Source: Terriglobia bacterium
GTDB lineage: Bacteria; Acidobacteriota; Terriglobia; JAIQFV01
Direction of reading: 5' to 3'
NCBI GenBank assembly: GCA_020073085.1
Contig: JAIQFV010000013.1
Span: forward strand, 1 to 64,000
DNA: 64,000 bases
The notes beneath the pieces were generated by a model that had not been told where the DNA came from, searched no databases, and saw only the letters and a program-made list of their open reading frames with translations. Shown here in pieces: positions 1-64,000 of the stretch (the stretch's first letter is position 1; the number at the start of each line of letters is the position of its first letter). A program made the position numbers and the translations under genes.

Positions 1-31
1 TCACCCGTCCCGCTTTGTTATAATCCGTCAT

Positions 32-117
32 GGCCAATCTCCTCTCTCTGGGCTTTTAAGCCCGGGTTGATTTTTTTCCTTGGAGACCATTGTACCGGTA
101 CTCCGCGGAGATTGGCC
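32..117. repeat. 11-bp inverted repeat around a small hairpin
   Basis: GGCCAATCTCC at 32-42 is the exact reverse complement of GGAGATTGGCC at 107-117. Between them lies the short palindrome GGGCTTTTAAGCCC (50-63), followed by a T-run at 71-77. The layout resembles an RNA stem-loop with a nested terminator-like hairpin on the plus strand. What precedes it lies outside the window, so its role (end of an upstream gene, or a mobile repeat) cannot be decided. Confidence 0.45.
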
Positions 118-130
118 TTCTCATCCTATC

Positions 131-370
131 TACACTCTGGCGGTCCTCCGGACCTAATTCGATTCATGTTCTCATTCTGACCCCGCCCTCGCCCCGCAAA
201 AAAAAGAGCGCGGGGCTTCAGGTGGGGCTACATTCTGGCGGTCCTCCGGACCTAATTCGATTCATGTTCTCATTCTGACCCCGCCCTCGCCCCGCAAAAA
301 GAAAAAGCTCGGGGCTCAGACGGGGCTTCTACATTCAAAGCCCTACGGGCCTAATCTGACCCATCGCCTC
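131..370. repeat. Direct repeats, ~98-bp unit, 2 full copies and 1 degenerate
   Basis: The unit beginning TACACTCTGGCGGTCCTCC at 131 recurs almost unchanged at 229 (period 98), and a degenerate third copy starts at 330. Each full copy ends in a CCCCGC-A-run-GGGGC segment that could fold as a short hairpin. The short reading frame across it (90-278) is a by-product of the repeat and shows no protein-like features. No other gene is visible between 1 and 433. Confidence 0.8.
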
Positions 371-432
371 GCCCAGGGCTAGCGCGGCTACCTGCAGGTT
401 TGGGTTCAGGTTCACAGCGCTCTGTCCCCCAC

Positions 433-474
433 AAAAAAAGCGGGTCCTGACTCGCCGTGGCGAATCAGGACCCG
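433..474 (-). terminator. Rho-independent terminator of the TonB receptor gene
   Basis: CGGGTCCTGA (441-450) pairs perfectly with TCAGGACCCG (465-474), and the inner TCGCC/GGCGA pair extends the stem. Read on the minus strand, the hairpin is followed by a run of seven T (plus-strand A at 433-439). It lies 27 bases after the receptor stop codon, so it should end that transcript. Confidence 0.9.
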
Positions 475-500
475 ATTAGAATCAGATTTCGAGCTGCGAA

Positions 501-3500
501 CTAGAAGTCGTAACGCAACGCGAACTGCATTTCACGCGGAGCGCTGGCGGAAGCCGTGATCGCCCCGAAAGAGCTCGACGTGATGTTAAGGTTGGGATTA
601 GCAAAGACGTTGTGGTTAAACAGGTTGTAAGACTCCCAACGGAATTGGAGCGTGTGTTTCTCTGACCACGGCATCTTCCATTTCTTCAAAACGGACAGAT
701 CCACATTCCAGAACCCGGTACTCCGGAGCGTGTTTCTGTTCCCGATCTGAAGAGCGTTCGGAAACGCCAGGCCTGCCAGGGTCGCCGTGGGATCGGCGAA
801 GAACTGGATGGTAGATCCCGCGTTGTGAACGTTGGGAGCACCTGTCGCAATACTGATATTCGAGACCGCCGGGCTGTTGAAACTGAAGCCTACAGGGAAC
901 GAGCCCGTCGTAGTGCTCATGGGCAGACCACTTCGCCAGGTGTAAATTCCACCGACTTCCCAGCCGCCGACGATGGCGTTGAGCCATCCAGGCATTCCAC
1001 CACCCAGACGCTGTCCTTTGCCAATTGGCAGGTCATAGATCCAGTTGGCATTGATGAGGTGTCTGATATCGAAGTCGGAATTGGCACGGCAAACGCGGAG
1101 GTTCCGAAGGTCGCAGATCAGACCGCCGGTGATCGTGTTCGCCACACTGGAATTGTTGTCAATGGCGTGAGACAGGGTGTAATTCAAATCGAACTGCAGG
1201 TTGTTCGAATAACGCTTTCGAAGACTGACCAGCATGCCATTGTAGCTCGAGGAGCCTAAGTTGGTGAGGTAAATGTTATCCGAGAACTGACTGCTCATGC
1301 CGACGTTGGGGTTAAGGAATCCGCTGCCGTACAAAGCCTGCAGCACATCGGACACGTCGCCCCGCCGGACGAGAGTCGAAAGGCCAAGCGCTCGAATCAC
1401 GCGTGTGCAGGAGATCCCAAACTGAGAGACGCAGGAACCGCCCACCGCCGCGCTGATCTGATTCTCAAACCACGGCTGTGCGGTCGTGTTGGCGGACGAC
1501 ACCCCGGCCTGAATCTGAGCCTGAAGCGCATTGAACGCCTGACTCAAAAACTGTCCGGAGCCAGGGTCTTTGAAATCCAAAGCCTGGGCTGCATCGGCTT
1601 GAGTGAACAGCTTGCGGGATTGCCGGCCGACATAAGAGACATCGACCAGGAAGTTGCCGGGCAATTCGCGCTCCATCCCAAAGCTGTACTGGATGGAGTA
1701 CGGGGTCCGGAAATTCTGATCGAAGGCGTAGTTAAATGCACCCACCTGGTTCCCAAACGGGAAACCTGAGCTATCGACAAAGGGTGTAAAGGGCCGGGTG
1801 ATGACCGGTGCCACATTCGCGATCGGCAGACTGCTGATGCTCGTGAAGCGCGGGTCATTGGCCAGAGCGCTGGCGGGAGAGCCGCCTCCAAAATTGGTGG
1901 TGGCGGTGTTGTCGAACAGATAGGACACTTGGTCCTGAATGAACGTGAGGGCGCCTGCGACACGATCATAAACCACGGTGCCGCCCCCGCGGAGAACCGT
2001 CTTGCGGTCCCCGAAGAGCTTCCCGAGCAACCCATCCTTGAAAGAGGGATTGTAAGCAAAGCTCAGGCGAGGCCCGAAGTTATTCAGATCCGGTTCATAG
2101 TATCCCCGGGTGTTGTTGGCCTTGCCGGCGAGATCGTACCGCAAGAACGGTTCTGCGGCCGCTCCGTCCGTTCCGGTCAACGCATTCAACTGGCGTATGT
2201 TGAAGATGCTGCGATAATCCACATCCTGGGTGGCCTGGAATCCATTGGCCTCGTAAGGCGCGCCGTAATAGGCCCAGCGGACACCGTACACCAGGGACAG
2301 ATCACTGCGCATCTTCCAGGTATCCTGGAAATAAAACTCGTACTCGTTGTACCGGAAGTCGCGCTTCTTTCCGGTGCCCGGGGCAAAAGCTTGTCCGGAG
2401 ACGGAATAGTTGAAGTTCGTTTGGATCTGTGCGTACCGTCCCAGGATGAAAGCAAACATACTGTCCCAGTTGCCCGGGGCAACTCCATTGGCATCGTTCA
2501 GAATGTTGGTAGGTCGGAGGGTTTCATCCAGTGCGTTCGTCAACCCACCCAGGCCAACCGTGGGGAAATTGAAATCGTTGACCAGGCCTGACCTCGAGCG
2601 GATGGGTTTAAAGGATCCGCCGAACTGCAGGTTGTGAGTACCATGGAGCCATGAAAAATCGTCTTTGATCGTAGGCACGGGAACAAAGCGATCCTGGTCG
2701 CTGATATCCGCGAATGGAGCTGTCAGCCCACCGCCGAATGTGAACAGATTCGGGAAGGAAGGCTTGAATAACGTCGGAAAGACCAGACCCGAGCGACTGA
2801 CCCCAAAGGTGGCTTGATTGACCATGCTCGGGTTCAATGTCCAGGTATGACCGATGGCGTAGGTGTAGTCTTGAACCTGGATCTGGGCTGTCTCCGGATC
2901 ACCTGGGAATTGTGCCGCCACACTGTTCACTGTGTCGGTTTGAATGCGCCGGGCAACCGTAAATCGACCGAAGACCTTTTGATTGGAAGTGGGGACCCAG
3001 TCGACGCGGGTCGTGTAGGTGTTGTCCCCCCGCTTGCTGGGGGCATTAAATCGGAACAATCCGGTGTTGATCCCGTCGCCTCCCGACAGGTCGTTGGCGC
3101 GCGGATAGCGGCTATTCACGAAACTCAGCAATGCCGCGTCGGCGCCAGGACTGCCGGCCTTGGGGTCGAGAGCCGCAACCTGAGCCGGAGAGAGGATGGT
3201 AATACAACCGGGGTTCCGGTCGAGGCGGCTGGTACTCAGACACCCTGCCGTGTTGTTGACGTAAGCCATCCCGCCGCTGCGAACAAAATCCAGCGGAACG
3301 GTTCTTGCGTAGGCGACGCCCTGGGCGTCACGGCGTCCTTCGTAATCGAAGAAGAAGAACAGCTTATCTTTGATGATAGGGCCGCCGATGCTTCCACCAA
3401 ACTGATTGCGGGTCAGGGCAGGTCGGGCAACCCCGGACTTATTGTTAAAGAAGCTATTCGCGGCCGTGAGCGAGGTGCGATTGAATTCGCGAAGCGAACC

Positions 3501-4253
3501 ATGAAAATTGTTGGTGCCGCTCTTGGTGACCAACTCGATCTGACCACCACTGCTGCGTCCCAGGTTCGCGCCCGGGTTTGTCGAAGTGGTACGAAACTCC
3601 TGAATGGAGTCGATGGGTGCATTTCCCGTCGTGGCGAATGCCTGGCCGGTCGCCTGGTCATTGGCATCGATTCCGTCGACCGTGATATTGCCCTGGTCGG
3701 CGCGGGAACCGGTCACGGAACCTACTCGGTTGCTCGAACCCGTCCCTACGTTGTTACCGACCACGCCGGGCTGCAAACTCATCAGAGCAGCGGGCGAGCT
3801 CCTGATTTGAATGGGAAGATCGACCATTCGACGAGTGTCAATGACGTTCCCCAGACTGGCGTCGGTGGTGTTCAGGGTTGCTCCAACCTCTGCTTTAACT
3901 TCGATGGTGCTCGAAATTGATCCCACCTGCAACGTCGCATTCCGGGTTTCGGTCACGCCTACGCCCAGGGAGACGTCATTCATGACAAGAGTCTGGAACC
4001 CTTCCAGGGTGAATGTCATGGTGTAACCCAATCCCGGCTTCTGTTGCACAAATAGATATTCACCGCGTTCGTTCGTCTTGGTGGTCTGTACAATGCCGGT
4101 CTTGGTGTCGGTGAGCTTGACCTCAACTCCTGGCATCATAGCGCCACTACTGTCAGTGACCAACCCGGTCACTGCACTCTGCTGACCACTCATGACAACG
4201 GGTAAAAACAGCAGAATTAAGAACACTGCAAGTAAAACCCTTGCATTTCTCAT
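501..4253 (-). CDS. Oar-like TonB-dependent outer-membrane receptor
   Basis: The 1250-residue product starts with a signal peptide (about residues 1-23). A carboxypeptidase-regulatory-like beta-sandwich follows (about 27-110, with VTGLVTDSSGAMMPGVEV), then a plug domain (about 125-245) and a long outer-membrane barrel ending in the aromatic ALRYDF typical of barrel C-termini. The family imports large or polymeric substrates, or acts as an adhesive barrel as Oar does in myxobacteria. Substrate cannot be read from sequence. The ATG at 4253 has a good ribosome site (TTAGGAGGGATCA) directly upstream. The gene stands alone and is followed by a strong terminator. Such receptors occur in many copies in Acidobacteriota genomes, which is one reason for the taxonomic guess. 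Confidence 0.93.
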   Translation of the reverse strand: MRNARVLLAVFLILLFLPVVMSGQQSAVTGLVTDSSGAMMPGVEVKLTDTKTGIVQTTKTNERGEYLFVQQKPGLGYTMTFTLEGFQTLVMNDVSLGVGVTETRNATLQVGSISSTIEVKAEVGATLNTTDASLGNVIDTRRMVDLPIQIRSSPAALMSLQPGVVGNNVGTGSSNRVGSVTGSRADQGNITVDGIDANDQATGQAFATTGNAPIDSIQEFRTTSTNPGANLGRSSGGQIELVTKSGTNNFHGSLREFNRTSLTAANSFFNNKSGVARPALTRNQFGGSIGGPIIKDKLFFFFDYEGRRDAQGVAYARTVPLDFVRSGGMAYVNNTAGCLSTSRLDRNPGCITILSPAQVAALDPKAGSPGADAALLSFVNSRYPRANDLSGGDGINTGLFRFNAPSKRGDNTYTTRVDWVPTSNQKVFGRFTVARRIQTDTVNSVAAQFPGDPETAQIQVQDYTYAIGHTWTLNPSMVNQATFGVSRSGLVFPTLFKPSFPNLFTFGGGLTAPFADISDQDRFVPVPTIKDDFSWLHGTHNLQFGGSFKPIRSRSGLVNDFNFPTVGLGGLTNALDETLRPTNILNDANGVAPGNWDSMFAFILGRYAQIQTNFNYSVSGQAFAPGTGKKRDFRYNEYEFYFQDTWKMRSDLSLVYGVRWAYYGAPYEANGFQATQDVDYRSIFNIRQLNALTGTDGAAAEPFLRYDLAGKANNTRGYYEPDLNNFGPRLSFAYNPSFKDGLLGKLFGDRKTVLRGGGTVVYDRVAGALTFIQDQVSYLFDNTATTNFGGGSPASALANDPRFTSISSLPIANVAPVITRPFTPFVDSSGFPFGNQVGAFNYAFDQNFRTPYSIQYSFGMERELPGNFLVDVSYVGRQSRKLFTQADAAQALDFKDPGSGQFLSQAFNALQAQIQAGVSSANTTAQPWFENQISAAVGGSCVSQFGISCTRVIRALGLSTLVRRGDVSDVLQALYGSGFLNPNVGMSSQFSDNIYLTNLGSSSYNGMLVSLRKRYSNNLQFDLNYTLSHAIDNNSSVANTITGGLICDLRNLRVCRANSDFDIRHLINANWIYDLPIGKGQRLGGGMPGWLNAIVGGWEVGGIYTWRSGLPMSTTTGSFPVGFSFNSPAVSNISIATGAPNVHNAGSTIQFFADPTATLAGLAFPNALQIGNRNTLRSTGFWNVDLSVLKKWKMPWSEKHTLQFRWESYNLFNHNVFANPNLNITSSSFGAITASASAPREMQFALRYDF

Positions 4254-4804
4254 TGATCCCTCCTAATGAATTAGTAAGTTACTTGGTGTATAGAAAGACT
4301 CTCGACGCGCGACATTGACGTCCGGACACAAGAAAGTGAACGATCGTTTTTCATATCACGTTGGGGAGTCGGATTCACGATGATAAATCAGCGGACTGTT
4401 AAGCTTTCGGGAAACTCTCGATGGGAAAATTGAGCCTACGGAGAACCGAATCCCGTAGCCTGACTCTCTCCTGCCCGTACTACCGTTGCATTGTTACTGA
4501 AAACTCGGCGAACCCACCATCGGTTAAGATGGACGCCTCCTCAGGCGTATATTCAAAGTGCAATCAACTGTCCAAAGACGGGACTCGGCTATATCATTGT
4601 CAGAATATGTAGTTATCACACTGAATACAAAGAACATAATGGGATGACCCTTGGGGGTTGATTCAACGTCTCTCTACGGAAGAAAAATCCACTTTTACTG
4701 TTTTTCATAGTATGGTCATCTGTTTTTCCATAGATTGTCCTCCATGATCCCGCGAACGGAGTCTGCCTGTTGCATGCTTGCTGCAACGAGAATCTTGAAT
4801 GTTC

Positions 4805-5110
4805 GGGTGGGTCAAGAGTTCCGAGTCCAAAGTCCCAAGTCCAAGGTCCAAAGTCTAAAAAACAGTTCAAGGTTCAAAGTCAAAAACCCCAAATTGAACA
4901 TTAAATAGGGTTCTCACCTTTCGTCCGACTTCTGATGTCTGACTTCCGACTTCTGAACTCTAACTTCGGACTTCCGACGTCCGGCCTCCGAGTTCATCCG
5001 GGGGCGCACATCTGTGCGCCCCTCCGGGAGAATTCCGGCCTCTGGCTTCTGGCTTCCGTTCATTTCCTCTGACAACTGACCACTGGCAACTGTTTCTTGA
5101 AACTTCCCTC
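4805..5110. repeat. Heptanucleotide repeat block
   Basis: The sequence advances in 7-base steps. One arm repeats AAAGTCC/CAAGTCC-like heptamers (about 4810-4890) and the other repeats TGACTTC/CGACTTC-like heptamers (about 4920-5060). The second set is close to the reverse complement of the first, so the block can fold back on itself. One REP palindrome (4999-5022) sits inside it. Comparable low-complexity heptamer spacers are known in several bacterial phyla, but I cannot assign this one to a named family. Confidence 0.7.
4999..5022. repeat. Single REP palindrome (GCGCAC...GTGCGC type)
   Basis: A solitary copy of the palindrome GGGGCGCAC-N4-GTGCGCCCC, with short GC-rich flanks that extend the stem (CCGG on both sides). 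It is the same element that forms the array near the transposase gene at 60.7-62.0 kb. Confidence 0.75.
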
Positions 5111-5201
5111 GACAACCTGCCGTAGAGATACTAAAATCTCGCGGTTCTTCGTCAAGGACCGCAAATCCGGATAACGAATCGAGTGGGTGGGGAGCCTTCG
5201 G

Positions 5202-6170
5202 ATGAGTTCCAATCACACATTGGCCGTGGAAAATGTTTCAAAGCGGTTTGACAATTTTACTGCCGTGGATTCGTTGTCGCTGCATGTTCCCGAAGGGACC
5301 ATGTACGGCTTGCTGGGTCCTAATGGCGCCGGCAAGACCACCACGCTGCGGATGATCATGAATATCACCATCCCGGACAGCGGGCGCGTTACGATTCTCG
5401 GTCGGCCCATGTCGGAAGGCCTCAAGGAACATATCGGATATCTTCCCGAGGAGCGGGGCCTCTACCCGAAAATGAAGGTGGGGGAGACCCTGCTGTTTTT
5501 TGGTGAAATCAAAGGAATGACGAGCGCCAACGCCCGCGCCCAGATGGATTTGTGGTTGGGGCGGATGGACCTGTTGTCGTGGAAGGAAAAGAAGGTCAAC
5601 GAACTCTCCAAAGGGATGCAGCAGAAGATCCAATTCATCGCCACCATCATGAACGATCCGGAACTGATTATCCTGGATGAACCCTTTGCCGGCCTTGATC
5701 CGGTCAATGCCGACTTGCTGAAAGACGTCATGCTGGAGTTGAAGAAACGCGGACGCACCATCATCTTCTCGACCCACCGGATGGAGCAAGTCGAGAAGCT
5801 GTGCGATGATATCTGTCTCATAAACAAGTCAAAGAAGGTGCTCGACGGAAGTCTCCGGGAAATCAAGCGCGGATACGGCAAGAACACAGTCATTGTGGCG
5901 TACGATGGCGACGACAGCTTCATGCACGACGAGCGGTTTGTGCAGGGATCAAATAACTACGGAAAGTATGCCGAGCTGAAACTCAAGCCGGGCGCCAGTC
6001 CCCAGGAGCTGCTGCGGTCCATGGTGGAGAAGACCACCATCACGCGGTTCGAGGTGGCTGAACCTTCGTTGAACGAGATCTTTAAGGAAGTAGTGGGCCA
6101 GAGCGTCGAAGAATTGAATGCCGAGGACCAGAGCAAACGTCGGGGGATGCTTGCGACGACGGTCCGGTAG
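5202..6170 (+). CDS. ABC transporter ATP-binding protein (NatA/CcmA-like)
   Basis: ATPase subunit of an ABC-2 type exporter. Walker A is GPNGAGKTT, the signature is LSKGMQQK, Walker B is LIILDEPFAGLDP and the switch histidine is in STHRMEQ. The C-terminal ~100 residues resemble the extra domain of NatA-type subunits. I prefer the ATG at 5202 because GGGGAG lies seven bases upstream; a GTG at 5187 is an in-frame alternative. Its partner permease begins 219 bases downstream, past an unusual 7-bp repeat spacer, and the pair is probably co-transcribed. The family exports sodium, antibiotics or other small molecules; the substrate is unknown. Confidence 0.95.
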   Translation: MSSNHTLAVENVSKRFDNFTAVDSLSLHVPEGTMYGLLGPNGAGKTTTLRMIMNITIPDSGRVTILGRPMSEGLKEHIGYLPEERGLYPKMKVGETLLFFGEIKGMTSANARAQMDLWLGRMDLLSWKEKKVNELSKGMQQKIQFIATIMNDPELIILDEPFAGLDPVNADLLKDVMLELKKRGRTIIFSTHRMEQVEKLCDDICLINKSKKVLDGSLREIKRGYGKNTVIVAYDGDDSFMHDERFVQGSNNYGKYAELKLKPGASPQELLRSMVEKTTITRFEVAEPSLNEIFKEVVGQSVEELNAEDQSKRRGMLATTVR

Positions 6171-6389
6171 GTTTCAGGTGCCGGGTGTCGGGTGTCAGAG
6201 AGAGGAAGCCAGAAGCAAGAAGCCGGAGGCCAGAGATTCAAAGTCCGATGACAATTCAAGGCTCCAAGTTCAAGGGTCAAAGTTTTAAGTTCCACCTCTT
6301 CCGGGTCTGACTTCCGGCTTCTGGTCTCTGGCTTCTGACGTCTGACTTCCGTTCCCCGACACCTGACACCTTCTCACAAAAGGAAACTC
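6171..6389. repeat. Heptanucleotide repeats forming an inverted repeat between ABC genes
   Basis: The whole spacer can be read in 7-base steps. The left arm is CGGGTGT CGGGTGT ... CAGAAGC AAGAAGC; the right arm is TGACTTC CGGCTTC TGGTCTC TGGCTTC ... CGACACC TGACACC. The right arm is largely the reverse complement of the left, giving a long imperfect stem in the mRNA between the ATPase and permease cistrons. The repeat alphabet matches the block at 4.8-5.1 kb, upstream of the ATPase gene. Confidence 0.75.
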
Positions 6390-7661
6390 ATGAAGAAAAT
6401 CTTCTACATCGTCAAGCGAGAGTACATCACCCGCGTCCGCACCCGGTTGTTTCTGGTGGGGACCATCCTCACGCCGCTGATTTTCGTTGGAATCATTTTC
6501 GCTTCCTTCAAGTTTGCCACCATGCGGTCTTCGGATCAAAAGACCCTGGCGTTGGTGGACGAGTCCGGACGTGTCACCCAGCTCTTCACCAAATCGTTTC
6601 AAGACAAACTGGCCGATGGACGGCCGGCCTACGTCTTTGAGAACGTTCCCATCGATCAACCCATTGCAGACATCCAGGCCAGGTTGTCGAAGGAAGTCCT
6701 TGCCAAGAAACTGGATGGCTACCTCCTGTTCAGCCGCGATGTTCTTGAAGACGGAAAAGCGGAATTTCATGCGCGCAACGTCAGCGATCTGGGGGAGCGG
6801 TCCGTTTACACATCGACTCTCAGCAATGTGATCACGGGAATCCGCCTGCGCGATCAGGGGGTGGATCCCGAAAAAATTGAGAGTCTCACACGCCGTGCGA
6901 AGATCACCCTCTTGAAGGTGAGTGAGGCCGGGGATCGCGAGGACCGTGGGCAGTCGTTCATGGTCACCTATGTGCTGGTCATGATTCTGTACACCACCAT
7001 CCTGGTATACGGGATCACGGTGATGCGGAGTGTCATTGAAGAGAAGACTTCCCGCGTGGTGGAAGTCATGCTCTCCGCGGTGAGTCCCTCGGAGCTGATG
7101 GCCGGAAAGATCATTGGCGTGAGCCTGGTGGCGATGACTCAGTACCTCATCTGGGCAGCCTCCGCGGCGCTCGTTTCAGTTTATGGCCTGGCCTTCATTT
7201 CGACACTGGCCCCCAACGCGGTCAGCTATATCCCCAAAATACCCCTCTCCGTGCTGGCATTTTTCGTGATGTACTTTATTCTCGGATTCGTCCTTTTTGC
7301 CGCGCTTTATGCCGCCATCGGCGCCATGGTGAACAACGACCAGGAAGCACAACAAGTCCAGATGCCCATCACCGTGCTGGTGGTCATTCCCATTTTGATG
7401 ATGGGCCTGGTGATGCGCTCTCCGGACAGCTCCGCGGCGGTGAGTCTCTCGCTTGTTCCCTTCTTTACGCCGATTCTCATGTTCATGCGGATCACCGTGC
7501 AGATGCCCCCGGTCCTGCAAATCCTCGCCTCCATTGCCATCATGCTGGTCAGCATTGTATTTTTCATCTGGTTGTCAGCCAAGATCTATCGCGTGGGGAT
7601 TTTGATGTATGGCAAACGGCCAACACTGCCGGAGTTGGTTCGATGGTTGAGGTATAGTTAG
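6390..7661 (+). CDS. ABC-2 type permease (NatB-like)
   Basis: A 423-residue membrane subunit for the ATPase encoded just upstream. It has one transmembrane helix near the N-terminus (LFLVGTILTPLIFVGIIFAS, about residues 18-37), a long extracytoplasmic domain (about 40-185), then five or six helices in the C-terminal half. The motif VIEEKTSRVVEVMLSAVSPS after the second helix is typical of the NatB/ABC-2 family. The ATG at 6390 follows AAAGGAAACTC. It ends 20 bases from the convergent PEGA-PDZ gene, and no terminator was found in that gap. Confidence 0.93.
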   Translation: MKKIFYIVKREYITRVRTRLFLVGTILTPLIFVGIIFASFKFATMRSSDQKTLALVDESGRVTQLFTKSFQDKLADGRPAYVFENVPIDQPIADIQARLSKEVLAKKLDGYLLFSRDVLEDGKAEFHARNVSDLGERSVYTSTLSNVITGIRLRDQGVDPEKIESLTRRAKITLLKVSEAGDREDRGQSFMVTYVLVMILYTTILVYGITVMRSVIEEKTSRVVEVMLSAVSPSELMAGKIIGVSLVAMTQYLIWAASAALVSVYGLAFISTLAPNAVSYIPKIPLSVLAFFVMYFILGFVLFAALYAAIGAMVNNDQEAQQVQMPITVLVVIPILMMGLVMRSPDSSAAVSLSLVPFFTPILMFMRITVQMPPVLQILASIAIMLVSIVFFIWLSAKIYRVGILMYGKRPTLPELVRWLRYS

Positions 7662-7681
7662 AACGAATCCGGACTCCGCAA

Positions 7682-9988
7682 TCACTTGGTGCTTCCCAAC
7701 ACGCTCAGTCGCCGGCGGGCGGCTGCGGAGGCGGGTTCTACGTCCGTTGAATCCACGATGCACTGTTCGCAGTTGGTCTGTGCCGCCTTTTCATAGGTGG
7801 TCTTGGATTTTTCCTTCAATCCCAGCGTCTCTTCGCACTGGCCCGTCAAATACAGGACGGTCGCCTCGGTGATGCGGCCAGTGGAGTGGCTGGGGAATCC
7901 CCCGGCGACGATCCGGGAGAGAACGTTCAGGGCTTCGGCGTAATGGTCGCCCCTCATCAGCGCCGCGGCGAGATTGAGGCGGATCAGGTTGTCGAGCGCC
8001 GAGGGCTTCTTGTCATCCAGGGCGTCCCGGAGGCGCGCGATGAATTGCTCTGAAAAGACATTATTCCCAGCCGGCGATATCGACCACAACACAGGCTCCT
8101 TCGTCGTGGCCAGGGCAGCGGTCCTCTGACTTCCATCCACGGTTCGAATTTCCATGGAGAATCGGGTTCCCAGAGGAGCTTGTGCAATCGCCAACTGAAG
8201 TTGTTTCGTTTCCATCTTCGACCCATTCACAGACCGAATCATATCTCCTATCCGAATTCCCGCTTGCTCTGCAGGCGATGCCGGCCACACCCGGACCACC
8301 ACCAGGGGAGCGGTCGGAAGGTTGGTATCGATGGTTCTCAGCCCGATGTCCGGCTGGAACACAGCATCTTCGGCATGGGGCGGCTCGTTCAGCTGCTTGA
8401 GTGCGGCCACCACCTCGTCGCTTGAGGAACTTCGCAACCGCACGACATTCAGGCGGTTCGATTCGATGGAGAGTAACACCCAGGTGGTTTGATCCCCCGC
8501 CTCCGGGAACCCAAGCAGCAGCAATGAGGCTCCAAAGTTCCGCGCCATCTGTTGCAGGGCTCCGGGTATCGGCTGCTGGACCTGACCCAAAGGATCCAGC
8601 GCATGAAAGGCATCTTGCAGCGTTTCCACCGTCAGATTGAGACGCTGGAGTTCCCGGTCCCTCTCCGGCAACTTCACGGGGATTACAAAGAAGCGATCCA
8701 GAGATGCCTTGAGGCGATCACCTATTTCCGCGAGATGGGTGGCCGCCACATCGCCTGCCGGCGCGCGGTCAACGACCACAACGGCGAGGGTCGGTTTCAG
8801 CCGCGCCTCAATGGAAAGCGTCCCGTCCCGGACAATTTCAACAGGAGCTTCATAGCCTTCATCCGCCGTTCGGACCACGAGCACGCGTTTACCGGCGCAC
8901 ACCATCTGTTTCAAAGGGGTCGGTCCCAAGCTAGTTCCCCCCAGGAGAACCGAGGCCGGCGAGGGGATGGACGTCACCGTCAGGGTTCCCTGATTGGTTT
9001 GGAGACTGATGAATGAAAGGGTGCGGTCGATCCACAGCGGGGTCTGTTCGTTCAGCTTTCGCAGCGAGTCGAGCGGAATTTCGAATCGGCGGGTCTCGGG
9101 GAGGAAACATTCCTTCTTGAAGCCGATTTCGCGTGATGTGCTGACATCGAAATTGGGAAGGACGACGGCCGAGGTGCGGGCAGGGTCCCACGCGGAGGTT
9201 GTGACCTGTTGCTGTGCAAATTGCGCGAGGGGTGGCGCCAGGGCTCGCATAACCTCGCGAAGGGGGCGCGAAGTGTCGAGTCGTTTGTCGCCGCCCCAGA
9301 TTTCTACGGAGGGCTGGTCAAAGAACAGGACCAGGGGGAGACTCAGCCGCAGGAGCTGGACGTCGGTCCAGGAGAGGGTCTGTTTGGCGGCGAGGTCAAA
9401 CTCACGGCGTTCGGGCGCAAAATCCGGCTTCTCGATCAAAACGTTATAATGTCCGGGGAAGATCCTCCACCGCTGGGCGATCGGTTGGAGGACGCCCACC
9501 TCCTGTTGATTGATCGAAATTCGCGCTCCCTGCGGTTGCCCTTGTACCTCAATGGCCCCCATTTCATTTTGCTGGATGTCCTCCAGAGTCTGGTTCTCCA
9601 GCGGCGTCAGTGTCTCCGCGGCAAAATTGGGGTTGAGCTGCAGCAATTTTCGAAAATCATCGGCGGCAGCCTCGTTTTTCAAAACGCGCAAATTTCCACG
9701 TGCCTCCAGGAGCAGCGCCTCTTCGTACACCTTCCGCTCTTCCGCCGACAGGGATTGCTGGGCGGCGATCGCCTCATCCAGCTGCTTGATCAAGGCCGCC
9801 ACCTGATCCATGGCGCTTTTGAAGTTGGAATCAAACTCTGACTTGGCCTGATCCAGAGTTTTTTGGAGCGAAGCGACATCCGGTCGGGTCAGCGCGGCGA
9901 CGGGGGCTTGCTGGGCCTCAATCGACGCCGGAAGGAGGAGCAGTGCCATCGCCAGGAATATCGATGTCCAATGAATCGGTCGGTGCAT
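7682..9988 (-). CDS. Secreted PEGA-PDZ-TPR protein
   Basis: About 768 residues with a signal peptide ending in SIEAQQ. Two PEGA-like beta domains are visible (about 145-215 and 333-398, the second with ASVLLGGTSLGPTPLKQ), then a PDZ domain (about 545-625, with SPAEQAGIRIGDMIRSVNG) and a C-terminal TPR-like helical stretch. It lacks a protease catalytic domain, so PDZ probably binds a partner peptide. PEGA modules are surface-layer-like beta modules that often accompany bacterial kinases. I chose ATG 9988; a TTG at 9997 would overlap the upstream stop. It is the last gene of the long minus-strand run and sits four genes after the FHA proteins. Function unknown; a periplasmic scaffold is my inference. 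Confidence 0.75.
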   Translation of the reverse strand: MHRPIHWTSIFLAMALLLLPASIEAQQAPVAALTRPDVASLQKTLDQAKSEFDSNFKSAMDQVAALIKQLDEAIAAQQSLSAEERKVYEEALLLEARGNLRVLKNEAAADDFRKLLQLNPNFAAETLTPLENQTLEDIQQNEMGAIEVQGQPQGARISINQQEVGVLQPIAQRWRIFPGHYNVLIEKPDFAPERREFDLAAKQTLSWTDVQLLRLSLPLVLFFDQPSVEIWGGDKRLDTSRPLREVMRALAPPLAQFAQQQVTTSAWDPARTSAVVLPNFDVSTSREIGFKKECFLPETRRFEIPLDSLRKLNEQTPLWIDRTLSFISLQTNQGTLTVTSIPSPASVLLGGTSLGPTPLKQMVCAGKRVLVVRTADEGYEAPVEIVRDGTLSIEARLKPTLAVVVVDRAPAGDVAATHLAEIGDRLKASLDRFFVIPVKLPERDRELQRLNLTVETLQDAFHALDPLGQVQQPIPGALQQMARNFGASLLLLGFPEAGDQTTWVLLSIESNRLNVVRLRSSSSDEVVAALKQLNEPPHAEDAVFQPDIGLRTIDTNLPTAPLVVVRVWPASPAEQAGIRIGDMIRSVNGSKMETKQLQLAIAQAPLGTRFSMEIRTVDGSQRTAALATTKEPVLWSISPAGNNVFSEQFIARLRDALDDKKPSALDNLIRLNLAAALMRGDHYAEALNVLSRIVAGGFPSHSTGRITEATVLYLTGQCEETLGLKEKSKTTYEKAAQTNCEQCIVDSTDVEPASAAARRRLSVLGSTK

Positions 9989-9993
9989 AGGGT

Positions 9994-11226
9994 TCAAAAG
10001 ATTTTGAGAATCCGCGCGCTCTTGTGCGCCACGAGGAACATCTCGCCCGTTGCGGAGACGGCAAAGGTGCGAACGGATCTGAATTCGGGGCCCGGGTTCA
10101 GATCGCCCCAGGCAATCCGGGTGAGGGGCACCAGCTCAATCTTCTGGTCCGCGCCCGCACGAATTGCAAAAACCGTAATGGCCCGGTCTTCCCCGTCCAG
10201 CAGGAACAGCTGGTTGAAGGGATCGATGTAGAAGTCAGTAATGGTGGACACCCGGAGACCGCCGGAGTCCGGCGCGACGAGGCCGCGCGTCTCGCCGGTG
10301 GGACTGATGACGAGGATCCGGCTCTGCTTCGAGTCCAGAAGATACACGTTTCCATAAAAATCAAATTCGATGGCACGCACATTCTTGGCAACCAGGGAGG
10401 TCGCCGTGGTCTCTCCCGTCTTGCGTTCGAGCGAGTATCGGAGAACGCCCGGGAGATCGGATGCCGTGGCCCATAGCTCACCGGACGCCGAGAGTCCGAG
10501 GGCCGTGATGTTCTTCAGGCTGCCTTCCGATTTCCTTTGGGGATTGGGAAGGTTGAATGATTGAGGTTTTCCCAGTTCGCGGATCAGTTCCCCATCGGCA
10601 ACGAACGTTTCCCCCGTCACTCCGATCCCCGCCCGCGCCATCGCCTGCGGAGCATTGAACGGAATACTCTCGATGAGGTCCCCATTCAGGCTGAAACGGT
10701 AAACCCGCTTGCGGTGTTTGTCGAAAACCACCAACTGCCCGGAAGAATTCACAAGGGCGGACCGGGGATCTTCAAACACCTCAGGCAAGCCGGTCGCCAG
10801 AGATTTTGCAAGAAAGGGGGCAGGATCCGGCGCTGCGGAGGGGAGTGCGCCGATTCGAGTGCGTTCCCACCGGTAATAAGTGCTCATCTGCTGAAGCGCC
10901 ACGGCGGCTTCAGGACTCGAGCCGAAAAGGGTTCGGACCTGCTGATACTCCAAGAGGGCCTGCTCCGGTCTTCCCGTACAGGCGATGAGGTGAGCGAGGT
11001 GGAGCTGGGCCTCCGGCGCCTTTGGATTGTTGGGCCATCGCTTGACGAGCTCTCGATAACCGTCCATTGCCCGATTGAAGTGCCGCGCTTCTTCCGCGGC
11101 GCGAGCTTCCTCGAATATCTTTGCCGCATCGCCCCGGGGCGCCTCCGCGAATTCATGATAAGGAACCAGGACCCCTCCTTCGAGCAAAAGCGCAAGAAGA
11201 AGCGATGACCCCCAAGCCCTCCGCAA
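9994..11226 (-). CDS. TPR / NHL-type beta-propeller protein, exported
   Basis: The 410-residue product has a hydrophobic N-terminus (SSLLLALLLEGG), a short TPR region (about 33-110, with RHFNRAMDGYRELVKRWPNNPKAPEAQLHLA) and then repeated strands typical of a six-bladed NHL-like propeller (about 145-405, for example GNVYLLDSKQSRILVISPTGE). The start is uncertain: no ATG is available and TTG at 11226 has no clear ribosome site. It ends five bases before the next gene, so translation may be coupled. It probably works outside the cytoplasm with the PEGA-PDZ protein. No enzyme motif was seen. Confidence 0.7.
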   Translation of the reverse strand: MRRAWGSSLLLALLLEGGVLVPYHEFAEAPRGDAAKIFEEARAAEEARHFNRAMDGYRELVKRWPNNPKAPEAQLHLAHLIACTGRPEQALLEYQQVRTLFGSSPEAAVALQQMSTYYRWERTRIGALPSAAPDPAPFLAKSLATGLPEVFEDPRSALVNSSGQLVVFDKHRKRVYRFSLNGDLIESIPFNAPQAMARAGIGVTGETFVADGELIRELGKPQSFNLPNPQRKSEGSLKNITALGLSASGELWATASDLPGVLRYSLERKTGETTATSLVAKNVRAIEFDFYGNVYLLDSKQSRILVISPTGETRGLVAPDSGGLRVSTITDFYIDPFNQLFLLDGEDRAITVFAIRAGADQKIELVPLTRIAWGDLNPGPEFRSVRTFAVSATGEMFLVAHKSARILKIF

Positions 11227-11355
11227 GCCTGATTTGCCGGGTTTCGAACCACTACACCGCCGTCGCTGCCGTTCAGCGATTACGTGAGTTGGAAGGATCT
11301 CTTCGATTGGGTTGTCAGGAATCAGGGTTTGCCTCGATGGATGAAGAACCCGAGG

Positions 11356-13461
11356 TCAATTCAGGGATTGCACCTGAACTTCTTCGGCCTGTGGGTTTCC
11401 TCGAATCAACAAGATGGAGCGAGCCTTCACAGCAATCGACTTGGTGATCTTGACCCCTTCATACGTCCCGCTCGACCAGCTGAACACAATCCGATGATTT
11501 CCCGCCGCGATCTTTGGAATCTGGGCGGGGTACGGGGGTGACAAGACGACATCATCGATGGCAATGGAGCAATTCTGGTAAGCGTTGTTCGACACCTCGA
11601 CCGTTGCACTCGCGAGTTCAGGCACGGCGATCTCAAGGTTCTGATTCGCACTGAAGTTACTCTTTTCCAGCGCCTGGTTCAAGAAGAGGGTGCGATTGAC
11701 CAGGCGGAGCGAGTGTGTCCCTTCGGCTAGCCTGAAGCCATGCTGGGCCGGTGTGATGTGGGTGAGGCGAGTGCGCCCGTCGTACAAATCAAACTCGTAC
11801 GCCCCACCCGCGAATTTGAAGGTCAACGTCGCTGCGGACGGGGCAGGTCCGGAGGGCGTCGAGGAAACCTGTTCGCCCGACCCCTTCGGTGCTTCCGGAG
11901 GTTCCGGTGCGCCAGGTTTTCGCAGCCCCTCCGGCCGCGTGGCTGCCTTGTCCGGAGGCGGGGCTTCCACGGAGGGTGGCGTTGTTCTAAAAAAGCGGGG
12001 AAGCATCGAGTAACCCACCGCGACCAGGATTCCGAGGGGAACCAGCACGATCAGCCACCCTGCTTTTGATCGCGCCTTCCCTTTATGGGTTGGAAGGCGG
12101 TGTGCTTCCTCTACTTCCGCGGGGATCCGTTTCAGAGGGGCTTCGACCACGGAGGCCTCTTCAGAAACAGGAGAAGCGATGGTCAAGCCCAACTCCTGCG
12201 CCCTGGAGAGCTCCGGGACCGACTCGACGCGTGTCTCGGCAGCGGCCATGGAGGCGATCACCGTCTCAGGCGGCGTGGGATTTTCGCGATAAAGGATTCC
12301 TTTTTCGATGAGCCCAAGAATGAGCCGACCGGTCTCACAACGGTCCAGTCCGGAGTTCTCAATGACACGAAGAATCGAAGTGCGTCCATCGATAAGAGGA
12401 AGGAGTTTCGACTCCCGGGGCTCCAGGTTCGCCAGTCTTTCCTCGGGAACGATCTGCACCCGCAGAACGGCATCCAGGGGAGCCAGGTGCGATGAAATCG
12501 TCTGCCATTCATCCTTCACCCGGGGGCCCGACGTCCGGGGCACGGTCACGGGAGTTCCCACGGCCGCCCGGTGTACGGAGGTGGTTGCTCCTCCGAAGAG
12601 GCCGGCGCGCAACTGATTTAAAGTCTGCAGCAATTCTGCGGCTGTTTGAAATCGCTCCGTGGGGTTCTTTCTCAAAAGGCGGTCGACGGTCTGAGACAGG
12701 GGAGCAGGAACGTCGGGGCGCAAATCGGTCACCGCGCGGTGTTGTTCATAGACATGCTTGAATCCGATGGTGTATGCGTTTTCTCCGGTAAACGGCAACT
12801 CTCCGGTGAGGAGTTCGTACAGGATAATCCCGAGCGAGTAAAGATCGCTGCGGGCATCTGCATTTTCCCCGCGCACCTGTTCGGGGCTCATGTAGGCCGG
12901 CGTCCCCATCGTGACTCCGGCTACGGTCAGTTTGGTGGTATTTTCAAGCATCCGGGCGATGCCGAAATCCATGACGATGACCGTCCCGAATTCATCGATC
13001 ATGATGTTGGAGGGCTTGATGTCGCGGTGGATGATGCCCAGGCGATGCGAATAATCGAGGGCGCGGCCAATCTGAAACACAATTTCAACCGAGTCCGCCA
13101 GGCTGAGAGGTTTCTCCCGGGAGAGGCGGGAGCGCAGGTCCTCGCCGGAAACGTACCGCATCACAAAATAAGTCAGATCTTCGGCCTCGCCGAAGTCATA
13201 CACCGGAATGATATTCGGATGTGACAGCTTTGCGGAGGCCTCGGCCTCCCGCTTGAAACGGGCCACCATTTCATGGTCGCGCGCGAACGATTCCAGTAAC
13301 ACCTTGACCGCCACGCGGCTGCGCAAGACACGATGCACGCCCAGGTACACATCCGCCATTCCCCCGGTCCCGATCTTCTGTGTGATGTCGTATTTGCTCC
13401 CCAGGGCGTGCTTGAGCTTCCCGAGGCGCGGATCATCTGGGAGAGTCGTGTTGGAGGTCAT
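11356..13461 (-). CDS. Membrane Ser/Thr protein kinase, PknB-like
   Basis: An N-terminal Hanks-type kinase domain (about residues 25-290) carries all key residues: glycine loop IGTGGMADVYLG, lysine in VAVKVL, catalytic loop HRDIKPSNIMI, DFG in VMDFGIARM, and GTPAYMSPEQ. A cytoplasmic linker follows. A single transmembrane helix (WLIVLVPLGILVAVGYSML, near residue 470) leads to a proline-rich stretch and a beta-rich PEGA-like outer domain. I chose ATG 13461 over TTG 13467. It lies two genes after the FHA proteins, which are phosphothreonine binders and its obvious partners. The kinase probably phosphorylates the FHA, GspE-like or Tad proteins encoded upstream in the same run. Confidence 0.93.
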   Translation of the reverse strand: MTSNTTLPDDPRLGKLKHALGSKYDITQKIGTGGMADVYLGVHRVLRSRVAVKVLLESFARDHEMVARFKREAEASAKLSHPNIIPVYDFGEAEDLTYFVMRYVSGEDLRSRLSREKPLSLADSVEIVFQIGRALDYSHRLGIIHRDIKPSNIMIDEFGTVIVMDFGIARMLENTTKLTVAGVTMGTPAYMSPEQVRGENADARSDLYSLGIILYELLTGELPFTGENAYTIGFKHVYEQHRAVTDLRPDVPAPLSQTVDRLLRKNPTERFQTAAELLQTLNQLRAGLFGGATTSVHRAAVGTPVTVPRTSGPRVKDEWQTISSHLAPLDAVLRVQIVPEERLANLEPRESKLLPLIDGRTSILRVIENSGLDRCETGRLILGLIEKGILYRENPTPPETVIASMAAAETRVESVPELSRAQELGLTIASPVSEEASVVEAPLKRIPAEVEEAHRLPTHKGKARSKAGWLIVLVPLGILVAVGYSMLPRFFRTTPPSVEAPPPDKAATRPEGLRKPGAPEPPEAPKGSGEQVSSTPSGPAPSAATLTFKFAGGAYEFDLYDGRTRLTHITPAQHGFRLAEGTHSLRLVNRTLFLNQALEKSNFSANQNLEIAVPELASATVEVSNNAYQNCSIAIDDVVLSPPYPAQIPKIAAGNHRIVFSWSSGTYEGVKITKSIAVKARSILLIRGNPQAEEVQVQSLN

Positions 13462-13562
13462 GGCCAATGAGCGTGCGCGTTCAAAATTTCACGTGCGGGG
13501 ATTAAGCCTCTACCCGAGCGTGCCTTATCGTACCACATTCCGGTGTCCGTTCGTATGGGGAC

Positions 13563-15242
13563 TTACCGGGGGTGAAGCTGCAGCCACATCTGCACTTGCT
13601 CGGCCTTGGCTTCGTCTTTGGTCAGTTCGAGAAATTTACGGAAATAGGCCGTCGCCTGGGCATTGTCTTTCTTCTCATCCGCGTAAAGGGCGCCGAGATT
13701 GTAGTAGGGTTGGGGCAAGGCAGGACTGGCCTGAATGATGGCCTGGTATTGCTGGATGGCTTCGTCGATGTGTTTGGTTTGTTGTTGCAGAATTGCAAGT
13801 TTAAATCGTGCTGAAACCATTTTGGGATTCAGGGCGATCGCTTTCTGAAAGCTCGCGATGGCCTCGTTCTCCTGGCCGATCTGAGCGAGGATTTCTCCCC
13901 GCTCAAAATAAGCTTCGGTGAACTCCGGGCTCAGACTGACAACCTTGCCGAAACTTTCCAGGGCTTCCGCCTGTCTTTGGAGTTTCACCAGCGCCAGCCC
14001 TTGCAAATACAGGGCTCCGATGAGGGTCGGATTCAACCCCAGAGCCGCCTGGGAGTCGGTCAAAAGCTGTTCCGGCTCGTCGAGATGCGTGATGGCGATG
14101 ATCAAATGGGTCTCGGCGTCGGCCGGATTGATCTGGTCCGCTCTCTTCAAGGCCCTGTCCGAATCCTTCGTCCTGCCGTTGAGGTAATATGCCAGGGCCA
14201 GCGCGCGCTGAACAGGGACGAGGTCACGGCTCAGTTTGGCTGCCTGTTCAGCCAGGTCCATTGCCGCCTGTGCCTCCCCGGTCTCTGTCAGAAAAGAGTG
14301 GGCTCGCGCCAGCACGACGCGCCAGCCCAGTGCTTCGGCTTGACCCGCGAAAAACGGGGCAAAGGTACGGTCGGCACTGAGGGCCCTCTGGAAGAGTTGC
14401 ACCGCCCTTCCCGCGCTCGCAAATGAGAATTTCAAATATTCCGCCCGTGCCTGTTGATAGAGCGATCCCGTACTTTCCCCCGGGGGTGGAACAGAGGTTG
14501 TCGGAGGGGGTGGAACCACAGGAGCGGTGGGACGTGGAGTCGAAGGAGTGGGTCGTGGGTGTACTGCCCCGGCCGCTACCGGAGGGGCGGCCGCCGCAGC
14601 CGCAGGCATGGGAGTGGGCGCGGCGGGGGCTGAAGCGAGGGTGTCGTAGAAATAAAAATTCTCCATCATCCACGAAAGCAGCGGCTCAACAGCAGCGGAA
14701 GATGACTTCAACGCCGTGGTGCGCAAACGAAATAGATCTTTCCCATGGATGATGATGACTTCCCGGGCGGCTTGTGGTCCGACTTCCGAGGTGTAGTCAT
14801 ACCGGATCTCGACCGCCTTGGATTTGTGAAAAGTGATGAAGTCTGCCGAGTGGACCTGTGCGGAAGGGAAGTCCTTCTTCAGGACATCGTTCTCCACGTC
14901 GATGAAATCGTGTCCCATTTCATCGAGGGTGAGGGGGAAGTCGAGCGCGGTATGGAGGACCACAAAGCTGCTGCCCGCCCGATTGGTGATCTGGGCCAGG
15001 ACATTTGCCGACGCGGCGGAGACCTCCCATCCCTGCGCGGGATACCAAAAGCGGAAATGGAACTCCGTCCCCGTGAATGGCAAATAGACCGGGGCGGCCA
15101 CGTGTGGAGGTGTCCTCCCCTTTTTCTGGGGTTCCGGTCCGCTCCCGAGCAGCAGCAGGCCGGTGCCTGCCCACGCCAATAGGACAGTGAAGGACAGCAC
15201 CAGGAGGCCAAGAGAATAGGGAACAGCCTGTTTGCGGCTCAT
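13563..15242 (-). CDS. Membrane-anchored TPR protein
   Basis: About 559 residues. An N-terminal transmembrane anchor (SLGLLVLSFTVLLAWAGTGL) is followed by a globular domain (about 45-190), a Pro/Ala/Thr-rich linker (about 205-255) and at least six TPR repeats (about 265-555, for example EAYFERGEILAQIGQENEAI). The ATG at 15242 overlaps the TGA of the upstream ATPase gene by four bases (ATGA), so the two are translationally coupled. The longer in-frame extension upstream is a shadow of the ATPase gene. TPR proteins of this layout act as assembly or docking factors (TadD or PilF-like), but no specific homologue is recognised. Confidence 0.85.
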   Translation of the reverse strand: MSRKQAVPYSLGLLVLSFTVLLAWAGTGLLLLGSGPEPQKKGRTPPHVAAPVYLPFTGTEFHFRFWYPAQGWEVSAASANVLAQITNRAGSSFVVLHTALDFPLTLDEMGHDFIDVENDVLKKDFPSAQVHSADFITFHKSKAVEIRYDYTSEVGPQAAREVIIIHGKDLFRLRTTALKSSSAAVEPLLSWMMENFYFYDTLASAPAAPTPMPAAAAAAPPVAAGAVHPRPTPSTPRPTAPVVPPPPTTSVPPPGESTGSLYQQARAEYLKFSFASAGRAVQLFQRALSADRTFAPFFAGQAEALGWRVVLARAHSFLTETGEAQAAMDLAEQAAKLSRDLVPVQRALALAYYLNGRTKDSDRALKRADQINPADAETHLIIAITHLDEPEQLLTDSQAALGLNPTLIGALYLQGLALVKLQRQAEALESFGKVVSLSPEFTEAYFERGEILAQIGQENEAIASFQKAIALNPKMVSARFKLAILQQQTKHIDEAIQQYQAIIQASPALPQPYYNLGALYADEKKDNAQATAYFRKFLELTKDEAKAEQVQMWLQLHPR

Positions 15243-17050
15243 CGTTGAAAATCGGCGACGGTATTCTGAAGGACTTCTTCGAGGCTGGTCACGCCGGAGG
15301 CCACCTTTTGCAGCCCGTTTTCGCGGAGGGTTTTCATCCCGAACTTGCGGGCCGTCGCCCGGATCTCGTGCGCCGGCTTCTGGGCGATAATGAGTTCTTC
15401 GATCGGTTCGATGATTTCGAGTGCCTCGAAGATGCCGGTGCGGCCGCGATAGCCGGTCTGGTCGCATTCCGCACATCCTGCGGGATCAAAAACCTGGGCT
15501 CCATCCAATACGCCCGGATACTGAGCCGAGATTTCCTTCAGGTTCACCCCTTTCGGGTCGGCAACTTTCTTGCACTTGGAGCACAGTCTTCTCAACAGGC
15601 GCTGGGCCAGCACAAGCCGAAGCGAGGAAGCGATTAAAAAAGGCTCGAGGCCCATGTTCAGGAGGCGCAGGACGGTGGACGGCGCGTCGTTGGTATGGAG
15701 GGTCGAAAGAACGAGATGCCCGGTCAGGGCCGCCTTCATGGCAATGTCGGCCGTTTCGGCGTCGCGAATTTCGCCCACCATGATAATGTCCGGGTCCTGG
15801 CGCAGAAAACTTCGCAGGCTGGCGGCGAAGGTCAGTCCCTTCTCTTCTTCACATTGGACCTGCACCACGCCGGGGATCCGGGACTCCACGGGATCTTCAG
15901 CGGTCAGGATGCAGTCGGCATCATCGTTCAGCTTGTCGAGCAGCGCATACAGCGTGGAGCTTTTCCCGCTGCCGGTCGGGCCCGTGACCAGGATCAGGCC
16001 GTTAGGCATTTCCGAGACACGGGTCACAACGCTGAGGGTGCTCGGATCAAACCCCAGGTCCGAAAGCAGCTTGCGCCCTTTGGAACGGTCCAGAACGCGT
16101 AGCACGATCTTTTCTCCCAACAACGAGGGCAAGTCCGAGAACCGGAAGTCCACCTGCTTTCCCCAGATCATGTCATATCCGATCCGGGCATCGACCGGGA
16201 TGGAGGCGGATTCAATCGGGATTCCTGCCATGGCCTTGAGGCGCGCCACGACCGGAAGCTTCAGATTCTCGGGCATCACCCACTTGGTCTTAATGACTCC
16301 ATCGATCCGCGTGCGGATCCGGAACTTGTCCTCGGTGGGTTCAAAATGGAGATCGCTGGCATTGGCGAGCACCAGGCGATTCAAGATCTGGTTGACCAGC
16401 TTGACGATGGAGGGATCGCGGATCGCGGCCTGGAGTCCGGCGGGATCCTTCCTCATCTTGTCGCGGTTCCGGTTGGCATAAGCAATGGCGGGTTCCAGGA
16501 ATTTCTCAAAGGGCGCCTGAAAGTCCCGGTCAAAGGCGGCCTGGGCGGCGGCCTTGGCCTGTTCCGGATTGTTCAGGTAAGTGGGCGGGCCCGTCAGGTA
16601 CTTCTTGTAATGCTGTTCAAGAGCGGCCACGATGCCCATTTCGTGGCACACAAGCGGCTTGATCAGGCATCCCGAAAGCCCTTCCAGCCATTGGATCACT
16701 TCCGTGTCCGTGGGATTGAGCATGCAGACATGGATCACATTCATTTCCGATTGGATGGGGAAGACGAGCAGCCGGGTGACCACGTCCGGTGGGAGGAGCT
16801 GGCTGACCATTTCCACGTAGTCCGGATAGACGGTCATCAGGGAGGGATCGACACAGGTGGTCCCGGTGATTTCCTCAAGCAACGGTTTAAGGAGGTCGGC
16901 AGCAAGAAGCTTCATTTCGACGAGGGCGCGTCCGAAGGTGATGGGGCGCGTCTTCTGGAATTCCCGCGCCCGAAGGGCCACCGGCTCGGAGATCCGCCCA
17001 TAGCTGACCAGCAGCTCGGCAAGCTTATTTTCCAATTCTTCGTTTGTCAC
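15239..17050 (-). CDS. GspE/PilB/MshE-type secretion ATPase
   Basis: A 603-residue hexameric motor ATPase of the type II secretion/type IV pilus class. The N-terminal MshEN-like domain (about 1-160) has the LxxxL-rich layout that in MshE binds c-di-GMP. The ATPase core has Walker A GPTGSGKSSTLY, the Asp box, Walker B VGEIRDAETADIA and a four-cysteine zinc site (CSKC and CAEC). GTG start at 17050 with AGGA eight bases upstream. It is distinct from the TadA-type motor at 25-27 kb, so this run encodes two motor families. No inner-membrane GspF/PilC partner lies beside it; it may drive TadB/TadC, or a T4P machine that uses the minor pilins at 53-57 kb. Confidence 0.93.
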   Translation of the reverse strand: MTNEELENKLAELLVSYGRISEPVALRAREFQKTRPITFGRALVEMKLLAADLLKPLLEEITGTTCVDPSLMTVYPDYVEMVSQLLPPDVVTRLLVFPIQSEMNVIHVCMLNPTDTEVIQWLEGLSGCLIKPLVCHEMGIVAALEQHYKKYLTGPPTYLNNPEQAKAAAQAAFDRDFQAPFEKFLEPAIAYANRNRDKMRKDPAGLQAAIRDPSIVKLVNQILNRLVLANASDLHFEPTEDKFRIRTRIDGVIKTKWVMPENLKLPVVARLKAMAGIPIESASIPVDARIGYDMIWGKQVDFRFSDLPSLLGEKIVLRVLDRSKGRKLLSDLGFDPSTLSVVTRVSEMPNGLILVTGPTGSGKSSTLYALLDKLNDDADCILTAEDPVESRIPGVVQVQCEEEKGLTFAASLRSFLRQDPDIIMVGEIRDAETADIAMKAALTGHLVLSTLHTNDAPSTVLRLLNMGLEPFLIASSLRLVLAQRLLRRLCSKCKKVADPKGVNLKEISAQYPGVLDGAQVFDPAGCAECDQTGYRGRTGIFEALEIIEPIEELIIAQKPAHEIRATARKFGMKTLRENGLQKVASGVTSLEEVLQNTVADFQR

Positions 17051-17110
17051 AGTCGATGTCCTGCAAGACCGGGGTTGAGACCGGAGGGCGGGCCGTCCCG
17101 GGCGGCGTGG

Positions 17111-18955
17111 TTACTTCACTTTGTCTTTGAGCTGGGAAATCTTGTCGGCCGCCTTTTTATGGTACTCCTCATTCGGGTCAGGCAGCAGATTCAAAGTCCG
17201 CTGGTATAGATCCATGGCCTCCTTGTAACGGCCCAGTCCTTCGTTGATGTATCCGCGCCGGAATGCTTCTTGAGCCTCGGCACGCAACTTGCTTCGCGCC
17301 TGCAATAAGAACTGCTGGGTGGGTTGATGGTCCGGATAAATGGCGAGGGCTTGACTGAGCTTGCTGGCGGCCTCCACCAATTGCCCGGCATTGAACAGGC
17401 GGACTCCCTCGTCGTAGAGAGGCTTCACTTTTGCCTCGAGCTGCGACTGGATCTGGCCCCGAAGGTTGGCGGCCTGAGGGTAGCTCGGATTCAAGGAGAG
17501 AACAGAATTGATGTCCTGGTAGGCTTTTGCCAGCGCACCGCTCGCGGCCGCGCTCTTCGCTTGTTCGAAGAGAGCCCGGGTGCGCGTTTCACGGGATTTC
17601 GCGGCCTGCTCAAAGTTGGCAAGGCTCTCCCGTCCTTTTTTGGCATCGGCGTTCATCGGATCCAACTGCAGGGCCGCATCATAGGCCTCGAACGCGCTCT
17701 TATAATCGCGTTTCTTCGAATCTGCTTGCGCGGAGGCGACCAGGGTATCGACCAGCGCCTTCTTGACGTTCGGGTTTTCCGGATCGAGGGTTCGGGCGTC
17801 TTCGAGAAGGGACTTGGCGGCTGCAAAATCCCCCCGCTTGGACGCGGCGGCGGAATCGGTGAGCAGCGTCTGGATCTTGCTGGCGCGCTCAGCGGCTTCC
17901 TGTTGGGCCTTCTCACGCGCCGCGGCCAGCTCCCGCAACTTGTCCTGGGCTTTGGACTGCAATTCCAGGGCCTCTCGATTCCTGGGGTCCAGGTCCGGCG
18001 TCAGCACAGCATTGGCCTTATCGAGGGCGCTCTGATAATCCCCGCCGGCGAAAAACTGCTTTCCCTCGAGCAGAAGCTTCTGGATGGTCTGTTGGTTCTC
18101 AGTGCTGATTTCCTTAGAACTCGGCCCCTCTGTTTTTGGCGGTCCCGAGAGAACTGCCATCAGGATAATCACGATGACAACAGCCAGTAGGCCTCCAAAC
18201 CAGACGATCCTGGGAACCCGGCTGAACAGGCTTTTTTGTCTGGTTGCGGCGCCCATGGCTGGAGCCTGGGGGTAACCAGACGAGGGTGGTGGGCCCATCC
18301 CCGCCTGCGGGGCCGCCGACACCATGACCGGTTGTGGGGGAATGTACTCGCCGGTTTCGCTGTAGGCAAATCGCGCCGGGCCAATTTGAATTTCATCACG
18401 ATGTTTAAGGACCTGGGATTCGACCCGGAGGCCGTTGACGAAGACGCCGTTTCGGCTTGCCGTGTCCACGATCGTGTGCTGGTTGTTCTGGTAGACGATC
18501 TTGGCGTGATTCTTGGAGACCAGATCGTCGTTAATGGGAACCTCCAGCCCGGCGGAGCGGCCAAATCGCAATTCGGGTCGATTTAAAGAGAACTCCGGCT
18601 GGGCCACCGGGCCGTCGAGTACGAAAAGCTTCGCCCAGGTGTAGGCGGAGGGAGGAGCGATTTCGACAGAGGGGGCTTCGACCAGGCCGGAGAAAATACC
18701 CATCACAAACGCGGTCCCCGGAACCAACTCCAGCTCAGAAACCCGTGTTCCCGCCGACCAGATTCCATTCTGGCTTCCCAGATCCTTAATCACGAAACGG
18801 TCCCCCTGGCGTTCAATCCGGGCATGGTGACGGGAGATGGAGCCATCTTTCAAAGCGACGTCGTTGTCGTCCAGGCGGCCAATCCGGATCACGTCTTTGT
18901 CCAGCGTGACACGCTGTTCGAGGACACCGCCGCGGTTGATCGTCAGAAATGGCAT
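17111..18955 (-). CDS. Double-FHA, TPR membrane protein
   Basis: 614 residues with two FHA domains at the N-terminus (about 20-70, core IGRLDDNDVALKDGSISRHH; about 125-195, core FGRSAGLEVPINDDLVSKNH). Both keep the Gly-Arg, Ser-x-x-His and Asn-Gly positions needed for phosphothreonine binding. One transmembrane helix (VWFGGLLAVVIVIILMAVL, about 250-270) separates them from a long C-terminal TPR array (about 290-605) on the other side of the membrane. The start has GAGGAG nine bases upstream. FHA domains recognise phosphothreonine made by Hanks kinases, so this protein probably relays signals from the kinase three genes downstream. Confidence 0.88.
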   Translation of the reverse strand: MPFLTINRGGVLEQRVTLDKDVIRIGRLDDNDVALKDGSISRHHARIERQGDRFVIKDLGSQNGIWSAGTRVSELELVPGTAFVMGIFSGLVEAPSVEIAPPSAYTWAKLFVLDGPVAQPEFSLNRPELRFGRSAGLEVPINDDLVSKNHAKIVYQNNQHTIVDTASRNGVFVNGLRVESQVLKHRDEIQIGPARFAYSETGEYIPPQPVMVSAAPQAGMGPPPSSGYPQAPAMGAATRQKSLFSRVPRIVWFGGLLAVVIVIILMAVLSGPPKTEGPSSKEISTENQQTIQKLLLEGKQFFAGGDYQSALDKANAVLTPDLDPRNREALELQSKAQDKLRELAAAREKAQQEAAERASKIQTLLTDSAAASKRGDFAAAKSLLEDARTLDPENPNVKKALVDTLVASAQADSKKRDYKSAFEAYDAALQLDPMNADAKKGRESLANFEQAAKSRETRTRALFEQAKSAAASGALAKAYQDINSVLSLNPSYPQAANLRGQIQSQLEAKVKPLYDEGVRLFNAGQLVEAASKLSQALAIYPDHQPTQQFLLQARSKLRAEAQEAFRRGYINEGLGRYKEAMDLYQRTLNLLPDPNEEYHKKAADKISQLKDKVK

Positions 18956-19208
18956 TAAAGAAACTCCTCTTTGCTCAAAGGAAGGTCAGGCGATCCGGTA
19001 GGGTTCCGGAATCCTGCGAGAGAGGTAACGGTGGATCCCGCTCGCAGACCCGACCACTTGGGCATCCGGGGATGCACACAGGGCATATTATTCTATCACA
19101 ACGGCCCTTAGCCGGATTCCGAAGTTGAACCCCCGCTTCAGCCGTCAAACCTCGACCCGTGATCCAGGATATAGAATGCCGCGGGGTTCTCTACTTCGGA
19201 ATTCAGGA

Positions 19209-20303
19209 TTAGCGCTTCAGGCGGGCCTGTGCCTGCTGGATGCCTCGCTGGCTCTCCACGTATCGAGAATCAGTGGGATCGGCCAGTGCCAGGACCAGAT
19301 TCCATTCATCGACCGCTTCGTCGAAACGCAGATAATCATAAGCCTGCTTGGCATTTTTGAAATGAAGGTTGATGGCATCATTAATCCGTTGTTTCAAGTC
19401 TTCCAAATGTGCTCGTGCCCGCGAATTGATCGGGTCCATCGCCAGGACCTGTTCATAGCGTTGTCTGGCGTCCCTCAATTTTCCGGCGGACTCCAGAGCC
19501 GCTGCGTCATCCATCATCCGGCCCACCGCTTGCGGTCCTGTGGCCCCGGGAGTGGTCACATCGGACGGAGTGGCGCTTCCCGTTGTGGGGAGAGAGCTTG
19601 AGGCCGGCGGGGGTTCAGCCGGAATGGAGGGGGAAGCAGAGGGCGGCGGGGCAGCCGTCACCGGCGCTGTGGCCTTAGGGGCTGTCTCCTGCTTGGCTCC
19701 AGGCGGTTGGCTCGGACCCTGAGTCATCTTGGCGACCACGACCACCAGGACCAGGAGAACCACAAACACTCCTCCCAGGATGATGATGGGCTTGGGCTTT
19801 TTTTGGGTCGGCTGCGATACCACCACCGCCGCGGGGGGGCGGTAGGGAGTGCCCATCGGCGGTCCACCCAGGGGCGGCCCCGCCATCGGCGGGGCCTGCA
19901 TTGGCATAGGAGGTGCTTGTGCCATGGGGGATGGCGCCGGAGCCCACTGCGGGGGAGCCGCGGCTGCCTGAACCACTTGAAACATGAATCGCTGTTGTGC
20001 AAACCGGATTTCGCTCCCGGATTGCAACTGCACCTCACGAACCTCCTGCCCGTTCACAAAAGTCTTATTGGCACTCCCCAAATCAACCAGGACGTACTGG
20101 CCATTTTGAAAGTGGAGTTTGGCATGGAATCGAGAGACTGTGCCATCATTGATCGGGATCATATTTGTGGCATCCCGGCCGATCGTGGTGACAGCGGCAA
20201 AGATGGGAAATCTCATTTCGGAGCCGTCTTCCTTCATCCAGATGAGAATGGCGTTTCCACTCAGGGATGAAACTGCCTGCGTTTCACCATAATCCAGGGG
20301 CAT
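19209..20303 (-). CDS. Single-FHA, TPR membrane protein
   Basis: The 364-residue product has an N-terminal FHA domain (about 25-110, core IGRDATNMIPINDGTVSRFH, with NKTFVNG), a Pro/Ala/Met-rich linker, a transmembrane helix (IIILGGVFVVLLVLVVVVA, about 170-190), a second Pro/Ala/Ser/Thr-rich stretch and a C-terminal TPR pair (about 265-360). The architecture matches the double-FHA protein encoded next, so the two are diverged duplicates. A strong ribosome site (GGGAGG, nine bases upstream) supports the start. The role is inferred: a cytoplasmic phosphothreonine reader with an outer TPR platform. Confidence 0.87.
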   Translation of the reverse strand: MPLDYGETQAVSSLSGNAILIWMKEDGSEMRFPIFAAVTTIGRDATNMIPINDGTVSRFHAKLHFQNGQYVLVDLGSANKTFVNGQEVREVQLQSGSEIRFAQQRFMFQVVQAAAAPPQWAPAPSPMAQAPPMPMQAPPMAGPPLGGPPMGTPYRPPAAVVVSQPTQKKPKPIIILGGVFVVLLVLVVVVAKMTQGPSQPPGAKQETAPKATAPVTAAPPPSASPSIPAEPPPASSSLPTTGSATPSDVTTPGATGPQAVGRMMDDAAALESAGKLRDARQRYEQVLAMDPINSRARAHLEDLKQRINDAINLHFKNAKQAYDYLRFDEAVDEWNLVLALADPTDSRYVESQRGIQQAQARLKR

Positions 20304-20362
20304 CTGATCAAACCTCCCTTAGGATTCAATTCCGTTGATGCTCAGCAGCGGTTCATCCGCAC

Positions 20363-22492
20363 TCACCTCCTGCTGAGCTTGATGGAAATCTGATCGCTTC
20401 CCCCGGCCTTGGTGGCCTCAAGCACAAACGGGGCACCCAGCGAAGGGACCGAAGAGAAGTCAAATTCCTGTGTGACTTGCGGCTGGGCGGCGAGGGCATT
20501 GATAAGGTCCAAGATGGCTTCAAGGAGCGGCTGCTCGCGCACGGCTTCGATGACATGTTTTCCCACGAGCTCGTTGACACGCATCCCCAGCCATTTCGAC
20601 GCATATCCTTTGACCTGCATGATGGTAAAGTTGCCATCCACAACCAATTCCCCGACTTCCGAAGGGCCCGGGAGAGCGGGCGCCACCGGGGCGACGGAGA
20701 CGGCCGGAGCAGGTGCCGTCGAGAGGGGCGTCGCCGGAATCCCGGGAGACGGAGGGAATGCGCCGGGACTTGGCGGAGGAGCAGTGTAAGGGGTCTGAAC
20801 TGGTTGTTCCGGGCGCGGAGCAGCCATTTCAGGCGGCAGACTTGTTCGCTCGATCAATCGATTGATGCTCTGTGCCAGCGCGTTAATTTCGGCAAAACCC
20901 ACCAGGCTATCGACACGATCGACATCACCTCGAATGGCAGATTCCGTCTCATCGCGCAGTCTCTGGAGCGGCTGGACGGTCATATTCGTGGCGCTCCACA
21001 CCAGGGCGGCCCCGCCGATAGCCGCCAGAAAAACCACCAGCATAATCACCACCGTAATGTTGCCCCCGCTCTGCGAAAGGCCGGCGGGCGTGTAGGTGGT
21101 CCAGGCATATCCGATGATTTGTGCGTTCTCATTCTTGATGGGAAGGACAAGGTTATAGTCTCCCGATGCCGTGACGCCCTCCTCCATCAACCTGATTTGC
21201 GCAGTATTCTTGTCGATTCCCTCGATCCGGGTAACGACCTCGCCTGCCCTCGCGGCGGGGCTCAGCACCAGCCCGCCCGGATCAAGGATGGCGGACTGCC
21301 TGACCCCCTCCTCTCGCGAGATGAAGTCAGTATCCAATTGAAGCCGCTGATTGTTGGCGACGGGAAAATAATTCCTCGCGGCCAGCGAGTTTGTCAGGGC
21401 CAGGCCCCGTTCCAGCGAAGTCCGAACGACCGCTTTTTCCTGAATCCTCAGGAGGGGCAACAGGATGACCAGCAAAAGAAACACGAGCATCAGGGTCAGG
21501 AGCAGCGTGAATTTCGCTCGCCAGGCCATCCGGGGAAACCGGATCCGGGAGACCAGCTTCTTCTGGACTTGCTCCATCATCGGAGCGAGGAGCGCCTCTT
21601 CGGATGCAGGAGGGGCTTGAGGCGTCAGAACGGTCGTTCCCGAATATCCCGCCTGGAGATAAACGGTTCGGTCTCGCTCGCCTGTCGGGGGAACACTCAG
21701 AATCTGGGTGCCGCGGTCGACAGGCTGGGAGAGCGCAGGCAGCCGCGCGGTGGAATCAGTCCTCAAGGGCGCCGAAGGGGGCGGAGGCGCCGCCCTGCTG
21801 ACCTCTTGCATTTTTTTTGCGTCCAGGAAGACCGTTTTGGATTCGCCGGGAGCAATAGAGGGCAATCGAGAAGTCGATTCAGCATTCGGAGATACTTCAG
21901 CGGCCGGAGGAACGGGTCTCTGGCTGATTTCCTGCATTTTCTGCGCGTCCAAAAAAACCGTTTTTGGCTCCGAAGGCTCAGCGGCTGCGGGGGAAGTCTC
22001 AGGCACGGGAACTGAAGAGGAAGGTGGAACAGGTGGGGGAGGCATCGGTTCCACTTCAGGCGCGGGGGGCTGAGCGGAGTCGAAGGATGGAGCGGGTTGC
22101 GACCCTTCCGGCTGTGGCGTCGAAGAGGTCACGGTCCGCGTGTCGCGGGATCGGCCCGACGGAGCCGTCGGGGGAGGAACCTCCTCCGTCGATTCGTCTT
22201 CGCCCTTCGCCTGGAGAAAGGTAATCCTCACATGGCCGATCTGAAACGTATCGCCATGGCTCAACCATGCCTCGGTGATCTGACGGCCATTCAGAAATGT
22301 TCCGTTGCGGCTTCCCAGGTCACACAGTCTGACGCCCTGCGCAGAAACGTCGAGTCTCGCATGTCGCCGAGAGAGCTTGAGGTCCAGGAGCTGGATATCG
22401 CAACCTGTTTCACGCCCGAGAACCGTGCTCGGAGACAGGAGTTCGATGGTCTGTTCTCGGGTCGCTTCGATTATGACGATTCTGGGTGGCAT
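20363..22492 (-). CDS. FHA-HAMP-PAS membrane sensor with repeated phospho-motifs
   Basis: 709 residues. FHA domain (about 18-90, with RHARLDVSAQGVRLCDLGSR), then a 200-residue Pro/Ser-rich linker with near-identical segments PKTVFLDAQKMQEISQ and SKTVFLDAKKMQEVSR and related RDRTVYLQA and RTVTSSTP motifs. Two transmembrane helices (about 330-350 and 480-505) bracket a sensor domain. A HAMP domain, another Pro-rich linker and a C-terminal PAS-like domain (about 605-705) follow. No kinase, cyclase or phosphatase domain is present. The TV motifs look like threonine phosphorylation sites that FHA domains could bind. The start overlaps the end of the DUF192 gene by 22 bases. Confidence 0.85.
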   Translation of the reverse strand: MPPRIVIIEATREQTIELLSPSTVLGRETGCDIQLLDLKLSRRHARLDVSAQGVRLCDLGSRNGTFLNGRQITEAWLSHGDTFQIGHVRITFLQAKGEDESTEEVPPPTAPSGRSRDTRTVTSSTPQPEGSQPAPSFDSAQPPAPEVEPMPPPPVPPSSSVPVPETSPAAAEPSEPKTVFLDAQKMQEISQRPVPPAAEVSPNAESTSRLPSIAPGESKTVFLDAKKMQEVSRAAPPPPSAPLRTDSTARLPALSQPVDRGTQILSVPPTGERDRTVYLQAGYSGTTVLTPQAPPASEEALLAPMMEQVQKKLVSRIRFPRMAWRAKFTLLLTLMLVFLLLVILLPLLRIQEKAVVRTSLERGLALTNSLAARNYFPVANNQRLQLDTDFISREEGVRQSAILDPGGLVLSPAARAGEVVTRIEGIDKNTAQIRLMEEGVTASGDYNLVLPIKNENAQIIGYAWTTYTPAGLSQSGGNITVVIMLVVFLAAIGGAALVWSATNMTVQPLQRLRDETESAIRGDVDRVDSLVGFAEINALAQSINRLIERTSLPPEMAAPRPEQPVQTPYTAPPPSPGAFPPSPGIPATPLSTAPAPAVSVAPVAPALPGPSEVGELVVDGNFTIMQVKGYASKWLGMRVNELVGKHVIEAVREQPLLEAILDLINALAAQPQVTQEFDFSSVPSLGAPFVLEATKAGGSDQISIKLSRR

Positions 22493-22848
22493 GCCAGCAA
22501 GTCTCCCCGTTGTGTTCCGGTTCTCTGAATGGTGCCGGGAGGCAATTCAATCACCCCCCTGGCCTTCCATCCCCCCCAGAACATCCGGAACGGCGCAGCC
22601 GCAGGAAAAAGGCTCATCACGTGCAAAGTTCCATCGACAAAGACCACATCGATCTTCATCTTCATAAAAAAAGTATGGATGGCGCCACATCGGGGAATGA
22701 ACAAGCCACGCCCGGCCTCGAGTTCCTTGATGTTGAGCAATCCTTTCATTCGCGATGCATGGGATTGGGCCAGCCACGCCCGGTCGGCGAGCTGATGACC
22801 CGTCCGCGTGTTGACGATCCGGAGAGTCTCCGCCTCACTTCGGTCCAT
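22471..22848 (-). CDS. DUF192 family protein
   Basis: A 125-residue member of the small DUF192 family, recognised by RMKGLLNIKEL, the GAIHTFFMKMKIDVVFVD core and the closing ARGVIELPPGT segment. The function of the family is not established; it is often secreted, but this copy has no evident signal peptide. It overlaps the tadC stop by 14 bases at its start and the FHA-HAMP-PAS start by 22 bases at its end, so it is translated as part of the Tad-FHA polycistron and links the two groups. Confidence 0.88.
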   Translation of the reverse strand: MDRSEAETLRIVNTRTGHQLADRAWLAQSHASRMKGLLNIKELEAGRGLFIPRCGAIHTFFMKMKIDVVFVDGTLHVMSLFPAAAPFRMFWGGWKARGVIELPPGTIQRTGTQRGDLLACHPESS

Positions 22849-23737
22849 AAATCATCTTGAGGATCAGCGGGCCGATGAGAATGAGAAACACCGCAGGCAT
22901 GATGAAGATAATCATGGGGAATATGATCTTGCTGGCAGCTTCGGCCCCCATTTTCTCCGCACGCGAGAACCTTTCGGCGCGCATACGTTCAGCCTGTGCC
23001 CGGAGCACCGGTCCAATAGAAGCGCCGAGCTGATCCGCCTGGATCAGGACGGAGGTAAACGAGGTTACCTCCACCATGGCACATCGCTGTTCCAAAGCGC
23101 GGAGTCCGTTGGCGCGCGTCGTCCCCAGACGGATGTCCTGCAGGAGCGTCCGAAGCTCCTCCTGCAAAGGCCCGGACGGCCCCTTATCCACGACCCGCTG
23201 GATGCCGCCTGTAAAATCCAGGCCGGCCTCGACCGTCAGAGTCAACAGATCCACCGACAGGGGCATGGCCCTGAGAATCTTCGTCTGCCGGTCCTTGATC
23301 ATGGATCCGAGCCACAGGTCCGCGAAATAGAATCCCATCACCGCCGCCAGGACCACGCCCAGAGGCCTCTTAAAGGTATCGACGGCAAGCGCCAATAACA
23401 ACGGGATGGCCACAGTGAAAAACACCTTGGCAGCGAGAAAGTGGTCCACCGTCATCTGGTCGGTGACCCCTGCCTGAACCAGCTTTTTCTGGACACCCTG
23501 GCGGTACTCTACCAACTTGTAGCGCCGCATGGATCCCGCATAAATATTCCAAATGGGGAAAAGCAGTCTCAGCACGGGCGACTTAATCTTTTTGCGGTCG
23601 ATGGTCTCCACGAGGCGGTCGCGAACGAGGCGAGCCTCCACGTCAGGGTATAACTCGGAAACCAGCAAGTAGGCGGCAATCACGCTCATCGCCAGTATCA
23701 CAAGCTTCCACAGGTTCCACACTAACTGTGCGTCCAT
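22835..23737 (-). CDS. tadC: TadC-like inner-membrane platform protein
   Basis: About 300 residues of the GspF/TadC family: two hydrophobic helices at the N-terminus, a cytoplasmic GspF domain (about 160-270, with AMPLSVDLLTLTVEAGLDF) and two C-terminal helices ending in a FLILIGPLI segment. TadB and TadC form the inner-membrane platform on which the TadA motor acts. I chose ATG 23737 (MDAQLVWNLWKL), since the longer frame runs into the upstream gene. In most Tad loci tadB and tadC are adjacent; here a pilin-like gene separates them. Confidence 0.9.
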   Translation of the reverse strand: MDAQLVWNLWKLVILAMSVIAAYLLVSELYPDVEARLVRDRLVETIDRKKIKSPVLRLLFPIWNIYAGSMRRYKLVEYRQGVQKKLVQAGVTDQMTVDHFLAAKVFFTVAIPLLLALAVDTFKRPLGVVLAAVMGFYFADLWLGSMIKDRQTKILRAMPLSVDLLTLTVEAGLDFTGGIQRVVDKGPSGPLQEELRTLLQDIRLGTTRANGLRALEQRCAMVEVTSFTSVLIQADQLGASIGPVLRAQAERMRAERFSRAEKMGAEAASKIIFPMIIFIMPAVFLILIGPLILKMIYGPK

Positions 23738-23783
23738 GGTGATCCCCGGGCCGGCCTCATTGACGAAGCCGGAATTTAAGGTT

Positions 23784-24026
23784 TCATTCTCCTGCGATGC
23801 TCTGTGCGATCCAGGACTGGGCCATCTGGGTGAGCAGGTCTTCAATCTTCGGCGCGACCATCCGATAAATAACTGCCGCCAACAGCCCGAGCATCAACAA
23901 AAGTAACACGTACTCAAAGATCGCTTGTCCGCCCGCGCTGCGTCGCCGGGTCCTCCAGAGTCTGCTGAGACGTGTCTGCATCCACGACAGGCAATAACGA
24001 AATTCCATGCAGCCGGGCAGGGCCAT
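23784..24026 (-). CDS. Flp-like pilin protein between tadB and tadC
   Basis: 80 residues with a basic leader (RLWRTRRRS), the prepilin processing motif AGG|QAIFEY and one hydrophobic helix (VLLLLMLGLLAAVIY). Glutamate at +5 and tyrosine at +6 after the predicted cleavage site match Flp pilins. The ATG at 24026 has GAGG eight bases upstream and lies four bases after tadB. Its position inside the platform genes is unusual and suggests a structural or initiating minor pilin. It is paralogous in its N-terminus to the three small pilin-like genes at 32.3-33.2 kb. Confidence 0.75.
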   Translation of the reverse strand: MALPGCMEFRYCLSWMQTRLSRLWRTRRRSAGGQAIFEYVLLLLMLGLLAAVIYRMVAPKIEDLLTQMAQSWIAQSIAGE

Positions 24027-24029
24027 CGC

Positions 24030-24899
24030 TCACACCTCAATCTTTACAATCTGCATCATCATCCAGTAACCCATGCTCACCAAACCAGCCACGAGGAGGA
24101 TTACAATCCAGCCGAGCGCCGTCGTGTACAGTGGTTTCACAAACTCGGGATCCATCATATAGAACATGAACACGACCGCCAGGGGCATGAGGGCAATCGC
24201 CCGCCCCTGAAACATCCCCTGGGCCGTCAGCGCCTTGATCTTGTTTTCCACCTTCTTGCGTTCCTGAATGGTATGGGAGATGACGTCGAAAATCTCCGTC
24301 AAATTTCCTCCGGTCTCCCGGATGGTCACCAGGGAAGTGATGACCATCTTCAAGTCTTCAATCGGCAGACGATTGGCCATATTCAACAGGGCATCATCGA
24401 GCAGCACCCCGAGCCGGGTCTCCTTCACGACGATGGAAAATTCCTCCGCAATCGGAGGTTTGATTTCCTTCACGACCAGGTCCACGGCCTGGGGCAGACT
24501 CAGGCCGGAGCGCAGCGCGCTGGCCATCAAGGTCAGGGTGTCGACCAATTGGGCGTCAATCCGATCGAACCGGCGTTTGCGAAGATACTTCACCACCGTG
24601 CGCGGAATCAAATAGCCGGCCACGAGGCCCACCAGGGGAAGCATGATGGAGGTGTAATCAATCATCACACCCAGCGCCGCTAACCCGAGCATGGAGCCGA
24701 TTAAAATCTGTCGGCACCGCCTCGGGGAGACGGTCTTGCGCTGCTCCGAAAATTCATTGGACATCCACTGACTGTACTTATCCACGTTCGCATTGAAGCG
24801 CTCCGCCAGTGGAGGGTAAAGTTGATAACCAATGAAGCCGACCAGAATCCCGAAGATCAGCACCACCAGCCATCTGAATATCAGGAAAAATAGGTTCAC
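24030..24899 (-). CDS. tadB: TadB-like inner-membrane platform protein
   Basis: 289 residues of the TadB branch of the GspF superfamily. Helices are visible near the N-terminus (FFLIFRWLVVLIFGILVGFI) and around 85-115, then a GspF core (about 140-250, with ALRSGLSLPQAVDLV and TGGNLTEIFD) and two C-terminal helices. The GTG start at 24899 has a purine-rich GGAGAAGGAGAG leader. It follows the motor ATPase gene by 39 bases, as in standard tad loci, and would form the assembly platform with TadC. Confidence 0.92.
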   Translation of the reverse strand: MNLFFLIFRWLVVLIFGILVGFIGYQLYPPLAERFNANVDKYSQWMSNEFSEQRKTVSPRRCRQILIGSMLGLAALGVMIDYTSIMLPLVGLVAGYLIPRTVVKYLRKRRFDRIDAQLVDTLTLMASALRSGLSLPQAVDLVVKEIKPPIAEEFSIVVKETRLGVLLDDALLNMANRLPIEDLKMVITSLVTIRETGGNLTEIFDVISHTIQERKKVENKIKALTAQGMFQGRAIALMPLAVVFMFYMMDPEFVKPLYTTALGWIVILLVAGLVSMGYWMMMQIVKIEV

Positions 24900-24938
24900 A
24901 GCGTTTTCTCTCCTTCTCCTCCCAGGCGTGAGGTCAGA

Positions 24939-27170
24939 TCAGGCCGTCTGGATCAGGAATATCTCCCTGGGAATGGTGATGCCCCGCTGCTGCAACTTCT
25001 CGACAAACCTGGGCACGATTCCCGTGGGCACGAACTGCCCCAGCACTTTTCCCTCGGGGGACATTCCGGTTTGCTTGAAGATGAAAATATCGGACATCGT
25101 AAAGACACTGCCTTCCTGTCCGGTCACCTCGGAAATGTGGGTGATTTTACGGCTGCCGTCCGCGAGGCGCGACTGCTGCACGACAATCTGGATGGCCGAA
25201 GCGATTTGATCGCGGATGGCTTTGGACGGCAGGTCCAGTCCCGCCATCAGGCTCATGGTCTCCAGCCGCGAGAGGGCGTCGCGCGGCGTATTGGCGTGGA
25301 CGGTCGTGAGCGATCCGTCATGGCCCGTGTTCATCGCCTGGAGCATGTCCAGGGCCTCGCCTCCGCGGCATTCGCCCACCACAATGCGGTCCGGCCGCAT
25401 ACGCAAACAGTTTCGCACCAGATCGCGGATCGTGATCGCTCCCTCTCCCTCGATGTTCGCCGGTCGGGATTCCAGACGGACCACGTGGTCCTGGGGCAAC
25501 TGCAGTTCCGCCGAGTCTTCCACGGTCACAATGCGCTCATCCGCGGGAATAAAGGAGGAAAGAATATTGAGCAACGTCGTTTTTCCAGAGCCCGTGCCGC
25601 CCGAGATGACCACGTTTTGGCGCGCCCGGACCGCCGCGGCCAGCAACTGAGACATCTGATTCGTCAGCGTGTTGTACTGGACGAGGTCTTCGACCTTCAA
25701 GCGCTTTTTGGGGAATTTGCGGATCGTCAGACATGGCCCGCCCAGCGCCAGGGGTGGAATGATGGCATTGACGCGGGACCCGTCGGAAAGGCGGGCATCC
25801 ACCATGGGCGATTTTTCATCAATGCGTCGGCCCAGCGGGGCCACAATGCGCTCGATCACCCCGCGCAATTGTTCGTTGGTCAGAAACCGTGACTTGCTCA
25901 GCTCGATCTTGCCCCTGCGCTCCACATAGATCTGGTCGATGCGATTGACCATGATTTCCGTGATGTCCGGGTCGGCCAGCATCCCTTCGAGAGCGCCCAG
26001 CCCGAGGGCTTCGTCAAAGATCTCCTTTACCAGCTCCTTGCGCTGTTCGCGGGTCGCCGTCAATCCTTTTAGCTCTTCATCCAGCAGGGCGACTATCTTC
26101 ATTTCAGCGCGCTGCCGGACCTCCTGGACCTTGGTGGGATCCTGGCTCACGAGGTCCGACTTCACAATTTTCAGCTCGTCCACCAGCCGTTTGTGAATGC
26201 GCAGTTTCAGGTCGAGGAACTTCTCTTCCGTGGTACGCTCGCCACTGATCGGGACCACCACCCCGCCGGCGGCGGCAGGCACCGGTCCCGCGGAAGCGCG
26301 AAACTCGGGCGCGGGCGCACCCCGCTGTTGCCGCGCCATGGCCCCCAGTCGGCGGAAGTCGGTCCGCAATTGCTGGTGAAGCATCTGGCTGGTGGCGTCG
26401 ATGGCGCGCGTAATCGCATGCCGCGCGTCCATGAGCACGAGCGGCGTGGCCATCGACATGGACAACGAAATCGCATCTCCGTCCTCAGGAATCTGCACGC
26501 TGAGGGGAAAGTTCAAACTGCGTTCCATGACCTCCGGACTCACCAGGGCCTTCGCCGTCACTCGATTTGCGACGACCCGGAAGATTTCGCGGGCAAAATG
26601 CAGCGACTGGAGGTATTCCAGCTTGCGTTTCGCGCGCGTCACTGAAAGCATGTCGGGAGTCACCAGCAGGGCAATGACGTCCGAGTTGTCGAAGATTTCC
26701 AGGTTGGTGGAATCCAGATCCGTGGAGGTGTCCACCACCACGTAGTTATACCCCCCTCGGACCAGGTTCATAATGCGATTGATATGGCCTTCGTTGATAA
26801 GCTTGCTTTGGAAGGATTCGTTAATCGCCACTAAGACATCGATGCCCGAGGAGTGGTGAGTGAAATAGCCCTTCACCAGGGCAGGCTGCAACCGGCCCAG
26901 CAAGGGGATGAGGTCGGCGATGGCCTTGGGTTTGTCGACGCCGAGCAATTGGGCCACATCGCCGGGCAGCGGTAGGCCCATGTCGAGCAACAAGACTTTT
27001 CCCTTGCTCTCGCGCATGAGGCTGATGGCCAGGTTGACGGCGAACAGCGTTTTGCCGCAAGCGCCCTTGCCCGAATGGACGGTGATAATATGTCCCGCGG
27101 ATTCCGCGCTCAATGTCCCCTCTCCTCCGCTCAATGGCCCGCTGGAGTGCGCAACAACTCCGATCTCCAC
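24939..27170 (-). CDS. TadZ-TadA (CpaE-CpaF) fusion ATPase
   Basis: 743 residues joining two Tad proteins usually encoded separately. Residues about 25-265 are a MinD/CpaE-like P-loop domain ([26 protein letters not shown]), which in other systems localises the machine to the pole. After a Pro/Ala-rich linker (about 280-310), residues about 315-743 are a full CpaF/TadA motor with Walker [15 protein letters not shown], Walker [17 protein letters not shown] and the [12 protein letters not shown] His box. GTG start at 27170 with GGAGG close upstream. No frameshift or internal stop separates the halves. The fusion ties motor and localisation factor one to one. Confidence 0.92.
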
Positions 27171-27203
27171 GACCTCCGGCCGGGGGTCAGAGTTCCGGAT
27201 TCA

Positions 27204-28550
27204 CTACTTCTTTTTCTTCGTTTTCTTGGTCTTGTCGTCTTTCTTGGTGTTGACGTCGGGAGTGCCCATTTCCTTGTCCGTCGCCGTCAGATCCTGGTAT
27301 TGATCGAAATTCTTCTGGGTCTGCCCGGCTGCGTTTTGACCTGCCTCGGCCGCGCTCCTGACGAGGCGAGGCGTCGCAAACATTACCAGGTCAGTCTCAT
27401 CCTTCCGAAACGCTGAAGACTTAAACAAATTTCCCAGGGCCGGAAGGTTCCCCAATGCCGGGATCTTGTCCACCTGGAGGCTGTCCTCGTTCTGAACGAG
27501 CCCGCCCAGAACAATGGTTTCTCCTTCATGAACGAACAGTTTCGTGTCCACCTGGTTCTTCACAATGCCCGGGGGACTGTCCGCCGTCCCCTGTCCGCTC
27601 AGACGGCTGGCCTCGATGGAGATCGCCATGGAAATGTTGTTCAGCTGGTCGACTTGGGGGAGAAAGTCCAGCTTCAACCCGAATTCCTTATACTGGACGG
27701 AGAACTGACCCAGCCCCTGGGCCACACGGATCGGAATCTCCCCTCCCACGAACAGGTGTCCTTTTTCTCCGCTGCGGGTGATGATGGTGGGATTCGAGAG
27801 AATACGTCCCTTGCTTGTCGACGTGATCGCCTGCAACTGCGGGAGGCTGATGGTGCCCGTAATCGGGCTGAGGGCCGCTCCTCCTTTCGACTTGAAACTC
27901 AAGGGGTTCAGCGAGACCGGAGTGCCCGACCATTGCACCCCCAGATTCCGCAGATAGGCCCGGTCGACTTCCATGATCTTTACATCCAGCTGCACGGTGC
28001 GGATTGAAGAGGCCTGTTGCTCGTCCATCAGTCGTTGCGTTTCCTTGGACATTTTCACCAGGTTCAGAACGTCCTTGCGACCCGCGACGACTTTGTTGAT
28101 CCGATCCATGTCGTCCTGGGTCAAGACCTCCCCATCGATGACCACCTGGGACCCGACCGCGCGAAACTTAATGCCTTCAATGGTTCCAATGATCTGCTGT
28201 AATTCCTGCATGGTTTGTTTCACATTGGTCGGGTTTATATAGATCTGGATTTCATCCCGCATGGCCCCTTGTTGGTCCCACAGGATGAGCTTGGTGATGC
28301 CCACGGCTCGGCCAATCATCAAGACCTGGGTGCGTTCCTTGATGATCTCGATCTGGCACACCTTGGAATCGCCTATGGATATGTTGCCGATCTTATAATT
28401 CATCGTGAGGGTCTTCTGGTCTCCCACAAACAGGGTTTGGTCTTCAGCCCACGTGGTCTGAATTCCGGCCAGCAGGAGCAGTACGCCCAGCAATCCCAGG
28501 GCTGGCCCGAAATAATGACGATTTTCTTCCTTCCAAGTTGTCTTTTTCAC
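27204..28550 (-). CDS. cpaC: Tad secretin (RcpA/CpaC)
   Basis: Outer-membrane secretin of the Tad pilus. It has a signal peptide (GLLGVLLLLAGIQTTWAE), an N-terminal pilus-assembly domain (about 40-110, with ITKLILWDQQGAM), a BON-like segment and a secretin core (about 245-415) with the VPVALGNLPALGNLFKS-type family signature visible as KIPALGNLPALGNLFKS. The C-terminus is a lysine-rich tail. I prefer the GTG at 28550, which has GGTGGG upstream and places the signal peptide near the start. An upstream GTG at 28643 overlaps the cpaB stop (GTGA) and is the alternative. Confidence 0.92.
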   Translation of the reverse strand: MKKTTWKEENRHYFGPALGLLGVLLLLAGIQTTWAEDQTLFVGDQKTLTMNYKIGNISIGDSKVCQIEIIKERTQVLMIGRAVGITKLILWDQQGAMRDEIQIYINPTNVKQTMQELQQIIGTIEGIKFRAVGSQVVIDGEVLTQDDMDRINKVVAGRKDVLNLVKMSKETQRLMDEQQASSIRTVQLDVKIMEVDRAYLRNLGVQWSGTPVSLNPLSFKSKGGAALSPITGTISLPQLQAITSTSKGRILSNPTIITRSGEKGHLFVGGEIPIRVAQGLGQFSVQYKEFGLKLDFLPQVDQLNNISMAISIEASRLSGQGTADSPPGIVKNQVDTKLFVHEGETIVLGGLVQNEDSLQVDKIPALGNLPALGNLFKSSAFRKDETDLVMFATPRLVRSAAEAGQNAAGQTQKNFDQYQDLTATDKEMGTPDVNTKKDDKTKKTKKKK

Positions 28551-28639
28551 CTTACTACCCACCTTTCTTTTGAGCGGGCAATGCGCCTCATTCACTGATT
28601 TCGCGTGCCGCTCATTCCCGGGTTCCTCGACTTCTGAGA

Positions 28640-29518
28640 TCACTGTCCACGAATCTCGCGCCAGGCGGCAGCATGCCTCGGAACGACAGGCATATCCACC
28701 TTCAGCACAGTAATGGCCGTGGAATTCTTCAACTCGACCACCGTGTCCTTCTCCAGATAGGAGCGCAAGACGAGCGTGAGGTCGCCAATATTCTGCGCCA
28801 GTATCAGGTCCTGCGCGTTTTCCGGGGTCATGGCGAAAGTCACTGAAGTATAGGCCACGCCGGTCGTATCCGCCTTGCCCGGGTTCCCCGTCTGGCCGTA
28901 TTGCTCGAGCCGCTGTTTCGCCTGGGTCCGTTCCTGACCCGAAAGATTGAATGCCTCTCCGGTGTCTCGCCCCGTCGCCAGGACGAGGACATTCTGGAAA
29001 AGTGTCATCGCCTGGGACTGCTGGTTGGCAGCAATGGACATGGGGTTGGCCATGGCGTTTGCAGGAAACGAGCCGAATTTAACCAGGGCCACGATGTCGA
29101 CGTAGTTTCCCGGCTGGACCAGCGTAGCCACACCGTTGATATCGTTGACTGCAACGGTCACCGCCCGTTTCCCGCGCGGGACCTTGAAGGCCAGGCCGGT
29201 ACCCCTTCCATAAGAACTCAACTGCGTGCCGGAAATCTGCGAGCCTTTCAAGACAGGGACCGTTGAGACCTGTCCGATCACCAGTCTCAGATCCGAGAGG
29301 GGTCCGGGCTGGAGATACTTTTGTGGGATTTTCGCCAGCTTGACCTGGCTCTCATCGATCGGCGTGTTTGCCAGGATATCGTCCGTGGCAACCACTGCAT
29401 CCCGGGGAGTGGCGAGTTCGAGCAAGGCGGCCTCCCTGGTGTTGAGGTACACGGCAACGAGAATCACGGCGACCACCGCCAGAAGCAACGACATCAAAAC
29501 CCGTGGTTTGATTTTCAT
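28640..29518 (-). CDS. cpaB: CpaB/RcpC Tad pilus assembly protein
   Basis: About 292 residues: a membrane anchor (SLLLAVVAVILVAVYL), a SAF domain (about 40-105, with AVVATDDILANTPIDESQV) and a RcpC/CpaB domain (about 110-230, with RGKRAVTVAVNDINGVATLVQPG). It is a periplasmic partner of the secretin, encoded just upstream of it as in other tad loci. I chose ATG 29518 over TTG 29521, with GAGAGG six bases upstream. Confidence 0.93.
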   Translation of the reverse strand: MKIKPRVLMSLLLAVVAVILVAVYLNTREAALLELATPRDAVVATDDILANTPIDESQVKLAKIPQKYLQPGPLSDLRLVIGQVSTVPVLKGSQISGTQLSSYGRGTGLAFKVPRGKRAVTVAVNDINGVATLVQPGNYVDIVALVKFGSFPANAMANPMSIAANQQSQAMTLFQNVLVLATGRDTGEAFNLSGQERTQAKQRLEQYGQTGNPGKADTTGVAYTSVTFAMTPENAQDLILAQNIGDLTLVLRSYLEKDTVVELKNSTAITVLKVDMPVVPRHAAAWREIRGQ

Positions 29519-29631
29519 CAAAGGCCTCTCTTAGAGTTTCATTATCAAATTATTCACTGAGATCATCGGACATTCACCAAGAACCACCCATTCTCGAAGC
29601 AAAGAAACTCCGCCCACGATGCTTCTCTCTT

Positions 29632-30345
29632 TCACGGACTGCATGTCGCAGTCAATCCCCACGGGGCTACCCCGCCCAGGATCGTCGTTGGACAATATCC
29701 TCCGCCGGGCTGCGGTCCCGCCTGGGCGCCGACGCAACTGATATGGGGGAACTTTGGTTCGGAAAAGGGATCGTGCATAATTGCTCGCATCTGCATCTGC
29801 ATTGTGGTGACTGGGTTCCCGTCGCCGTCATGTCCTATGACGCAATCACACGATCCCGTGCAAGGAGTTCCTTGGCCTTGTGCGTTGTTACTGGCATCAC
29901 GGAAAGTGGTCCCAAAATCCGGCAACGCGCCGCCCCCGGTCCCCCGGCTCAAATGAAAGTTCCGGCTCACCCGCATGGAAACGCCGGAGAGGCTGCCCTT
30001 AAAGAAGGGGATGAGCGGAATCGTCTTATTGTCCCCGCCGCTCATCCCATTGGTCAAGGTCAGGGGCTTCTCGAGATCGGAGGAACTCAGGGTAAACGAA
30101 TTATCCTTCTTGTTCTGATCCCGTGACTCCTTAAACGCGTCGTAGTACGCGTTGGCGGTCATCTGAAAAAAGGTGTTGTGGACGATGAACAACTGGTAGA
30201 TGGCGGCAATGATCATGAACATCAGGAACATGACAAAGAGGGTTTCCATGGTCGACTGGCCCGCCTTCGACGCCCAGGAACGCGGTCGAGAAGTACCTCG
30301 CTTAGCCCTGCGGGTTATGGCTGCTCTGTTGGTGAGACTGAACAT
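29632..30345 (-). CDS. TadE/pseudopilin-like membrane protein
   Basis: About 237 residues. After a basic leader comes a pilin-like junction SKAG|QSTMETLFVMF and one hydrophobic helix, then an extracytoplasmic domain with several cysteines near the C-terminus (CTGSCDC, CVGAQ, CPTTIL). Glutamate is at +5 after the predicted cleavage, as in TadE, but the tyrosine is missing. ATG 30345 has GGAGG five bases upstream. It lies within the Tad run between the tadG-like gene and cpaB. The exact family is not recognised; it is most likely a minor pseudopilin capping or priming the pilus. Confidence 0.7.
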   Translation of the reverse strand: MFSLTNRAAITRRAKRGTSRPRSWASKAGQSTMETLFVMFLMFMIIAAIYQLFIVHNTFFQMTANAYYDAFKESRDQNKKDNSFTLSSSDLEKPLTLTNGMSGGDNKTIPLIPFFKGSLSGVSMRVSRNFHLSRGTGGGALPDFGTTFRDASNNAQGQGTPCTGSCDCVIGHDGDGNPVTTMQMQMRAIMHDPFSEPKFPHISCVGAQAGPQPGGGYCPTTILGGVAPWGLTATCSP

Positions 30346-30585
30346 CCATTCCTCCACACATCTCGAATGCCCTGACGGGCAAGCGTGCATTCCCCTACTC
30401 TATCTGCTGAATTCCAATCCTTCCGTCACGAATCGGTCCGCCAATAGCTTTCCTCGAGAGCTCGCCTGCCTTGGATCGGTCGACCGCTGCAAACTCGAAC
30501 ACAAGTTCGTTGCCTGCTCTTTTCCGGCGTCCTCCGGGGGGACATCCAAGGCCCCGGGTAGAGCCGGGCCGGGTTCGTCGCTGTG

Positions 30586-31530
30586 TCAATGAACCAGCGG
30601 GTGCCAGAACGGGATGTTCGTGCTAAATTCACCCCCTACCACACAGGTCGTGGCAGCGCCAAAATCCGTGATGGCTAATTGCCCGTAGGTGATGGTCGTC
30701 GCGAGATAACCCATGTAGTTTGTGAAGTGGTCCTTCATGGGCAACATCCGCGTCGAATACCCGTTGCTGTGAGCGTCGCCTTCCGGATCTAATTCGCCGT
30801 TGGTGGGTTTTGCCAGGGCCACCGCAGTCATCGCGGGAAGCCTGAAAACGCTGGGCAGAACGGGCGCGCCCGTTTCGCTGACATGCGCCCACCAGAAGAA
30901 ATTAACCGTTTCATGGCCTTTCTTGGCCTTGTACCAAACGGTGCTGAGGTCGATGGCGCCGTGCGTCGTAAATGTCCAGGGGGGCGTGTAGCCAATATAA
31001 TAGGTGTTTTCGCCCTCCATTTTAGACACTTTGTCCTTCTCGATCAGCTCGGCGGCCGCGTAAAGCACGGGGTTGCTGACATAGTCCACCGACTCTTTCG
31101 GGAAGAGTTCTTTGACGTTGTAGTTGGTTACCTCGATCGCCGCCGACGCCGCGTTCTCATTCCCCAACTGGTCCTTGATCTCGAACAATCCCTTGTAGAT
31201 CGGGTTCCCGACCTCCCACAGGATATCGGAGATGTCGGCCAGGGGCTCTAAAGTCAGGGTCCAGTACGAGGACAAGAGTGCGGCGGGGATGAATACAAAG
31301 TTGTGCTCGTAGTCATTTAAATCGGAAAGGCCATTGAGCTCGGAGGCCTGTTTGGAAGCGCCCGTCCAGGCGCCGGCGTCGGCGACCATCTGGAGCTTGA
31401 CCCGGCGGTTAATCGCTTCCCCCAAATTGACCACGAATGCCAGGAACAAAAAGAGCGTCCAGAAGGCAGCAATAAAGAATATCGTGGTTTGTCCCCGCTC
31501 ATTCTGAAGGCGTTTCTTCGCGGGTTGCAT
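30586..31530 (-). CDS. TadG-like Flp pilus assembly protein
   Basis: 314 residues with a short leader, the junction ERG|QTTIFFIAAF, one helix (FIAAFWTLFLFLAFVVNLGEAI) and a segment RRVKLQMVADAGAWTGASK that matches the conserved NRRxLQxAADAAA region of TadG-like proteins. The large remaining domain is extracytoplasmic. ATG 31530 follows GGGGAGG by nine bases. The longer frame starting at 31557 has no better signal. It is probably a minor pseudopilin or an anchoring protein of the Tad machine. Confidence 0.8.
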   Translation of the reverse strand: MQPAKKRLQNERGQTTIFFIAAFWTLFLFLAFVVNLGEAINRRVKLQMVADAGAWTGASKQASELNGLSDLNDYEHNFVFIPAALLSSYWTLTLEPLADISDILWEVGNPIYKGLFEIKDQLGNENAASAAIEVTNYNVKELFPKESVDYVSNPVLYAAAELIEKDKVSKMEGENTYYIGYTPPWTFTTHGAIDLSTVWYKAKKGHETVNFFWWAHVSETGAPVLPSVFRLPAMTAVALAKPTNGELDPEGDAHSNGYSTRMLPMKDHFTNYMGYLATTITYGQLAITDFGAATTCVVGGEFSTNIPFWHPLVH

Positions 31531-31597
31531 CGTGAAAATCCTCCCCACACGGTTCAAAAACTGGTTCTCGAATCGATTTCAATCGGCGCGGTCAGCC

Positions 31598-32125
31598 TTA
31601 GTAGTTGGGCTTGTTGTCTCCCTTTTCGTCGTTTTCCTTAATGGATTCCTGTCTCATGGGCATGCGGGCGATGATCTTGATTCCAGAAGAAGAGGCCCCC
31701 GACAGGAGCCTCGGGACGCGCAAGCTCGTCTTGTAGGTCACCTCGATACAAGCATCTTTGTTGTCTCCCCCGCCGCCACTTCCGCTGATGCCGTGACAGG
31801 ATCCTTTGTTGACATCAACCCCATCAATGTCGCCCAGAATATCGGTATTCCACTTCATCGCCCGCAATACATCCTTGGCAGCGTCTTTGGCCTTGTCCAT
31901 GTCATCGCCGTTGTCCACGTTCACGGACCAGGCACGGGCGGCCGCAAAGGCGGCGTAATTGGTCAGCAGCTTCGTACTGGCCACCATGGAGATGATCACC
32001 AGGGCATAAAGCAGGAAGAAAAAGATCACAAAGTTGAGGATGAATTCCAGGAGTACCTGGCCCTTTTCGTTTCTTCTTCTTCGGGACGCGCCTGTCCGGA
32101 CGCCTTCTTTTGGGAGATTGGTCAT
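31598..32125 (-). CDS. tadE: TadE-like minor pseudopilin
   Basis: 175 residues with a basic leader, the junction EKG|QVLLEFILNFVIF (glutamate at +5, phenylalanine at +6) and one hydrophobic helix, followed by a soluble extracytoplasmic domain. This is the standard TadE layout. TadE and TadF are processed by the same dedicated peptidase as the Flp pilin. It is the first of the larger pseudopilins after the small pilin genes. A peptidase gene (tadV/cpaA) is not in the window. Confidence 0.83.
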   Translation of the reverse strand: MTNLPKEGVRTGASRRRRNEKGQVLLEFILNFVIFFFLLYALVIISMVASTKLLTNYAAFAAARAWSVNVDNGDDMDKAKDAAKDVLRAMKWNTDILGDIDGVDVNKGSCHGISGSGGGGDNKDACIEVTYKTSLRVPRLLSGASSSGIKIIARMPMRQESIKENDEKGDNKPNY

Positions 32126-32321
32126 TTTTTACAGAACCACGGCATTGATTATGCGCTACCCCATAGCGCTGTCGTACGCCCTGAGGGGAAATCCCTGCAT
32201 CGGCGGCCAGGCTTGACGAGCTTCTGAAACAGAGGCGCGCTGCCTATCAAGTCCAACGTACACCTACACTCTTGATGGCATCCAGGCCTTCGATGAGGGG
32301 CAAACATTCGACAACGGGCCG

Positions 32322-32585
32322 TCAGTTTCCTTGGACCGTGGAAACGTTCGTGATGGCGGCCTGAATGTTCTTAATGAGGTTGCTCACCAGGTTCTTGAAC
32401 GTCGGAGAAAGGAACATGGCGATGGCAATCAACAGGCTTACCATGATGACCACGATCACCAGATATTCCAAGGTGGTCTGCCCGCGCTCTTCCCGGAGTT
32501 TTCGGCGGAGTGCCGATGCTCCAAACAATCCCTTCCAGGACCACTTCACCGCTGCTTCACTCAAATGCAACAGCTTGACGAACAT
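32322..32585 (-). CDS. Flp-like pilin
   Basis: 87 residues with leader, junction ERG|QTTLEY and helix LVIVVIMVSLLIAIAMFLS, then a short helical tail. Glutamate +5 and tyrosine +6 match Flp. It has the strongest ribosome site of the pilin genes (AAGGAGGACAGA before ATG), so it is the best candidate for the major pilin subunit of this Tad system. Confidence 0.83.
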   Translation of the reverse strand: MFVKLLHLSEAAVKWSWKGLFGASALRRKLREERGQTTLEYLVIVVIMVSLLIAIAMFLSPTFKNLVSNLIKNIQAAITNVSTVQGN

Positions 32586-32806
32586 TCTGTCCTCCTTGAC
32601 TGATTGGGTTCGCCTACCCTGAAGACAAGGCGAACGGTGTTAAGGGTTGACCGGTTCCTCAAAAAAGAGCCATGGAATAAGGCAAATTCCCGGTGTGAAG
32701 TGGCGGGAACTTGATGCGCCCTGCTCGCAGGGAACATCTCGCATGCCTCCGAAGAATCGTGCCGCTACCACTCCGTGAACAACCACGTGTTTCGAACAGT
32801 CCCCCG

Positions 32807-32992
32807 TCAAAGGCTGGCTGAAGTCGTATAAACGGAGATAACCGCCTTGATAATCAGCCCAACGACCTGGATCCAACGGGGAACCACAAATACAAAAAGA
32901 GCGATCGTAATTCCGCCCACCAGGATAAGGAGGGAGAGATACTCAAATAAGGTCTGCCCACGGGTCTCTCGAAGCTTAAGCCTTCGTTTCAT
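32807..32992 (-). CDS. Small Flp-like pilin
   Basis: 61 residues with leader MKRRLKLRETRG, junction RG|QTLFEY and one long hydrophobic helix, ending in a polar tail. The size is that of classic Flp pilins. No strong ribosome site was found before the ATG. The 220-base space downstream, before the next pilin gene, holds no credible gene; a 78-codon frame there lacks any protein-like feature. Confidence 0.75.
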   Translation of the reverse strand: MKRRLKLRETRGQTLFEYLSLLILVGGITIALFVFVVPRWIQVVGLIIKAVISVYTTSASL

Positions 32993-33027
32993 TGGAGCTT
33001 TATCGAGAACAAAGCCTCTAAAGAATC

Positions 33028-33213
33028 TTAAGGTACCGTCCGTGCAAGGGATTTTGCGACGGTGCCGAATGCGCCGGCCAGCACCTTCCCAAACTTCATG
33101 AAAACATAAAGGACAAACACAAAAAATATCAGCAACAGGACGTACTCAAGTAAAGCCTGGCCTTTTGAAGTGTGTCGTTTTTGAAGTAGCGAGAAACGGA
33201 GTCTCTTGCTCAT
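33028..33213 (-). CDS. Small Flp-like pilin
   Basis: About 61 residues from the ATG at 33213 (MSKRLRFSLLQ), with junction SKG|QALLEY and helix VLLLIFFVFVLYVFMKF. The frame continues upstream to 33342, but that extension overlaps the end of the membrane-protein gene and has no pilin leader features, so the internal start is preferred. It is the first small pilin gene in transcription order, directly after the four GT-C-like genes. Confidence 0.73.
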   Translation of the reverse strand: MSKRLRFSLLQKRHTSKGQALLEYVLLLIFFVFVLYVFMKFGKVLAGAFGTVAKSLARTVP

Positions 33214-33283
33214 CTTCTGGCAGTAAGCGACAAAGTAGTAGGAAGGATGATCAATATACGATTTCTTAACATCTCGGAGTATG

Positions 33284-34948
33284 TCAAAAATGAATTGTCG
33301 TGTCAAGCACCGGTCTGCTGACCTGTCCGGCCCTTTTGACAAATATCACGCAGGTGGAGTCGAGGAATCGTCGCTGCCAGTCGGAATCTGCATCCAGCAC
33401 ATAGCGCAAAGCGAAGTGGGGAGGGATCATGACCCATTGAATCTGATAGCGAGCGAAGACTTCCTTCCAATTGCCATGGCCGCGACTGCCCTGGGGGGTG
33501 CTGAACAATTCAACGTAATTTCGCGTGAATGTCTCCCCATAAAAATCAATCCGTCCATCCACAAATACCCTGATATCCGGATAGAAATTGTAAATGAGGT
33601 ATCCCCCCAGGGTTAATTCGTTGAAGACGTTTCCTGCGGGTCGATCGCTCTTGAGATACTGCAGGGCCGCCGTCGGATAGTCCTCGCCGGAGAATTGAAA
33701 ATTCATCATCGGCCGGCCTCCCAGGATTCCATGGTGAGCTACGATCCAGATGAAAACGAGTAGGAGGGTTGAAGAAAGAATGGGAATCTTGACGTGTCGC
33801 TCTATCGCGACCACCCTTTCAAGGCGATTGAACATCCGCTCCAACCGGTCTCGAAGCCGAGGGACCTGAGCCAGCCACTCCCCCAACGGTGGCTTCAGTC
33901 CCTCGAGCAAGCGGGCATAAATGGGAGCACAGATCAAAAGCATGATGGGGATATTCCGTAAGGATACAAGGCCAAGGGCAACCCACGCGCTCAGCAAAAA
34001 GCACTCCTCCGACCGAAGACGATAATGTGAATACCTTATCAGGAATAAGAGTGAAACCACCGCCAGCAGAAAAGGCTGGAAGACCGCTATTTGAAAATGT
34101 GGGGAAGACAGTTCGTTTTGAGAGAAGACGAGGTCGTGGACCATCCTCAGATACCTAAATAGGTAGGGGTAGATGGTGTACCCGTAAGGGTTGACCAGGG
34201 AAGCCGCAAATGTGGCGGCTGCCAAGACTCCCGTGTGTTTCAGCTTTGAAGTCACCGCCGGCCGCCGCCCTGCTGATGAGAAAATGTATTCCAGCAATGC
34301 GCTGCACCAGAAGATCAATACCAGGATCAGCCCTGCGACAAACCCAGGGTGCATGTTCACCCAGAGGACCATCAGCAACGGCAGGGGCCACAGCCTCTGG
34401 GCCGGGATTTTCCCCTGCAGAAACGGATCCAGAAAAAAGACAAACAGAACGGAGAACAAGTACGACATGACGAGGGGCCGGGCCGTCCAGTGAAATTTGC
34501 TTCCCAGGAGGACGAATAAAAGCAGGGCGAACGAGAGGGTGAAAGAGAAACCTTCCCGCCGGAGATGTTTGTACAAGAGGGTGTAGCTTCCGGCGAGCAT
34601 CAGGACCACAAAGAACGCGACGCCATTCAAGCCGAAGCGGCGGTCCAGGGCGCCAAAGATGATCTCCGTGCCCCACTGCCAGGCGACCCATCTTGTGTCG
34701 GGCATGGAAAAGGAAAAAGGGTCTTGATGCGGAATCTGATGGGTGTTCAGAATAAACTGTCCCGTGCGGATATGCCACCCCGGATCTCCATCCCGGAAGA
34801 GGTATAAGCTTGGCCGCCCGAAAAGCATGATGCACACCAGGGTCATGAAGCACACCTGTGCCGTCGAAGGGAGCAGCCAACGCAGGAACCGCCATCGATC
34901 TTTTGCAGCGTCGTGATCGCCGGAAGGAGGAGGCTGAGGATCTTTCAT
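33284..34948 (-). CDS. GT-C-like polytopic membrane protein, paralogue 4 in order
   Basis: About 554 residues with roughly ten transmembrane helices. After the first helix comes the conserved loop DGDPGWHIRTGQFI and IPHQDPFSFSMP, then WQWGTEIIFGAL. An acidic residue in the first outer loop is typical of GT-C glycosyltransferases of the ArnT/PMT kind, which use polyprenyl-linked sugars. The C-terminal ~130 residues form a soluble domain with VFVDGRIDFYG and WVMIPP. I chose ATG 34948; a longer start at 35104 overlaps the previous gene. It is the last of four tandem paralogues and lies just upstream of the pilin genes. Sugar transfer is inferred, not shown. Confidence 0.7.
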   Translation of the reverse strand: MKDPQPPPSGDHDAAKDRWRFLRWLLPSTAQVCFMTLVCIMLFGRPSLYLFRDGDPGWHIRTGQFILNTHQIPHQDPFSFSMPDTRWVAWQWGTEIIFGALDRRFGLNGVAFFVVLMLAGSYTLLYKHLRREGFSFTLSFALLLFVLLGSKFHWTARPLVMSYLFSVLFVFFLDPFLQGKIPAQRLWPLPLLMVLWVNMHPGFVAGLILVLIFWCSALLEYIFSSAGRRPAVTSKLKHTGVLAAATFAASLVNPYGYTIYPYLFRYLRMVHDLVFSQNELSSPHFQIAVFQPFLLAVVSLLFLIRYSHYRLRSEECFLLSAWVALGLVSLRNIPIMLLICAPIYARLLEGLKPPLGEWLAQVPRLRDRLERMFNRLERVVAIERHVKIPILSSTLLLVFIWIVAHHGILGGRPMMNFQFSGEDYPTAALQYLKSDRPAGNVFNELTLGGYLIYNFYPDIRVFVDGRIDFYGETFTRNYVELFSTPQGSRGHGNWKEVFARYQIQWVMIPPHFALRYVLDADSDWQRRFLDSTCVIFVKRAGQVSRPVLDTTIHF

Positions 34949-35070
34949 AATGGAAGATAGGATCGTCCCATCCAAAGTGGTCGGAAGAGATAATGAATTC
35001 CCATTCGAGGTTGATGAACAGGGGCTTTCATTCGAACCGCGCGTGACCGGAGTCCTGAGATTCGCCGACG

Positions 35071-36699
35071 CTATCCCATCTCCTGACGAATGAAGATCAC
35101 GCAATTCTCATCGAGGAAGACGCGCTTCCAGTCCGGGTCTGAATCCAGCACACAGCGCAATGCGAACTCTGGCCGAATCATCACCCACTGGATATGGTAG
35201 CGGTCAAACACCTCCTTCCAGTTCTCTTTCCCGTTCACCGCGTTGGGGGTGTTGATGAGGTCAACATATTGCTGGGTGAAGGCCTCGCCATACAGGTCTG
35301 TCCGGCCGTCCACAAACACCTTGATGTTCGGGTAGAAGTTGTAGATCAAATATCCCCCCATCGTCCACTCGTTAAAGACATGTCCTGGCGGCCGGTGGGT
35401 CTTCAGAAACTCAACAGCGGCCGCCGGATATCCCCGCTCCTCGAGAAAACGGAAGTCCATGAGCCGTTGGCCCCCCCAGTACCCGTGATGAACGACAATC
35501 CAGATCAGGATGAGAACACAGGCGGACGAGGAAAGGTGTCGATTGAACTGGCGTTCCAACGAGACCGCCAACTCGAACCGGCGGATAAACCGGTCGCCTC
35601 CAGCTCTGATCTTCGGCACCCTTGACAGGCCTTCTGCCAGGGGCTGCTTGAGACCCAGCAGCATGCGGGCATAAATGGGGGCGCAGATCAAGAACATCAC
35701 CGGGATATTTCTCAGGGAAACCAGTCCCAGAGCGATCCAGATGGTCAGATTGAGCACCTCATCCACTCGGAGCTGGTAGCGGGAATAGCGGGTCAGGAAG
35801 ATGAGTGCTATGACTGCGAGAAGAAAGGGTTGAAAAATCGCCAGTTGAAAAATGGGGGAAGTCAATTCGTTCATCATATGGAGGTGGTGAACGGTTTTGA
35901 AATACTCGTACAGATAAATGTAGAGTTTATATCCATTGGGATTGAAGAGGGTGGCGGCAACGGTCAGGGCGGCCACTCGACCGGTGCTGACTATCTTGAA
36001 ACGCAACGCGGGCCGCTGCATGCTCTGCGCGAAGATATATTCGATCACCGAGCCCAGGAAAAATGTTACAACCAGCGTTACTCCAGCAATGAAGCCGGGA
36101 TGCAGGTTCACCCACAAAACCATCATTACGGGCAGAATCCACATCCGCCGTGGAGCGATTTTTCCCTGGGCGAAGCGGTCCAGGAAATAAAAGAACGGGA
36201 TGACGAAGAGATAGGAGACCACGTGCGGCCGGGCAGCCCAATGAAAACTGCTGCCGAGAATGACAAATAGAAGGAGGGGAAAGGAAAGGAGAAATGAAAA
36301 TCCTTCATCCCGGAGCAGTTTATAGAGGAGGGTGTAGGACGAGGCCAGAACCAGAACAATAAAGAGGACCACGCCGTTCAACCCATAACGCCCATGGAGC
36401 GCGGCAAAGATCGTCTCCGTTCCCCACTCGTAGGCCACCCACCAGGCATGAGGCATGGAAAACGAAAAGACATCGGAATGGGGGATCCTGTGAGTTTCCA
36501 GGATGTGCTGTCCGGCGCGGATGTGCCAGCCGGGATCGCCGTCCAGAAAGTAGTACTGGCTGACCCGCGAAAACAGCATGATCAGGAGCAGAGTAATGAA
36601 ACAGACCTCGGCCGTCGAGGGGAGGATCCAACGCAACCATCCGGCGGGCGCCTTGGCAGGGGGAGAGGTATCAGCCAGAGATATGTGAGCCTCATTCAT
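35071..36699 (-). CDS. GT-C-like polytopic membrane protein, paralogue 3 in order
   Basis: About 542 residues. Same architecture as its neighbours: helix, DGDPGWHIRAGQHI loop, IPHSDVFSFSMP, WVAYEWGTETIFAAL, about ten helices, then a soluble tail with VFVDGRTDLYG and WVMIRPEFAL. ATG 36699 (MNEAHISLADT) is chosen because the longer frame adds a basic stretch with no membrane features. It resembles its neighbours closely in the first loop and in the tail, but differs in helix sequence, so the duplications are not recent. Confidence 0.7.
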   Translation of the reverse strand: MNEAHISLADTSPPAKAPAGWLRWILPSTAEVCFITLLLIMLFSRVSQYYFLDGDPGWHIRAGQHILETHRIPHSDVFSFSMPHAWWVAYEWGTETIFAALHGRYGLNGVVLFIVLVLASSYTLLYKLLRDEGFSFLLSFPLLLFVILGSSFHWAARPHVVSYLFVIPFFYFLDRFAQGKIAPRRMWILPVMMVLWVNLHPGFIAGVTLVVTFFLGSVIEYIFAQSMQRPALRFKIVSTGRVAALTVAATLFNPNGYKLYIYLYEYFKTVHHLHMMNELTSPIFQLAIFQPFLLAVIALIFLTRYSRYQLRVDEVLNLTIWIALGLVSLRNIPVMFLICAPIYARMLLGLKQPLAEGLSRVPKIRAGGDRFIRRFELAVSLERQFNRHLSSSACVLILIWIVVHHGYWGGQRLMDFRFLEERGYPAAAVEFLKTHRPPGHVFNEWTMGGYLIYNFYPNIKVFVDGRTDLYGEAFTQQYVDLINTPNAVNGKENWKEVFDRYHIQWVMIRPEFALRCVLDSDPDWKRVFLDENCVIFIRQEMG

Positions 36700-36823
36700 A
36701 GGGATCAGGCCGGAGTCTTCAACTCCCCGATTGCGGGGACGGATTTGCCCCATTCGACGGCGGGACGTCAATATCGGATTGCCGGGTCTACTCCTCCGGT
36801 TGATTCGCCCTGGGTCATCGCGT

Positions 36824-38461
36824 TCATTTTAGCATTTCCTTTCGCCTGAAAATCGCGCAGTGCTCGTCCAGCAGCAAACGCTCCCATTCCTGATCGGCAT
36901 CCAGGACCAGCCGCAAGGGGAGATTCGGGCGGATGAAGACCCATTGAATTTGGTATCGGTTGAATACCTCGCGCCAATTCCCGGTTCTGTTTTCAATCTG
37001 TGGAGTATTAATCACATTTAGATAGAGTCGCGCAAAATCCGCCCCGTAAAAATCCAGCCGTCCATCGGCAAACACCCGGATGTCCGGATAAAAGTCATAG
37101 AGGAGATACCCTCCCATGGCCCATTCATTAAACACATGTCCCGAGGGCCGGTGAGTCCGGAGATAGTTCATCCCGGCGGCCGGATAATCGGATTCGTCGG
37201 TGTAGCGAAAATGAAGGATCTCCCGGTCTCCCCAGTGCCCCTGGTGCGCCACACTCCAGACCAGGACCAGGAGGACGCCCACAAGGAGAACGTGGCGGTT
37301 GAAGAATTGCTCCATCGAAATCGCCCGCTCAAGGCGGCGGCAGAAAGTCTGGATGCGCGCCTGAAGCCGTGGCGCTCGCGAAATCCATTCCTGAAAAGGT
37401 GAATTCAACCCCCTCAGCAGGCGCGCATAAATGGGAGCACAGATGAACATCGTTACGGGGATATTCCGAAGCGAAATCAAGCCAAGCGCAATCCAGACAC
37501 TCAGGGTAAAGGTCTCCTCCAACCGGAGCCGGTAGCGAGTGTACCTCACGAGGAAAATCAAAAGGAGAATGGACGCCAGGTAGGGCTGGAAGACGGACAT
37601 CTGGAAGATGGGGGAAAGGAGTTCGCTGACCGGGAGAAGGGTGTGAACCGTGCTAAAAAATCGAACCAGATAAATATAGATTCCGAATCCATAGGGATTG
37701 ACCAGCGAGGCCAGCCAGGTGGCGGCAGCGATCACACTGATTTGGCGGAGTCGTGCTCGCTGGGACGCACGCTGCTCCGCTCTGGAAAAGGTGTAACGCA
37801 GCGCGGCGCTAATGAGAAAAGTGAAGAGGAGGATTTCCCCGGCGATGAAACCGGGGTGCAGGTTCACCCAGAAGATCATCAGTATCGGGAGGAACCACAG
37901 TCGTCGGGCCGGAGTCGAACCTTGAGAGAACCGATCGAGAATGAAGATGAACAGCACCACAAACAGATAGGACACCACCTGCGGCCGCGCCGCCCAATGA
38001 AAACGGCTCCCCAGGATGACGCAGAGGAGGGTGAGAAATGAAAGAGTAAAGGAAAACCCCTCGCGCCGGAGCAGCCGATAGAGCAGGGCATAGCTTGCTG
38101 CCAGGATGAATACAACAAGAACAATAATGCCGTTCAGACCAAAATGACGGTCCAGAGCGGCGAAGATCACCTCTGTTCCCCACTCGTACGCGACCCACCA
38201 GGCATGGGGCATACTAAATGAAAAGATGTCCTGATGGGGGATGCGGTGGGTGTCCAGGATGTACTGGCCGGCGCGGATGTGCCAGCCGCGATCGCCGTCA
38301 TAAAGAAAGTATGGATCCGTGCGCCCGAACAGGAGAATCAGAACCAGTGTGAGAAAACAGATCTCAGCCGTCGAGGGGAGAAGCCACTGCAGCCAACCGG
38401 CAGGCTTCTTTGAAAAGGCAGGAAGAGGAGCCGTGGAAACTTGTAGGTCATTCATATCCAT
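36824..38461 (-). CDS. GT-C-like polytopic membrane protein, paralogue 2 in order
   Basis: About 545 residues with the family loop DGDRGWHIRAGQYI (arginine in place of the usual proline), IPHQDIFSFSMP, WVAYEWGTEVIFAAL, ten or so helices and a tail with VFADGRLDFYG and WVFIRPNLPL. The start is uncertain: ATG 38461 or 38455 lack a clear ribosome site, and a TTG at 38569 gives a long low-complexity leader. It follows the first paralogue closely, so translation within the array may be coupled. Confidence 0.68.
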   Translation of the reverse strand: MDMNDLQVSTAPLPAFSKKPAGWLQWLLPSTAEICFLTLVLILLFGRTDPYFLYDGDRGWHIRAGQYILDTHRIPHQDIFSFSMPHAWWVAYEWGTEVIFAALDRHFGLNGIIVLVVFILAASYALLYRLLRREGFSFTLSFLTLLCVILGSRFHWAARPQVVSYLFVVLFIFILDRFSQGSTPARRLWFLPILMIFWVNLHPGFIAGEILLFTFLISAALRYTFSRAEQRASQRARLRQISVIAAATWLASLVNPYGFGIYIYLVRFFSTVHTLLPVSELLSPIFQMSVFQPYLASILLLIFLVRYTRYRLRLEETFTLSVWIALGLISLRNIPVTMFICAPIYARLLRGLNSPFQEWISRAPRLQARIQTFCRRLERAISMEQFFNRHVLLVGVLLVLVWSVAHQGHWGDREILHFRYTDESDYPAAGMNYLRTHRPSGHVFNEWAMGGYLLYDFYPDIRVFADGRLDFYGADFARLYLNVINTPQIENRTGNWREVFNRYQIQWVFIRPNLPLRLVLDADQEWERLLLDEHCAIFRRKEMLK

Positions 38462-38572
38462 CGAACTCGAAAGGAGGTCTTCGGATGAGCCGCGGAGTGT
38501 CGGCACAATCGTTCCGGAGCCTGTGGAACTGGTCTCGCACGGAATACGGTTCCGGCGATTTGTCTTCAACCG

Positions 38573-40219
38573 TCATGACATGTCCTCCGGTTTCTTTCTG
38601 ACAAAAATCACGCAGTGGTCATCTAGGAAGCGGCGTTCCCAAGCGGGATCGGCGTCCAATGCAAGACGTAAGGCAAAGGTCGGCGGAATCATTACCCATT
38701 GGATCTGGTAGCGATCGAATACTTCCTTCCAGTCGTCTTTCGCGGTTTCACCCTCAGGGGTATTGATGAGCTTGACGTACTGGCGTGTGAATGCCTCTCC
38801 GTAGAAATCCAGGCGTCCGTCGGAAAAGACTTTCATGTTCGGATAGAAGTTATAAATGAGATACCCCCCCATCGTCCACTCGTTAAAGACGTTTCCCGAG
38901 GGAGGGTGCGCTTGAAGGTACTGCAGGGCGGCCGCCGGATAACCCCATTCCTCGAGGAAATGGAAATCCATGACTCGCTTTCCACCCCAGTATCCCTGGT
39001 GGGCTACAACCCAGAGCATCATGAAGGCAAGCCCCAACGAAAGCAAATGGCGGCGGAAATGCTGCTCCATCGATATAACGAGTTCGAGGCGGTGAAACAA
39101 TCGATGCAAAGTGGGCCGTATTTTCGGCAATTGGGAAAGCCATTCAGTAAAGGGATCCTTCAGCCCTTGGATGAGGCGGGCATAGAGGGGGGCGCAGACC
39201 AAAAGCATCACCGGGATGTTCCTTAGGGAAACCAAACCCAAGGCAACCCAGATGACCAAGGTGAGCCCCTCATCCACCCGAAGCTGGTACCGGGAGTACC
39301 GCAACAGGAAGATGAGCGCGATCACAGCCGCGAGGAAGGGCTGATAAACCGCTATCTGAAACATGGGGGAAGAAAGCTCATTATGGCTGAGGGCTATGTT
39401 GTGAACGGTCTTAGAATACTCAAACAGGTAAACGTAGAGCCGGTAGCCGTATGGGTTCAAAAGAGAAGCTGCAATGGTTGCAATGGCAATTCCCCCGATT
39501 TGACGAATTCTGAGGTTGATAGCTGAACGCGCTTCAGCGAGGGAGAAGGCAAGCCCGAGCACGTTGCCAACTAGAAATGTCAAGATCAATAAGACCCCTG
39601 CCAGGAAACCAGGATGCAGGTTTACCCACAGGATCATCAGGAGCGGCAGGGCCCAGAGCCGCTTGACCGGAATGGTTGCCCGCATGTACCGGTCGAGGCG
39701 GGAATAGAAGAGGGTGACGAACAAGTAGGACAACATGAACGGTCGTGCCGCCCATTGAAATTCGCTTCCGAGGATCACAAACAAAAGAAGAGGAAATGAG
39801 AGGCAGAATGAGAATCCTTCACTTCTTAAAGACTTGTAGAGGAGGGTATAAGTTGTAGCCAAGACAAAGACCACAAAGAGGGCGATGCCGTTGAAGCCGA
39901 GGTATCGATCGAGGGCGGCAAAGATGACTTGAGTGCCCCACTCATAGGCGACCCACCAGGCGTGGGGCATCGAGAAGGAAAAGATATCGTGATGAGGGAT
40001 GCTCAAGGTCTTAATGATGTACTGACCCGTTCGAATATTCCACCCGGGATCGCCGTCTCGAAACAAAAATTGACTCAGGTGGCCGAAGAGCATCAGAAAG
40101 ATCAGCGTCCAGAATAACACCTCAGAACTGGTGGGGAAGGTCCACTGGAGCCAGCGGGAAAGAGTTTTTGCTCTGCCGGTCTTAGGCGGATCGGCTAAGA
40201 TGGAAACCTTCATGGACAT
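38573..40219 (-). CDS. GT-C-like polytopic membrane protein, paralogue 1 in order
   Basis: 548 residues, the first gene of the four-gene array. It has the loop DGDPGWNIRTGQYI (asparagine replaces the histidine found in the other three), SIPHHDIFSFSMP, WVAYEWGTQVIFAAL, about ten helices, and a soluble tail with VFSDGRLDFYG and WVMIPPTFAL. ATG 40219 or 40213; GGGGGA lies upstream of the former. The His-to-Asn change next to the conserved acidic residues may alter activity. The upstream gap to ruvA (40220-40435) holds no gene. Confidence 0.7.
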   Translation of the reverse strand: MSMKVSILADPPKTGRAKTLSRWLQWTFPTSSEVLFWTLIFLMLFGHLSQFLFRDGDPGWNIRTGQYIIKTLSIPHHDIFSFSMPHAWWVAYEWGTQVIFAALDRYLGFNGIALFVVFVLATTYTLLYKSLRSEGFSFCLSFPLLLFVILGSEFQWAARPFMLSYLFVTLFYSRLDRYMRATIPVKRLWALPLLMILWVNLHPGFLAGVLLILTFLVGNVLGLAFSLAEARSAINLRIRQIGGIAIATIAASLLNPYGYRLYVYLFEYSKTVHNIALSHNELSSPMFQIAVYQPFLAAVIALIFLLRYSRYQLRVDEGLTLVIWVALGLVSLRNIPVMLLVCAPLYARLIQGLKDPFTEWLSQLPKIRPTLHRLFHRLELVISMEQHFRRHLLSLGLAFMMLWVVAHQGYWGGKRVMDFHFLEEWGYPAAALQYLQAHPPSGNVFNEWTMGGYLIYNFYPNMKVFSDGRLDFYGEAFTRQYVKLINTPEGETAKDDWKEVFDRYQIQWVMIPPTFALRLALDADPAWERRFLDDHCVIFVRKKPEDMS

Positions 40220-40435
40220 CGACCGTCCCCCATCAGCTCATTCTAGGCCAGTCGGTGGTTCGGTTCATGCGATCGCATTCTCATGGGTCCGCCTTCATCG
40301 TACGACCTACGTCGCAGTTCTTGGTTTCAAGAACAGGAAGCGCAACTCACGAACGGTTTGCCGCTCTGGGCTCAGTGTTCGACGGGCAGCATCCGGTGGC
40401 TCTCAGCTCTCCTTCCGGATCGGGGTATCTCTTAT

Positions 40436-41041
40436 TCAACGGGTCAGGAACTGAAGCGATTTTTTCAGAAGGTTCTCAAAGGTCTGCTCGTTGCCCTCGT
40501 TGTGCAGCACCTCGCGAACGGCCTTGTCCGCCAGGGCCGCCGGATATCCCAGGTTCACCAGGGCGGAGATGGCGTCGTCCTTGACGGGGTGGACGTGGGC
40601 CGGCCATTCTTCAGGCGGCGCCTGACTGGGAGGCGCCAGCGTGCTCAGCTTGTCTCGAAGCTCGAGCACCAGTCGCTCCGCGGTTTTCTTTCCCACCCCG
40701 GGGATATGAGTGAGCCGGACAATATTGCCATGCTGAATCGACGGCACCAGTTCGTTGACGCTCATCCCGGAAAGGATCGCAATCCCCAGTTTCGGACCAA
40801 TCCCGGACACGCTGATGAGTTTTTCGAAGACCTGTTTCTCAGTCCGGGTCAGGAATCCAAACAGGGCGATCGTCTCCTCGCGAACATGAGTATGAATATG
40901 CAGGGAGATCGGGGCGCTGTCGTCAGGCAGCTCGTAGAAAGTGGAGAGAGGGATCGTTACGTCGTACCCGACTCCCCCGACATCGAGGGTCAGTTGATTG
41001 GGCTGTTTACTGAGGATCTTCCCGGTGAGGTGGGCAATCAT
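40436..41041 (-). CDS. ruvA: Holliday junction branch migration protein RuvA
   Basis: 201 residues, the normal length. N-terminal OB-fold domain (MIAHLTGKI...), two helix-hairpin-helix motifs (ISVSGIGPKLGIAIL and LTHIPGVGKKTAERLVLEL) and a C-terminal RuvB-interacting domain after a Pro-rich linker. RuvA tetramers bind four-way junctions and direct RuvB. RuvB and RuvC are not beside it. It sits between the microcompartment genes and the GT-C array, apparently co-oriented by chance. Confidence 0.97.
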   Translation of the reverse strand: MIAHLTGKILSKQPNQLTLDVGGVGYDVTIPLSTFYELPDDSAPISLHIHTHVREETIALFGFLTRTEKQVFEKLISVSGIGPKLGIAILSGMSVNELVPSIQHGNIVRLTHIPGVGKKTAERLVLELRDKLSTLAPPSQAPPEEWPAHVHPVKDDAISALVNLGYPAALADKAVREVLHNEGNEQTFENLLKKSLQFLTR

Positions 41042-41186
41042 GAGATGATCGTTTGACCGCGAGCATTGACCCCGTTCTTGTCCCCCCGAGCAGTGGACGG
41101 GCGGTTGCGTGTCGAAGAGGGCGGAGGGAAGGCGTTTTCAGGGCTCGAACAAGGACAGGGAGGATCGTGCCTGCCCATCGGCCGGG

Positions 41187-41459
41187 CTATTCAGAGAGGT
41201 CAATCTGATCGATGATCCCGACGACGGTCATATCGATGGGAGAACCCGGCCGGCCGGCAGCGGTCATCGCACTCCATCCTTCCTGCACCACAAGAACCCG
41301 TTCCCCAATTCCCGCATCCACCGCATCCAGCGCCAGGACCACTTCCCCCCGGTCCGTGCCGTCCAGGTTGAGGGGCTGCACCATGAGGACCTTTCGCCCC
41401 TCATGGCTGTGCGACTTCTGGGTAGCGATGACGTCCCCGATTACCCGGCCGACGATCAT
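41187..41459 (-). CDS. Microcompartment pentameric vertex protein (BMC-P, EutN/CcmL)
   Basis: 90 residues from ATG 41459, with GGGAG upstream. The family core MIVGRVIGDVIATQKSHSHEG, KVLMVQPL and the closing TVVGIIDQIDL segment are all present. BMC-P pentamers close the vertices of the icosahedral shell. This is the third vertex gene in a row. The longer frame upstream is a shadow. It is the last gene of the shell group. Confidence 0.92.
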   Translation of the reverse strand: MIVGRVIGDVIATQKSHSHEGRKVLMVQPLNLDGTDRGEVVLALDAVDAGIGERVLVVQEGWSAMTAAGRPGSPIDMTVVGIIDQIDLSE

Positions 41460-41511
41460 GAGCAACTCCCGCGAATTCGTCGTGTGGCGCGATCCGCCTC
41501 GACAGATCGCT

Positions 41512-41796
41512 TTACAGATACTGGATACTCTTCTCAGGTGTTTCGATGCGATCCACAATCGCAATCACGGTGCATTCGGTCGGCACATCGCGGGGGAAGG
41601 CCAGCGAGGCTTCCTTACCCCGGCACCAATAGACCACCTCGCCAAACCCCGCCCCGATGGAATCCACCGCCACCAGGGGACGGCCGCGGTCCTTCCCTTC
41701 CCGGGTGATCGGTTGCAGCACGAGGAGCTTCAAGCCCTCCATGGAGGGATTCTTGACGGTACAAACCACATTTCCAATGACTCGTGCGAGCTGCAT
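41512..41796 (-). CDS. Microcompartment pentameric vertex protein (BMC-P)
   Basis: 94 residues from ATG 41796. It has the core LARVIGNVVCTVKNPSMEG, KLLVLQPI and a closing CTVIAIVDRIE. It diverges most from the other two copies: the usual GRV start is ARV and the loop before the last strand is longer. Three non-identical vertex genes in one locus suggest mixed pentamers or separate vertices, as described for planctomycete-type (PVM) loci. Confidence 0.9.
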   Translation of the reverse strand: MQLARVIGNVVCTVKNPSMEGLKLLVLQPITREGKDRGRPLVAVDSIGAGFGEVVYWCRGKEASLAFPRDVPTECTVIAIVDRIETPEKSIQYL

Positions 41797-41947
41797 CCTG
41801 GCTTCAATCCCGACTGAATCATTCAACCCGGCAGAAGGGCTCCATCGAGGCCACCGTGCGCGCTGACTCACGCGCTCGGATCAATCCGTGGAGTACCTTG
41901 GGTTGGAAAGGGAGCCTGCAGGATCAGGGTTGCCGCGATGACCCTGC

Positions 41948-42217
41948 TCAATGTATTTCCACCTGGTCAACGATTCCGATGATCGCAGAATCAACAGGGC
42001 AGTCCTTGCACCCGGAAGCATTGCGCGCAGAACTTCCCGCCACGATCAGCACCTTTTCTTTGAATCCTGCCTGCACGGTGTCGACCGAAACCACAAAGTT
42101 GCCCTCATCCTTGCCGGTCGCGGCATCGATGGGTTTAACAATCAGCAGCTTCTTGCCTTCCAGTCGCGGGTCCTTGCGGGTGGCGACGATGGTACCGACT
42201 ACACGTCCCAGGAGCAT
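41948..42217 (-). CDS. Microcompartment pentameric vertex protein (BMC-P)
   Basis: 89 residues from ATG 42217 with GAGAGG five to six bases upstream. It has the core LLGRVVGTIVATRKDPRLEG, KLLIVKPID and the closing SAIIGIVDQVEI. Two cysteines occur in the SGCKDCP turn. The long in-frame extension to 42547 overlaps the BMC-H gene in another frame and is rejected. It lies 143 bases after the hexamer gene. Confidence 0.92.
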   Translation of the reverse strand: MLLGRVVGTIVATRKDPRLEGKKLLIVKPIDAATGKDEGNFVVSVDTVQAGFKEKVLIVAGSSARNASGCKDCPVDSAIIGIVDQVEIH

Positions 42218-42360
42218 GAATTCCTCTCGTCTCGCCCGTATGCCGGCGAGTTGACGAAACCCCGGGGGGTGCCGCGGGGAAAAGGCCTGAGGTCCAGGCA
42301 GTGCGTGTTCGACGCAAGGCCGCCACCCCGTCCAGCCGCCTCCCGAGTCGGAAAGACGAT

Positions 42361-42645
42361 CTACTTGGCCGCCTTGCCGATGGGCAGAACGTCTTCCAGG
42401 TTCGAGTGTGGGCGCGGAATGACGTGCACGCTGATCAGTTCCCCCACGCGCCGTGCGGCAGCAGCGCCCGCGTCGGTGGCGGCCTTCACCGCAGCCACAT
42501 CGCCCCGCACAATAGCGGTGACGTAGCCCGAGCCAATTTTTTCCCATCCCACCAGCGTGACTTTTGCGGCCTTGACCATGGCGTCACTGGCTTCGATCAT
42601 GGCAACGAGCCCCCGTGTTTCAATCATTCCCAATGCTTCACCCAT
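42361..42645 (-). CDS. Microcompartment hexameric shell protein (BMC-H, PduA/EutM-like)
   Basis: 94 residues: the single-domain shell family, with [20 protein letters not shown], the pore segment KIGSG and [14 protein letters not shown]. It forms hexamers that tile the facets of the compartment. It has the best ribosome site of the locus (AGGAGGAGTTC), in keeping with its need in large amounts. It is the only BMC-H gene here against three vertex genes. Confidence 0.95.
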
Positions 42646-42707
42646 GAACTCCTCCTAAAATTTTCCCGACGAATGTCTCTGTTTGGAATAGTGGTGCGCC
42701 TGAATCC

Positions 42708-43511
42708 TTACTTGCGTTGTGCGAGAACCTGCTGGATCAGGTCGATGAGTTCCGATTTGGTAACGGAGATGATTTCTCTTTCGCTCCCGGCCTCGGAAGG
42801 GCTGGCTGTCTCAGCGACCACCGGGCATCCGGGAACGAACTGCGTTGGTGATTGGATACCGTAGACAGAACCTCGTCGCGCGAAAAGTTTATCTACTTCC
42901 TCGCGTGAAAGCAAGTTTTCACGCCCCAATATTTTCACGACCAGGTTGATGCGGGCAAAATGTTCCACCGTTTCCGTCCTGAAATAGGCCTCATTGAGCG
43001 AGGCGCCATAACAGACCACCCCGTGGTTCGCCATGAGGATGGCATCGTAACTGGGGATCAGCGGCTCCAGGGGTTTCGTAATATCCTCGGTGGCGGGAGT
43101 CCCATAGGCCGCCAGGGGGACACAGCCGAGCGACAGGATGATCTCGGAGCATAATGCCCGGTCGAGTGCCATCCCTGCGGCAGCGAACCCGGTGGCGACC
43201 GGCGGATGACAGTGCACAACGGCATGAATGTCCGGCCGCAGGCGGTAAATCAGCAGATGCATGGGGAGTTCGGTGGACGGCTTGCCCTTGCCCGAGATCT
43301 TGTGGCCCCGCAGGTCGGTCCTGACGATCTCGTCGATTTCCATGAAGCCCTTGGAGCGCCCCGAAGGCGTGGCGATTATCTCCTCGGCGTTAAACCGCAC
43401 GGAAATGTTCCCATCGCTGGCGGCCACATACCCCTTCTCCCACACCCGGCGCCCGATCTCGAGGATCGCCCGAGCCGCTTCTGTTTCAGTCTTGAACTCG
43501 AATTGCGTCAT
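42708..43511 (-). CDS. Class II aldolase with probable encapsulation peptide
   Basis: 267 residues of the class II aldolase/adducin family (L-fuculose-1-phosphate aldolase-like). Metal ligands VHCHPP and NHGVVCYG and the catalytic glutamate in STELPMHL are present. The family cleaves deoxysugar phosphates to dihydroxyacetone phosphate and an aldehyde such as lactaldehyde. The core ends near residue 215. A flexible linker (PVVAETASPSEAGSE) then leads to an amphipathic helix TKSELIDLIQQVLAQRK, the usual design of a peptide that targets cargo into a microcompartment shell. It is the first gene of the shell locus. The substrate is inferred from the family. Confidence 0.9.
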   Translation of the reverse strand: MTQFEFKTETEAARAILEIGRRVWEKGYVAASDGNISVRFNAEEIIATPSGRSKGFMEIDEIVRTDLRGHKISGKGKPSTELPMHLLIYRLRPDIHAVVHCHPPVATGFAAAGMALDRALCSEIILSLGCVPLAAYGTPATEDITKPLEPLIPSYDAILMANHGVVCYGASLNEAYFRTETVEHFARINLVVKILGRENLLSREEVDKLFARRGSVYGIQSPTQFVPGCPVVAETASPSEAGSEREIISVTKSELIDLIQQVLAQRK

Positions 43512-43646
43512 GGAAAACCTGGGTCAGTCCCTCGTTGCCTCAGGGGCAGCCAGCCCGGTCGCCCTGCTTGGGGAACCTCCGGATCATGTTTTTGAAATAC
43601 TGCGCCGGTTACTTAAAGCCTCGATGAAAAGACTGAGGGTCGAAAA

Positions 43647-45080
43647 CTAGCCCGCGTCCTTCAAATCGCGGCCGCGCTTGCGGGCGACGCCGGTCTTCTG
43701 GGCGGCCTTGATCACCCCCTGGGCAACGGCCTTGGATACGCGGGCGTCGAACACCGAAGGGATCACATAGTCCTCGTGGAGTTCCGAGGGGCTGATGATG
43801 GAGGCAATGGCCTCGGCCGCTGCGAGCTTCATGGCCTCATTGATTTCCCGGGAACGGCAATCGAGGGCGCCCCGGAAGATCCCCGGGAAGGCCAACACAT
43901 TGTTGATCTGGTTGGGATAATCGCTGCGGCCCGTGGCCATGATGCGAACATAGGGCGCCGCTTCTTCCGGCATGATTTCCGGCGTCGGGTTGGCCATCGC
44001 GAACACAATGGCATTCTTCGCCATCCGCTTCAACCATTTGGGTTTCACCGTCCCCGGACCGGAGAGGCCGAGGAAAACATCGCAGTCTTTGAGCGCGTCC
44101 TCCAGGCTTCCCTTGAAACCCTCGTGGTTGGTGTGTTCGGCATACCAGTGTTTGGCGACATTCATATTTTCAGTGCGACCCTTGTAGATGGCTCCTTCCC
44201 GGTCGCACCCGATGAAGTGCTTCACGCCGTAAGCCATCAGAATCTTTGTACAGGCGACGCCCGCGGCGCCGACCCCCGAAACGACCACCTTCAATTTTTC
44301 AGGCTTCTTTTTGACGATCCGCAAGGAATTGATGAGGGCGGCCAGCACGACCACCGCAGTCCCATGTTGATCGTCGTGCATGACCGGGATATCGAGTTCC
44401 TTCTTGAGGCGCTCCTCCACCTCGAAACAACGCGGCGCGGAGATGTCCTCCAGGTTGATGCCGCCAAACACCGGGGCGATGGCCTTGCAGGCCGCGATGA
44501 TCTGTTCCGTATCCTGCGTTGCCAGGGCGATGGGAAAGGCATCCACGCCGCCAAATTCCTTGAAGAGCATCGCCTTCCCCTCCATCACCGGCAGGGAAGC
44601 CTCCGGTCCGAGATTTCCGAGGCCGAGGATGGCTGATCCATCGGTCACCACCGCCACCGTGTTCTTCTTGATGGTCAGGGAATGAACCTTGGACTTGTCT
44701 TCGGCGATCGCCAGGCACACCCGGGCAACTCCGGGCGTATAGGCCCGAGACAGGTCGGCGCGGGTCTTCAATGCGAATTTTGAAGTCACCTCGATCTTGC
44801 CCCCGAGGTGCATCAGGAAGGTCAAATCGCTGACATTGACAAGCTCCACATCCTTGAGATGCGCCAGTCCCTTCACGATCTGTTCGCCATGCTTTTCATC
44901 ACGCACGTTCACCGTTATGTCGCGGACGGTGAATTCCGAGGTCACTTCCACTAAATCGATGGCCCCGATGTCGCCTCCCGTGCGGCCGATGACCGAAGTC
45001 ACGCGACCCAACATGCCCGGGCGGTTGTTGATGTTCACGCGGAGGGTGATGCTGTTGCTGGCAGTCGGTACGGTGTGCAT
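43647..45080 (-). CDS. NAD(P)-malic enzyme with N-terminal ACT domain
   Basis: About 477 residues. An ACT domain (about 8-85, with RVNINNRPGMLGRVTSVIGRTGG) precedes a complete malic enzyme: YTPGVA, VTDGSAILGLGNLGPEA, HDDQHGTAVV and a Rossmann motif GVGAAGVACTKILMAYG. It converts malate to pyruvate and CO2 with reduction of NAD(P). The ACT domain suggests control by an amino acid or similar ligand. I prefer ATG 45080 (GAAAGGG six bases upstream) to GTG 45110. It follows rex in the same direction and has a Rex-like half-site in front, so expression may follow the NADH/NAD ratio. Confidence 0.94.
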   Translation of the reverse strand: MHTVPTASNSITLRVNINNRPGMLGRVTSVIGRTGGDIGAIDLVEVTSEFTVRDITVNVRDEKHGEQIVKGLAHLKDVELVNVSDLTFLMHLGGKIEVTSKFALKTRADLSRAYTPGVARVCLAIAEDKSKVHSLTIKKNTVAVVTDGSAILGLGNLGPEASLPVMEGKAMLFKEFGGVDAFPIALATQDTEQIIAACKAIAPVFGGINLEDISAPRCFEVEERLKKELDIPVMHDDQHGTAVVVLAALINSLRIVKKKPEKLKVVVSGVGAAGVACTKILMAYGVKHFIGCDREGAIYKGRTENMNVAKHWYAEHTNHEGFKGSLEDALKDCDVFLGLSGPGTVKPKWLKRMAKNAIVFAMANPTPEIMPEEAAPYVRIMATGRSDYPNQINNVLAFPGIFRGALDCRSREINEAMKLAAAEAIASIISPSELHEDYVIPSVFDARVSKAVAQGVIKAAQKTGVARKRGRDLKDAG

Positions 45081-45147
45081 GAGAACCCTTTCACCGATGG
45101 ATTCTTTCACTTTGGAAAAAATGATCGGACAACCAATCTCCCGGGCG

Positions 45148-45166
45148 TTGTGAAATCATCTCACGA
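45148..45166. promoter_or_regulatory. Rex-like operator, upstream of the malic enzyme gene
   Basis: The left half TTGTGAA matches the Rex consensus half-site exactly. The right half CTCACGA matches five of seven positions but with five spacer bases where the consensus has four. It lies in the rex-malic enzyme gap. Weak evidence on its own. Confidence 0.3.
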
Positions 45167-45189
45167 CCCGCGCTGGCGCAATTTAAGAA

Positions 45190-45849
45190 TCATTCGGTAG
45201 GATTCACGGCGGCAGGAAGCGAGGGATTGCTCAAGTAATACGACAAGCTTTCAAGGGACACCTTCAGGTCCACCGTCTTCAACTTCACGCTGGTGCTGAC
45301 GCGCAGCCGGACGGGGGCGAAATTCAAGATCGCCTTCACACCCGTATCGCACACGAGGTCGACCACTTTTTGAGCGGCATCGGCGGGCACCGTGACCACG
45401 ACGATGTCGACCCCCTCCCGCCGGACAATCTGCTTGAGTCTCTTGATGTCATAAACCGGCACGCCGGACCTCGAGGTCGTCCCGATCTTCTTGGGGTCCT
45501 GGTCAAACAGTGCCACGATCCTGAAGCCCTCGGTGTTGAATCCGGCATAGTCACACAGGGCGCGGCCCAGATTTCCCGCTCCGCAGATGATGACGCGATG
45601 CTCCTGGTTCAAGCCGAGTATTTTGGTCAGGTGTTGCGCCAGGTGACCCACCTGGTATCCCACACCCCGGACCCCGAATTCACCGAAATAGGCGAGGTCC
45701 TTTCGAATTTGAGCCGAGTTCAGGTGGAATTGTTCCGCCAGCGCCCGCGAGGAGATGGTCTGGACCCCGCTCCGGTCGAGAGACTGCAAACACCGCAGGT
45801 AGACGGAAAGGCGTTTGGTGGTGAGTTCGGAGATCTTTTCGGATTTCAT
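45190..45849 (-). CDS. rex: Redox-sensing transcriptional repressor Rex
   Basis: 219 residues, the usual length. N-terminal winged helix (about 10-85, with ISSRALAEQFHLNSAQIRKD) and a Rossmann domain (from about 88, VIICGAGNLGRALCDY) that binds NADH, closing with ILNFAPVRL. Rex releases DNA when NADH rises and so derepresses fermentation and respiration genes. It is divergent from the deaminase gene. A Rex-like operator lies between its start and the next gene, which would give autoregulation. Its presence beside malic enzyme and a microcompartment suggests control of redox-balancing metabolism. Confidence 0.96.
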   Translation of the reverse strand: MKSEKISELTTKRLSVYLRCLQSLDRSGVQTISSRALAEQFHLNSAQIRKDLAYFGEFGVRGVGYQVGHLAQHLTKILGLNQEHRVIICGAGNLGRALCDYAGFNTEGFRIVALFDQDPKKIGTTSRSGVPVYDIKRLKQIVRREGVDIVVVTVPADAAQKVVDLVCDTGVKAILNFAPVRLRVSTSVKLKTVDLKVSLESLSYYLSNPSLPAAVNPTE

Positions 45850-45863
45850 GGATGACGGTTCGG

Positions 45864-45881
45864 TTGTAATTATTTTCCCAA
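45864..45881. promoter_or_regulatory. Rex-like operator in the rex promoter
   Basis: TTGTAAT-TATT-TTCCCAA keeps the 7-4-7 layout of the Rex operator (TTGTGAA-N4-TTCACAA), matching five of seven bases in the left half and six of seven in the right. It begins 15 bases upstream of the rex start codon, between rex and the divergent deaminase gene, as expected for an autoregulatory site. Confidence 0.5.
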
Positions 45882-45935
45882 GTAGTTTAGCATAGGGGAA
45901 TTTGGTGTCAATAAAAAGTGCGGACAGGTCTTTTC

Positions 45936-46967
45936 ATGGGAATTTCAGGGCTCGACCAGCTGCCCAAATTGGAAATTCATCTGCATCTGGAAGGCTCGGT
46001 GGAACCCTCCGATATGCAGACATTGGCGCGGAGAAACCATCTGCCGGATGAATCGTGGCCCCTCAATGCCTTTGAGGAGAAGTATCGCTATGGAGATTTT
46101 GCGGGCTTCCTGGGGTCATTTAAATTCATAACCGAACATTTGACCACGCCGGCGGATTATGGGTGGATCGCCTCGCAACTCGTCGAACGGCTGTACCGCA
46201 TGCAGGTGATCTATGCCGAGATCTTCCTTTCGGCGGGGGTCGTGCTTAAGCAGAAGAAGGATCTGGATGCGGTGGTCAACGCCATCACTGCCGCTTCAAG
46301 AGAAGAGGGGGAGCAGTCGGGCATGCATGTGAACTGGATCCTCGATGTCACACGACAGTTCGGCGTTGAGTTCGCCGAGCGCGTGGTCGAAGCGGCGGCC
46401 CGTAGCCGGAAGAGAGGGCTTGAGAGTATTGTCGGGGTCGGCATGGGAGGAGACGAGAATTCTGTTCCGGCCCAGGAATTCAAGCATGTTTTTGATGAAG
46501 CGCGGCGTCAAGGTTTACATGTCACCATTCATGCGGGTGAAGTGGGCGGCCCGCAATCGATTTGGGAGGCGATCGAGGTGTTGGGCGCGGAGAGAATCGG
46601 CCATGGCATCGCCGCCCGGCTGGATGAGCGCCTGATGAATCAATTGAAGGAACAATCCATTCCCCTGGAGTGTGCCCCCACCTCGAATCTGTGCACGGGC
46701 GCGATCCAAAGGATCGCGGATCACCCCCTGCGGATGTTCTATGACCGCGGTCTGCGGGTCACTTTGAACACGGATGACCCTGCGCTGTTTCACACCGATC
46801 TCCTGCGCGAATACCGCCAAGCGGCCGCTCATTTCCAGCTGGCTCGCCGGGACTTCATCCAGTTGAACCGCAACGCCCTCGAGGGATGCTTTGCGAATCC
46901 GTCCGAGAAGGCAGAGGTCCAACGCCTGTTCGAGGAACAACTTCGCGGACTGGAGGATGCTCCATAG
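45936..46967 (+). CDS. Adenosine deaminase family amidohydrolase
   Basis: 343 residues from ATG 45936. Metal and catalytic motifs are intact: EIHLHLEGS at the N-terminus, HAGEVGG, ERIGHG and NTDDPALF. The family deaminates adenosine or related compounds such as aminodeoxyfutalosine or N6-modified adenines; the substrate cannot be fixed from these motifs. A GTG at 45918 is an in-frame alternative start. It is divergent from rex and ends 71 bases before the fluoride-responsive promoter. Confidence 0.92.
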   Translation: MGISGLDQLPKLEIHLHLEGSVEPSDMQTLARRNHLPDESWPLNAFEEKYRYGDFAGFLGSFKFITEHLTTPADYGWIASQLVERLYRMQVIYAEIFLSAGVVLKQKKDLDAVVNAITAASREEGEQSGMHVNWILDVTRQFGVEFAERVVEAAARSRKRGLESIVGVGMGGDENSVPAQEFKHVFDEARRQGLHVTIHAGEVGGPQSIWEAIEVLGAERIGHGIAARLDERLMNQLKEQSIPLECAPTSNLCTGAIQRIADHPLRMFYDRGLRVTLNTDDPALFHTDLLREYRQAAAHFQLARRDFIQLNRNALEGCFANPSEKAEVQRLFEEQLRGLEDAP

Positions 46968-47037
46968 GGCAGAGAAGGCCAACCTCCCGCATCCCGGGCC
47001 GACCTGGAATCAGCTGGAATCAGCAGGAAGGAAGAAA

Positions 47038-47066
47038 TTGACATCTCCCATCCTTGGAAATAGGAT
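47038..47066 (+). promoter_or_regulatory. Sigma70-type promoter of the fluoride unit
   Basis: A perfect -35 TTGACA (47038-47043), 17 bases of spacer and TAGGAT (47061-47066) as -10. Predicted start near 47073, about ten bases before the riboswitch aptamer. Confidence 0.75.
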
Positions 47067-47081
47067 GTTTGGAGCATTTGA

Positions 47082-47131
47082 AAGGGGATGGAGTTCCCCC
47101 ATAACCGCCTCTCCGGCTGATGACTCCTGAA
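47082..47131 (+). ncRNA. Fluoride riboswitch (crcB motif)
   Basis: The sequence GGGGATGGAGTTCCCCC, ATAACCGCC and GGCTGATGACTCCT carries the conserved blocks of the fluoride aptamer in the right order and spacing. It lies in the leader of the fluC/crcB gene, 25 bases before the start codon. No terminator follows, so regulation is probably by hiding the ribosome site (GAAAGGTG). A downstream ATG at 47120 falls within the aptamer and is not a start. Confidence 0.93.
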
Positions 47132-47155
47132 CATTGTAGAAAGGTGTTTACGCCG

Positions 47156-47530
47156 ATGCACAAGATTGCTTTCCTGGCGTGTGCGGGTGCTTGCGGAACC
47201 CTGGCTCGATACATCCTTCAAGGTTGGGCTCAACGCGTCTTCGGAGGTGAGTTCCCCTGGGGAACTCTGGTCGTAAATTCGGTGGGTTGTTTTGCGTTTG
47301 GGCTGATTTGGGCAATTGCCGAGGAGCGGTTCTTAATGAGACCGGAGTGGCGGGCCGTTCTGCTGATCGGATTTCTTGGCGCGTTCACCACCTTCTCGAG
47401 TTTCGTTTTCGAAACCGCTGAACTTTTCAGGGATACCCAGTGGCAAATGGCCATTCTCAATCTGGTGGGGCAAAACGTCTTGGGATTGGTTTTGTTCTTC
47501 CTGGGGTTGTTCTTGGGAAGAATCTTTTAG
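47156..47530 (+). CDS. crcB: Fluoride channel FluC/CrcB
   Basis: 124 residues with four transmembrane helices and the family motifs GTLARY, GTLVVNSVGCFAFGL and GFLGAFTTFSSFVFE. It exports fluoride as a dimer. ATG 47156 is used because the upstream ATG lies in the riboswitch. The riboswitch in the leader provides induction by fluoride. The DUF190 gene follows 15 bases later in the same operon. Confidence 0.96.
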   Translation: MHKIAFLACAGACGTLARYILQGWAQRVFGGEFPWGTLVVNSVGCFAFGLIWAIAEERFLMRPEWRAVLLIGFLGAFTTFSSFVFETAELFRDTQWQMAILNLVGQNVLGLVLFFLGLFLGRIF

Positions 47531-47545
47531 AGGGGGTGGCTGGGC

Positions 47546-47881
47546 ATGAAATTGCCGGCAGAAGCAGAGTTACTCAGAGTCTTCATTGGTGAGAGCGACA
47601 AGTTTGGGGGTCGGCCGCTCTACGAGGTCATCGTCGAAGAGGCGAAAAAGAGAAAAATGGCCGGTGCCACCGTCCTGCGAGGGGTTCTGGGTTTTGGAGC
47701 CAATAGTCGCCTCCACACAGCCAAAATACTGCGGCTGTCCGAGGATCTTCCCGTGGTCATCGAAATCGTGGATGAGTCCGCGAAGATAACTGACCTGTTG
47801 GCTGCTCTGGACCCGATGATTGGTGAGGGATTGGTCACGCTGGAAAAGGTTCGTGTCATCGCTTACCGGCACAATGTTTAA
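47546..47881 (+). CDS. DUF190 family protein
   Basis: 111 residues, recognised by LLRVFIGESDKFGGRPLYE, ATVLRGVLGFGANS and LPVVIEIVDES. The family is PII-like in fold and often accompanies crcB genes; its function is not settled. It has a good ribosome site (AGGGGGTGG) and is the last gene of the fluoride unit. Confidence 0.92.
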   Translation: MKLPAEAELLRVFIGESDKFGGRPLYEVIVEEAKKRKMAGATVLRGVLGFGANSRLHTAKILRLSEDLPVVIEIVDESAKITDLLAALDPMIGEGLVTLEKVRVIAYRHNV

Positions 47882-47953
47882 AGAGGCTTGTGGTCATTGG
47901 CCGGGACCTTTGCATTGAATGACCGATCCCGTTGTGGCTCTCTGCTTTCTTCA

Positions 47954-48007
47954 GCCCAATCGTGGGCCATCGCAATCTTAGCAGCACCCCGATTCATCGG
48001 GGTGCTG
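47954..48007 (+). terminator. Two hairpins, terminator-like but without T-run
   Basis: GCCCA-ATCG-TGGGC (47954-47967) is followed by the perfect 11-bp stem CAGCACCCCGA-TTCA-TCGGGGTGCTG (47982-48007). It lies 73 bases after the DUF190 stop. No T-run follows on either strand, so if it terminates transcription it would need Rho, or it serves to stabilise the mRNA end. Confidence 0.45.
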
Positions 48008-48078
48008 TTGAAGCGTGTGCTCCAAGGGCAGAGCTTGGCCTTTCTCTCGATTTTCTTCCCGCGGCGTAGAATCCGTAT

Positions 48079-48084
48079 TATAAT
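48079..48084 (+). promoter_or_regulatory. -10 box of the tRNA-Ser promoter
   Basis: A perfect TATAAT lies 57 bases before the tRNA. The -35 region 17 bases upstream (TTCCCG) is weak. No gene lies between it and the tRNA. Confidence 0.5.
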
Positions 48085-48141
48085 TCTATCCCCTGTGGCG
48101 TCGTGCAGGGCCTGCGGCGACGTCACCTATTTGCTTGCGCC

Positions 48142-48237
<96 letters not shown>

Positions 48238-48420
48238 TGCATGCCACGTTGCATTTGGACCCGTTGCCACGCGTTCTTCCATTCTGAAAAGAACACCTCT
48301 ATTCGATATTCGGTGCCAGCCAAAGCCTGGGAGTGGTGGCGGATGGGACCTGTGCCCGGAATGTAACTAAGCCCGGTGGGACAAAGTCCATCCCGATCCC
48401 GCGGCAATCAGGACAGATCA

Positions 48421-49095
48421 ATGCAACCGGACCGACTCCGTCACTCACCTGCCGTTATTGCGTGGACGTACTTGTATGTCGTCTTCTTGTATGTGGCCTG
48501 GGTTTTGGCATGGCTGCTGGAACGGGCCCTGGAGCGTCGTTCCGGCTGGATAACCACCAGCGGGGGGCAATTCGGCTACTGGTTTGTAATGAAGTTGCTG
48601 CTGTGGATATTTCCCGCCCTCATCCTGATTCGGCTGTCAGGCCGCCCGTTAGGCGAGGTCGTGGGACTTCGGCGACTCCAATCAGCTCTCCTGTGGGGCA
48701 CGGGGGTTGGACTTTGCCTGGGAGCGGTCGTATGGATACAAAGATCGGTCACTCACCAGCCATTGTTCCATCCTGTCTTGAACTGGCCGTTCCTCAGCGG
48801 GGTGTGCGTGGCGCCGATTATTGAAGAAATCACCTTTCGCGGGGCGATCCTGGGAAATTTGATGCGACGACACCGTTTTGCGATCGCGAATTCCGTCACG
48901 GCTTTCCTGTTTCTCGGCTCACACCTTCCCGGCTGGTATTTTCAGGGCCGATTGCTTCACATGCTCACTCGCCCCGTCGGTGGAGGACTCGGAATCCTTT
49001 TTCTGGGCTGGGTATTTGGGTTTGTAGCCCACAAAAGCAAGTCGGTCGCCGGCAGTACCTGGACGCACTTCTTGAACAACTTCTTCAATGCATAG
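48421..49095 (+). CDS. CPBP family intramembrane metalloprotease
   Basis: About 224 residues with six or so transmembrane helices. The three signature motifs are present: EEITFRGAIL, FLGSHLPGW and THFLNNFF. The family includes Rce1-type CAAX proteases and bacterial bacteriocin-maturation or self-immunity proteins; its target here is unknown. ATG 48421 is preferred to 48376, which would add a short polar leader. It is a single gene after the tRNA. Confidence 0.85.
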   Translation: MQPDRLRHSPAVIAWTYLYVVFLYVAWVLAWLLERALERRSGWITTSGGQFGYWFVMKLLLWIFPALILIRLSGRPLGEVVGLRRLQSALLWGTGVGLCLGAVVWIQRSVTHQPLFHPVLNWPFLSGVCVAPIIEEITFRGAILGNLMRRHRFAIANSVTAFLFLGSHLPGWYFQGRLLHMLTRPVGGGLGILFLGWVFGFVAHKSKSVAGSTWTHFLNNFFNA

Positions 49096-49213
49096 GGCGG
49101 GCGGATCCTCCCGTCGGACAATCGGGGACATCCATTCAGGAGGGTATGCACCCTCAGCGGAATAGTTTCCAGTATCTTTCAATCACCCGCATTACGTTGA
49201 TCGCAGTCCCTCT

Positions 49214-49942
49214 TCACACCTTGGGAGTGAATTGAGCCAGCTCGTAAATACCCAGGGTCTTTTCAAGCCCGGCCACACGTTCGACGACGCCCTCGAATCC
49301 AGCCTTCCCAAAGAGCGCATGTTCCTTGTCCTCGAACTGGTCTCCCATCACGTCGAATTCCTGTGCGGAGACGATGGATCGAATGGCCGGGAACAGGATG
49401 GTGTCTTCCCGTGCTTCGTGAGGCCGGTACATGCGGACGAAAAGATTCAGATCCGCCGCCAACGCCTTTCGTTCCGCAGCGTTGCTGAGGGTTGAAGCGC
49501 TGGCACGAGCTTGAATTGAGGAGGTCAGGCGCCGCCCCGCCTGATGCTGCCGGCGTAGCACATGGACCAGGTCCACCAGCTTTCCGGCCTTTTCAAACCG
49601 GGGGAAGAGATGATCCTCCTCCAGCTTCTCGTGATAATCTTCGATAAAATTCCGGATGATCCCCGCGGCGCCTGTGAGAACTTCCACCGGGAAGTCTCTT
49701 CCGTTGTTCAAGCGCTGGAGAATCTCCCCGTAGATTAAGAGAACTCGATTTAGGACGCCGTGCTCCCTCATCAAATCCTCGGGCGGGGACACGTCCTCGG
49801 CCGGGTCCTCAGGAGGTTTCTTGGGATCCTTTTCCGCCGGCACCTGTTGTGCAGTTGACACATAAGCCGGCAAGATCGCTGTTCCGGCGACGAGCAGCCC
49901 GGCATCCAACAAGAATTCCCGCCGTTCATGAGGTCGTTTCAT
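49214..49942 (-). CDS. Exported hemerythrin-domain protein
   Basis: 242 residues. The N-terminus RREFLLDAGLLVAGTAILPA resembles a Tat signal (one twin-arginine with F-L at the following positions). After a Pro/Asp/Glu-rich segment comes a hemerythrin HHE domain (about 55-200) with ligand candidates in REHGVLN, YHEKLEEDHLFPRFE, QHQAG and PHEAREDTILFP. It probably binds a di-iron centre for O2 or NO sensing or iron handling outside the cytoplasm. A strong ribosome site AAGGAG supports the start. Confidence 0.9.
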   Translation of the reverse strand: MKRPHERREFLLDAGLLVAGTAILPAYVSTAQQVPAEKDPKKPPEDPAEDVSPPEDLMREHGVLNRVLLIYGEILQRLNNGRDFPVEVLTGAAGIIRNFIEDYHEKLEEDHLFPRFEKAGKLVDLVHVLRRQHQAGRRLTSSIQARASASTLSNAAERKALAADLNLFVRMYRPHEAREDTILFPAIRSIVSAQEFDVMGDQFEDKEHALFGKAGFEGVVERVAGLEKTLGIYELAQFTPKV

Positions 49943-50423
49943 TGCGTTTTCTCCTTTTCAAGGACGTGAGCATCCGCTAAAGCCAGCACACGCCCGGACA
50001 AGAGGGACAGACGCCTGCCTTCGCGCCATCCATACGAATTTTCGTGGGAGAAGGGTTTCGTCGTTGACTTCCCACAGAGGTTTTGCGGTGATCGCTCGAT
50101 TCATCACCATCATTAGATGATGCCTCGTGGTTCGGGGTCAATCCTGGAGGTTGATTTTTTTTAAGAGATGGGAGAAGCGGACATGTGGTCTCAGAGAATC
50201 CCGGATAGGATCGATTTTCAGCCAGTGAACGCCGAAGCTGACTGCGCCACCGGCGCGATCCAGCCACTCAAAGGCCGCATCCTGCGTCCCAAGGCCGAGT
50301 TGGACACGAGGGGACAGACACCTGTTTTGGATCCGTCCTGCGAAATTTCTTAGGAGAAGATGTCTGTCCCCAACTCTCTTTGTTGAGGGGAACTTCAGGG
50401 CAGACGAGGACGTCTGCCCCACG
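49943..50423. other. Intergenic region with GGGACAGAC-type inverted repeats
   Basis: No gene is credible here. GGGGACAGACA (50310-50320) is the reverse complement of TGTCTGTCCCC (50361-50371), giving a long stem-loop. A second hairpin GCAGACG-AGGA-CGTCTGC follows at about 50400-50418. Another GGGACAGACGCCTGCC stretch lies near 50004. These differ from the GCGCAC palindromes near 60-62 kb, so a second dispersed repeat family is likely. The region also holds the hemerythrin gene promoter, which is not clear. Confidence 0.6.
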
Positions 50424-52445
50424 CTACACTTCTTCCATCAAGACGCGATGGACCTCGGCCACGCTCCAGGCTTGGGCAAAGCACCCCTTCCCCGGGGGCT
50501 GCGGGGAGCCCTCTTCATTCTTGGGGACATCGCCGTCAAAAAGTTCTGGAAGCTGACCGACCCCGTCATTCAGCATATATTGAATCAGAGATTCAAGAAG
50601 GCTTCGCACGTGCTTCTTATTCCGGGCCGTGCGCGTATGAGCGTTTAAATAGGCTGTGGCGTAAGGCCCCAGCAGCCAAGGCCAGACTGTGCCCTGGTGG
50701 TAGGAACCATCGCGATCGTAAGCATTCCCCTGGTACAGCCCGCGATAGTGCGGGTCACTTTTTGCCAGGGTGCGAAGGCCGAACGGAGTTAACAGATGCT
50801 CTGTGACAACCGCCACGACGGGTTTGCGATACTTCCTCTCCAGGGGGGAGAAGGGAAGTGTCAGGGCGAATAACTGATTGGGCCGGAGGGAAGTATCGAC
50901 GCCGCCATCATTGACGACGTCATTCAGATATCCCGCGGGACGATTCCAAAAGACCCTGTTGAAGCTTTCCTGGGCTTGGCGGGCGAGGGAGGTGAATTCC
51001 TTGGCCCGTGCACGATCGCCCAATTTCTTCGCGAAAAATTCAAGCACCTTCAGGGCGTTACACCACAGCGCGCAGATTTCCACGGCCTTCCCGTGCCGCG
51101 GAGTAACGGCTTGATCTCCAATCCGGGCGTCCATCCAGGTGAGTTGAACGGATTCCCTTCCCGCCGAAAGCAGGGCGTCGTCCGACATGTGGATGCCGAA
51201 GCGCGTTCCCCGACGATGACACTCGAAGCTCTCGATCAGCGGCTCATAGAAATTCTGTTTGACGATTTTCACATCATCGGTCCGCCGGGCCAGTTCATAC
51301 ACCAGATGGAAGAGCCAGAGCGTCGCATCTGCCGTGTTGTATTCGGTTTCTTCCCCCGCCTTGGGATGATCCACAAACCGGTTGGGGATCAATCCGTCTC
51401 GCATGGAACGAACGAAGGTGTCTAGAATCTCCCGGGCCGCAGGATAATTGTTCGCCACAAAGAGAAGGCCCGGGATTGAAATCATGGTGTCTCGTCCCCA
51501 ATCCGTAAACCAGGGATAGCCGGCGATGACGGTTTGGGAGTCCTTTCCCCGCCGTACCAGAAATTGATCCGCAGCCAGACGCAAGTAAAAAGACGTCGGC
51601 TCCGTCGACTTGATTCCCTTCACCAGCGCCTGACGCCTTTCCAATTCACGCTGTTTAATCACCGCGAAGCGTTGAAGTTCGGCGTCCCGGGTCAGGTCAG
51701 TCCATTCTTCCGCGCTGGCGAAAACCCAGAGATACGTCCCATTCTTCGCGATGGCCCGGAAGTATCCGGGGCTGAATAGATCCTCGGAAAAGTCGAGGCC
51801 GCGCTCCTGTTCCCGGAGGTACTCGAAGTTCTTGTACCAGTAGCCGTCCCGAAAAAAGAAATCCGCGGTATGGCGTATCACCAGAGGAGGAAGCCCGGGG
51901 TAGGGCGAGAATTTCGCATGATGCTCGCCGATATCCGTGTCCCGACGGAGGTCACTGTTTTCGCGGGTCAGAGAATGATAGTCCCGATAAGCGAGAAGCG
52001 GGCGAATGTCAATGTGGGCCTCTGCTTCCGGAGGCCCCTTGAAGACGTATTCGAGACAGGTGGCATTGTGTCCGTGAACCATGAAAACAGTCTTCTGGAT
52101 CTGCCAGTCGCCCACGCGGAAGGTGGAAACGGGGAAGAACTGCTTTTCAAAACGGACCAGGAATTGATAGCCCTGGGGATGGACGGCTCCCGGAAACTGG
52201 TTGGAACTCAAATCGATCCGGGCGCCGTCGAGCACCAACGTCTCTTCGAACTTAGAGAGCAGGACAAACCGTTTGACGGGCGGTTCCAGGGGGGTCACGA
52301 GCAGCCCATGATAGCGCCGGGTATTCATGCCGCACAGGGTGGAGCAGGCAAATCCGCCCAAGCCATTGGTCTCCAGCCATTCGCGGCGTTGCGACCGGGC
52401 CAGATTGGAGCATGAGTTTTGGTCGAATTCGATCATGATTTCCAT
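50424..52445 (-). CDS. Glycogen debranching enzyme (amylo-alpha-1,6-glucosidase)
   Basis: About 673 residues. The N-terminal bacterial debranching domain has NGLGGFACSTLCGMNTRR, and the C-terminal (alpha/alpha)6 catalytic domain has YPWFTDWGRDTMISIPGLL and GTVWPWLLGPYATAYLNAH, as in the GH133 family. It removes alpha-1,6 branch glucose during glycogen breakdown. I chose ATG 52445 (MEIMIEFDQ); ATG 52436 is equally possible. The longer frame from 52517 adds a basic leader with no homology. No other glycogen gene lies alongside. Confidence 0.93.
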   Translation of the reverse strand: MEIMIEFDQNSCSNLARSQRREWLETNGLGGFACSTLCGMNTRRYHGLLVTPLEPPVKRFVLLSKFEETLVLDGARIDLSSNQFPGAVHPQGYQFLVRFEKQFFPVSTFRVGDWQIQKTVFMVHGHNATCLEYVFKGPPEAEAHIDIRPLLAYRDYHSLTRENSDLRRDTDIGEHHAKFSPYPGLPPLVIRHTADFFFRDGYWYKNFEYLREQERGLDFSEDLFSPGYFRAIAKNGTYLWVFASAEEWTDLTRDAELQRFAVIKQRELERRQALVKGIKSTEPTSFYLRLAADQFLVRRGKDSQTVIAGYPWFTDWGRDTMISIPGLLFVANNYPAAREILDTFVRSMRDGLIPNRFVDHPKAGEETEYNTADATLWLFHLVYELARRTDDVKIVKQNFYEPLIESFECHRRGTRFGIHMSDDALLSAGRESVQLTWMDARIGDQAVTPRHGKAVEICALWCNALKVLEFFAKKLGDRARAKEFTSLARQAQESFNRVFWNRPAGYLNDVVNDGGVDTSLRPNQLFALTLPFSPLERKYRKPVVAVVTEHLLTPFGLRTLAKSDPHYRGLYQGNAYDRDGSYHQGTVWPWLLGPYATAYLNAHTRTARNKKHVRSLLESLIQYMLNDGVGQLPELFDGDVPKNEEGSPQPPGKGCFAQAWSVAEVHRVLMEEV

Positions 52446-53054
52446 CCAAGTAAAAGAGCGTTTATGAGTCCGTGAAAATGCCGGTGGTGAAGCACGCGGC
52501 AGGCGCAGGTCCGCCACCTCCGGTTTCGGGAGATTTCAGGATGAATTGTTCATCCTTTATGGTAGACTGGCGAAGCTTTTCTCGTCCTGGTCATGGAGGC
52601 GAAAGGACGCTGTCCTGGAAAGAGCTCATTCTACTTTAAACCCGCGAACCCGTCCATGAATTCAGGATTCACTCGGTTCAGTAACGGTTGAATCCCTCGG
52701 TTGACCTGCTTCCGTCCCCGCAGTTCAAGGATTCGAGCCTGAGACCTTCGAGAGTGGGAGGGGCGTCTTCACTTCGCAACAACACCGCGGGGGGTTCGTA
52801 ATTTCCGGCGGTCCGGTTTCAAACAGATTTGTGATCGACGTCACAGTCTTCGCCGTGGACTGCGCTACTGTTATAAGTGCCACGGTGAACGATTATGGCC
52901 CCTTTGTCTTCTTCGCAGATCTGGAATGAACAAAAAACGCACAGACAGCAGCACAGGTTTGATTCGGTGTGACACGTTTTTGTGACATTCGTATTCGAAA
53001 CTATATCTTGCCGGTTTAGTCGGATTCTGTCTGCAAGGAGAGGCGGGCAAAGAA
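52446..53054. other. Divergent intergenic region, debranching gene and pilin operon
   Basis: About 600 bases with no credible gene. It must hold the promoters of both neighbours. Frames of up to 77 codons here lack a ribosome site or protein-like composition. A sigma70-like candidate for the pilin operon is listed separately. Confidence 0.6.
52980..53007 (+). promoter_or_regulatory. Candidate promoter of the minor pilin operon
   Basis: TTGTGA (52980-52985), 16 bases and TATATC (53002-53007) fit a weak sigma70 promoter. It lies 48 bases before the first pilin start. No sigma54 motif was seen. Confidence 0.35.
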
Positions 53055-53666
53055 ATGAAGAACGGAGGCGGTTTTCCCATGAAACATTCGGTCGGGGGGA
53101 TCAATGCCAGGGCTGGCGGGCGTTCCGGGGCACGGCGGGGTCTCCGCCGAAGGCACGCGAATCACGGATTTACGATGCTGGAAATGGTCATCGTCGCTTC
53201 CTTAATACTCACGGTGGTTTCCGTTGCATTTCCGCGATTGATTCAAATGCGTGAGAATTTCAACCTACAGGGTGACATTCGGGTTGTCCAAACCACCATT
53301 CAGACGGCCCGGTACAACGCCATTGCGCATGGCCGGCAGTATAAAATCATATTCAAGAACAATGTCCCCACAGCGGATCCGATCCCTCAGATGCAGATTC
53401 AGAGGGATGAAGCGGTCGATCCTCAAAATCCCACTCACGCGGCCGTTTTTCAAAATCGCGGCGGTCCTGTCGTTTTGTCGAGAGGCGTGACGCTTGATAA
53501 GGCAGGGGAACTGCTGTGCGACTTCAGTGGCACTGTGAACAGCACGGGGTTTGATCTCAGCCCACAAGGTGAGCCTTCCCTGACGATGTCGAACGCCAAG
53601 ACGGGGAAAAACTACACGGTTTTCGTCTCCCTGCTGGGGCGCGTGCGTATCGTGCAGAACCAATAG
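53055..53666 (+). CDS. GspH/FimT-like minor pilin
   Basis: 203 residues with a long basic leader, the class III junction NHG|FTMLEMVIVASLILTVV (glutamate +5) and a pseudopilin domain (about 70-200). ATG 53055 and 53079 are both possible; both have purine-rich leaders. Processing by a PilD-type peptidase is implied. It is the first of four pilin genes of the GspH/PilV/PilW/PilX order, as in type IV pilus minor-pilin operons. Confidence 0.9.
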   Translation: MKNGGGFPMKHSVGGINARAGGRSGARRGLRRRHANHGFTMLEMVIVASLILTVVSVAFPRLIQMRENFNLQGDIRVVQTTIQTARYNAIAHGRQYKIIFKNNVPTADPIPQMQIQRDEAVDPQNPTHAAVFQNRGGPVVLSRGVTLDKAGELLCDFSGTVNSTGFDLSPQGEPSLTMSNAKTGKNYTVFVSLLGRVRIVQNQ

Positions 53667-53680
53667 ATTGGGACATCCCT

Positions 53681-54328
53681 ATGAACTCATATTTGTCAAA
53701 TGGTGCTTCTCCCGATGCCCGCGCGGATAACCGGGGGTCTGTCCGGGGCCGAGCAGAGCGCGGCTTCTCTATTCTTGAGTTGATGATTGCGCTGTTCGTG
53801 CTGCTTTTTGGTTTCATCGCGATGATCAATCTCATAGCCACCAGCATCGTGGTGAACCGGTCCTCCAATCGGCTGACCACGCTCACGCAGCTGGCATCTG
53901 AAAAGCTGGAAGAGCTTCGCGCGTATGACGTCAATGATGTGCACGCGCAGTCAGGGGGATCGCTGACTGAAGACACGACCGCCAATGTCGACGATGGAAC
54001 CGGTACCCACCAGGTTGCATATTTTGACGCTGTTTATGTCGACCAGCGGGATGGATCCATTACCCGGACGGCTGGACCCGAAGATGCGGGCACCTATTCC
54101 TCGGTGACTACTTCGCTCGACGGGACAACGACCGGGCCCGTCCAAGGGAACGAGCCTGATCAGGTGAGCTATCGGCGACGATGGCTGATTGAGACCGATC
54201 ACCCCATCGTCGGGGCGACGAAGATCACCGTCGAGGTTGCCGTCAAGACCAACAAATTGTCGGAGGCTGATCCTCCAGGGACGCTGAACAATTTTCGTCA
54301 AGTGATCCAGATGACAAGCATCCATTAG
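53681..54328 (+). CDS. pilV: PilV-like minor pilin
   Basis: 215 residues with junction ERG|FSILELMIALFVLLFGFI and a hydrophobic helix, followed by an extracellular domain. The junction has glutamate at +5. Spacing to the preceding gene is 14 bases. Minor pilins of this set form the tip complex that primes pilus assembly. Confidence 0.88.
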   Translation: MNSYLSNGASPDARADNRGSVRGRAERGFSILELMIALFVLLFGFIAMINLIATSIVVNRSSNRLTTLTQLASEKLEELRAYDVNDVHAQSGGSLTEDTTANVDDGTGTHQVAYFDAVYVDQRDGSITRTAGPEDAGTYSSVTTSLDGTTTGPVQGNEPDQVSYRRRWLIETDHPIVGATKITVEVAVKTNKLSEADPPGTLNNFRQVIQMTSIH

Positions 54329-54395
54329 AACGACAGCGCTGGTTTGTGGCGGATGCATCGCCCGGTTCATGTCTTTCATGAAAAGTGAGTGAGTC

Positions 54396-55508
54396 ATGAT
54401 GCTTAATGATTTGATGGCCTCAAGCGTTCAATCCAACCACCAGGTGCCCTTCCCATGCAAGAAGCGAAGGCGCGGTGGCGCCGGCTTTACCCTTTTAGAA
54501 ATGTTGATCGGGATCATCCTCATGGTGGTCCTGGGCGGAATGGTGTTCTCGCTCTTCAACAAACACGCGGTCGTTTACAAGTTGCAGCAGGAGGTCACCG
54601 AGTTGAACCTGGGGCTGCGCTCCGGGCTGGAGATGGTTACTGCCGATCTGATGAACGCCGGCGCCAATCTCTCCCTGGGAGGCTCCCAAAGGTTCCCGAC
54701 TCCCGTGATTGTCAAGAAGAACGATAATGGCAATTTCGATTCCATCACCATTTATCAAGGTTACAAGGAGACCGACGTCAATAATTATCTTCCCCCCCTC
54801 ACTCTGACTACCTCGGATGGAAGCGATCCGGGCGCGCCATTCCGCATCGACAACATCGGCACCTTGTACCTCAATCCAGCGCCGGGGAAGACCGCGGCTG
54901 AGACCGCCGCTCTGCTTCCATCCGGCACTTATGTTGTCATCGTGAACACCGATACCAACGACCTGGTCAACTATGGGCAGATCGCACCGGTCACCCTGAC
55001 TGATAATGCTGTCACGGCGGGAGCTGGGGCGAGGGTCCAATTTACCAAGGTCGGGACTAACGATCAGCGGACCATAGATTCCGGATTGACCGTGTTTTCT
55101 CATTTGGGCACCCAGTTTCGATGCGGCGCCATGGTTGTGAAGCTGGCGCCTCCGGTGATTTATTCGGTGGATACGACGGATCCGCTCCGTCCTGTGCTGC
55201 AAAGGACTACAAGGACCTCGGCGGGGGACTCGACCCTCCAATTAGTATCGAATATTCTTAGTTTCTCGCAGAGGGCCAAGGTGGGGACGCTGATGCAGAG
55301 TAATCCGGATACTTATACTATACCGGGGACCCCCAATCCCGTTCCTGTCCATAGAGATTTTTCATTGATTGAGGCGTTGGAAGTGACTATCGCTGGAAGA
55401 ACGGCAAGCGATCGGATCGACCGGTATCAAAGCGACATTGATCCGACCAAGACGTATCGGCTGAATTCCTTAACCACTTTGGTTGCGCTCCGCAACAAGG
55501 TCAACTGA
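54396..55508 (+). CDS. pilW: PilW-like minor pilin
   Basis: 370 residues with junction GAG|FTLLEMLIGIILMVVLGG and a large extracellular domain, the size expected of PilW. The start ATG 54396 follows GTGAGTGAGTC. It belongs to the same operon as its neighbours (gap 67 bases). Confidence 0.88.
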   Translation: MMLNDLMASSVQSNHQVPFPCKKRRRGGAGFTLLEMLIGIILMVVLGGMVFSLFNKHAVVYKLQQEVTELNLGLRSGLEMVTADLMNAGANLSLGGSQRFPTPVIVKKNDNGNFDSITIYQGYKETDVNNYLPPLTLTTSDGSDPGAPFRIDNIGTLYLNPAPGKTAAETAALLPSGTYVVIVNTDTNDLVNYGQIAPVTLTDNAVTAGAGARVQFTKVGTNDQRTIDSGLTVFSHLGTQFRCGAMVVKLAPPVIYSVDTTDPLRPVLQRTTRTSAGDSTLQLVSNILSFSQRAKVGTLMQSNPDTYTIPGTPNPVPVHRDFSLIEALEVTIAGRTASDRIDRYQSDIDPTKTYRLNSLTTLVALRNKVN

Positions 55509-55525
55509 CGAATTGAGGTGTCATT

Positions 55526-57622
55526 ATGAAGCAGGAAACGATCTCCCGCCGACTTCGAAACCTGAGGCGTCGTGTGCATTCCAAGGGCAGGGACAAAAGG
55601 GGTGTTGCCTTGATTACGGCGCTCATCTTCCTGGGTGTGACGATGCTTCTGGGACTTTCCATCATGCTGACCACTTCCAGCGACGTGTTCATCAGTGGCA
55701 CCATGCGCAATTCCAAGAACGCTTTCTACGCCGCGGATGCGGGGGTCAGCGTGATGCGGACGGCCTTGGTAAACGCCTTGAAGAACGCGACGCCGGCAAG
55801 CGTGCCAGATGGTTCGACTCACCCCTTCGACTGCGGCAATGCTGATTTCTGGTCAGGCATTAAGAATACCGCGCTTGGAAGTGCAGGAGGGGGCTCGTCA
55901 AGTCCTTTGGGTGCGTATTCAAGTTATGGTGATTCGACAGCCGCCTTTGCAATTGACACAGGAAGCGATGGAGTGCGACCCCGTACCTCACTCAATTGTG
56001 TCGGTGTGCAAACAAACATGCCGCCACCACCGCCTCCCGCTACCCCTACGAGTTTTGAGGACACTTACACACTTGCTTATCAGATCACATCCAATGGAAC
56101 GGCAGGGGGACCCGCTTCAACCACGGTCATTGAAACCGGAACGATCGTTTACAAGTTGAATGTTGTTGTCATCGACACTGCCACCGAGTATTTCAACCTT
56201 CTGTTTTCCTTTGCGGGATACGGGATGTTTATTGACAGATACGATCCGAGCGGTGGTTCCACACTTCTGCACGGCACGATTACCGGGCGCGTCCACACGA
56301 ATCAGGAATGGGGATTTTCAACTGGGAACCCGAACTACGTTTTTACCGATCAGGTCAGCAGTGTCAGCAGGAACGCATGCTATTACTTCAGCTCCTGCGC
56401 GGAGCGCAACGCGAATTCCGCGACCTCCGGGGGACAGACGATTGCGCCGGTGTTTATGTCCGGCTTCACCCGCGGGGTCGCGCCGGTTCCATTACCTGCA
56501 AACTCCAACAGTCAGTCACGCGCGGTGATTGATGGCGCCGGCATCGACATCAACAATCCTTTGCAGGCGCCTCCCGCTCCAACGACTGCAGAACTCGGTG
56601 GCAGCCTGAGGAATGCGAACGGTACGGCCTATAGTGGAGGAAATGGGGTGTATGTTCCAGTCCAAGTGGCGAGTGACGATGGCCGTGGTCACATTACCTA
56701 CAATTCAACGGGCGCCGGCATTTATGTGAATGGAAACGTCACCGACATGAGTTTGAATGCGACGACCCCCGGGTTGCAGTCTTACACGATTAATCAGAAT
56801 GGGACCCTCACGACGGTGACCTATAACCTGACTTCGAACACCATCAACGGATATCCCCCCCTCTCCAGCACGATTGCGAGCGGCACCCGGTCAATCACGT
56901 CTCGAGGGTTGCCGACCAATATCTATCCTGTCAATCCGAGTCGGCCTGCAGCGATCCAGCCTGCAGCATCGGTATCCTTGTACGTCAACGGGGTAATCAG
57001 CAGTCTGCACGGCCCAGGCCCCGGACTGGCCGCAGTGGCGGACCACGCCGCTATGACCATCACCGCCACGGGGAATGTCACCATTACGGGGGATCTGATT
57101 TACAGCACGCGGCCAGTAACAACGACGCAGGGCCAAGTGGCAAACGGCGTGCCGCCCAACAGCCCTCCCGGAACCCTCATTCCTGGCAATGACAACGGCC
57201 AGGCCCTCGGAATTTACACTTCCACCGGCAACATCATTCTGGACGTCAGTGGCATTCCCTCGCACAATATCGAAGTAGATGCTTCTATGGCGACTCTGAG
57301 TAACGGCGGCAACGGGGGAATCACCGTTCCGAATAATGGTCCGTACGCCAACAACATCAATATCATAGGGGGACGCATCCAGAACAACATCATGACGTTA
57401 GGAAATTCGGGCACGGTCCGCAACGTTTTGTTTGACCGACGGTACGCGGGCAGCGCCTATGCCCCACCCTTCTTCCCGAGTACCAGTGGGGCCGTAGTAA
57501 ACGGAACGAACCATTCCTATGCGTTTACTGTAAGTCCCAATCCTTTTAAGGCCATAGCAACGAGCTACATCGTTCCCTCGCGACTAGTTACCGCCGCGAA
57601 TGCTAGCCCAACCGGCCATTGA
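55526..57622 (+). CDS. PilX-like minor pilin with very long passenger domain
   Basis: 698 residues. The N-terminus has the PilX-type hydrophobic stretch GVALITALIFLGVTMLLGLSI and TSSDVFISGTMRNSKNAFYAADAGV, without a conserved processing glycine-phenylalanine, as is typical of PilX. The remaining ~600 residues are Gly/Asn/Thr/Ser-rich with beta-strand character. Standard PilX is about 200 residues, so this carries an added surface domain, perhaps an adhesin. Its GAGGTG ribosome site is clear. It is the last gene of the operon and is followed by a terminator. Confidence 0.82.
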   Translation: MKQETISRRLRNLRRRVHSKGRDKRGVALITALIFLGVTMLLGLSIMLTTSSDVFISGTMRNSKNAFYAADAGVSVMRTALVNALKNATPASVPDGSTHPFDCGNADFWSGIKNTALGSAGGGSSSPLGAYSSYGDSTAAFAIDTGSDGVRPRTSLNCVGVQTNMPPPPPPATPTSFEDTYTLAYQITSNGTAGGPASTTVIETGTIVYKLNVVVIDTATEYFNLLFSFAGYGMFIDRYDPSGGSTLLHGTITGRVHTNQEWGFSTGNPNYVFTDQVSSVSRNACYYFSSCAERNANSATSGGQTIAPVFMSGFTRGVAPVPLPANSNSQSRAVIDGAGIDINNPLQAPPAPTTAELGGSLRNANGTAYSGGNGVYVPVQVASDDGRGHITYNSTGAGIYVNGNVTDMSLNATTPGLQSYTINQNGTLTTVTYNLTSNTINGYPPLSSTIASGTRSITSRGLPTNIYPVNPSRPAAIQPAASVSLYVNGVISSLHGPGPGLAAVADHAAMTITATGNVTITGDLIYSTRPVTTTQGQVANGVPPNSPPGTLIPGNDNGQALGIYTSTGNIILDVSGIPSHNIEVDASMATLSNGGNGGITVPNNGPYANNINIIGGRIQNNIMTLGNSGTVRNVLFDRRYAGSAYAPPFFPSTSGAVVNGTNHSYAFTVSPNPFKAIATSYIVPSRLVTAANASPTGH

Positions 57623-57647
57623 GGGGAATTCGCCCGCAGTAGAGTTT

Positions 57648-57720
57648 GGGGCACCGGGAATGCTTTTTAAAACATGATCTCAGAGCATGTGGCTGAAGCT
57701 GACCGGTGCCCCGACTTTTT
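57648..57720 (+). terminator. Terminator of the minor pilin operon
   Basis: GGGGCACCGG (57648-57657) pairs with CCGGTGCCCC (57703-57712), followed by ACTTTTTT. The 45-base loop contains its own ACATG/CATGT hairpin. It lies 25 bases after the pilX-like stop. Confidence 0.75.
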
Positions 57721-57767
57721 TCCTTCCTGGTTGATCTGAAACCCACTCACGAATAACCAAGAAACTG

Positions 57768-57836
57768 TAGGGGCGTCCGCCACGGCGTCTATGAAATATC
57801 CATGGTTTAACGGGGCGCACGGCTGTGCGCCCCTAT
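57768..57836. repeat. REP element pair
   Basis: GTAGGGGCGTCCGCCACGGCG (degenerate long-type element) is followed after about 25 bases by GGGGCGCACGGCTGTGCGCCCC (57811-57833). These are the same two element types that flank and enter the RAYT gene 3-4 kb downstream. Confidence 0.8.
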
Positions 57837-58139
57837 ATTCCGTCCCCCATATTTTTTTGCTTGAATATTCTTTCAACCCAGCCTTTAATCCAGCCGGTAT
57901 GGCTGTGCTAGTGGAAGGGGTAAGCTTTGGTAGCCTCGCCACGGTTTGTGTGGCGGGGGCATTTCGGAACAGGGTGAGAAAGACCACGCTGGTGGATGGA
58001 TCCGTGGAAAGGTCCCGCCAGCACAAGACGCCGACGTGGCTACCAGGGCAAATTCCACTTGATCACCCCGTATTCAGAATGCAACTGCAACCAACATCCG
58101 CAGAATGCCACGTCCTTTGAGTATCAATCTGGAGGCTCA

Positions 58140-60635
58140 ATGTTTTCGTGCTCACGGACTGAAATCCGTTTAAGTGCCAGCCTATTCCTCTGCCTGTTTT
58201 TGACCCTCGTCGATGTCTCTTTGCTCGCCCAGGAAAAACAACCATCGTCGAGCGCGGGAGGTTCGGTCCAACCTGCTCGCACTATTCCCTCACCATTGCC
58301 TTCCAAGCCGGGGGAGCCTGAGGGTTACCTGCTCCCGAATGGCTGGAAACTGACCCCCGCGGGGACCCAGGTGCCGCTGGGCGACCTCCCACTTCGTATT
58401 GCAGTCAGCCCTGATGGAAAACTTGTGGTCGCCACGAACAACGGTTACGGAGATCAAGGCTTGACAGTGGTGGATGTGGAGAAACAGGAAAAGGTCTTGA
58501 CGGTTCCCATGGCGCGCGCCTGGCTGGGACTGCAATTTTCGAGCGACGGGAAGAAGCTCTATGCCTCCGGAGGTGGCGACAACAAAATACTCATTTATGG
58601 TGCTGACCGCGGGATCCAGCCACAGGCTGAAGAGATTCTCATCGGAGACCGCAAGCAATCCCTGTTCGTCTCCGGACTGTGCGTGGATGTCCCGGGGAAG
58701 AGGCTTTACGCGGCGCTCAACCTCTCCAACGAACTGGCCGTCGTCGATGTGAAGACCAGGAGTGTGGCCAAGACCATCGCGGTGGGTGATCACCCTTACA
58801 CCTGCGTGGTCTCGCCCGATGGCAGCCGGGTGTATGTCAGCAACTGGGGTTCTCGATCCGTGTCTGAAGTGGATACGGTAGCCCTGAATGAAGTTCGAAC
58901 GATCACGGTGGGCGACCATCCCAACGATCTTGCCCTCGCCGCAAACGGGAAACGTCTTTACGTGGCAAACGCCAATTCAAATTCCGTATCGGTCGTCGAC
59001 CTCGCGGCGCACCGGACTACTGAAACCATCTCGGTGGCGCTCTATCCCCAATCTCCCATCGGGTCGACCACCAATGCGCTTGCCCTGACGCGTAACGGCC
59101 AAAAGTTATTCGTCGCCAATGCCGATAACAATGCGGTCGCGGTCATCGCCCTGGCCGCGCAAGGCCGCCCCCAGAGTGTCGTCGAAGGCTTCATTCCCGT
59201 GGGATGGTATCCCACGGCCCTGGTGCTGAGTCCGGATGAAAAAACGCTCTACGTGACCGGCGGGAAGGGTCTGGCCTCAAGAGCAAATCCCCGCGGTCCC
59301 AATCCCAATATCAAGCGGACCAAGGATACCGAGTACATTGGCCGTATGTTCTCAGGCGTGTTGAGCATTATCCCCATTCCAGGGCCTGCGCTCCTGAAGA
59401 AATTCACCTCACAGGTTTATGCCAACACACCCTACAAACCGACTCCACGGATCGCGCCGGTCGTGACCGCCATTCCCCGAAGATCAGGGGAGGCCTCTCC
59501 CATCAAGCATGTCATCTACATCATCAAAGAAAACCGGACCTACGACCAGGTGTTCGGCGACATCAAGGAGGGCAATGGAGATCCGAATCTGGTGTTGTTC
59601 GGAGAGGCGGTGACGCCCAACTTGCATGCGCTGGTACGTCAGTTTGTTCTGCTCGATAATTTTTATGCCGATTCAGAAGTCAGCGCCGATGGCCACAATT
59701 GGTCGACGGCGGCTTATGCGACAGACTATGTCGAAAAGACGTGGCCCACCAACTACTCCGATCGAGGTCGCGGATATGATTATGAAGGAGGCGTGGAGGT
59801 CTCCCGGCCCACCCGGGGATTTCTATGGGACTACGCGGCCCGCGCCGGCCTGAGCTATCGCAGCTACGGGGAGTTCATCGAGGCCTCCGAGTCGGTGGAC
59901 CTTCCCTCCCGCGCGCGGGAAAGAAGCCTGGAAGGCCATTTTGATCCGATGTACCGCCCCTGGGACCTCAATTGTCCGGACCGGAAACGGGTCGATGAAT
60001 GGTTACGCGAGTTTCATGAATTCGAGGAGAAGGGCAATCTTCCTCGCCTCGAGATCCTCCGTCTTCCGAACGATCACACCGAAGGAACCGCGGCGGGGAA
60101 ACCGACTCCACGGGCCTTTGTGGCCGAAAACGATCTGGCCTTGGGCCGACTGGTGGAAGCGGTCTCCCACAGCAAATACTGGAATAGCACCGCCCTGTTC
60201 GTCGTCGAAGATGATGCGCAAAACGGCCCGGACCACGTGGACGCTCATCGCACGGAGGCCCTGGTGATCAGCCCTTACACCAAGCGTCACTTCGTCGACT
60301 CCACCCTGTATTCCACCTCCTCCATGCTCCGCACGATTGAACTGATCCTTGGCCTGCCACCCATGAGCCAGTACGACGCCGCAGCCACCCCGATGTGGAA
60401 CTCCTTCACGAATAGTGCGGACCTCGAGCCCTTTGCCGCACTTGCGGCCCAGGTGCCGCTCGACGAGAAGAACCCGGAATCTGCGCCCGGCGCCAAGCGC
60501 AGCGCTGCTTTCAATTTTTCAAAAGAGGACTCCGCCCCCGACATCGAATTGAATGAGATCATTTGGAAATCCATCAAAGGCGCCGATTCAGAAATGCCCG
60601 CCCCTGTCCGCGCAGCCTGGGTGAGAAATCGATAG
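58140..60635 (+). CDS. Beta-propeller / phosphoesterase surface protein
   Basis: 831 residues with signal peptide (SASLFLCLFLTLVDVSLLAQ). Residues about 75-440 are YVTN-type beta-propeller repeats (KTIAVGDHPYTCVVSPDGSR, RTITVGDHPNDLALAANGKR). Residues about 455-770 form a phosphoesterase of the acid phosphatase/phospholipase C superfamily (VIYIIKENRTYDQVFGDI, DNFYADSEVSADGHNWS, VVEDDAQNGPDHVDAHR). ATG 58140 with GGAGG four bases upstream is the clear start; the frame 57996-58139 is not coding. It probably acts on phosphate esters or phospholipids outside the cell. Such fusions are known in soil bacteria, but the substrate is unknown. Confidence 0.9.
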   Translation: MFSCSRTEIRLSASLFLCLFLTLVDVSLLAQEKQPSSSAGGSVQPARTIPSPLPSKPGEPEGYLLPNGWKLTPAGTQVPLGDLPLRIAVSPDGKLVVATNNGYGDQGLTVVDVEKQEKVLTVPMARAWLGLQFSSDGKKLYASGGGDNKILIYGADRGIQPQAEEILIGDRKQSLFVSGLCVDVPGKRLYAALNLSNELAVVDVKTRSVAKTIAVGDHPYTCVVSPDGSRVYVSNWGSRSVSEVDTVALNEVRTITVGDHPNDLALAANGKRLYVANANSNSVSVVDLAAHRTTETISVALYPQSPIGSTTNALALTRNGQKLFVANADNNAVAVIALAAQGRPQSVVEGFIPVGWYPTALVLSPDEKTLYVTGGKGLASRANPRGPNPNIKRTKDTEYIGRMFSGVLSIIPIPGPALLKKFTSQVYANTPYKPTPRIAPVVTAIPRRSGEASPIKHVIYIIKENRTYDQVFGDIKEGNGDPNLVLFGEAVTPNLHALVRQFVLLDNFYADSEVSADGHNWSTAAYATDYVEKTWPTNYSDRGRGYDYEGGVEVSRPTRGFLWDYAARAGLSYRSYGEFIEASESVDLPSRARERSLEGHFDPMYRPWDLNCPDRKRVDEWLREFHEFEEKGNLPRLEILRLPNDHTEGTAAGKPTPRAFVAENDLALGRLVEAVSHSKYWNSTALFVVEDDAQNGPDHVDAHRTEALVISPYTKRHFVDSTLYSTSSMLRTIELILGLPPMSQYDAAATPMWNSFTNSADLEPFAALAAQVPLDEKNPESAPGAKRSAAFNFSKEDSAPDIELNEIIWKSIKGADSEMPAPVRAAWVRNR

Positions 60636-60683
60636 GGTGCCTAGGATGGATTCCGTTCCCGAAAAATTCAGGGAGTCATTGTA

Positions 60684-60911
60684 GGGGCGCACAGCCGTGC
60701 GCCCCAGGAATGGAAGGGTATGACAGCCGGGGATTGGGCGCACAGCCGTGCGCCCCAGGAATGGAAGGGTATGACAGCCGGGGATTGGGCGCACGGCTGT
60801 GCGCCCCTACGGTGGAAGGTACGACAGCCATAGATTGGGCGGACGGCTATGCGCCCCAGGAATGGAAGGGTATGACAGCCGAGGATTGGGCGCACGGCTG
60901 TGCGCCCCTAC
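60684..60911. repeat. REP array, five tandem units of about 51 bp
   Basis: The palindrome GGGCGCACAGCCGTGCGCCCC starts at 60685, 60736, 60787, 60837 (variant GGGCGGACGGCTATGCGCCCC) and 60888. Spacing is 51, 51, 50 and 51 bases, and the linkers are near-identical (CAGGAATGGAAGGGTATGACAGCC type). The spacers are not unique, so this is not a CRISPR array. It ends 87 bases before the RAYT gene. Confidence 0.9.
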
Positions 60912-60997
60912 GGATTCATTTATCGACAGCGAAGTTTCATACCCACATCGATATGGGTCTGCTATGATGTGTTTCCCCCCAAAAACAGGAAACTCAA

Positions 60998-61747
60998 TTG
61001 AATTTCAATCCCAGGGAACACCACCGCCGCTCGGTTCGGCTTAAGGGATACGATTACGCTCTACCGGGTGCCTATTTCATCACGATCTGCACTTTCCTCC
61101 ATCACTGCCTTTTCGGAGAGATTGTTGACGGGGCGATGTTTCTAAACGAAATGGGGACAGTTGTTGCTGAGGAGTGGGTTCGTTCACCCCATATTCGGCC
61201 CGCTCTTCAAATGGACGAAAGGACCGTCATGCCCAATCACATCCATGGAATTGTCATTATCACAGCGCTCGACCCTGTGCATGAAGGGGCGCAGAGCCAT
61301 GCGCCCGAAGTACCGAAAAGCGAGGTCGGGGCGTCCGCCGCGACGGACCGTGCGCCCCAGGTATGTAACACCAAGCCAGGAGCACGAAGTCCTGCAATAT
61401 TGCAGCGCAAACCACGCTCCTTATCCTCGTTCGTCGGGGGTTTCAAATCTGCAGTGACGACGCGGGTCAACATGATTCGTGGTACTCCTCGGAAACCTGT
61501 TTGGCAGGTGAATTACCACGAACACATTATCCGAAGTGAAGAATCATTGAGACAGATTCGAAAGTATATCAGAGCGAATCCATGGATGTAGAAATATGAC
61601 AAAGACAATCCGGTGCGGACAATTGTCTCCCCTGATGAAATCGATCATGAGTTTGTTGAGATGTATGATCTCTCGGATGAGGACTTGAAGTTCATCCTTG
61701 AATTCGATGAAAATCATCGGACAGGAGATGGGGATGATGATTCGTAG
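60998..61747 (+). pseudogene. REP-associated tyrosine transposase (RAYT), in-frame amber stop
   Basis: The IS200-like Y1 transposase starts at TTG 60998 (AGGAAA seven bases upstream). It has YFITICTF, the metal-binding HUH motif MPNHIHGIV and, near the end, YHEHIIRSEESLRQIRKYI, which should carry the catalytic tyrosine. An amber codon at 61589-61591 ends the open frame at residue 197. Beyond it the same frame runs on for 51 codons (KYDKDNPVRTIVSPDE...) to a stop at 61747. Around the amber codon NPWM-stop-KYDKDNP fits the family pattern NPxxWxxDxxNP, so TAG probably replaced TGG. This may be a decayed gene, or one read through with a suppressor tRNA. RAYTs mobilise REP sequences, which surround it here. 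Confidence 0.82.
61286..61358. repeat. REP elements inside the RAYT coding region
   Basis: GGGGCGCAGAGCCATGCGCCC (61286-61306) and GGGGCGTCCGCCGCGACGGA followed by CCGTGCGCCCC (61328-61358) lie in frame within the transposase gene, encoding about residues 97-121. They match, in palindrome type, the elements flanking the gene. The encoded segment (GAQSHAPEVPKSEVGASAAT) lies between the HUH motif and the tyrosine helix, where it would form a surface loop. Confidence 0.75.
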
Positions 61748-62017
61748 GGGCGCACAGCCGTGCGCCCCCGGACTGGATTAGGTAGAAGATTGTCCGGCGC
61801 CACGTTCTGTGCGATGAGCCGATCGTTGAAAACAACCCTAAGGGGAATGAGTCGTGGCTAGCGCTAGCTAGCGGGGCGCACGGTCCGCCGCGGCGGACGC
61901 CCCTACAGTGGAATGGCGTGACGGTCGAGCATTGCGCTCACGGTCCGCCATGGCGGACACCCCCATGGTGGAGGGGCATGGCAGTCGGGTAGTGGGCGCA
62001 CGGCTGTGCGCCCCTAC
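61743..62017. repeat. REP elements downstream of the RAYT gene
   Basis: Four palindromes: short type GGGGCGCACAGCCGTGCGCCCC (61746-61767, beginning in the terminal TAG codon of the RAYT gene); long type GGGGCGCACGGTCCGCCGCG and mate (61873-61902); a degenerate long type around 61935-61962; short type at 61994-62017. The last three are separated by related ~37-base linkers, so they form a second small tandem array. The remaining sequence 61768-62101 has no gene; GCTAGCGCTAGC (61857-61868) is an extra palindrome. Confidence 0.82.
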
Positions 62018-62101
62018 AGCCCTCTTGAGACGGCGCTGAAAAAACGTTATCCTTAAACCTGCCGATCACAATTCCTTTCCCGACTGAAGAAAGATTGCTC
62101 T

Positions 62102-62944
62102 GTGACCCTTCAGACGCAACGAGAAAAAGCGGACTCTTTTCGCCGGCTTCATCAGGGCGGACCGATCCTGGTGCTCCCGAATGTGTGGGATGTGGCGAGC
62201 GCGCGCATCGTTGAGCAGGCCGGCGCGCGGTCAATCGCTACCAGCAGCGCCGGAATCGCCTTCGCCCTGGGACATCCGGATGGACAGTACATCCGTTGCG
62301 CCGAGATGGTGGAAGCGGTGGGCCGCATCGCCCGGGCGGTCGACTTGCCGGTGACGGGAGACTTTGAGGCGGGATACGGGAGGACGATCGAAGCCATCGT
62401 TGAAAATGTCAGGGCTGTGATCGGGGCCGGGGCGGCGGGGATCAACTTTGAAGACGGGAAGGGAGAAACCATCCCCGAACTGGAAGATGTCAACCTCCAG
62501 ACGGACAAGATCAAAGCGATACGCCAGTTGGCCGCGTCTATGGGCGTACCCATTGTAATCAATGCCCGCACGGATGTTTTCCTGGCGGGAATTGGGGATC
62601 CGTCGGGCCGGTTCGATCACGCGGTCCGCCGGGCGAACGCGTACCGGAAGGCGGGTGCCGACTGCCTTTTTGTGCCGGGAGTGGTGGATGCCGATACCAT
62701 CGCCCGTCTCGTCAAATTAATTGATGGGCCGCTGAATATCCTGGCGGGCCCGGGTTGCCCTGCAATCCCAAAACTGCAGGAGATGGGTGTCGCCCGCGTG
62801 AGTGTCGGCTCTAAGCCGATGTGCGCGACGATGGGACTGGTCCAGCAAATCGCCCGCGAACTTCTGGAGAAGGGAACTTATACCTCCCTGGAAAGCCCTG
62901 TTAATTACGCTTTCATGAACCAGCTTTTTGTGAAGCCTCATTAG
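62102..62944 (+). CDS. Isocitrate lyase / PEP mutase family protein
   Basis: 280 residues of the (beta/alpha)8 ICL/PEPM superfamily: NVWDVASARIVEQAGARSIA, the metal region GDFEAGYG, INFEDGKGE and VINARTDVFL. It lacks the long insertions of true isocitrate lyase. Members of this subgroup include phosphonate enzymes, oxaloacetate decarboxylase and methylisocitrate lyase; the reaction here is not fixed. The start is GTG at 62102 with a weak ribosome site; no upstream ATG fits. Confidence 0.88.
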   Translation: MTLQTQREKADSFRRLHQGGPILVLPNVWDVASARIVEQAGARSIATSSAGIAFALGHPDGQYIRCAEMVEAVGRIARAVDLPVTGDFEAGYGRTIEAIVENVRAVIGAGAAGINFEDGKGETIPELEDVNLQTDKIKAIRQLAASMGVPIVINARTDVFLAGIGDPSGRFDHAVRRANAYRKAGADCLFVPGVVDADTIARLVKLIDGPLNILAGPGCPAIPKLQEMGVARVSVGSKPMCATMGLVQQIARELLEKGTYTSLESPVNYAFMNQLFVKPH

Positions 62945-63064
62945 AGGCGTGCCTATCGACCCTGGATGGGTGCAAATTCGAAATGCAGTTCGGAGTTTTT
63001 GGCTCGGCGTTCATTCGCGTTCGTCTGTGTCCAATCGAACCTCAAGAATCCCTATAGAGTCATC

Positions 63065-63394
63065 ATGGAATCGGAATCCAAGATCAATGATTTCCTTGAG
63101 CTGGCAGAACTCACGCCCGAGGATGAACTGGTGCACTATGGTCTGGCGCAGGAGTACATGAAGGTCGGACAATTCCAGAAAGCAGTTGCTTCCCTCAGGC
63201 GCGTGATTGAACTCAAACCCGACTATGCCGCCGCCTACCGGGAGCTGGGAAAGGCCCTGGAAAGGGGTGGAAATCCCGAGGAGGCGAAGGACTCTTTCTT
63301 CGAGGGGCGTCGGCTGGCTGAACACCACGGTGATGGACAAACAGTCAAAGAGATCGATGTGTTCTTGAAAAGGCTGGAAAAGAAAAAGGATTAA
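63065..63394 (+). CDS. Small TPR protein
   Basis: 109 residues with two or three TPR motifs (VHYGLAQEYMKVGQFQKAVASL, YAAAYRELGKALERGGNPEEA). ATG 63065 is chosen because the upstream frame is not protein-like. Such small cytoplasmic TPR proteins are adaptor-like; the partner is unknown. It stands 120 bases after the preceding gene. Confidence 0.82.
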   Translation: MESESKINDFLELAELTPEDELVHYGLAQEYMKVGQFQKAVASLRRVIELKPDYAAAYRELGKALERGGNPEEAKDSFFEGRRLAEHHGDGQTVKEIDVFLKRLEKKKD

Positions 63395-63500
63395 GCACCC
63401 CGCCCGGTTCTGATCCGCGTCGGAGCAGGGTTCGTCTGTGATGATCTTCTCCCGGAACAGGAGATTGGATCTCGGACAGCAATTTCGAATGGAGGTTTCT

Positions 63501-64000
63501 GTGAGTGGACAATCAGAGGGCACCTACAATTTCTTGCTCGAGACCTACGAAACGGAGCTGCTGAAGATTCTTGGAATCTGGTCGTCTTTTCCTGAATCCA
63601 CCATGGATTTTCGGCCCCACCCCAAGTCGCGCACTGTCCTGGAACAAATGGAACATCAGGTTCAATCGGAGGGGCGCTGGATGAAAAACATGCTCGGGCT
63701 CGACACGGGCGACCCCAATCCGGCCCGGAGGAGCAAGACGGGCTTCATCGAGAAATACCATGCCGATGCCGGACGGCGGTTGGAGATGATGAAGGAGAAG
63801 TCAGACGCGTGGTGGCAGGGGATGACCACCTTCTTTGACGTGCCCCGGTCGCGGGCGTGGGTACTCACTCGAAGAATCACCCATTCCACCCACCATCGGG
63901 GGCAATTGGTGGTGTACCTTCGCCTGCTCAATATACTGGTGCCGTCAGTGTATGGACCGACAGCGGACACGGCGGATAAGGTAATCTATAGTTTTGCAGG
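63501..64000 (+). CDS. DinB family protein, cut by the window end
   Basis: An open frame starts at GTG 63501, with ATGGAGGTTTCT directly upstream, and runs without stop to the window end (166 codons). It has the DinB four-helix layout with a first His in EQMEHQ and the terminal metal site THSTHHRGQL. DinB/YfiT-like proteins include metal-dependent thiol transferases, but the function of this member is unknown. Antisense frames at 63513-63761 and 63662-63970 are shadows of this gene. Confidence 0.85.
   Translation, partial: MSGQSEGTYNFLLETYETELLKILGIWSSFPESTMDFRPHPKSRTVLEQMEHQVQSEGRWMKNMLGLDTGDPNPARRSKTGFIEKYHADAGRRLEMMKEKSDAWWQGMTTFFDVPRSRAWVLTRRITHSTHHRGQLVVYLRLLNILVPSVYGPTADTADKVIYSFA

Follow-up and report, generated by a model that had tools for sequence, protein, structure and literature searches.

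What is done by four membrane proteins that are encoded in tandem beside a set of pilin genes? The question is raised by a stretch of 64,000 nucleotides (GenBank assembly GCA_020073085.1, contig JAIQFV010000013.1, positions 1 to 64,000; hereafter the window) from a Terriglobia bacterium, the host being a soil acidobacterium. The earlier note, made from the sequence alone, described four diverged paralogues of about 545 residues sharing two motifs, and ORF analysis of the window together with alignment confirms them at 33284-40219 as four intact minus-strand genes for proteins of approximately 542-554 residues. Copy 1 (38573-40219; 548 residues) is the reference for the residue numbers used below, and D55, D57, N61, E281 and R333 could be placed on it by combining the ORF, the predicted model, the fold match and the residue map. 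The minus-strand frames of the other three copies are open over 36824-38569, 35071-36771 and 33284-35104, respectively, and because internal ATGs are conserved their starts are likely to be at about 38461, 36699 and 34948, giving copy 2 (36824-38461; 545 residues), copy 3 (35071-36699; 542 residues) and copy 4 (33284-34948; 554 residues). These are 56%, 62% and 59% identical to copy 1, respectively, and each of the four carries both the first-loop motif (DGDPGWNIRTGQ, DGDRGWHIRAGQ, DGDPGWHIRAGQ and DGDPGWHIRTGQ) and the VFxDGRxDxYG motif. Copies 2 and 3 have orthologues at 7968-9599 and 10001-11635 of locus L005, and for two orthologue pairs compared with the sister genome dN/dS is about 0.10, with dS near saturation. 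The four ORFs are under purifying selection; chance or decayed frames are excluded by their intactness, the dN/dS of about 0.1 and conservation across the class. A search of the rest of the genome found no further copies of these genes at the search threshold, and a promoter scan of the region gave no excess over shuffled sequences.

The tandem is situated directly upstream of three Flp pilin genes, which are followed on the same strand by a complete Tad pilus operon, so that the pilin genes noticed earlier are indeed its neighbours. The first prepilin (33028-33213), a candidate acceptor with a sister-genome counterpart detected by phmmer, has its cleavage site between TSKG and QALLEYVLL and just three Ser/Thr residues in its mature form. 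The second (32807-32992; cleavage between ETRG and QTLFEYLSL) ends in the tail VYTTSASL, and the third (32322-32585; cleavage between EERG and QTTLEYLVI) in the tail ITNVSTVQGN. Then come a TadE-like pseudopilin (31598-32125; PF07811 at an E-value of 7e-4, below the cut-off), a Tad/TadG-like protein (30586-31557; PF13400), a TadE-like ORF with no convincing Pfam match that is conserved in the sister operon (29632-30390), RcpC/CpaB (28640-29521; PF16976), the secretin RcpA/CpaC (27204-28643; PF00263), a TadZ-TadA fusion-like ATPase with a MinD-like N-terminus and a TadA C-terminus (24939-27170), and TadB-like (24030-24899) and TadC-like (22835-23845) membrane proteins, both assigned by gene order and by phmmer matches to genes at the corresponding position of other Tad loci. 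A simple pairing of one GT-C copy with each pilin is excluded, as four copies are present here and two in the sister genome, whereas both have three Flp pilins.

The link to pili that the earlier note drew from gene order is strongly supported beyond the window. In related Terriglobia, 25 of the 30 genomes that carry the GT-C gene have it no more than 10 kb from rcpC, a same-strand Flp pilin gene accompanies it in 18 of the 22 rcpC-linked loci examined, and the two genes are sometimes separated by only 8-20 bp. The GT-C family and rcpC co-occur in 28 genomes and are both absent from 26, the exceptions being two carriers without rcpC and five rcpC genomes without the family (Fisher p 4.6e-10). 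Across the wider phylum, rcpC is present in 11/11 genomes with a strong match (>400 bits) and in 7/108 others (p 3e-11). For weaker relatives across the phylum, the association with Tad does not reach significance (p 0.07), and this, together with the exceptions above, indicates that the family in its wider sense also has other roles. By conserved co-localisation, the GT-C gene is an accessory gene of the Tad/Flp locus, and the four genes of the window would have that status in its Tad (type IVc) pilus operon. Since the gene travels with Tad pili across the class, transfer of sugar to pilus subunits is probable. Pilin glycosylation is the best inference from these sequences, and we put at roughly two in three the probability that the paralogues are periplasmic glycosyltransferases for Tad/Flp pilin subunits, with a polyprenyl-phosphate sugar as the probable donor.

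The same neighbourhood could instead reflect a common role in surface attachment, with the paralogues resembling GtrC and decorating a polysaccharide or lipid of the cell surface (exopolysaccharide, O-antigen or glycolipid). The classical target of three-component GtrA/GtrB/GT-C systems is O-antigen (PMC11127046), several plasmid relatives are found in GT2-methyltransferase-GtrA-GT-C modules with no annotated pilin in the stretch shown, and the weaker relatives are also present in genomes without Tad. However, the GT-C gene often abuts flp and in one locus (L057) is inserted between flp and tadV, in the order flp - GT-C - tadV - rcpC. Homology scans of the Tad-linked loci, which are incompletely annotated for polysaccharide genes, gave pilus genes around the GT-C gene. 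Further, among the PMT_2 glycosyltransferases listed for 13 genomes, one is within 10 kb of rcpC, and hence GT-C genes in general are not clustered there. We therefore consider decoration of a polysaccharide or lipid unlikely.

The earlier note had also suggested a GT-C-like fold, which structure prediction, fold comparison and profile comparison all support. The AlphaFold2 model (pLDDT 91, pTM 0.90) adopts a GT-C fold, and its full-length matches, including STT3, PglB, AglB, DPY19 and ArnT, have Z-scores of 15-19.6. The best match in the PDB is STT3 (PDB identifier 8age_A) with a Z-score of 19.6 and an rmsd of 4.8 over 456 aligned residues; the other matches include PglB (5ogl; Z 17.0), Pmt1 over the membrane part (Z 16.7) and AglB (7e9s; Z 16.1), with ArnT lower (Z 15.1). 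Thus, in the comparison with ArnT, PglB and PMT that had been proposed, the closest solved relatives are STT3, PglB and AglB, and matches to these three span the full length, C-terminal soluble domain included. When this domain was modelled alone, its top Foldseek match in the whole PDB was the C-terminal domain of AglB-S2 (3vu0; E 1.9e-4), with a Z-score of 9.1 and an rmsd of 3.1 over 110 residues; in the VIA comparison, GT-C enzymes make up all of the 29 top-ranking matches (Z 10.0 to 5.3), unrelated folds appearing from 4.3. Profile-profile comparison using hhalign agrees, with 97.2% (E 3e-11, 449 columns) against the STT3 profile and 91% against PMT_2. These PDB relatives surfaced by fold and profile-profile comparison only, as a PDB sequence search by a single protein and then by a 39-row profile returned nothing meaningful. 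The four paralogues match no Pfam or NCBIfam model; PF02516 (STT3) is unmatched up to E=1 in any of 39 family members, and PF13231 (PMT_2) is unmatched up to E=1 in the four window proteins and matches 1/39 family members, at E 0.017. Sequence models and motifs exclude the paralogues from both STT3 proper and PMT_2.

The correspondence of residues to PglB is that of the unforced hhalign profile alignment, which pairs D57 with D56, E281 with E319, R333 with R375, G451 with G467 and D467 with D481. When realignment was added in a second setting, E281, R333 and the C-terminal pairs were retained, the alignment being shorter and the D57 region dropped. E281 and R333, which align with the EL5 glutamate and with R375 of PglB, are invariant in 53/53 sequences, as are W94, R159, W198, H202, P256, D467 and R469; D57 is present in 50/53, and D55 in 46/53 with Glu in a further five. 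No Asp aligns with the EL2 DxD metal ligands D154/D156 of PglB, the predicted EL2 reading W-A-A-R-P and including the invariant R159. The WWDYG sequon motif is likewise absent: positions 447-451 of the window proteins read E-W-T-M-G, E-W-A-M-G or E-L-T-L-G, of which only the Gly is general, and the family consensus is x-[DYW]-x-[WFM]-G-G-[YF]-L. As the EL2 DxD and WWD are missing, the paralogues as modelled are an STT3-like GT-C family rather than STT3 members, and as D154/D156 and WWD have no counterpart, their mechanism may differ from that of PglB.

The first-loop variants reported earlier, His61 to Asn in copy 1 and Pro58 to Arg in copy 2, are both present, though the idea that they set donor or acceptor specificity fares poorly. 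Position 58 varies freely (T 21, P 7, I 5, A 5 and R 2 among 53 sequences), with Arg58 common to copy 2 and its orthologue (W2 and G001_1), and it was dropped as a specificity switch. Position 61 is His in 50/53 sequences, so that Asn61 of copy 1 is by alignment a real but single departure, to which we assign no consequence.

Could the paralogues then be true PglB-like oligosaccharyltransferases, with pilins or other secreted proteins receiving an oligosaccharide en bloc from a polyprenyl diphosphate? This differs from the explanation favoured above in the donor and overlaps with it in the acceptor. STT3, PglB and AglB being closest in fold and profile would fit it, as would the equivalence of R333 to R375 of PglB, a residue that according to published work contacts the donor phosphates, and an N-V-S close to the end of the third Flp pilin, replaced by N-A-S in its sister. 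The N-X-S/T sequence is not general among the associated pilins, however, and the unmatched PF02516 and absent EL2 DxD and WWD motifs also speak against it. The donor suggested by the genes that accompany relatives is instead a polyprenyl-monophosphate sugar. In multi-copy Terriglobia loci (L058-L060), a PgfS/ArnC-like GT2 adjoins the tandem. Rhizobiales relatives are found in GT2-methyltransferase-GtrA-GT-C modules, one of them beside two Flp pilins; the GT2 of such distant relatives is Und-P-sugar synthase-like, and the models that fit it best are those of PgfS and ArnC, with scores under the curated cut-offs. En bloc transfer is therefore improbable in our view. Some observations count against the favoured explanation: neither a GT2 nor a GtrA turned up next to the GT-C genes in the window, the host genome having one GtrA elsewhere and matching the linked GT2 only weakly (best E 2e-10), GT-C copy number does not track that of the Flp pilins, and Ser/Thr residues are few in the first mature Flp pilin. 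That catalysis was lost and the proteins are inner-membrane chaperones or scaffolds for pilus assembly is very improbable: one expected metal-ligand motif is missing, and TfpY-type accessory proteins of P. aeruginosa aid pilin assembly without being glycosyltransferases (PMC11841053), but the invariance of E281, R333, R159 and H202, predicted to face the active site, and the retention of D57 are expected of an enzyme.

We hypothesize that the paralogues are inner-membrane, periplasm-facing GT-C enzymes related to STT3/PglB in fold and active-site residues. Each would bind, from the periplasm, a sugar linked to a polyprenyl, with E281 and R333 close to the phosphate and the metal and D57 activating the acceptor, and would pass this sugar on to subunits, either Flp pilins or pseudopilins, held in the inner membrane before assembly. 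A polyprenyl-phosphate monosaccharide is a likelier donor than a diphosphate oligosaccharide, and the sugar is probably attached elsewhere than at an N-X-S/T sequon. The retention of four old paralogues by purifying selection suggests a division of labour, perhaps among different subunits, sites or sugars. More tentatively, and with some doubt, the family might constitute a Tad-pilus glycosylation branch, in which an STT3-like enzyme lacks the sequon motif and every paralogue of a tandem contributes a single sugar or acts on a single subunit, so that a composite glycan of the pilus would be specified by the operon.

Adhesive pili of the Tad type are very widespread. We found no dedicated enzyme for Flp pilin glycosylation in the literature searched, and a GT-C family beside flp and Tad assembly genes in many Terriglobia is a concrete, testable candidate. 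If correct, it would be the first enzyme family for this modification, and an STT3 architecture working without a sequon-reading motif would bear on oligosaccharyltransferase evolution and on protein-glycosylation tools. The family shares with STT3/PglB/AglB (CAZy GT66, PF02516) the full-length fold, an AglB-S2-like C-terminal globular domain, and the equivalents of D56, E319, R375, the C-terminal-motif Gly and the following Asp, and differs in its motifs, its compact size of about 540 residues and its Tad-pilus linkage. ArnT/PMT_2 and PMT share the GT-C fold, with no PF13231 match and a profile match weaker than that to STT3. The Gtr systems (GtrA flippase, GtrB Und-P-sugar synthase and a serotype-specific GT-C) and Streptococcus protein glycosylation of the PgfS type resemble the modules of the distant relatives, whereas the window has no adjacent GT2/GtrA and the Gtr acceptor is O-antigen. 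Among Flp/Tad pilins, the Flp1 fimbrillin of Aggregatibacter actinomycetemcomitans has been reported to be glycosylated (PMC6182317, citing Inoue 2000). By description and gene placement, the family can be likened to a precedent for pilin glycosylation by GT-C enzymes, TfpW of Pseudomonas, described as a GT-C pilin arabinosyltransferase encoded beside the type IV pilin gene that it glycosylates (PMC11841053), although the pilus class differs, being T4aP for TfpW and Tad/T4cP here.

An ORF scan of the window, which derives from a 5.8 Mb genome (completeness 98.7%) of an acidobacterium of the class Terriglobia, found four consecutive long ORFs on the minus strand (33284-40219), of which copies 2, 3 and 4 share 56, 62 and 59% identity with copy 1 (38573-40219). 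ORFs 2-4 open at distant TTG codons, and a conserved internal ATG in each gives proteins of 545, 542 and 554 residues. A genome search found no further copies. On the same strand, 3' of these genes, are three Flp prepilins (33028-33213, 32807-32992 and 32322-32585), followed by TadE- and TadG-like genes, RcpC and a secretin recognized by domain search; a TadZ-TadA-like ATPase (24939-27170) and, 3' of it, TadB- and TadC-like membrane proteins are also on this strand. A MinD-like N-terminal part and TadA lie in one 743-residue frame of the ATPase, which is matched by two separate ORFs in most other Terriglobia loci; TadZ and TadA appear, from sequence, to be fused here. In this region, the top promoter-like match (33278-33306, minus strand; TTGACA-17-CATACT, 10/12, with TG before the second hexamer) is about 65 bp before the first flp gene, at the end of copy 4, while the total number of such matches in the region is at chance level. 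The third Flp pilin ends in ITNVSTVQGN and its counterpart in the sister locus L005 (12348-12605) in ITNASSSF, an N-X-S sequon being kept despite the differing flanking tail; this sequon is not general among other GT-C-associated pilins.

Other loci of the window were also noted. Phospho-signalling tied to the pilus is suggested by minus-strand genes 3' of the Tad operon (11356-22492), which encode three FHA-domain proteins, a TPR protein, a Ser/Thr protein kinase and a PilB-like ATPase with a MshEN domain. A PilX_N protein (PF14341; 55526-57622, plus strand) points to a distinct group of type IVa pilus minor-pilin genes at about 53-58 kb. Just upstream of ruvA (41187-43511, minus strand), an EutN/CcmL microcompartment vertex protein (PF03319), a class II aldolase and further EutN-like and shell-like ORFs, judged by eye, seem to belong to a bacterial microcompartment locus for sugar processing.

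The earlier note had described the four proteins as GT-C-like without naming their family, and profile searches likewise name none: neither Pfam (searched up to E=1) nor NCBIfam (up to 0.1) has a model that matches any copy. Against Pfam, 39 relatives gave stray matches only (best PMT_2, E 0.017, one member), and PDB sequence searches gave no meaningful match. An AlphaFold2 model built on the alignment of these relatives (pLDDT 91, pTM 0.90) is predicted to adopt the proposed GT-C fold. Its top Foldseek match is STT3A (human OST-A complex, chain A; E 6e-7), and other OST chains come next; AftA ranks third and PglB 12-13. VIA-align scores STT3 (Z 19.6, 456 residues, 4.8 Å), PglB (17.0) and AglB (16.1) above DPY19 and ArnT (15.1); Pmt1 reaches Z 16.7, but over just 321 residues. 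For the C-terminal 137 residues, modelled separately (pLDDT 88), the best match of any PDB chain is the corresponding domain of archaeal AglB-S2 (E 1.9e-4), and GT-C enzymes fill all 29 top VIA rows, unrelated folds dropping to 4.3.

Profile comparison using hhalign paired the family with ten acidobacterial STT3-like proteins (97.2% probability, E 3e-11, 449 columns) and with the PMT_2 profile (91%). With PglB and AglB sequences from PDB alignments added to the STT3 profile before residue mapping, family residues D57, E281, R333, G451 and D467 align with D56, E319, R375, G467 and D481 of PglB, in which E319 and R375 serve metal/acceptor and donor phosphates. Nine residues, including E281, R333, R159 and H202, are invariant across 53 sequences, and D57 is kept in 50. 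Nothing in the family corresponds to the PglB EL2 ligands D154/D156, the loop being predicted to read W-A-A-R-P with invariant R159, and the WWD part of WWDYG is replaced. Judging by the order of helices in the model, the conserved loop residues would lie on the periplasmic side. Other Acidobacteriota (loci L062 and L065-L071) encode larger STT3/AglB-like proteins that exceed the PF02516 cut-off, one of them with WWDQG, and N-glycosylation-type enzymes seem to be scattered in the phylum.

The motifs quoted in the earlier note are found in all four copies, and the residue changes it reported occur in the single copies it described. Asn at position 61 is confined to copy 1 (His in 50 of 53 sequences), and Pro is replaced by Arg at position 58 of copy 2, a position that varies freely across the family; this Arg is common to the orthologue in the nearest relative, G001. 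The tree groups each of the two G001 genes with one of copies 2 and 3, and the duplication therefore predates the split, while separate expansions occurred in other lineages (genomes G041/G055 and G051). Orthologue pairs have a dN/dS of about 0.10, their dS being close to saturation; pairs that are less diverged give 0.12-0.19.

Among 61 relatives, the family occurs in 30 genomes, rcpC in 33 and both in 28 (two genome searches joined by hand; Fisher p 4.6e-10, treating as independent genomes that are not). The GT-C gene is <10 kb from rcpC in 25 of 30 carriers, mostly within 1.5 kb, and a same-strand Flp prepilin ORF is close to it in 18 of 22 rcpC-linked loci examined, with spacings of 8 bp (L057, L055) and 12 bp (L044); in L057 a prepilin peptidase ORF (PF01478, TadV) lies between the GT-C gene and rcpC. 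As a control, just one of the PMT_2 glycosyltransferases listed in 13 of these genomes is within 10 kb of rcpC. A possible replacement is seen in a genome that has rcpC but lacks the family (G010:C3), where 8 kb separate rcpC from a PMT_2 glycosyltransferase. In an even phylum sample, rcpC is present in 11/11 genomes with a match >400 bits, a line set after the list was seen, versus 7/108 others (p 3e-11); for weaker relatives the association is not significant (p 0.07), and the Tad link is therefore a trait of a single branch within a larger family.

Relatives offer clues to the donor. A GT2, a methyltransferase and GtrA precede the GT-C gene on Rhizobiales plasmids and two GT-C copies in Sulfuricystis; in Phyllobacterium zundukense two Flp pilins adjoin such a set, and a related GT2 lies beside GT-C tandems in three Terriglobia loci (L058, L059, L060). 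The best-scoring models for the linked GT2 proteins, below cut-off, are PgfS and ArnC, suggesting that they are polyprenyl-phosphate sugar synthases. In the window genome, the single GtrA lies away from the GT-C locus, and matches to this GT2 are only weak. In a plasmid of Rhizobium sp. RCAM05350 (CP087971.1; L130:7848-9376) the relative next to GtrA spans two overlapping ORFs and may be disrupted.

The most economical reading is that the paralogues are putative periplasmic glycosyltransferases modifying Tad pilin subunits. Aggregatibacter Flp1 has been reported to be glycosylated (PMC6182317); literature coverage without most subscription journals yielded no Flp pilin glycosyltransferase. An STT3-like GT-C enzyme would glycosylate Tad pilin subunits in the periplasm in the fashion of TfpW, described as a pilin arabinosyltransferase (PMC11841053). 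Unlike TfpW, the enzymes of the window would serve another pilus class and have a predicted STT3-like architecture.
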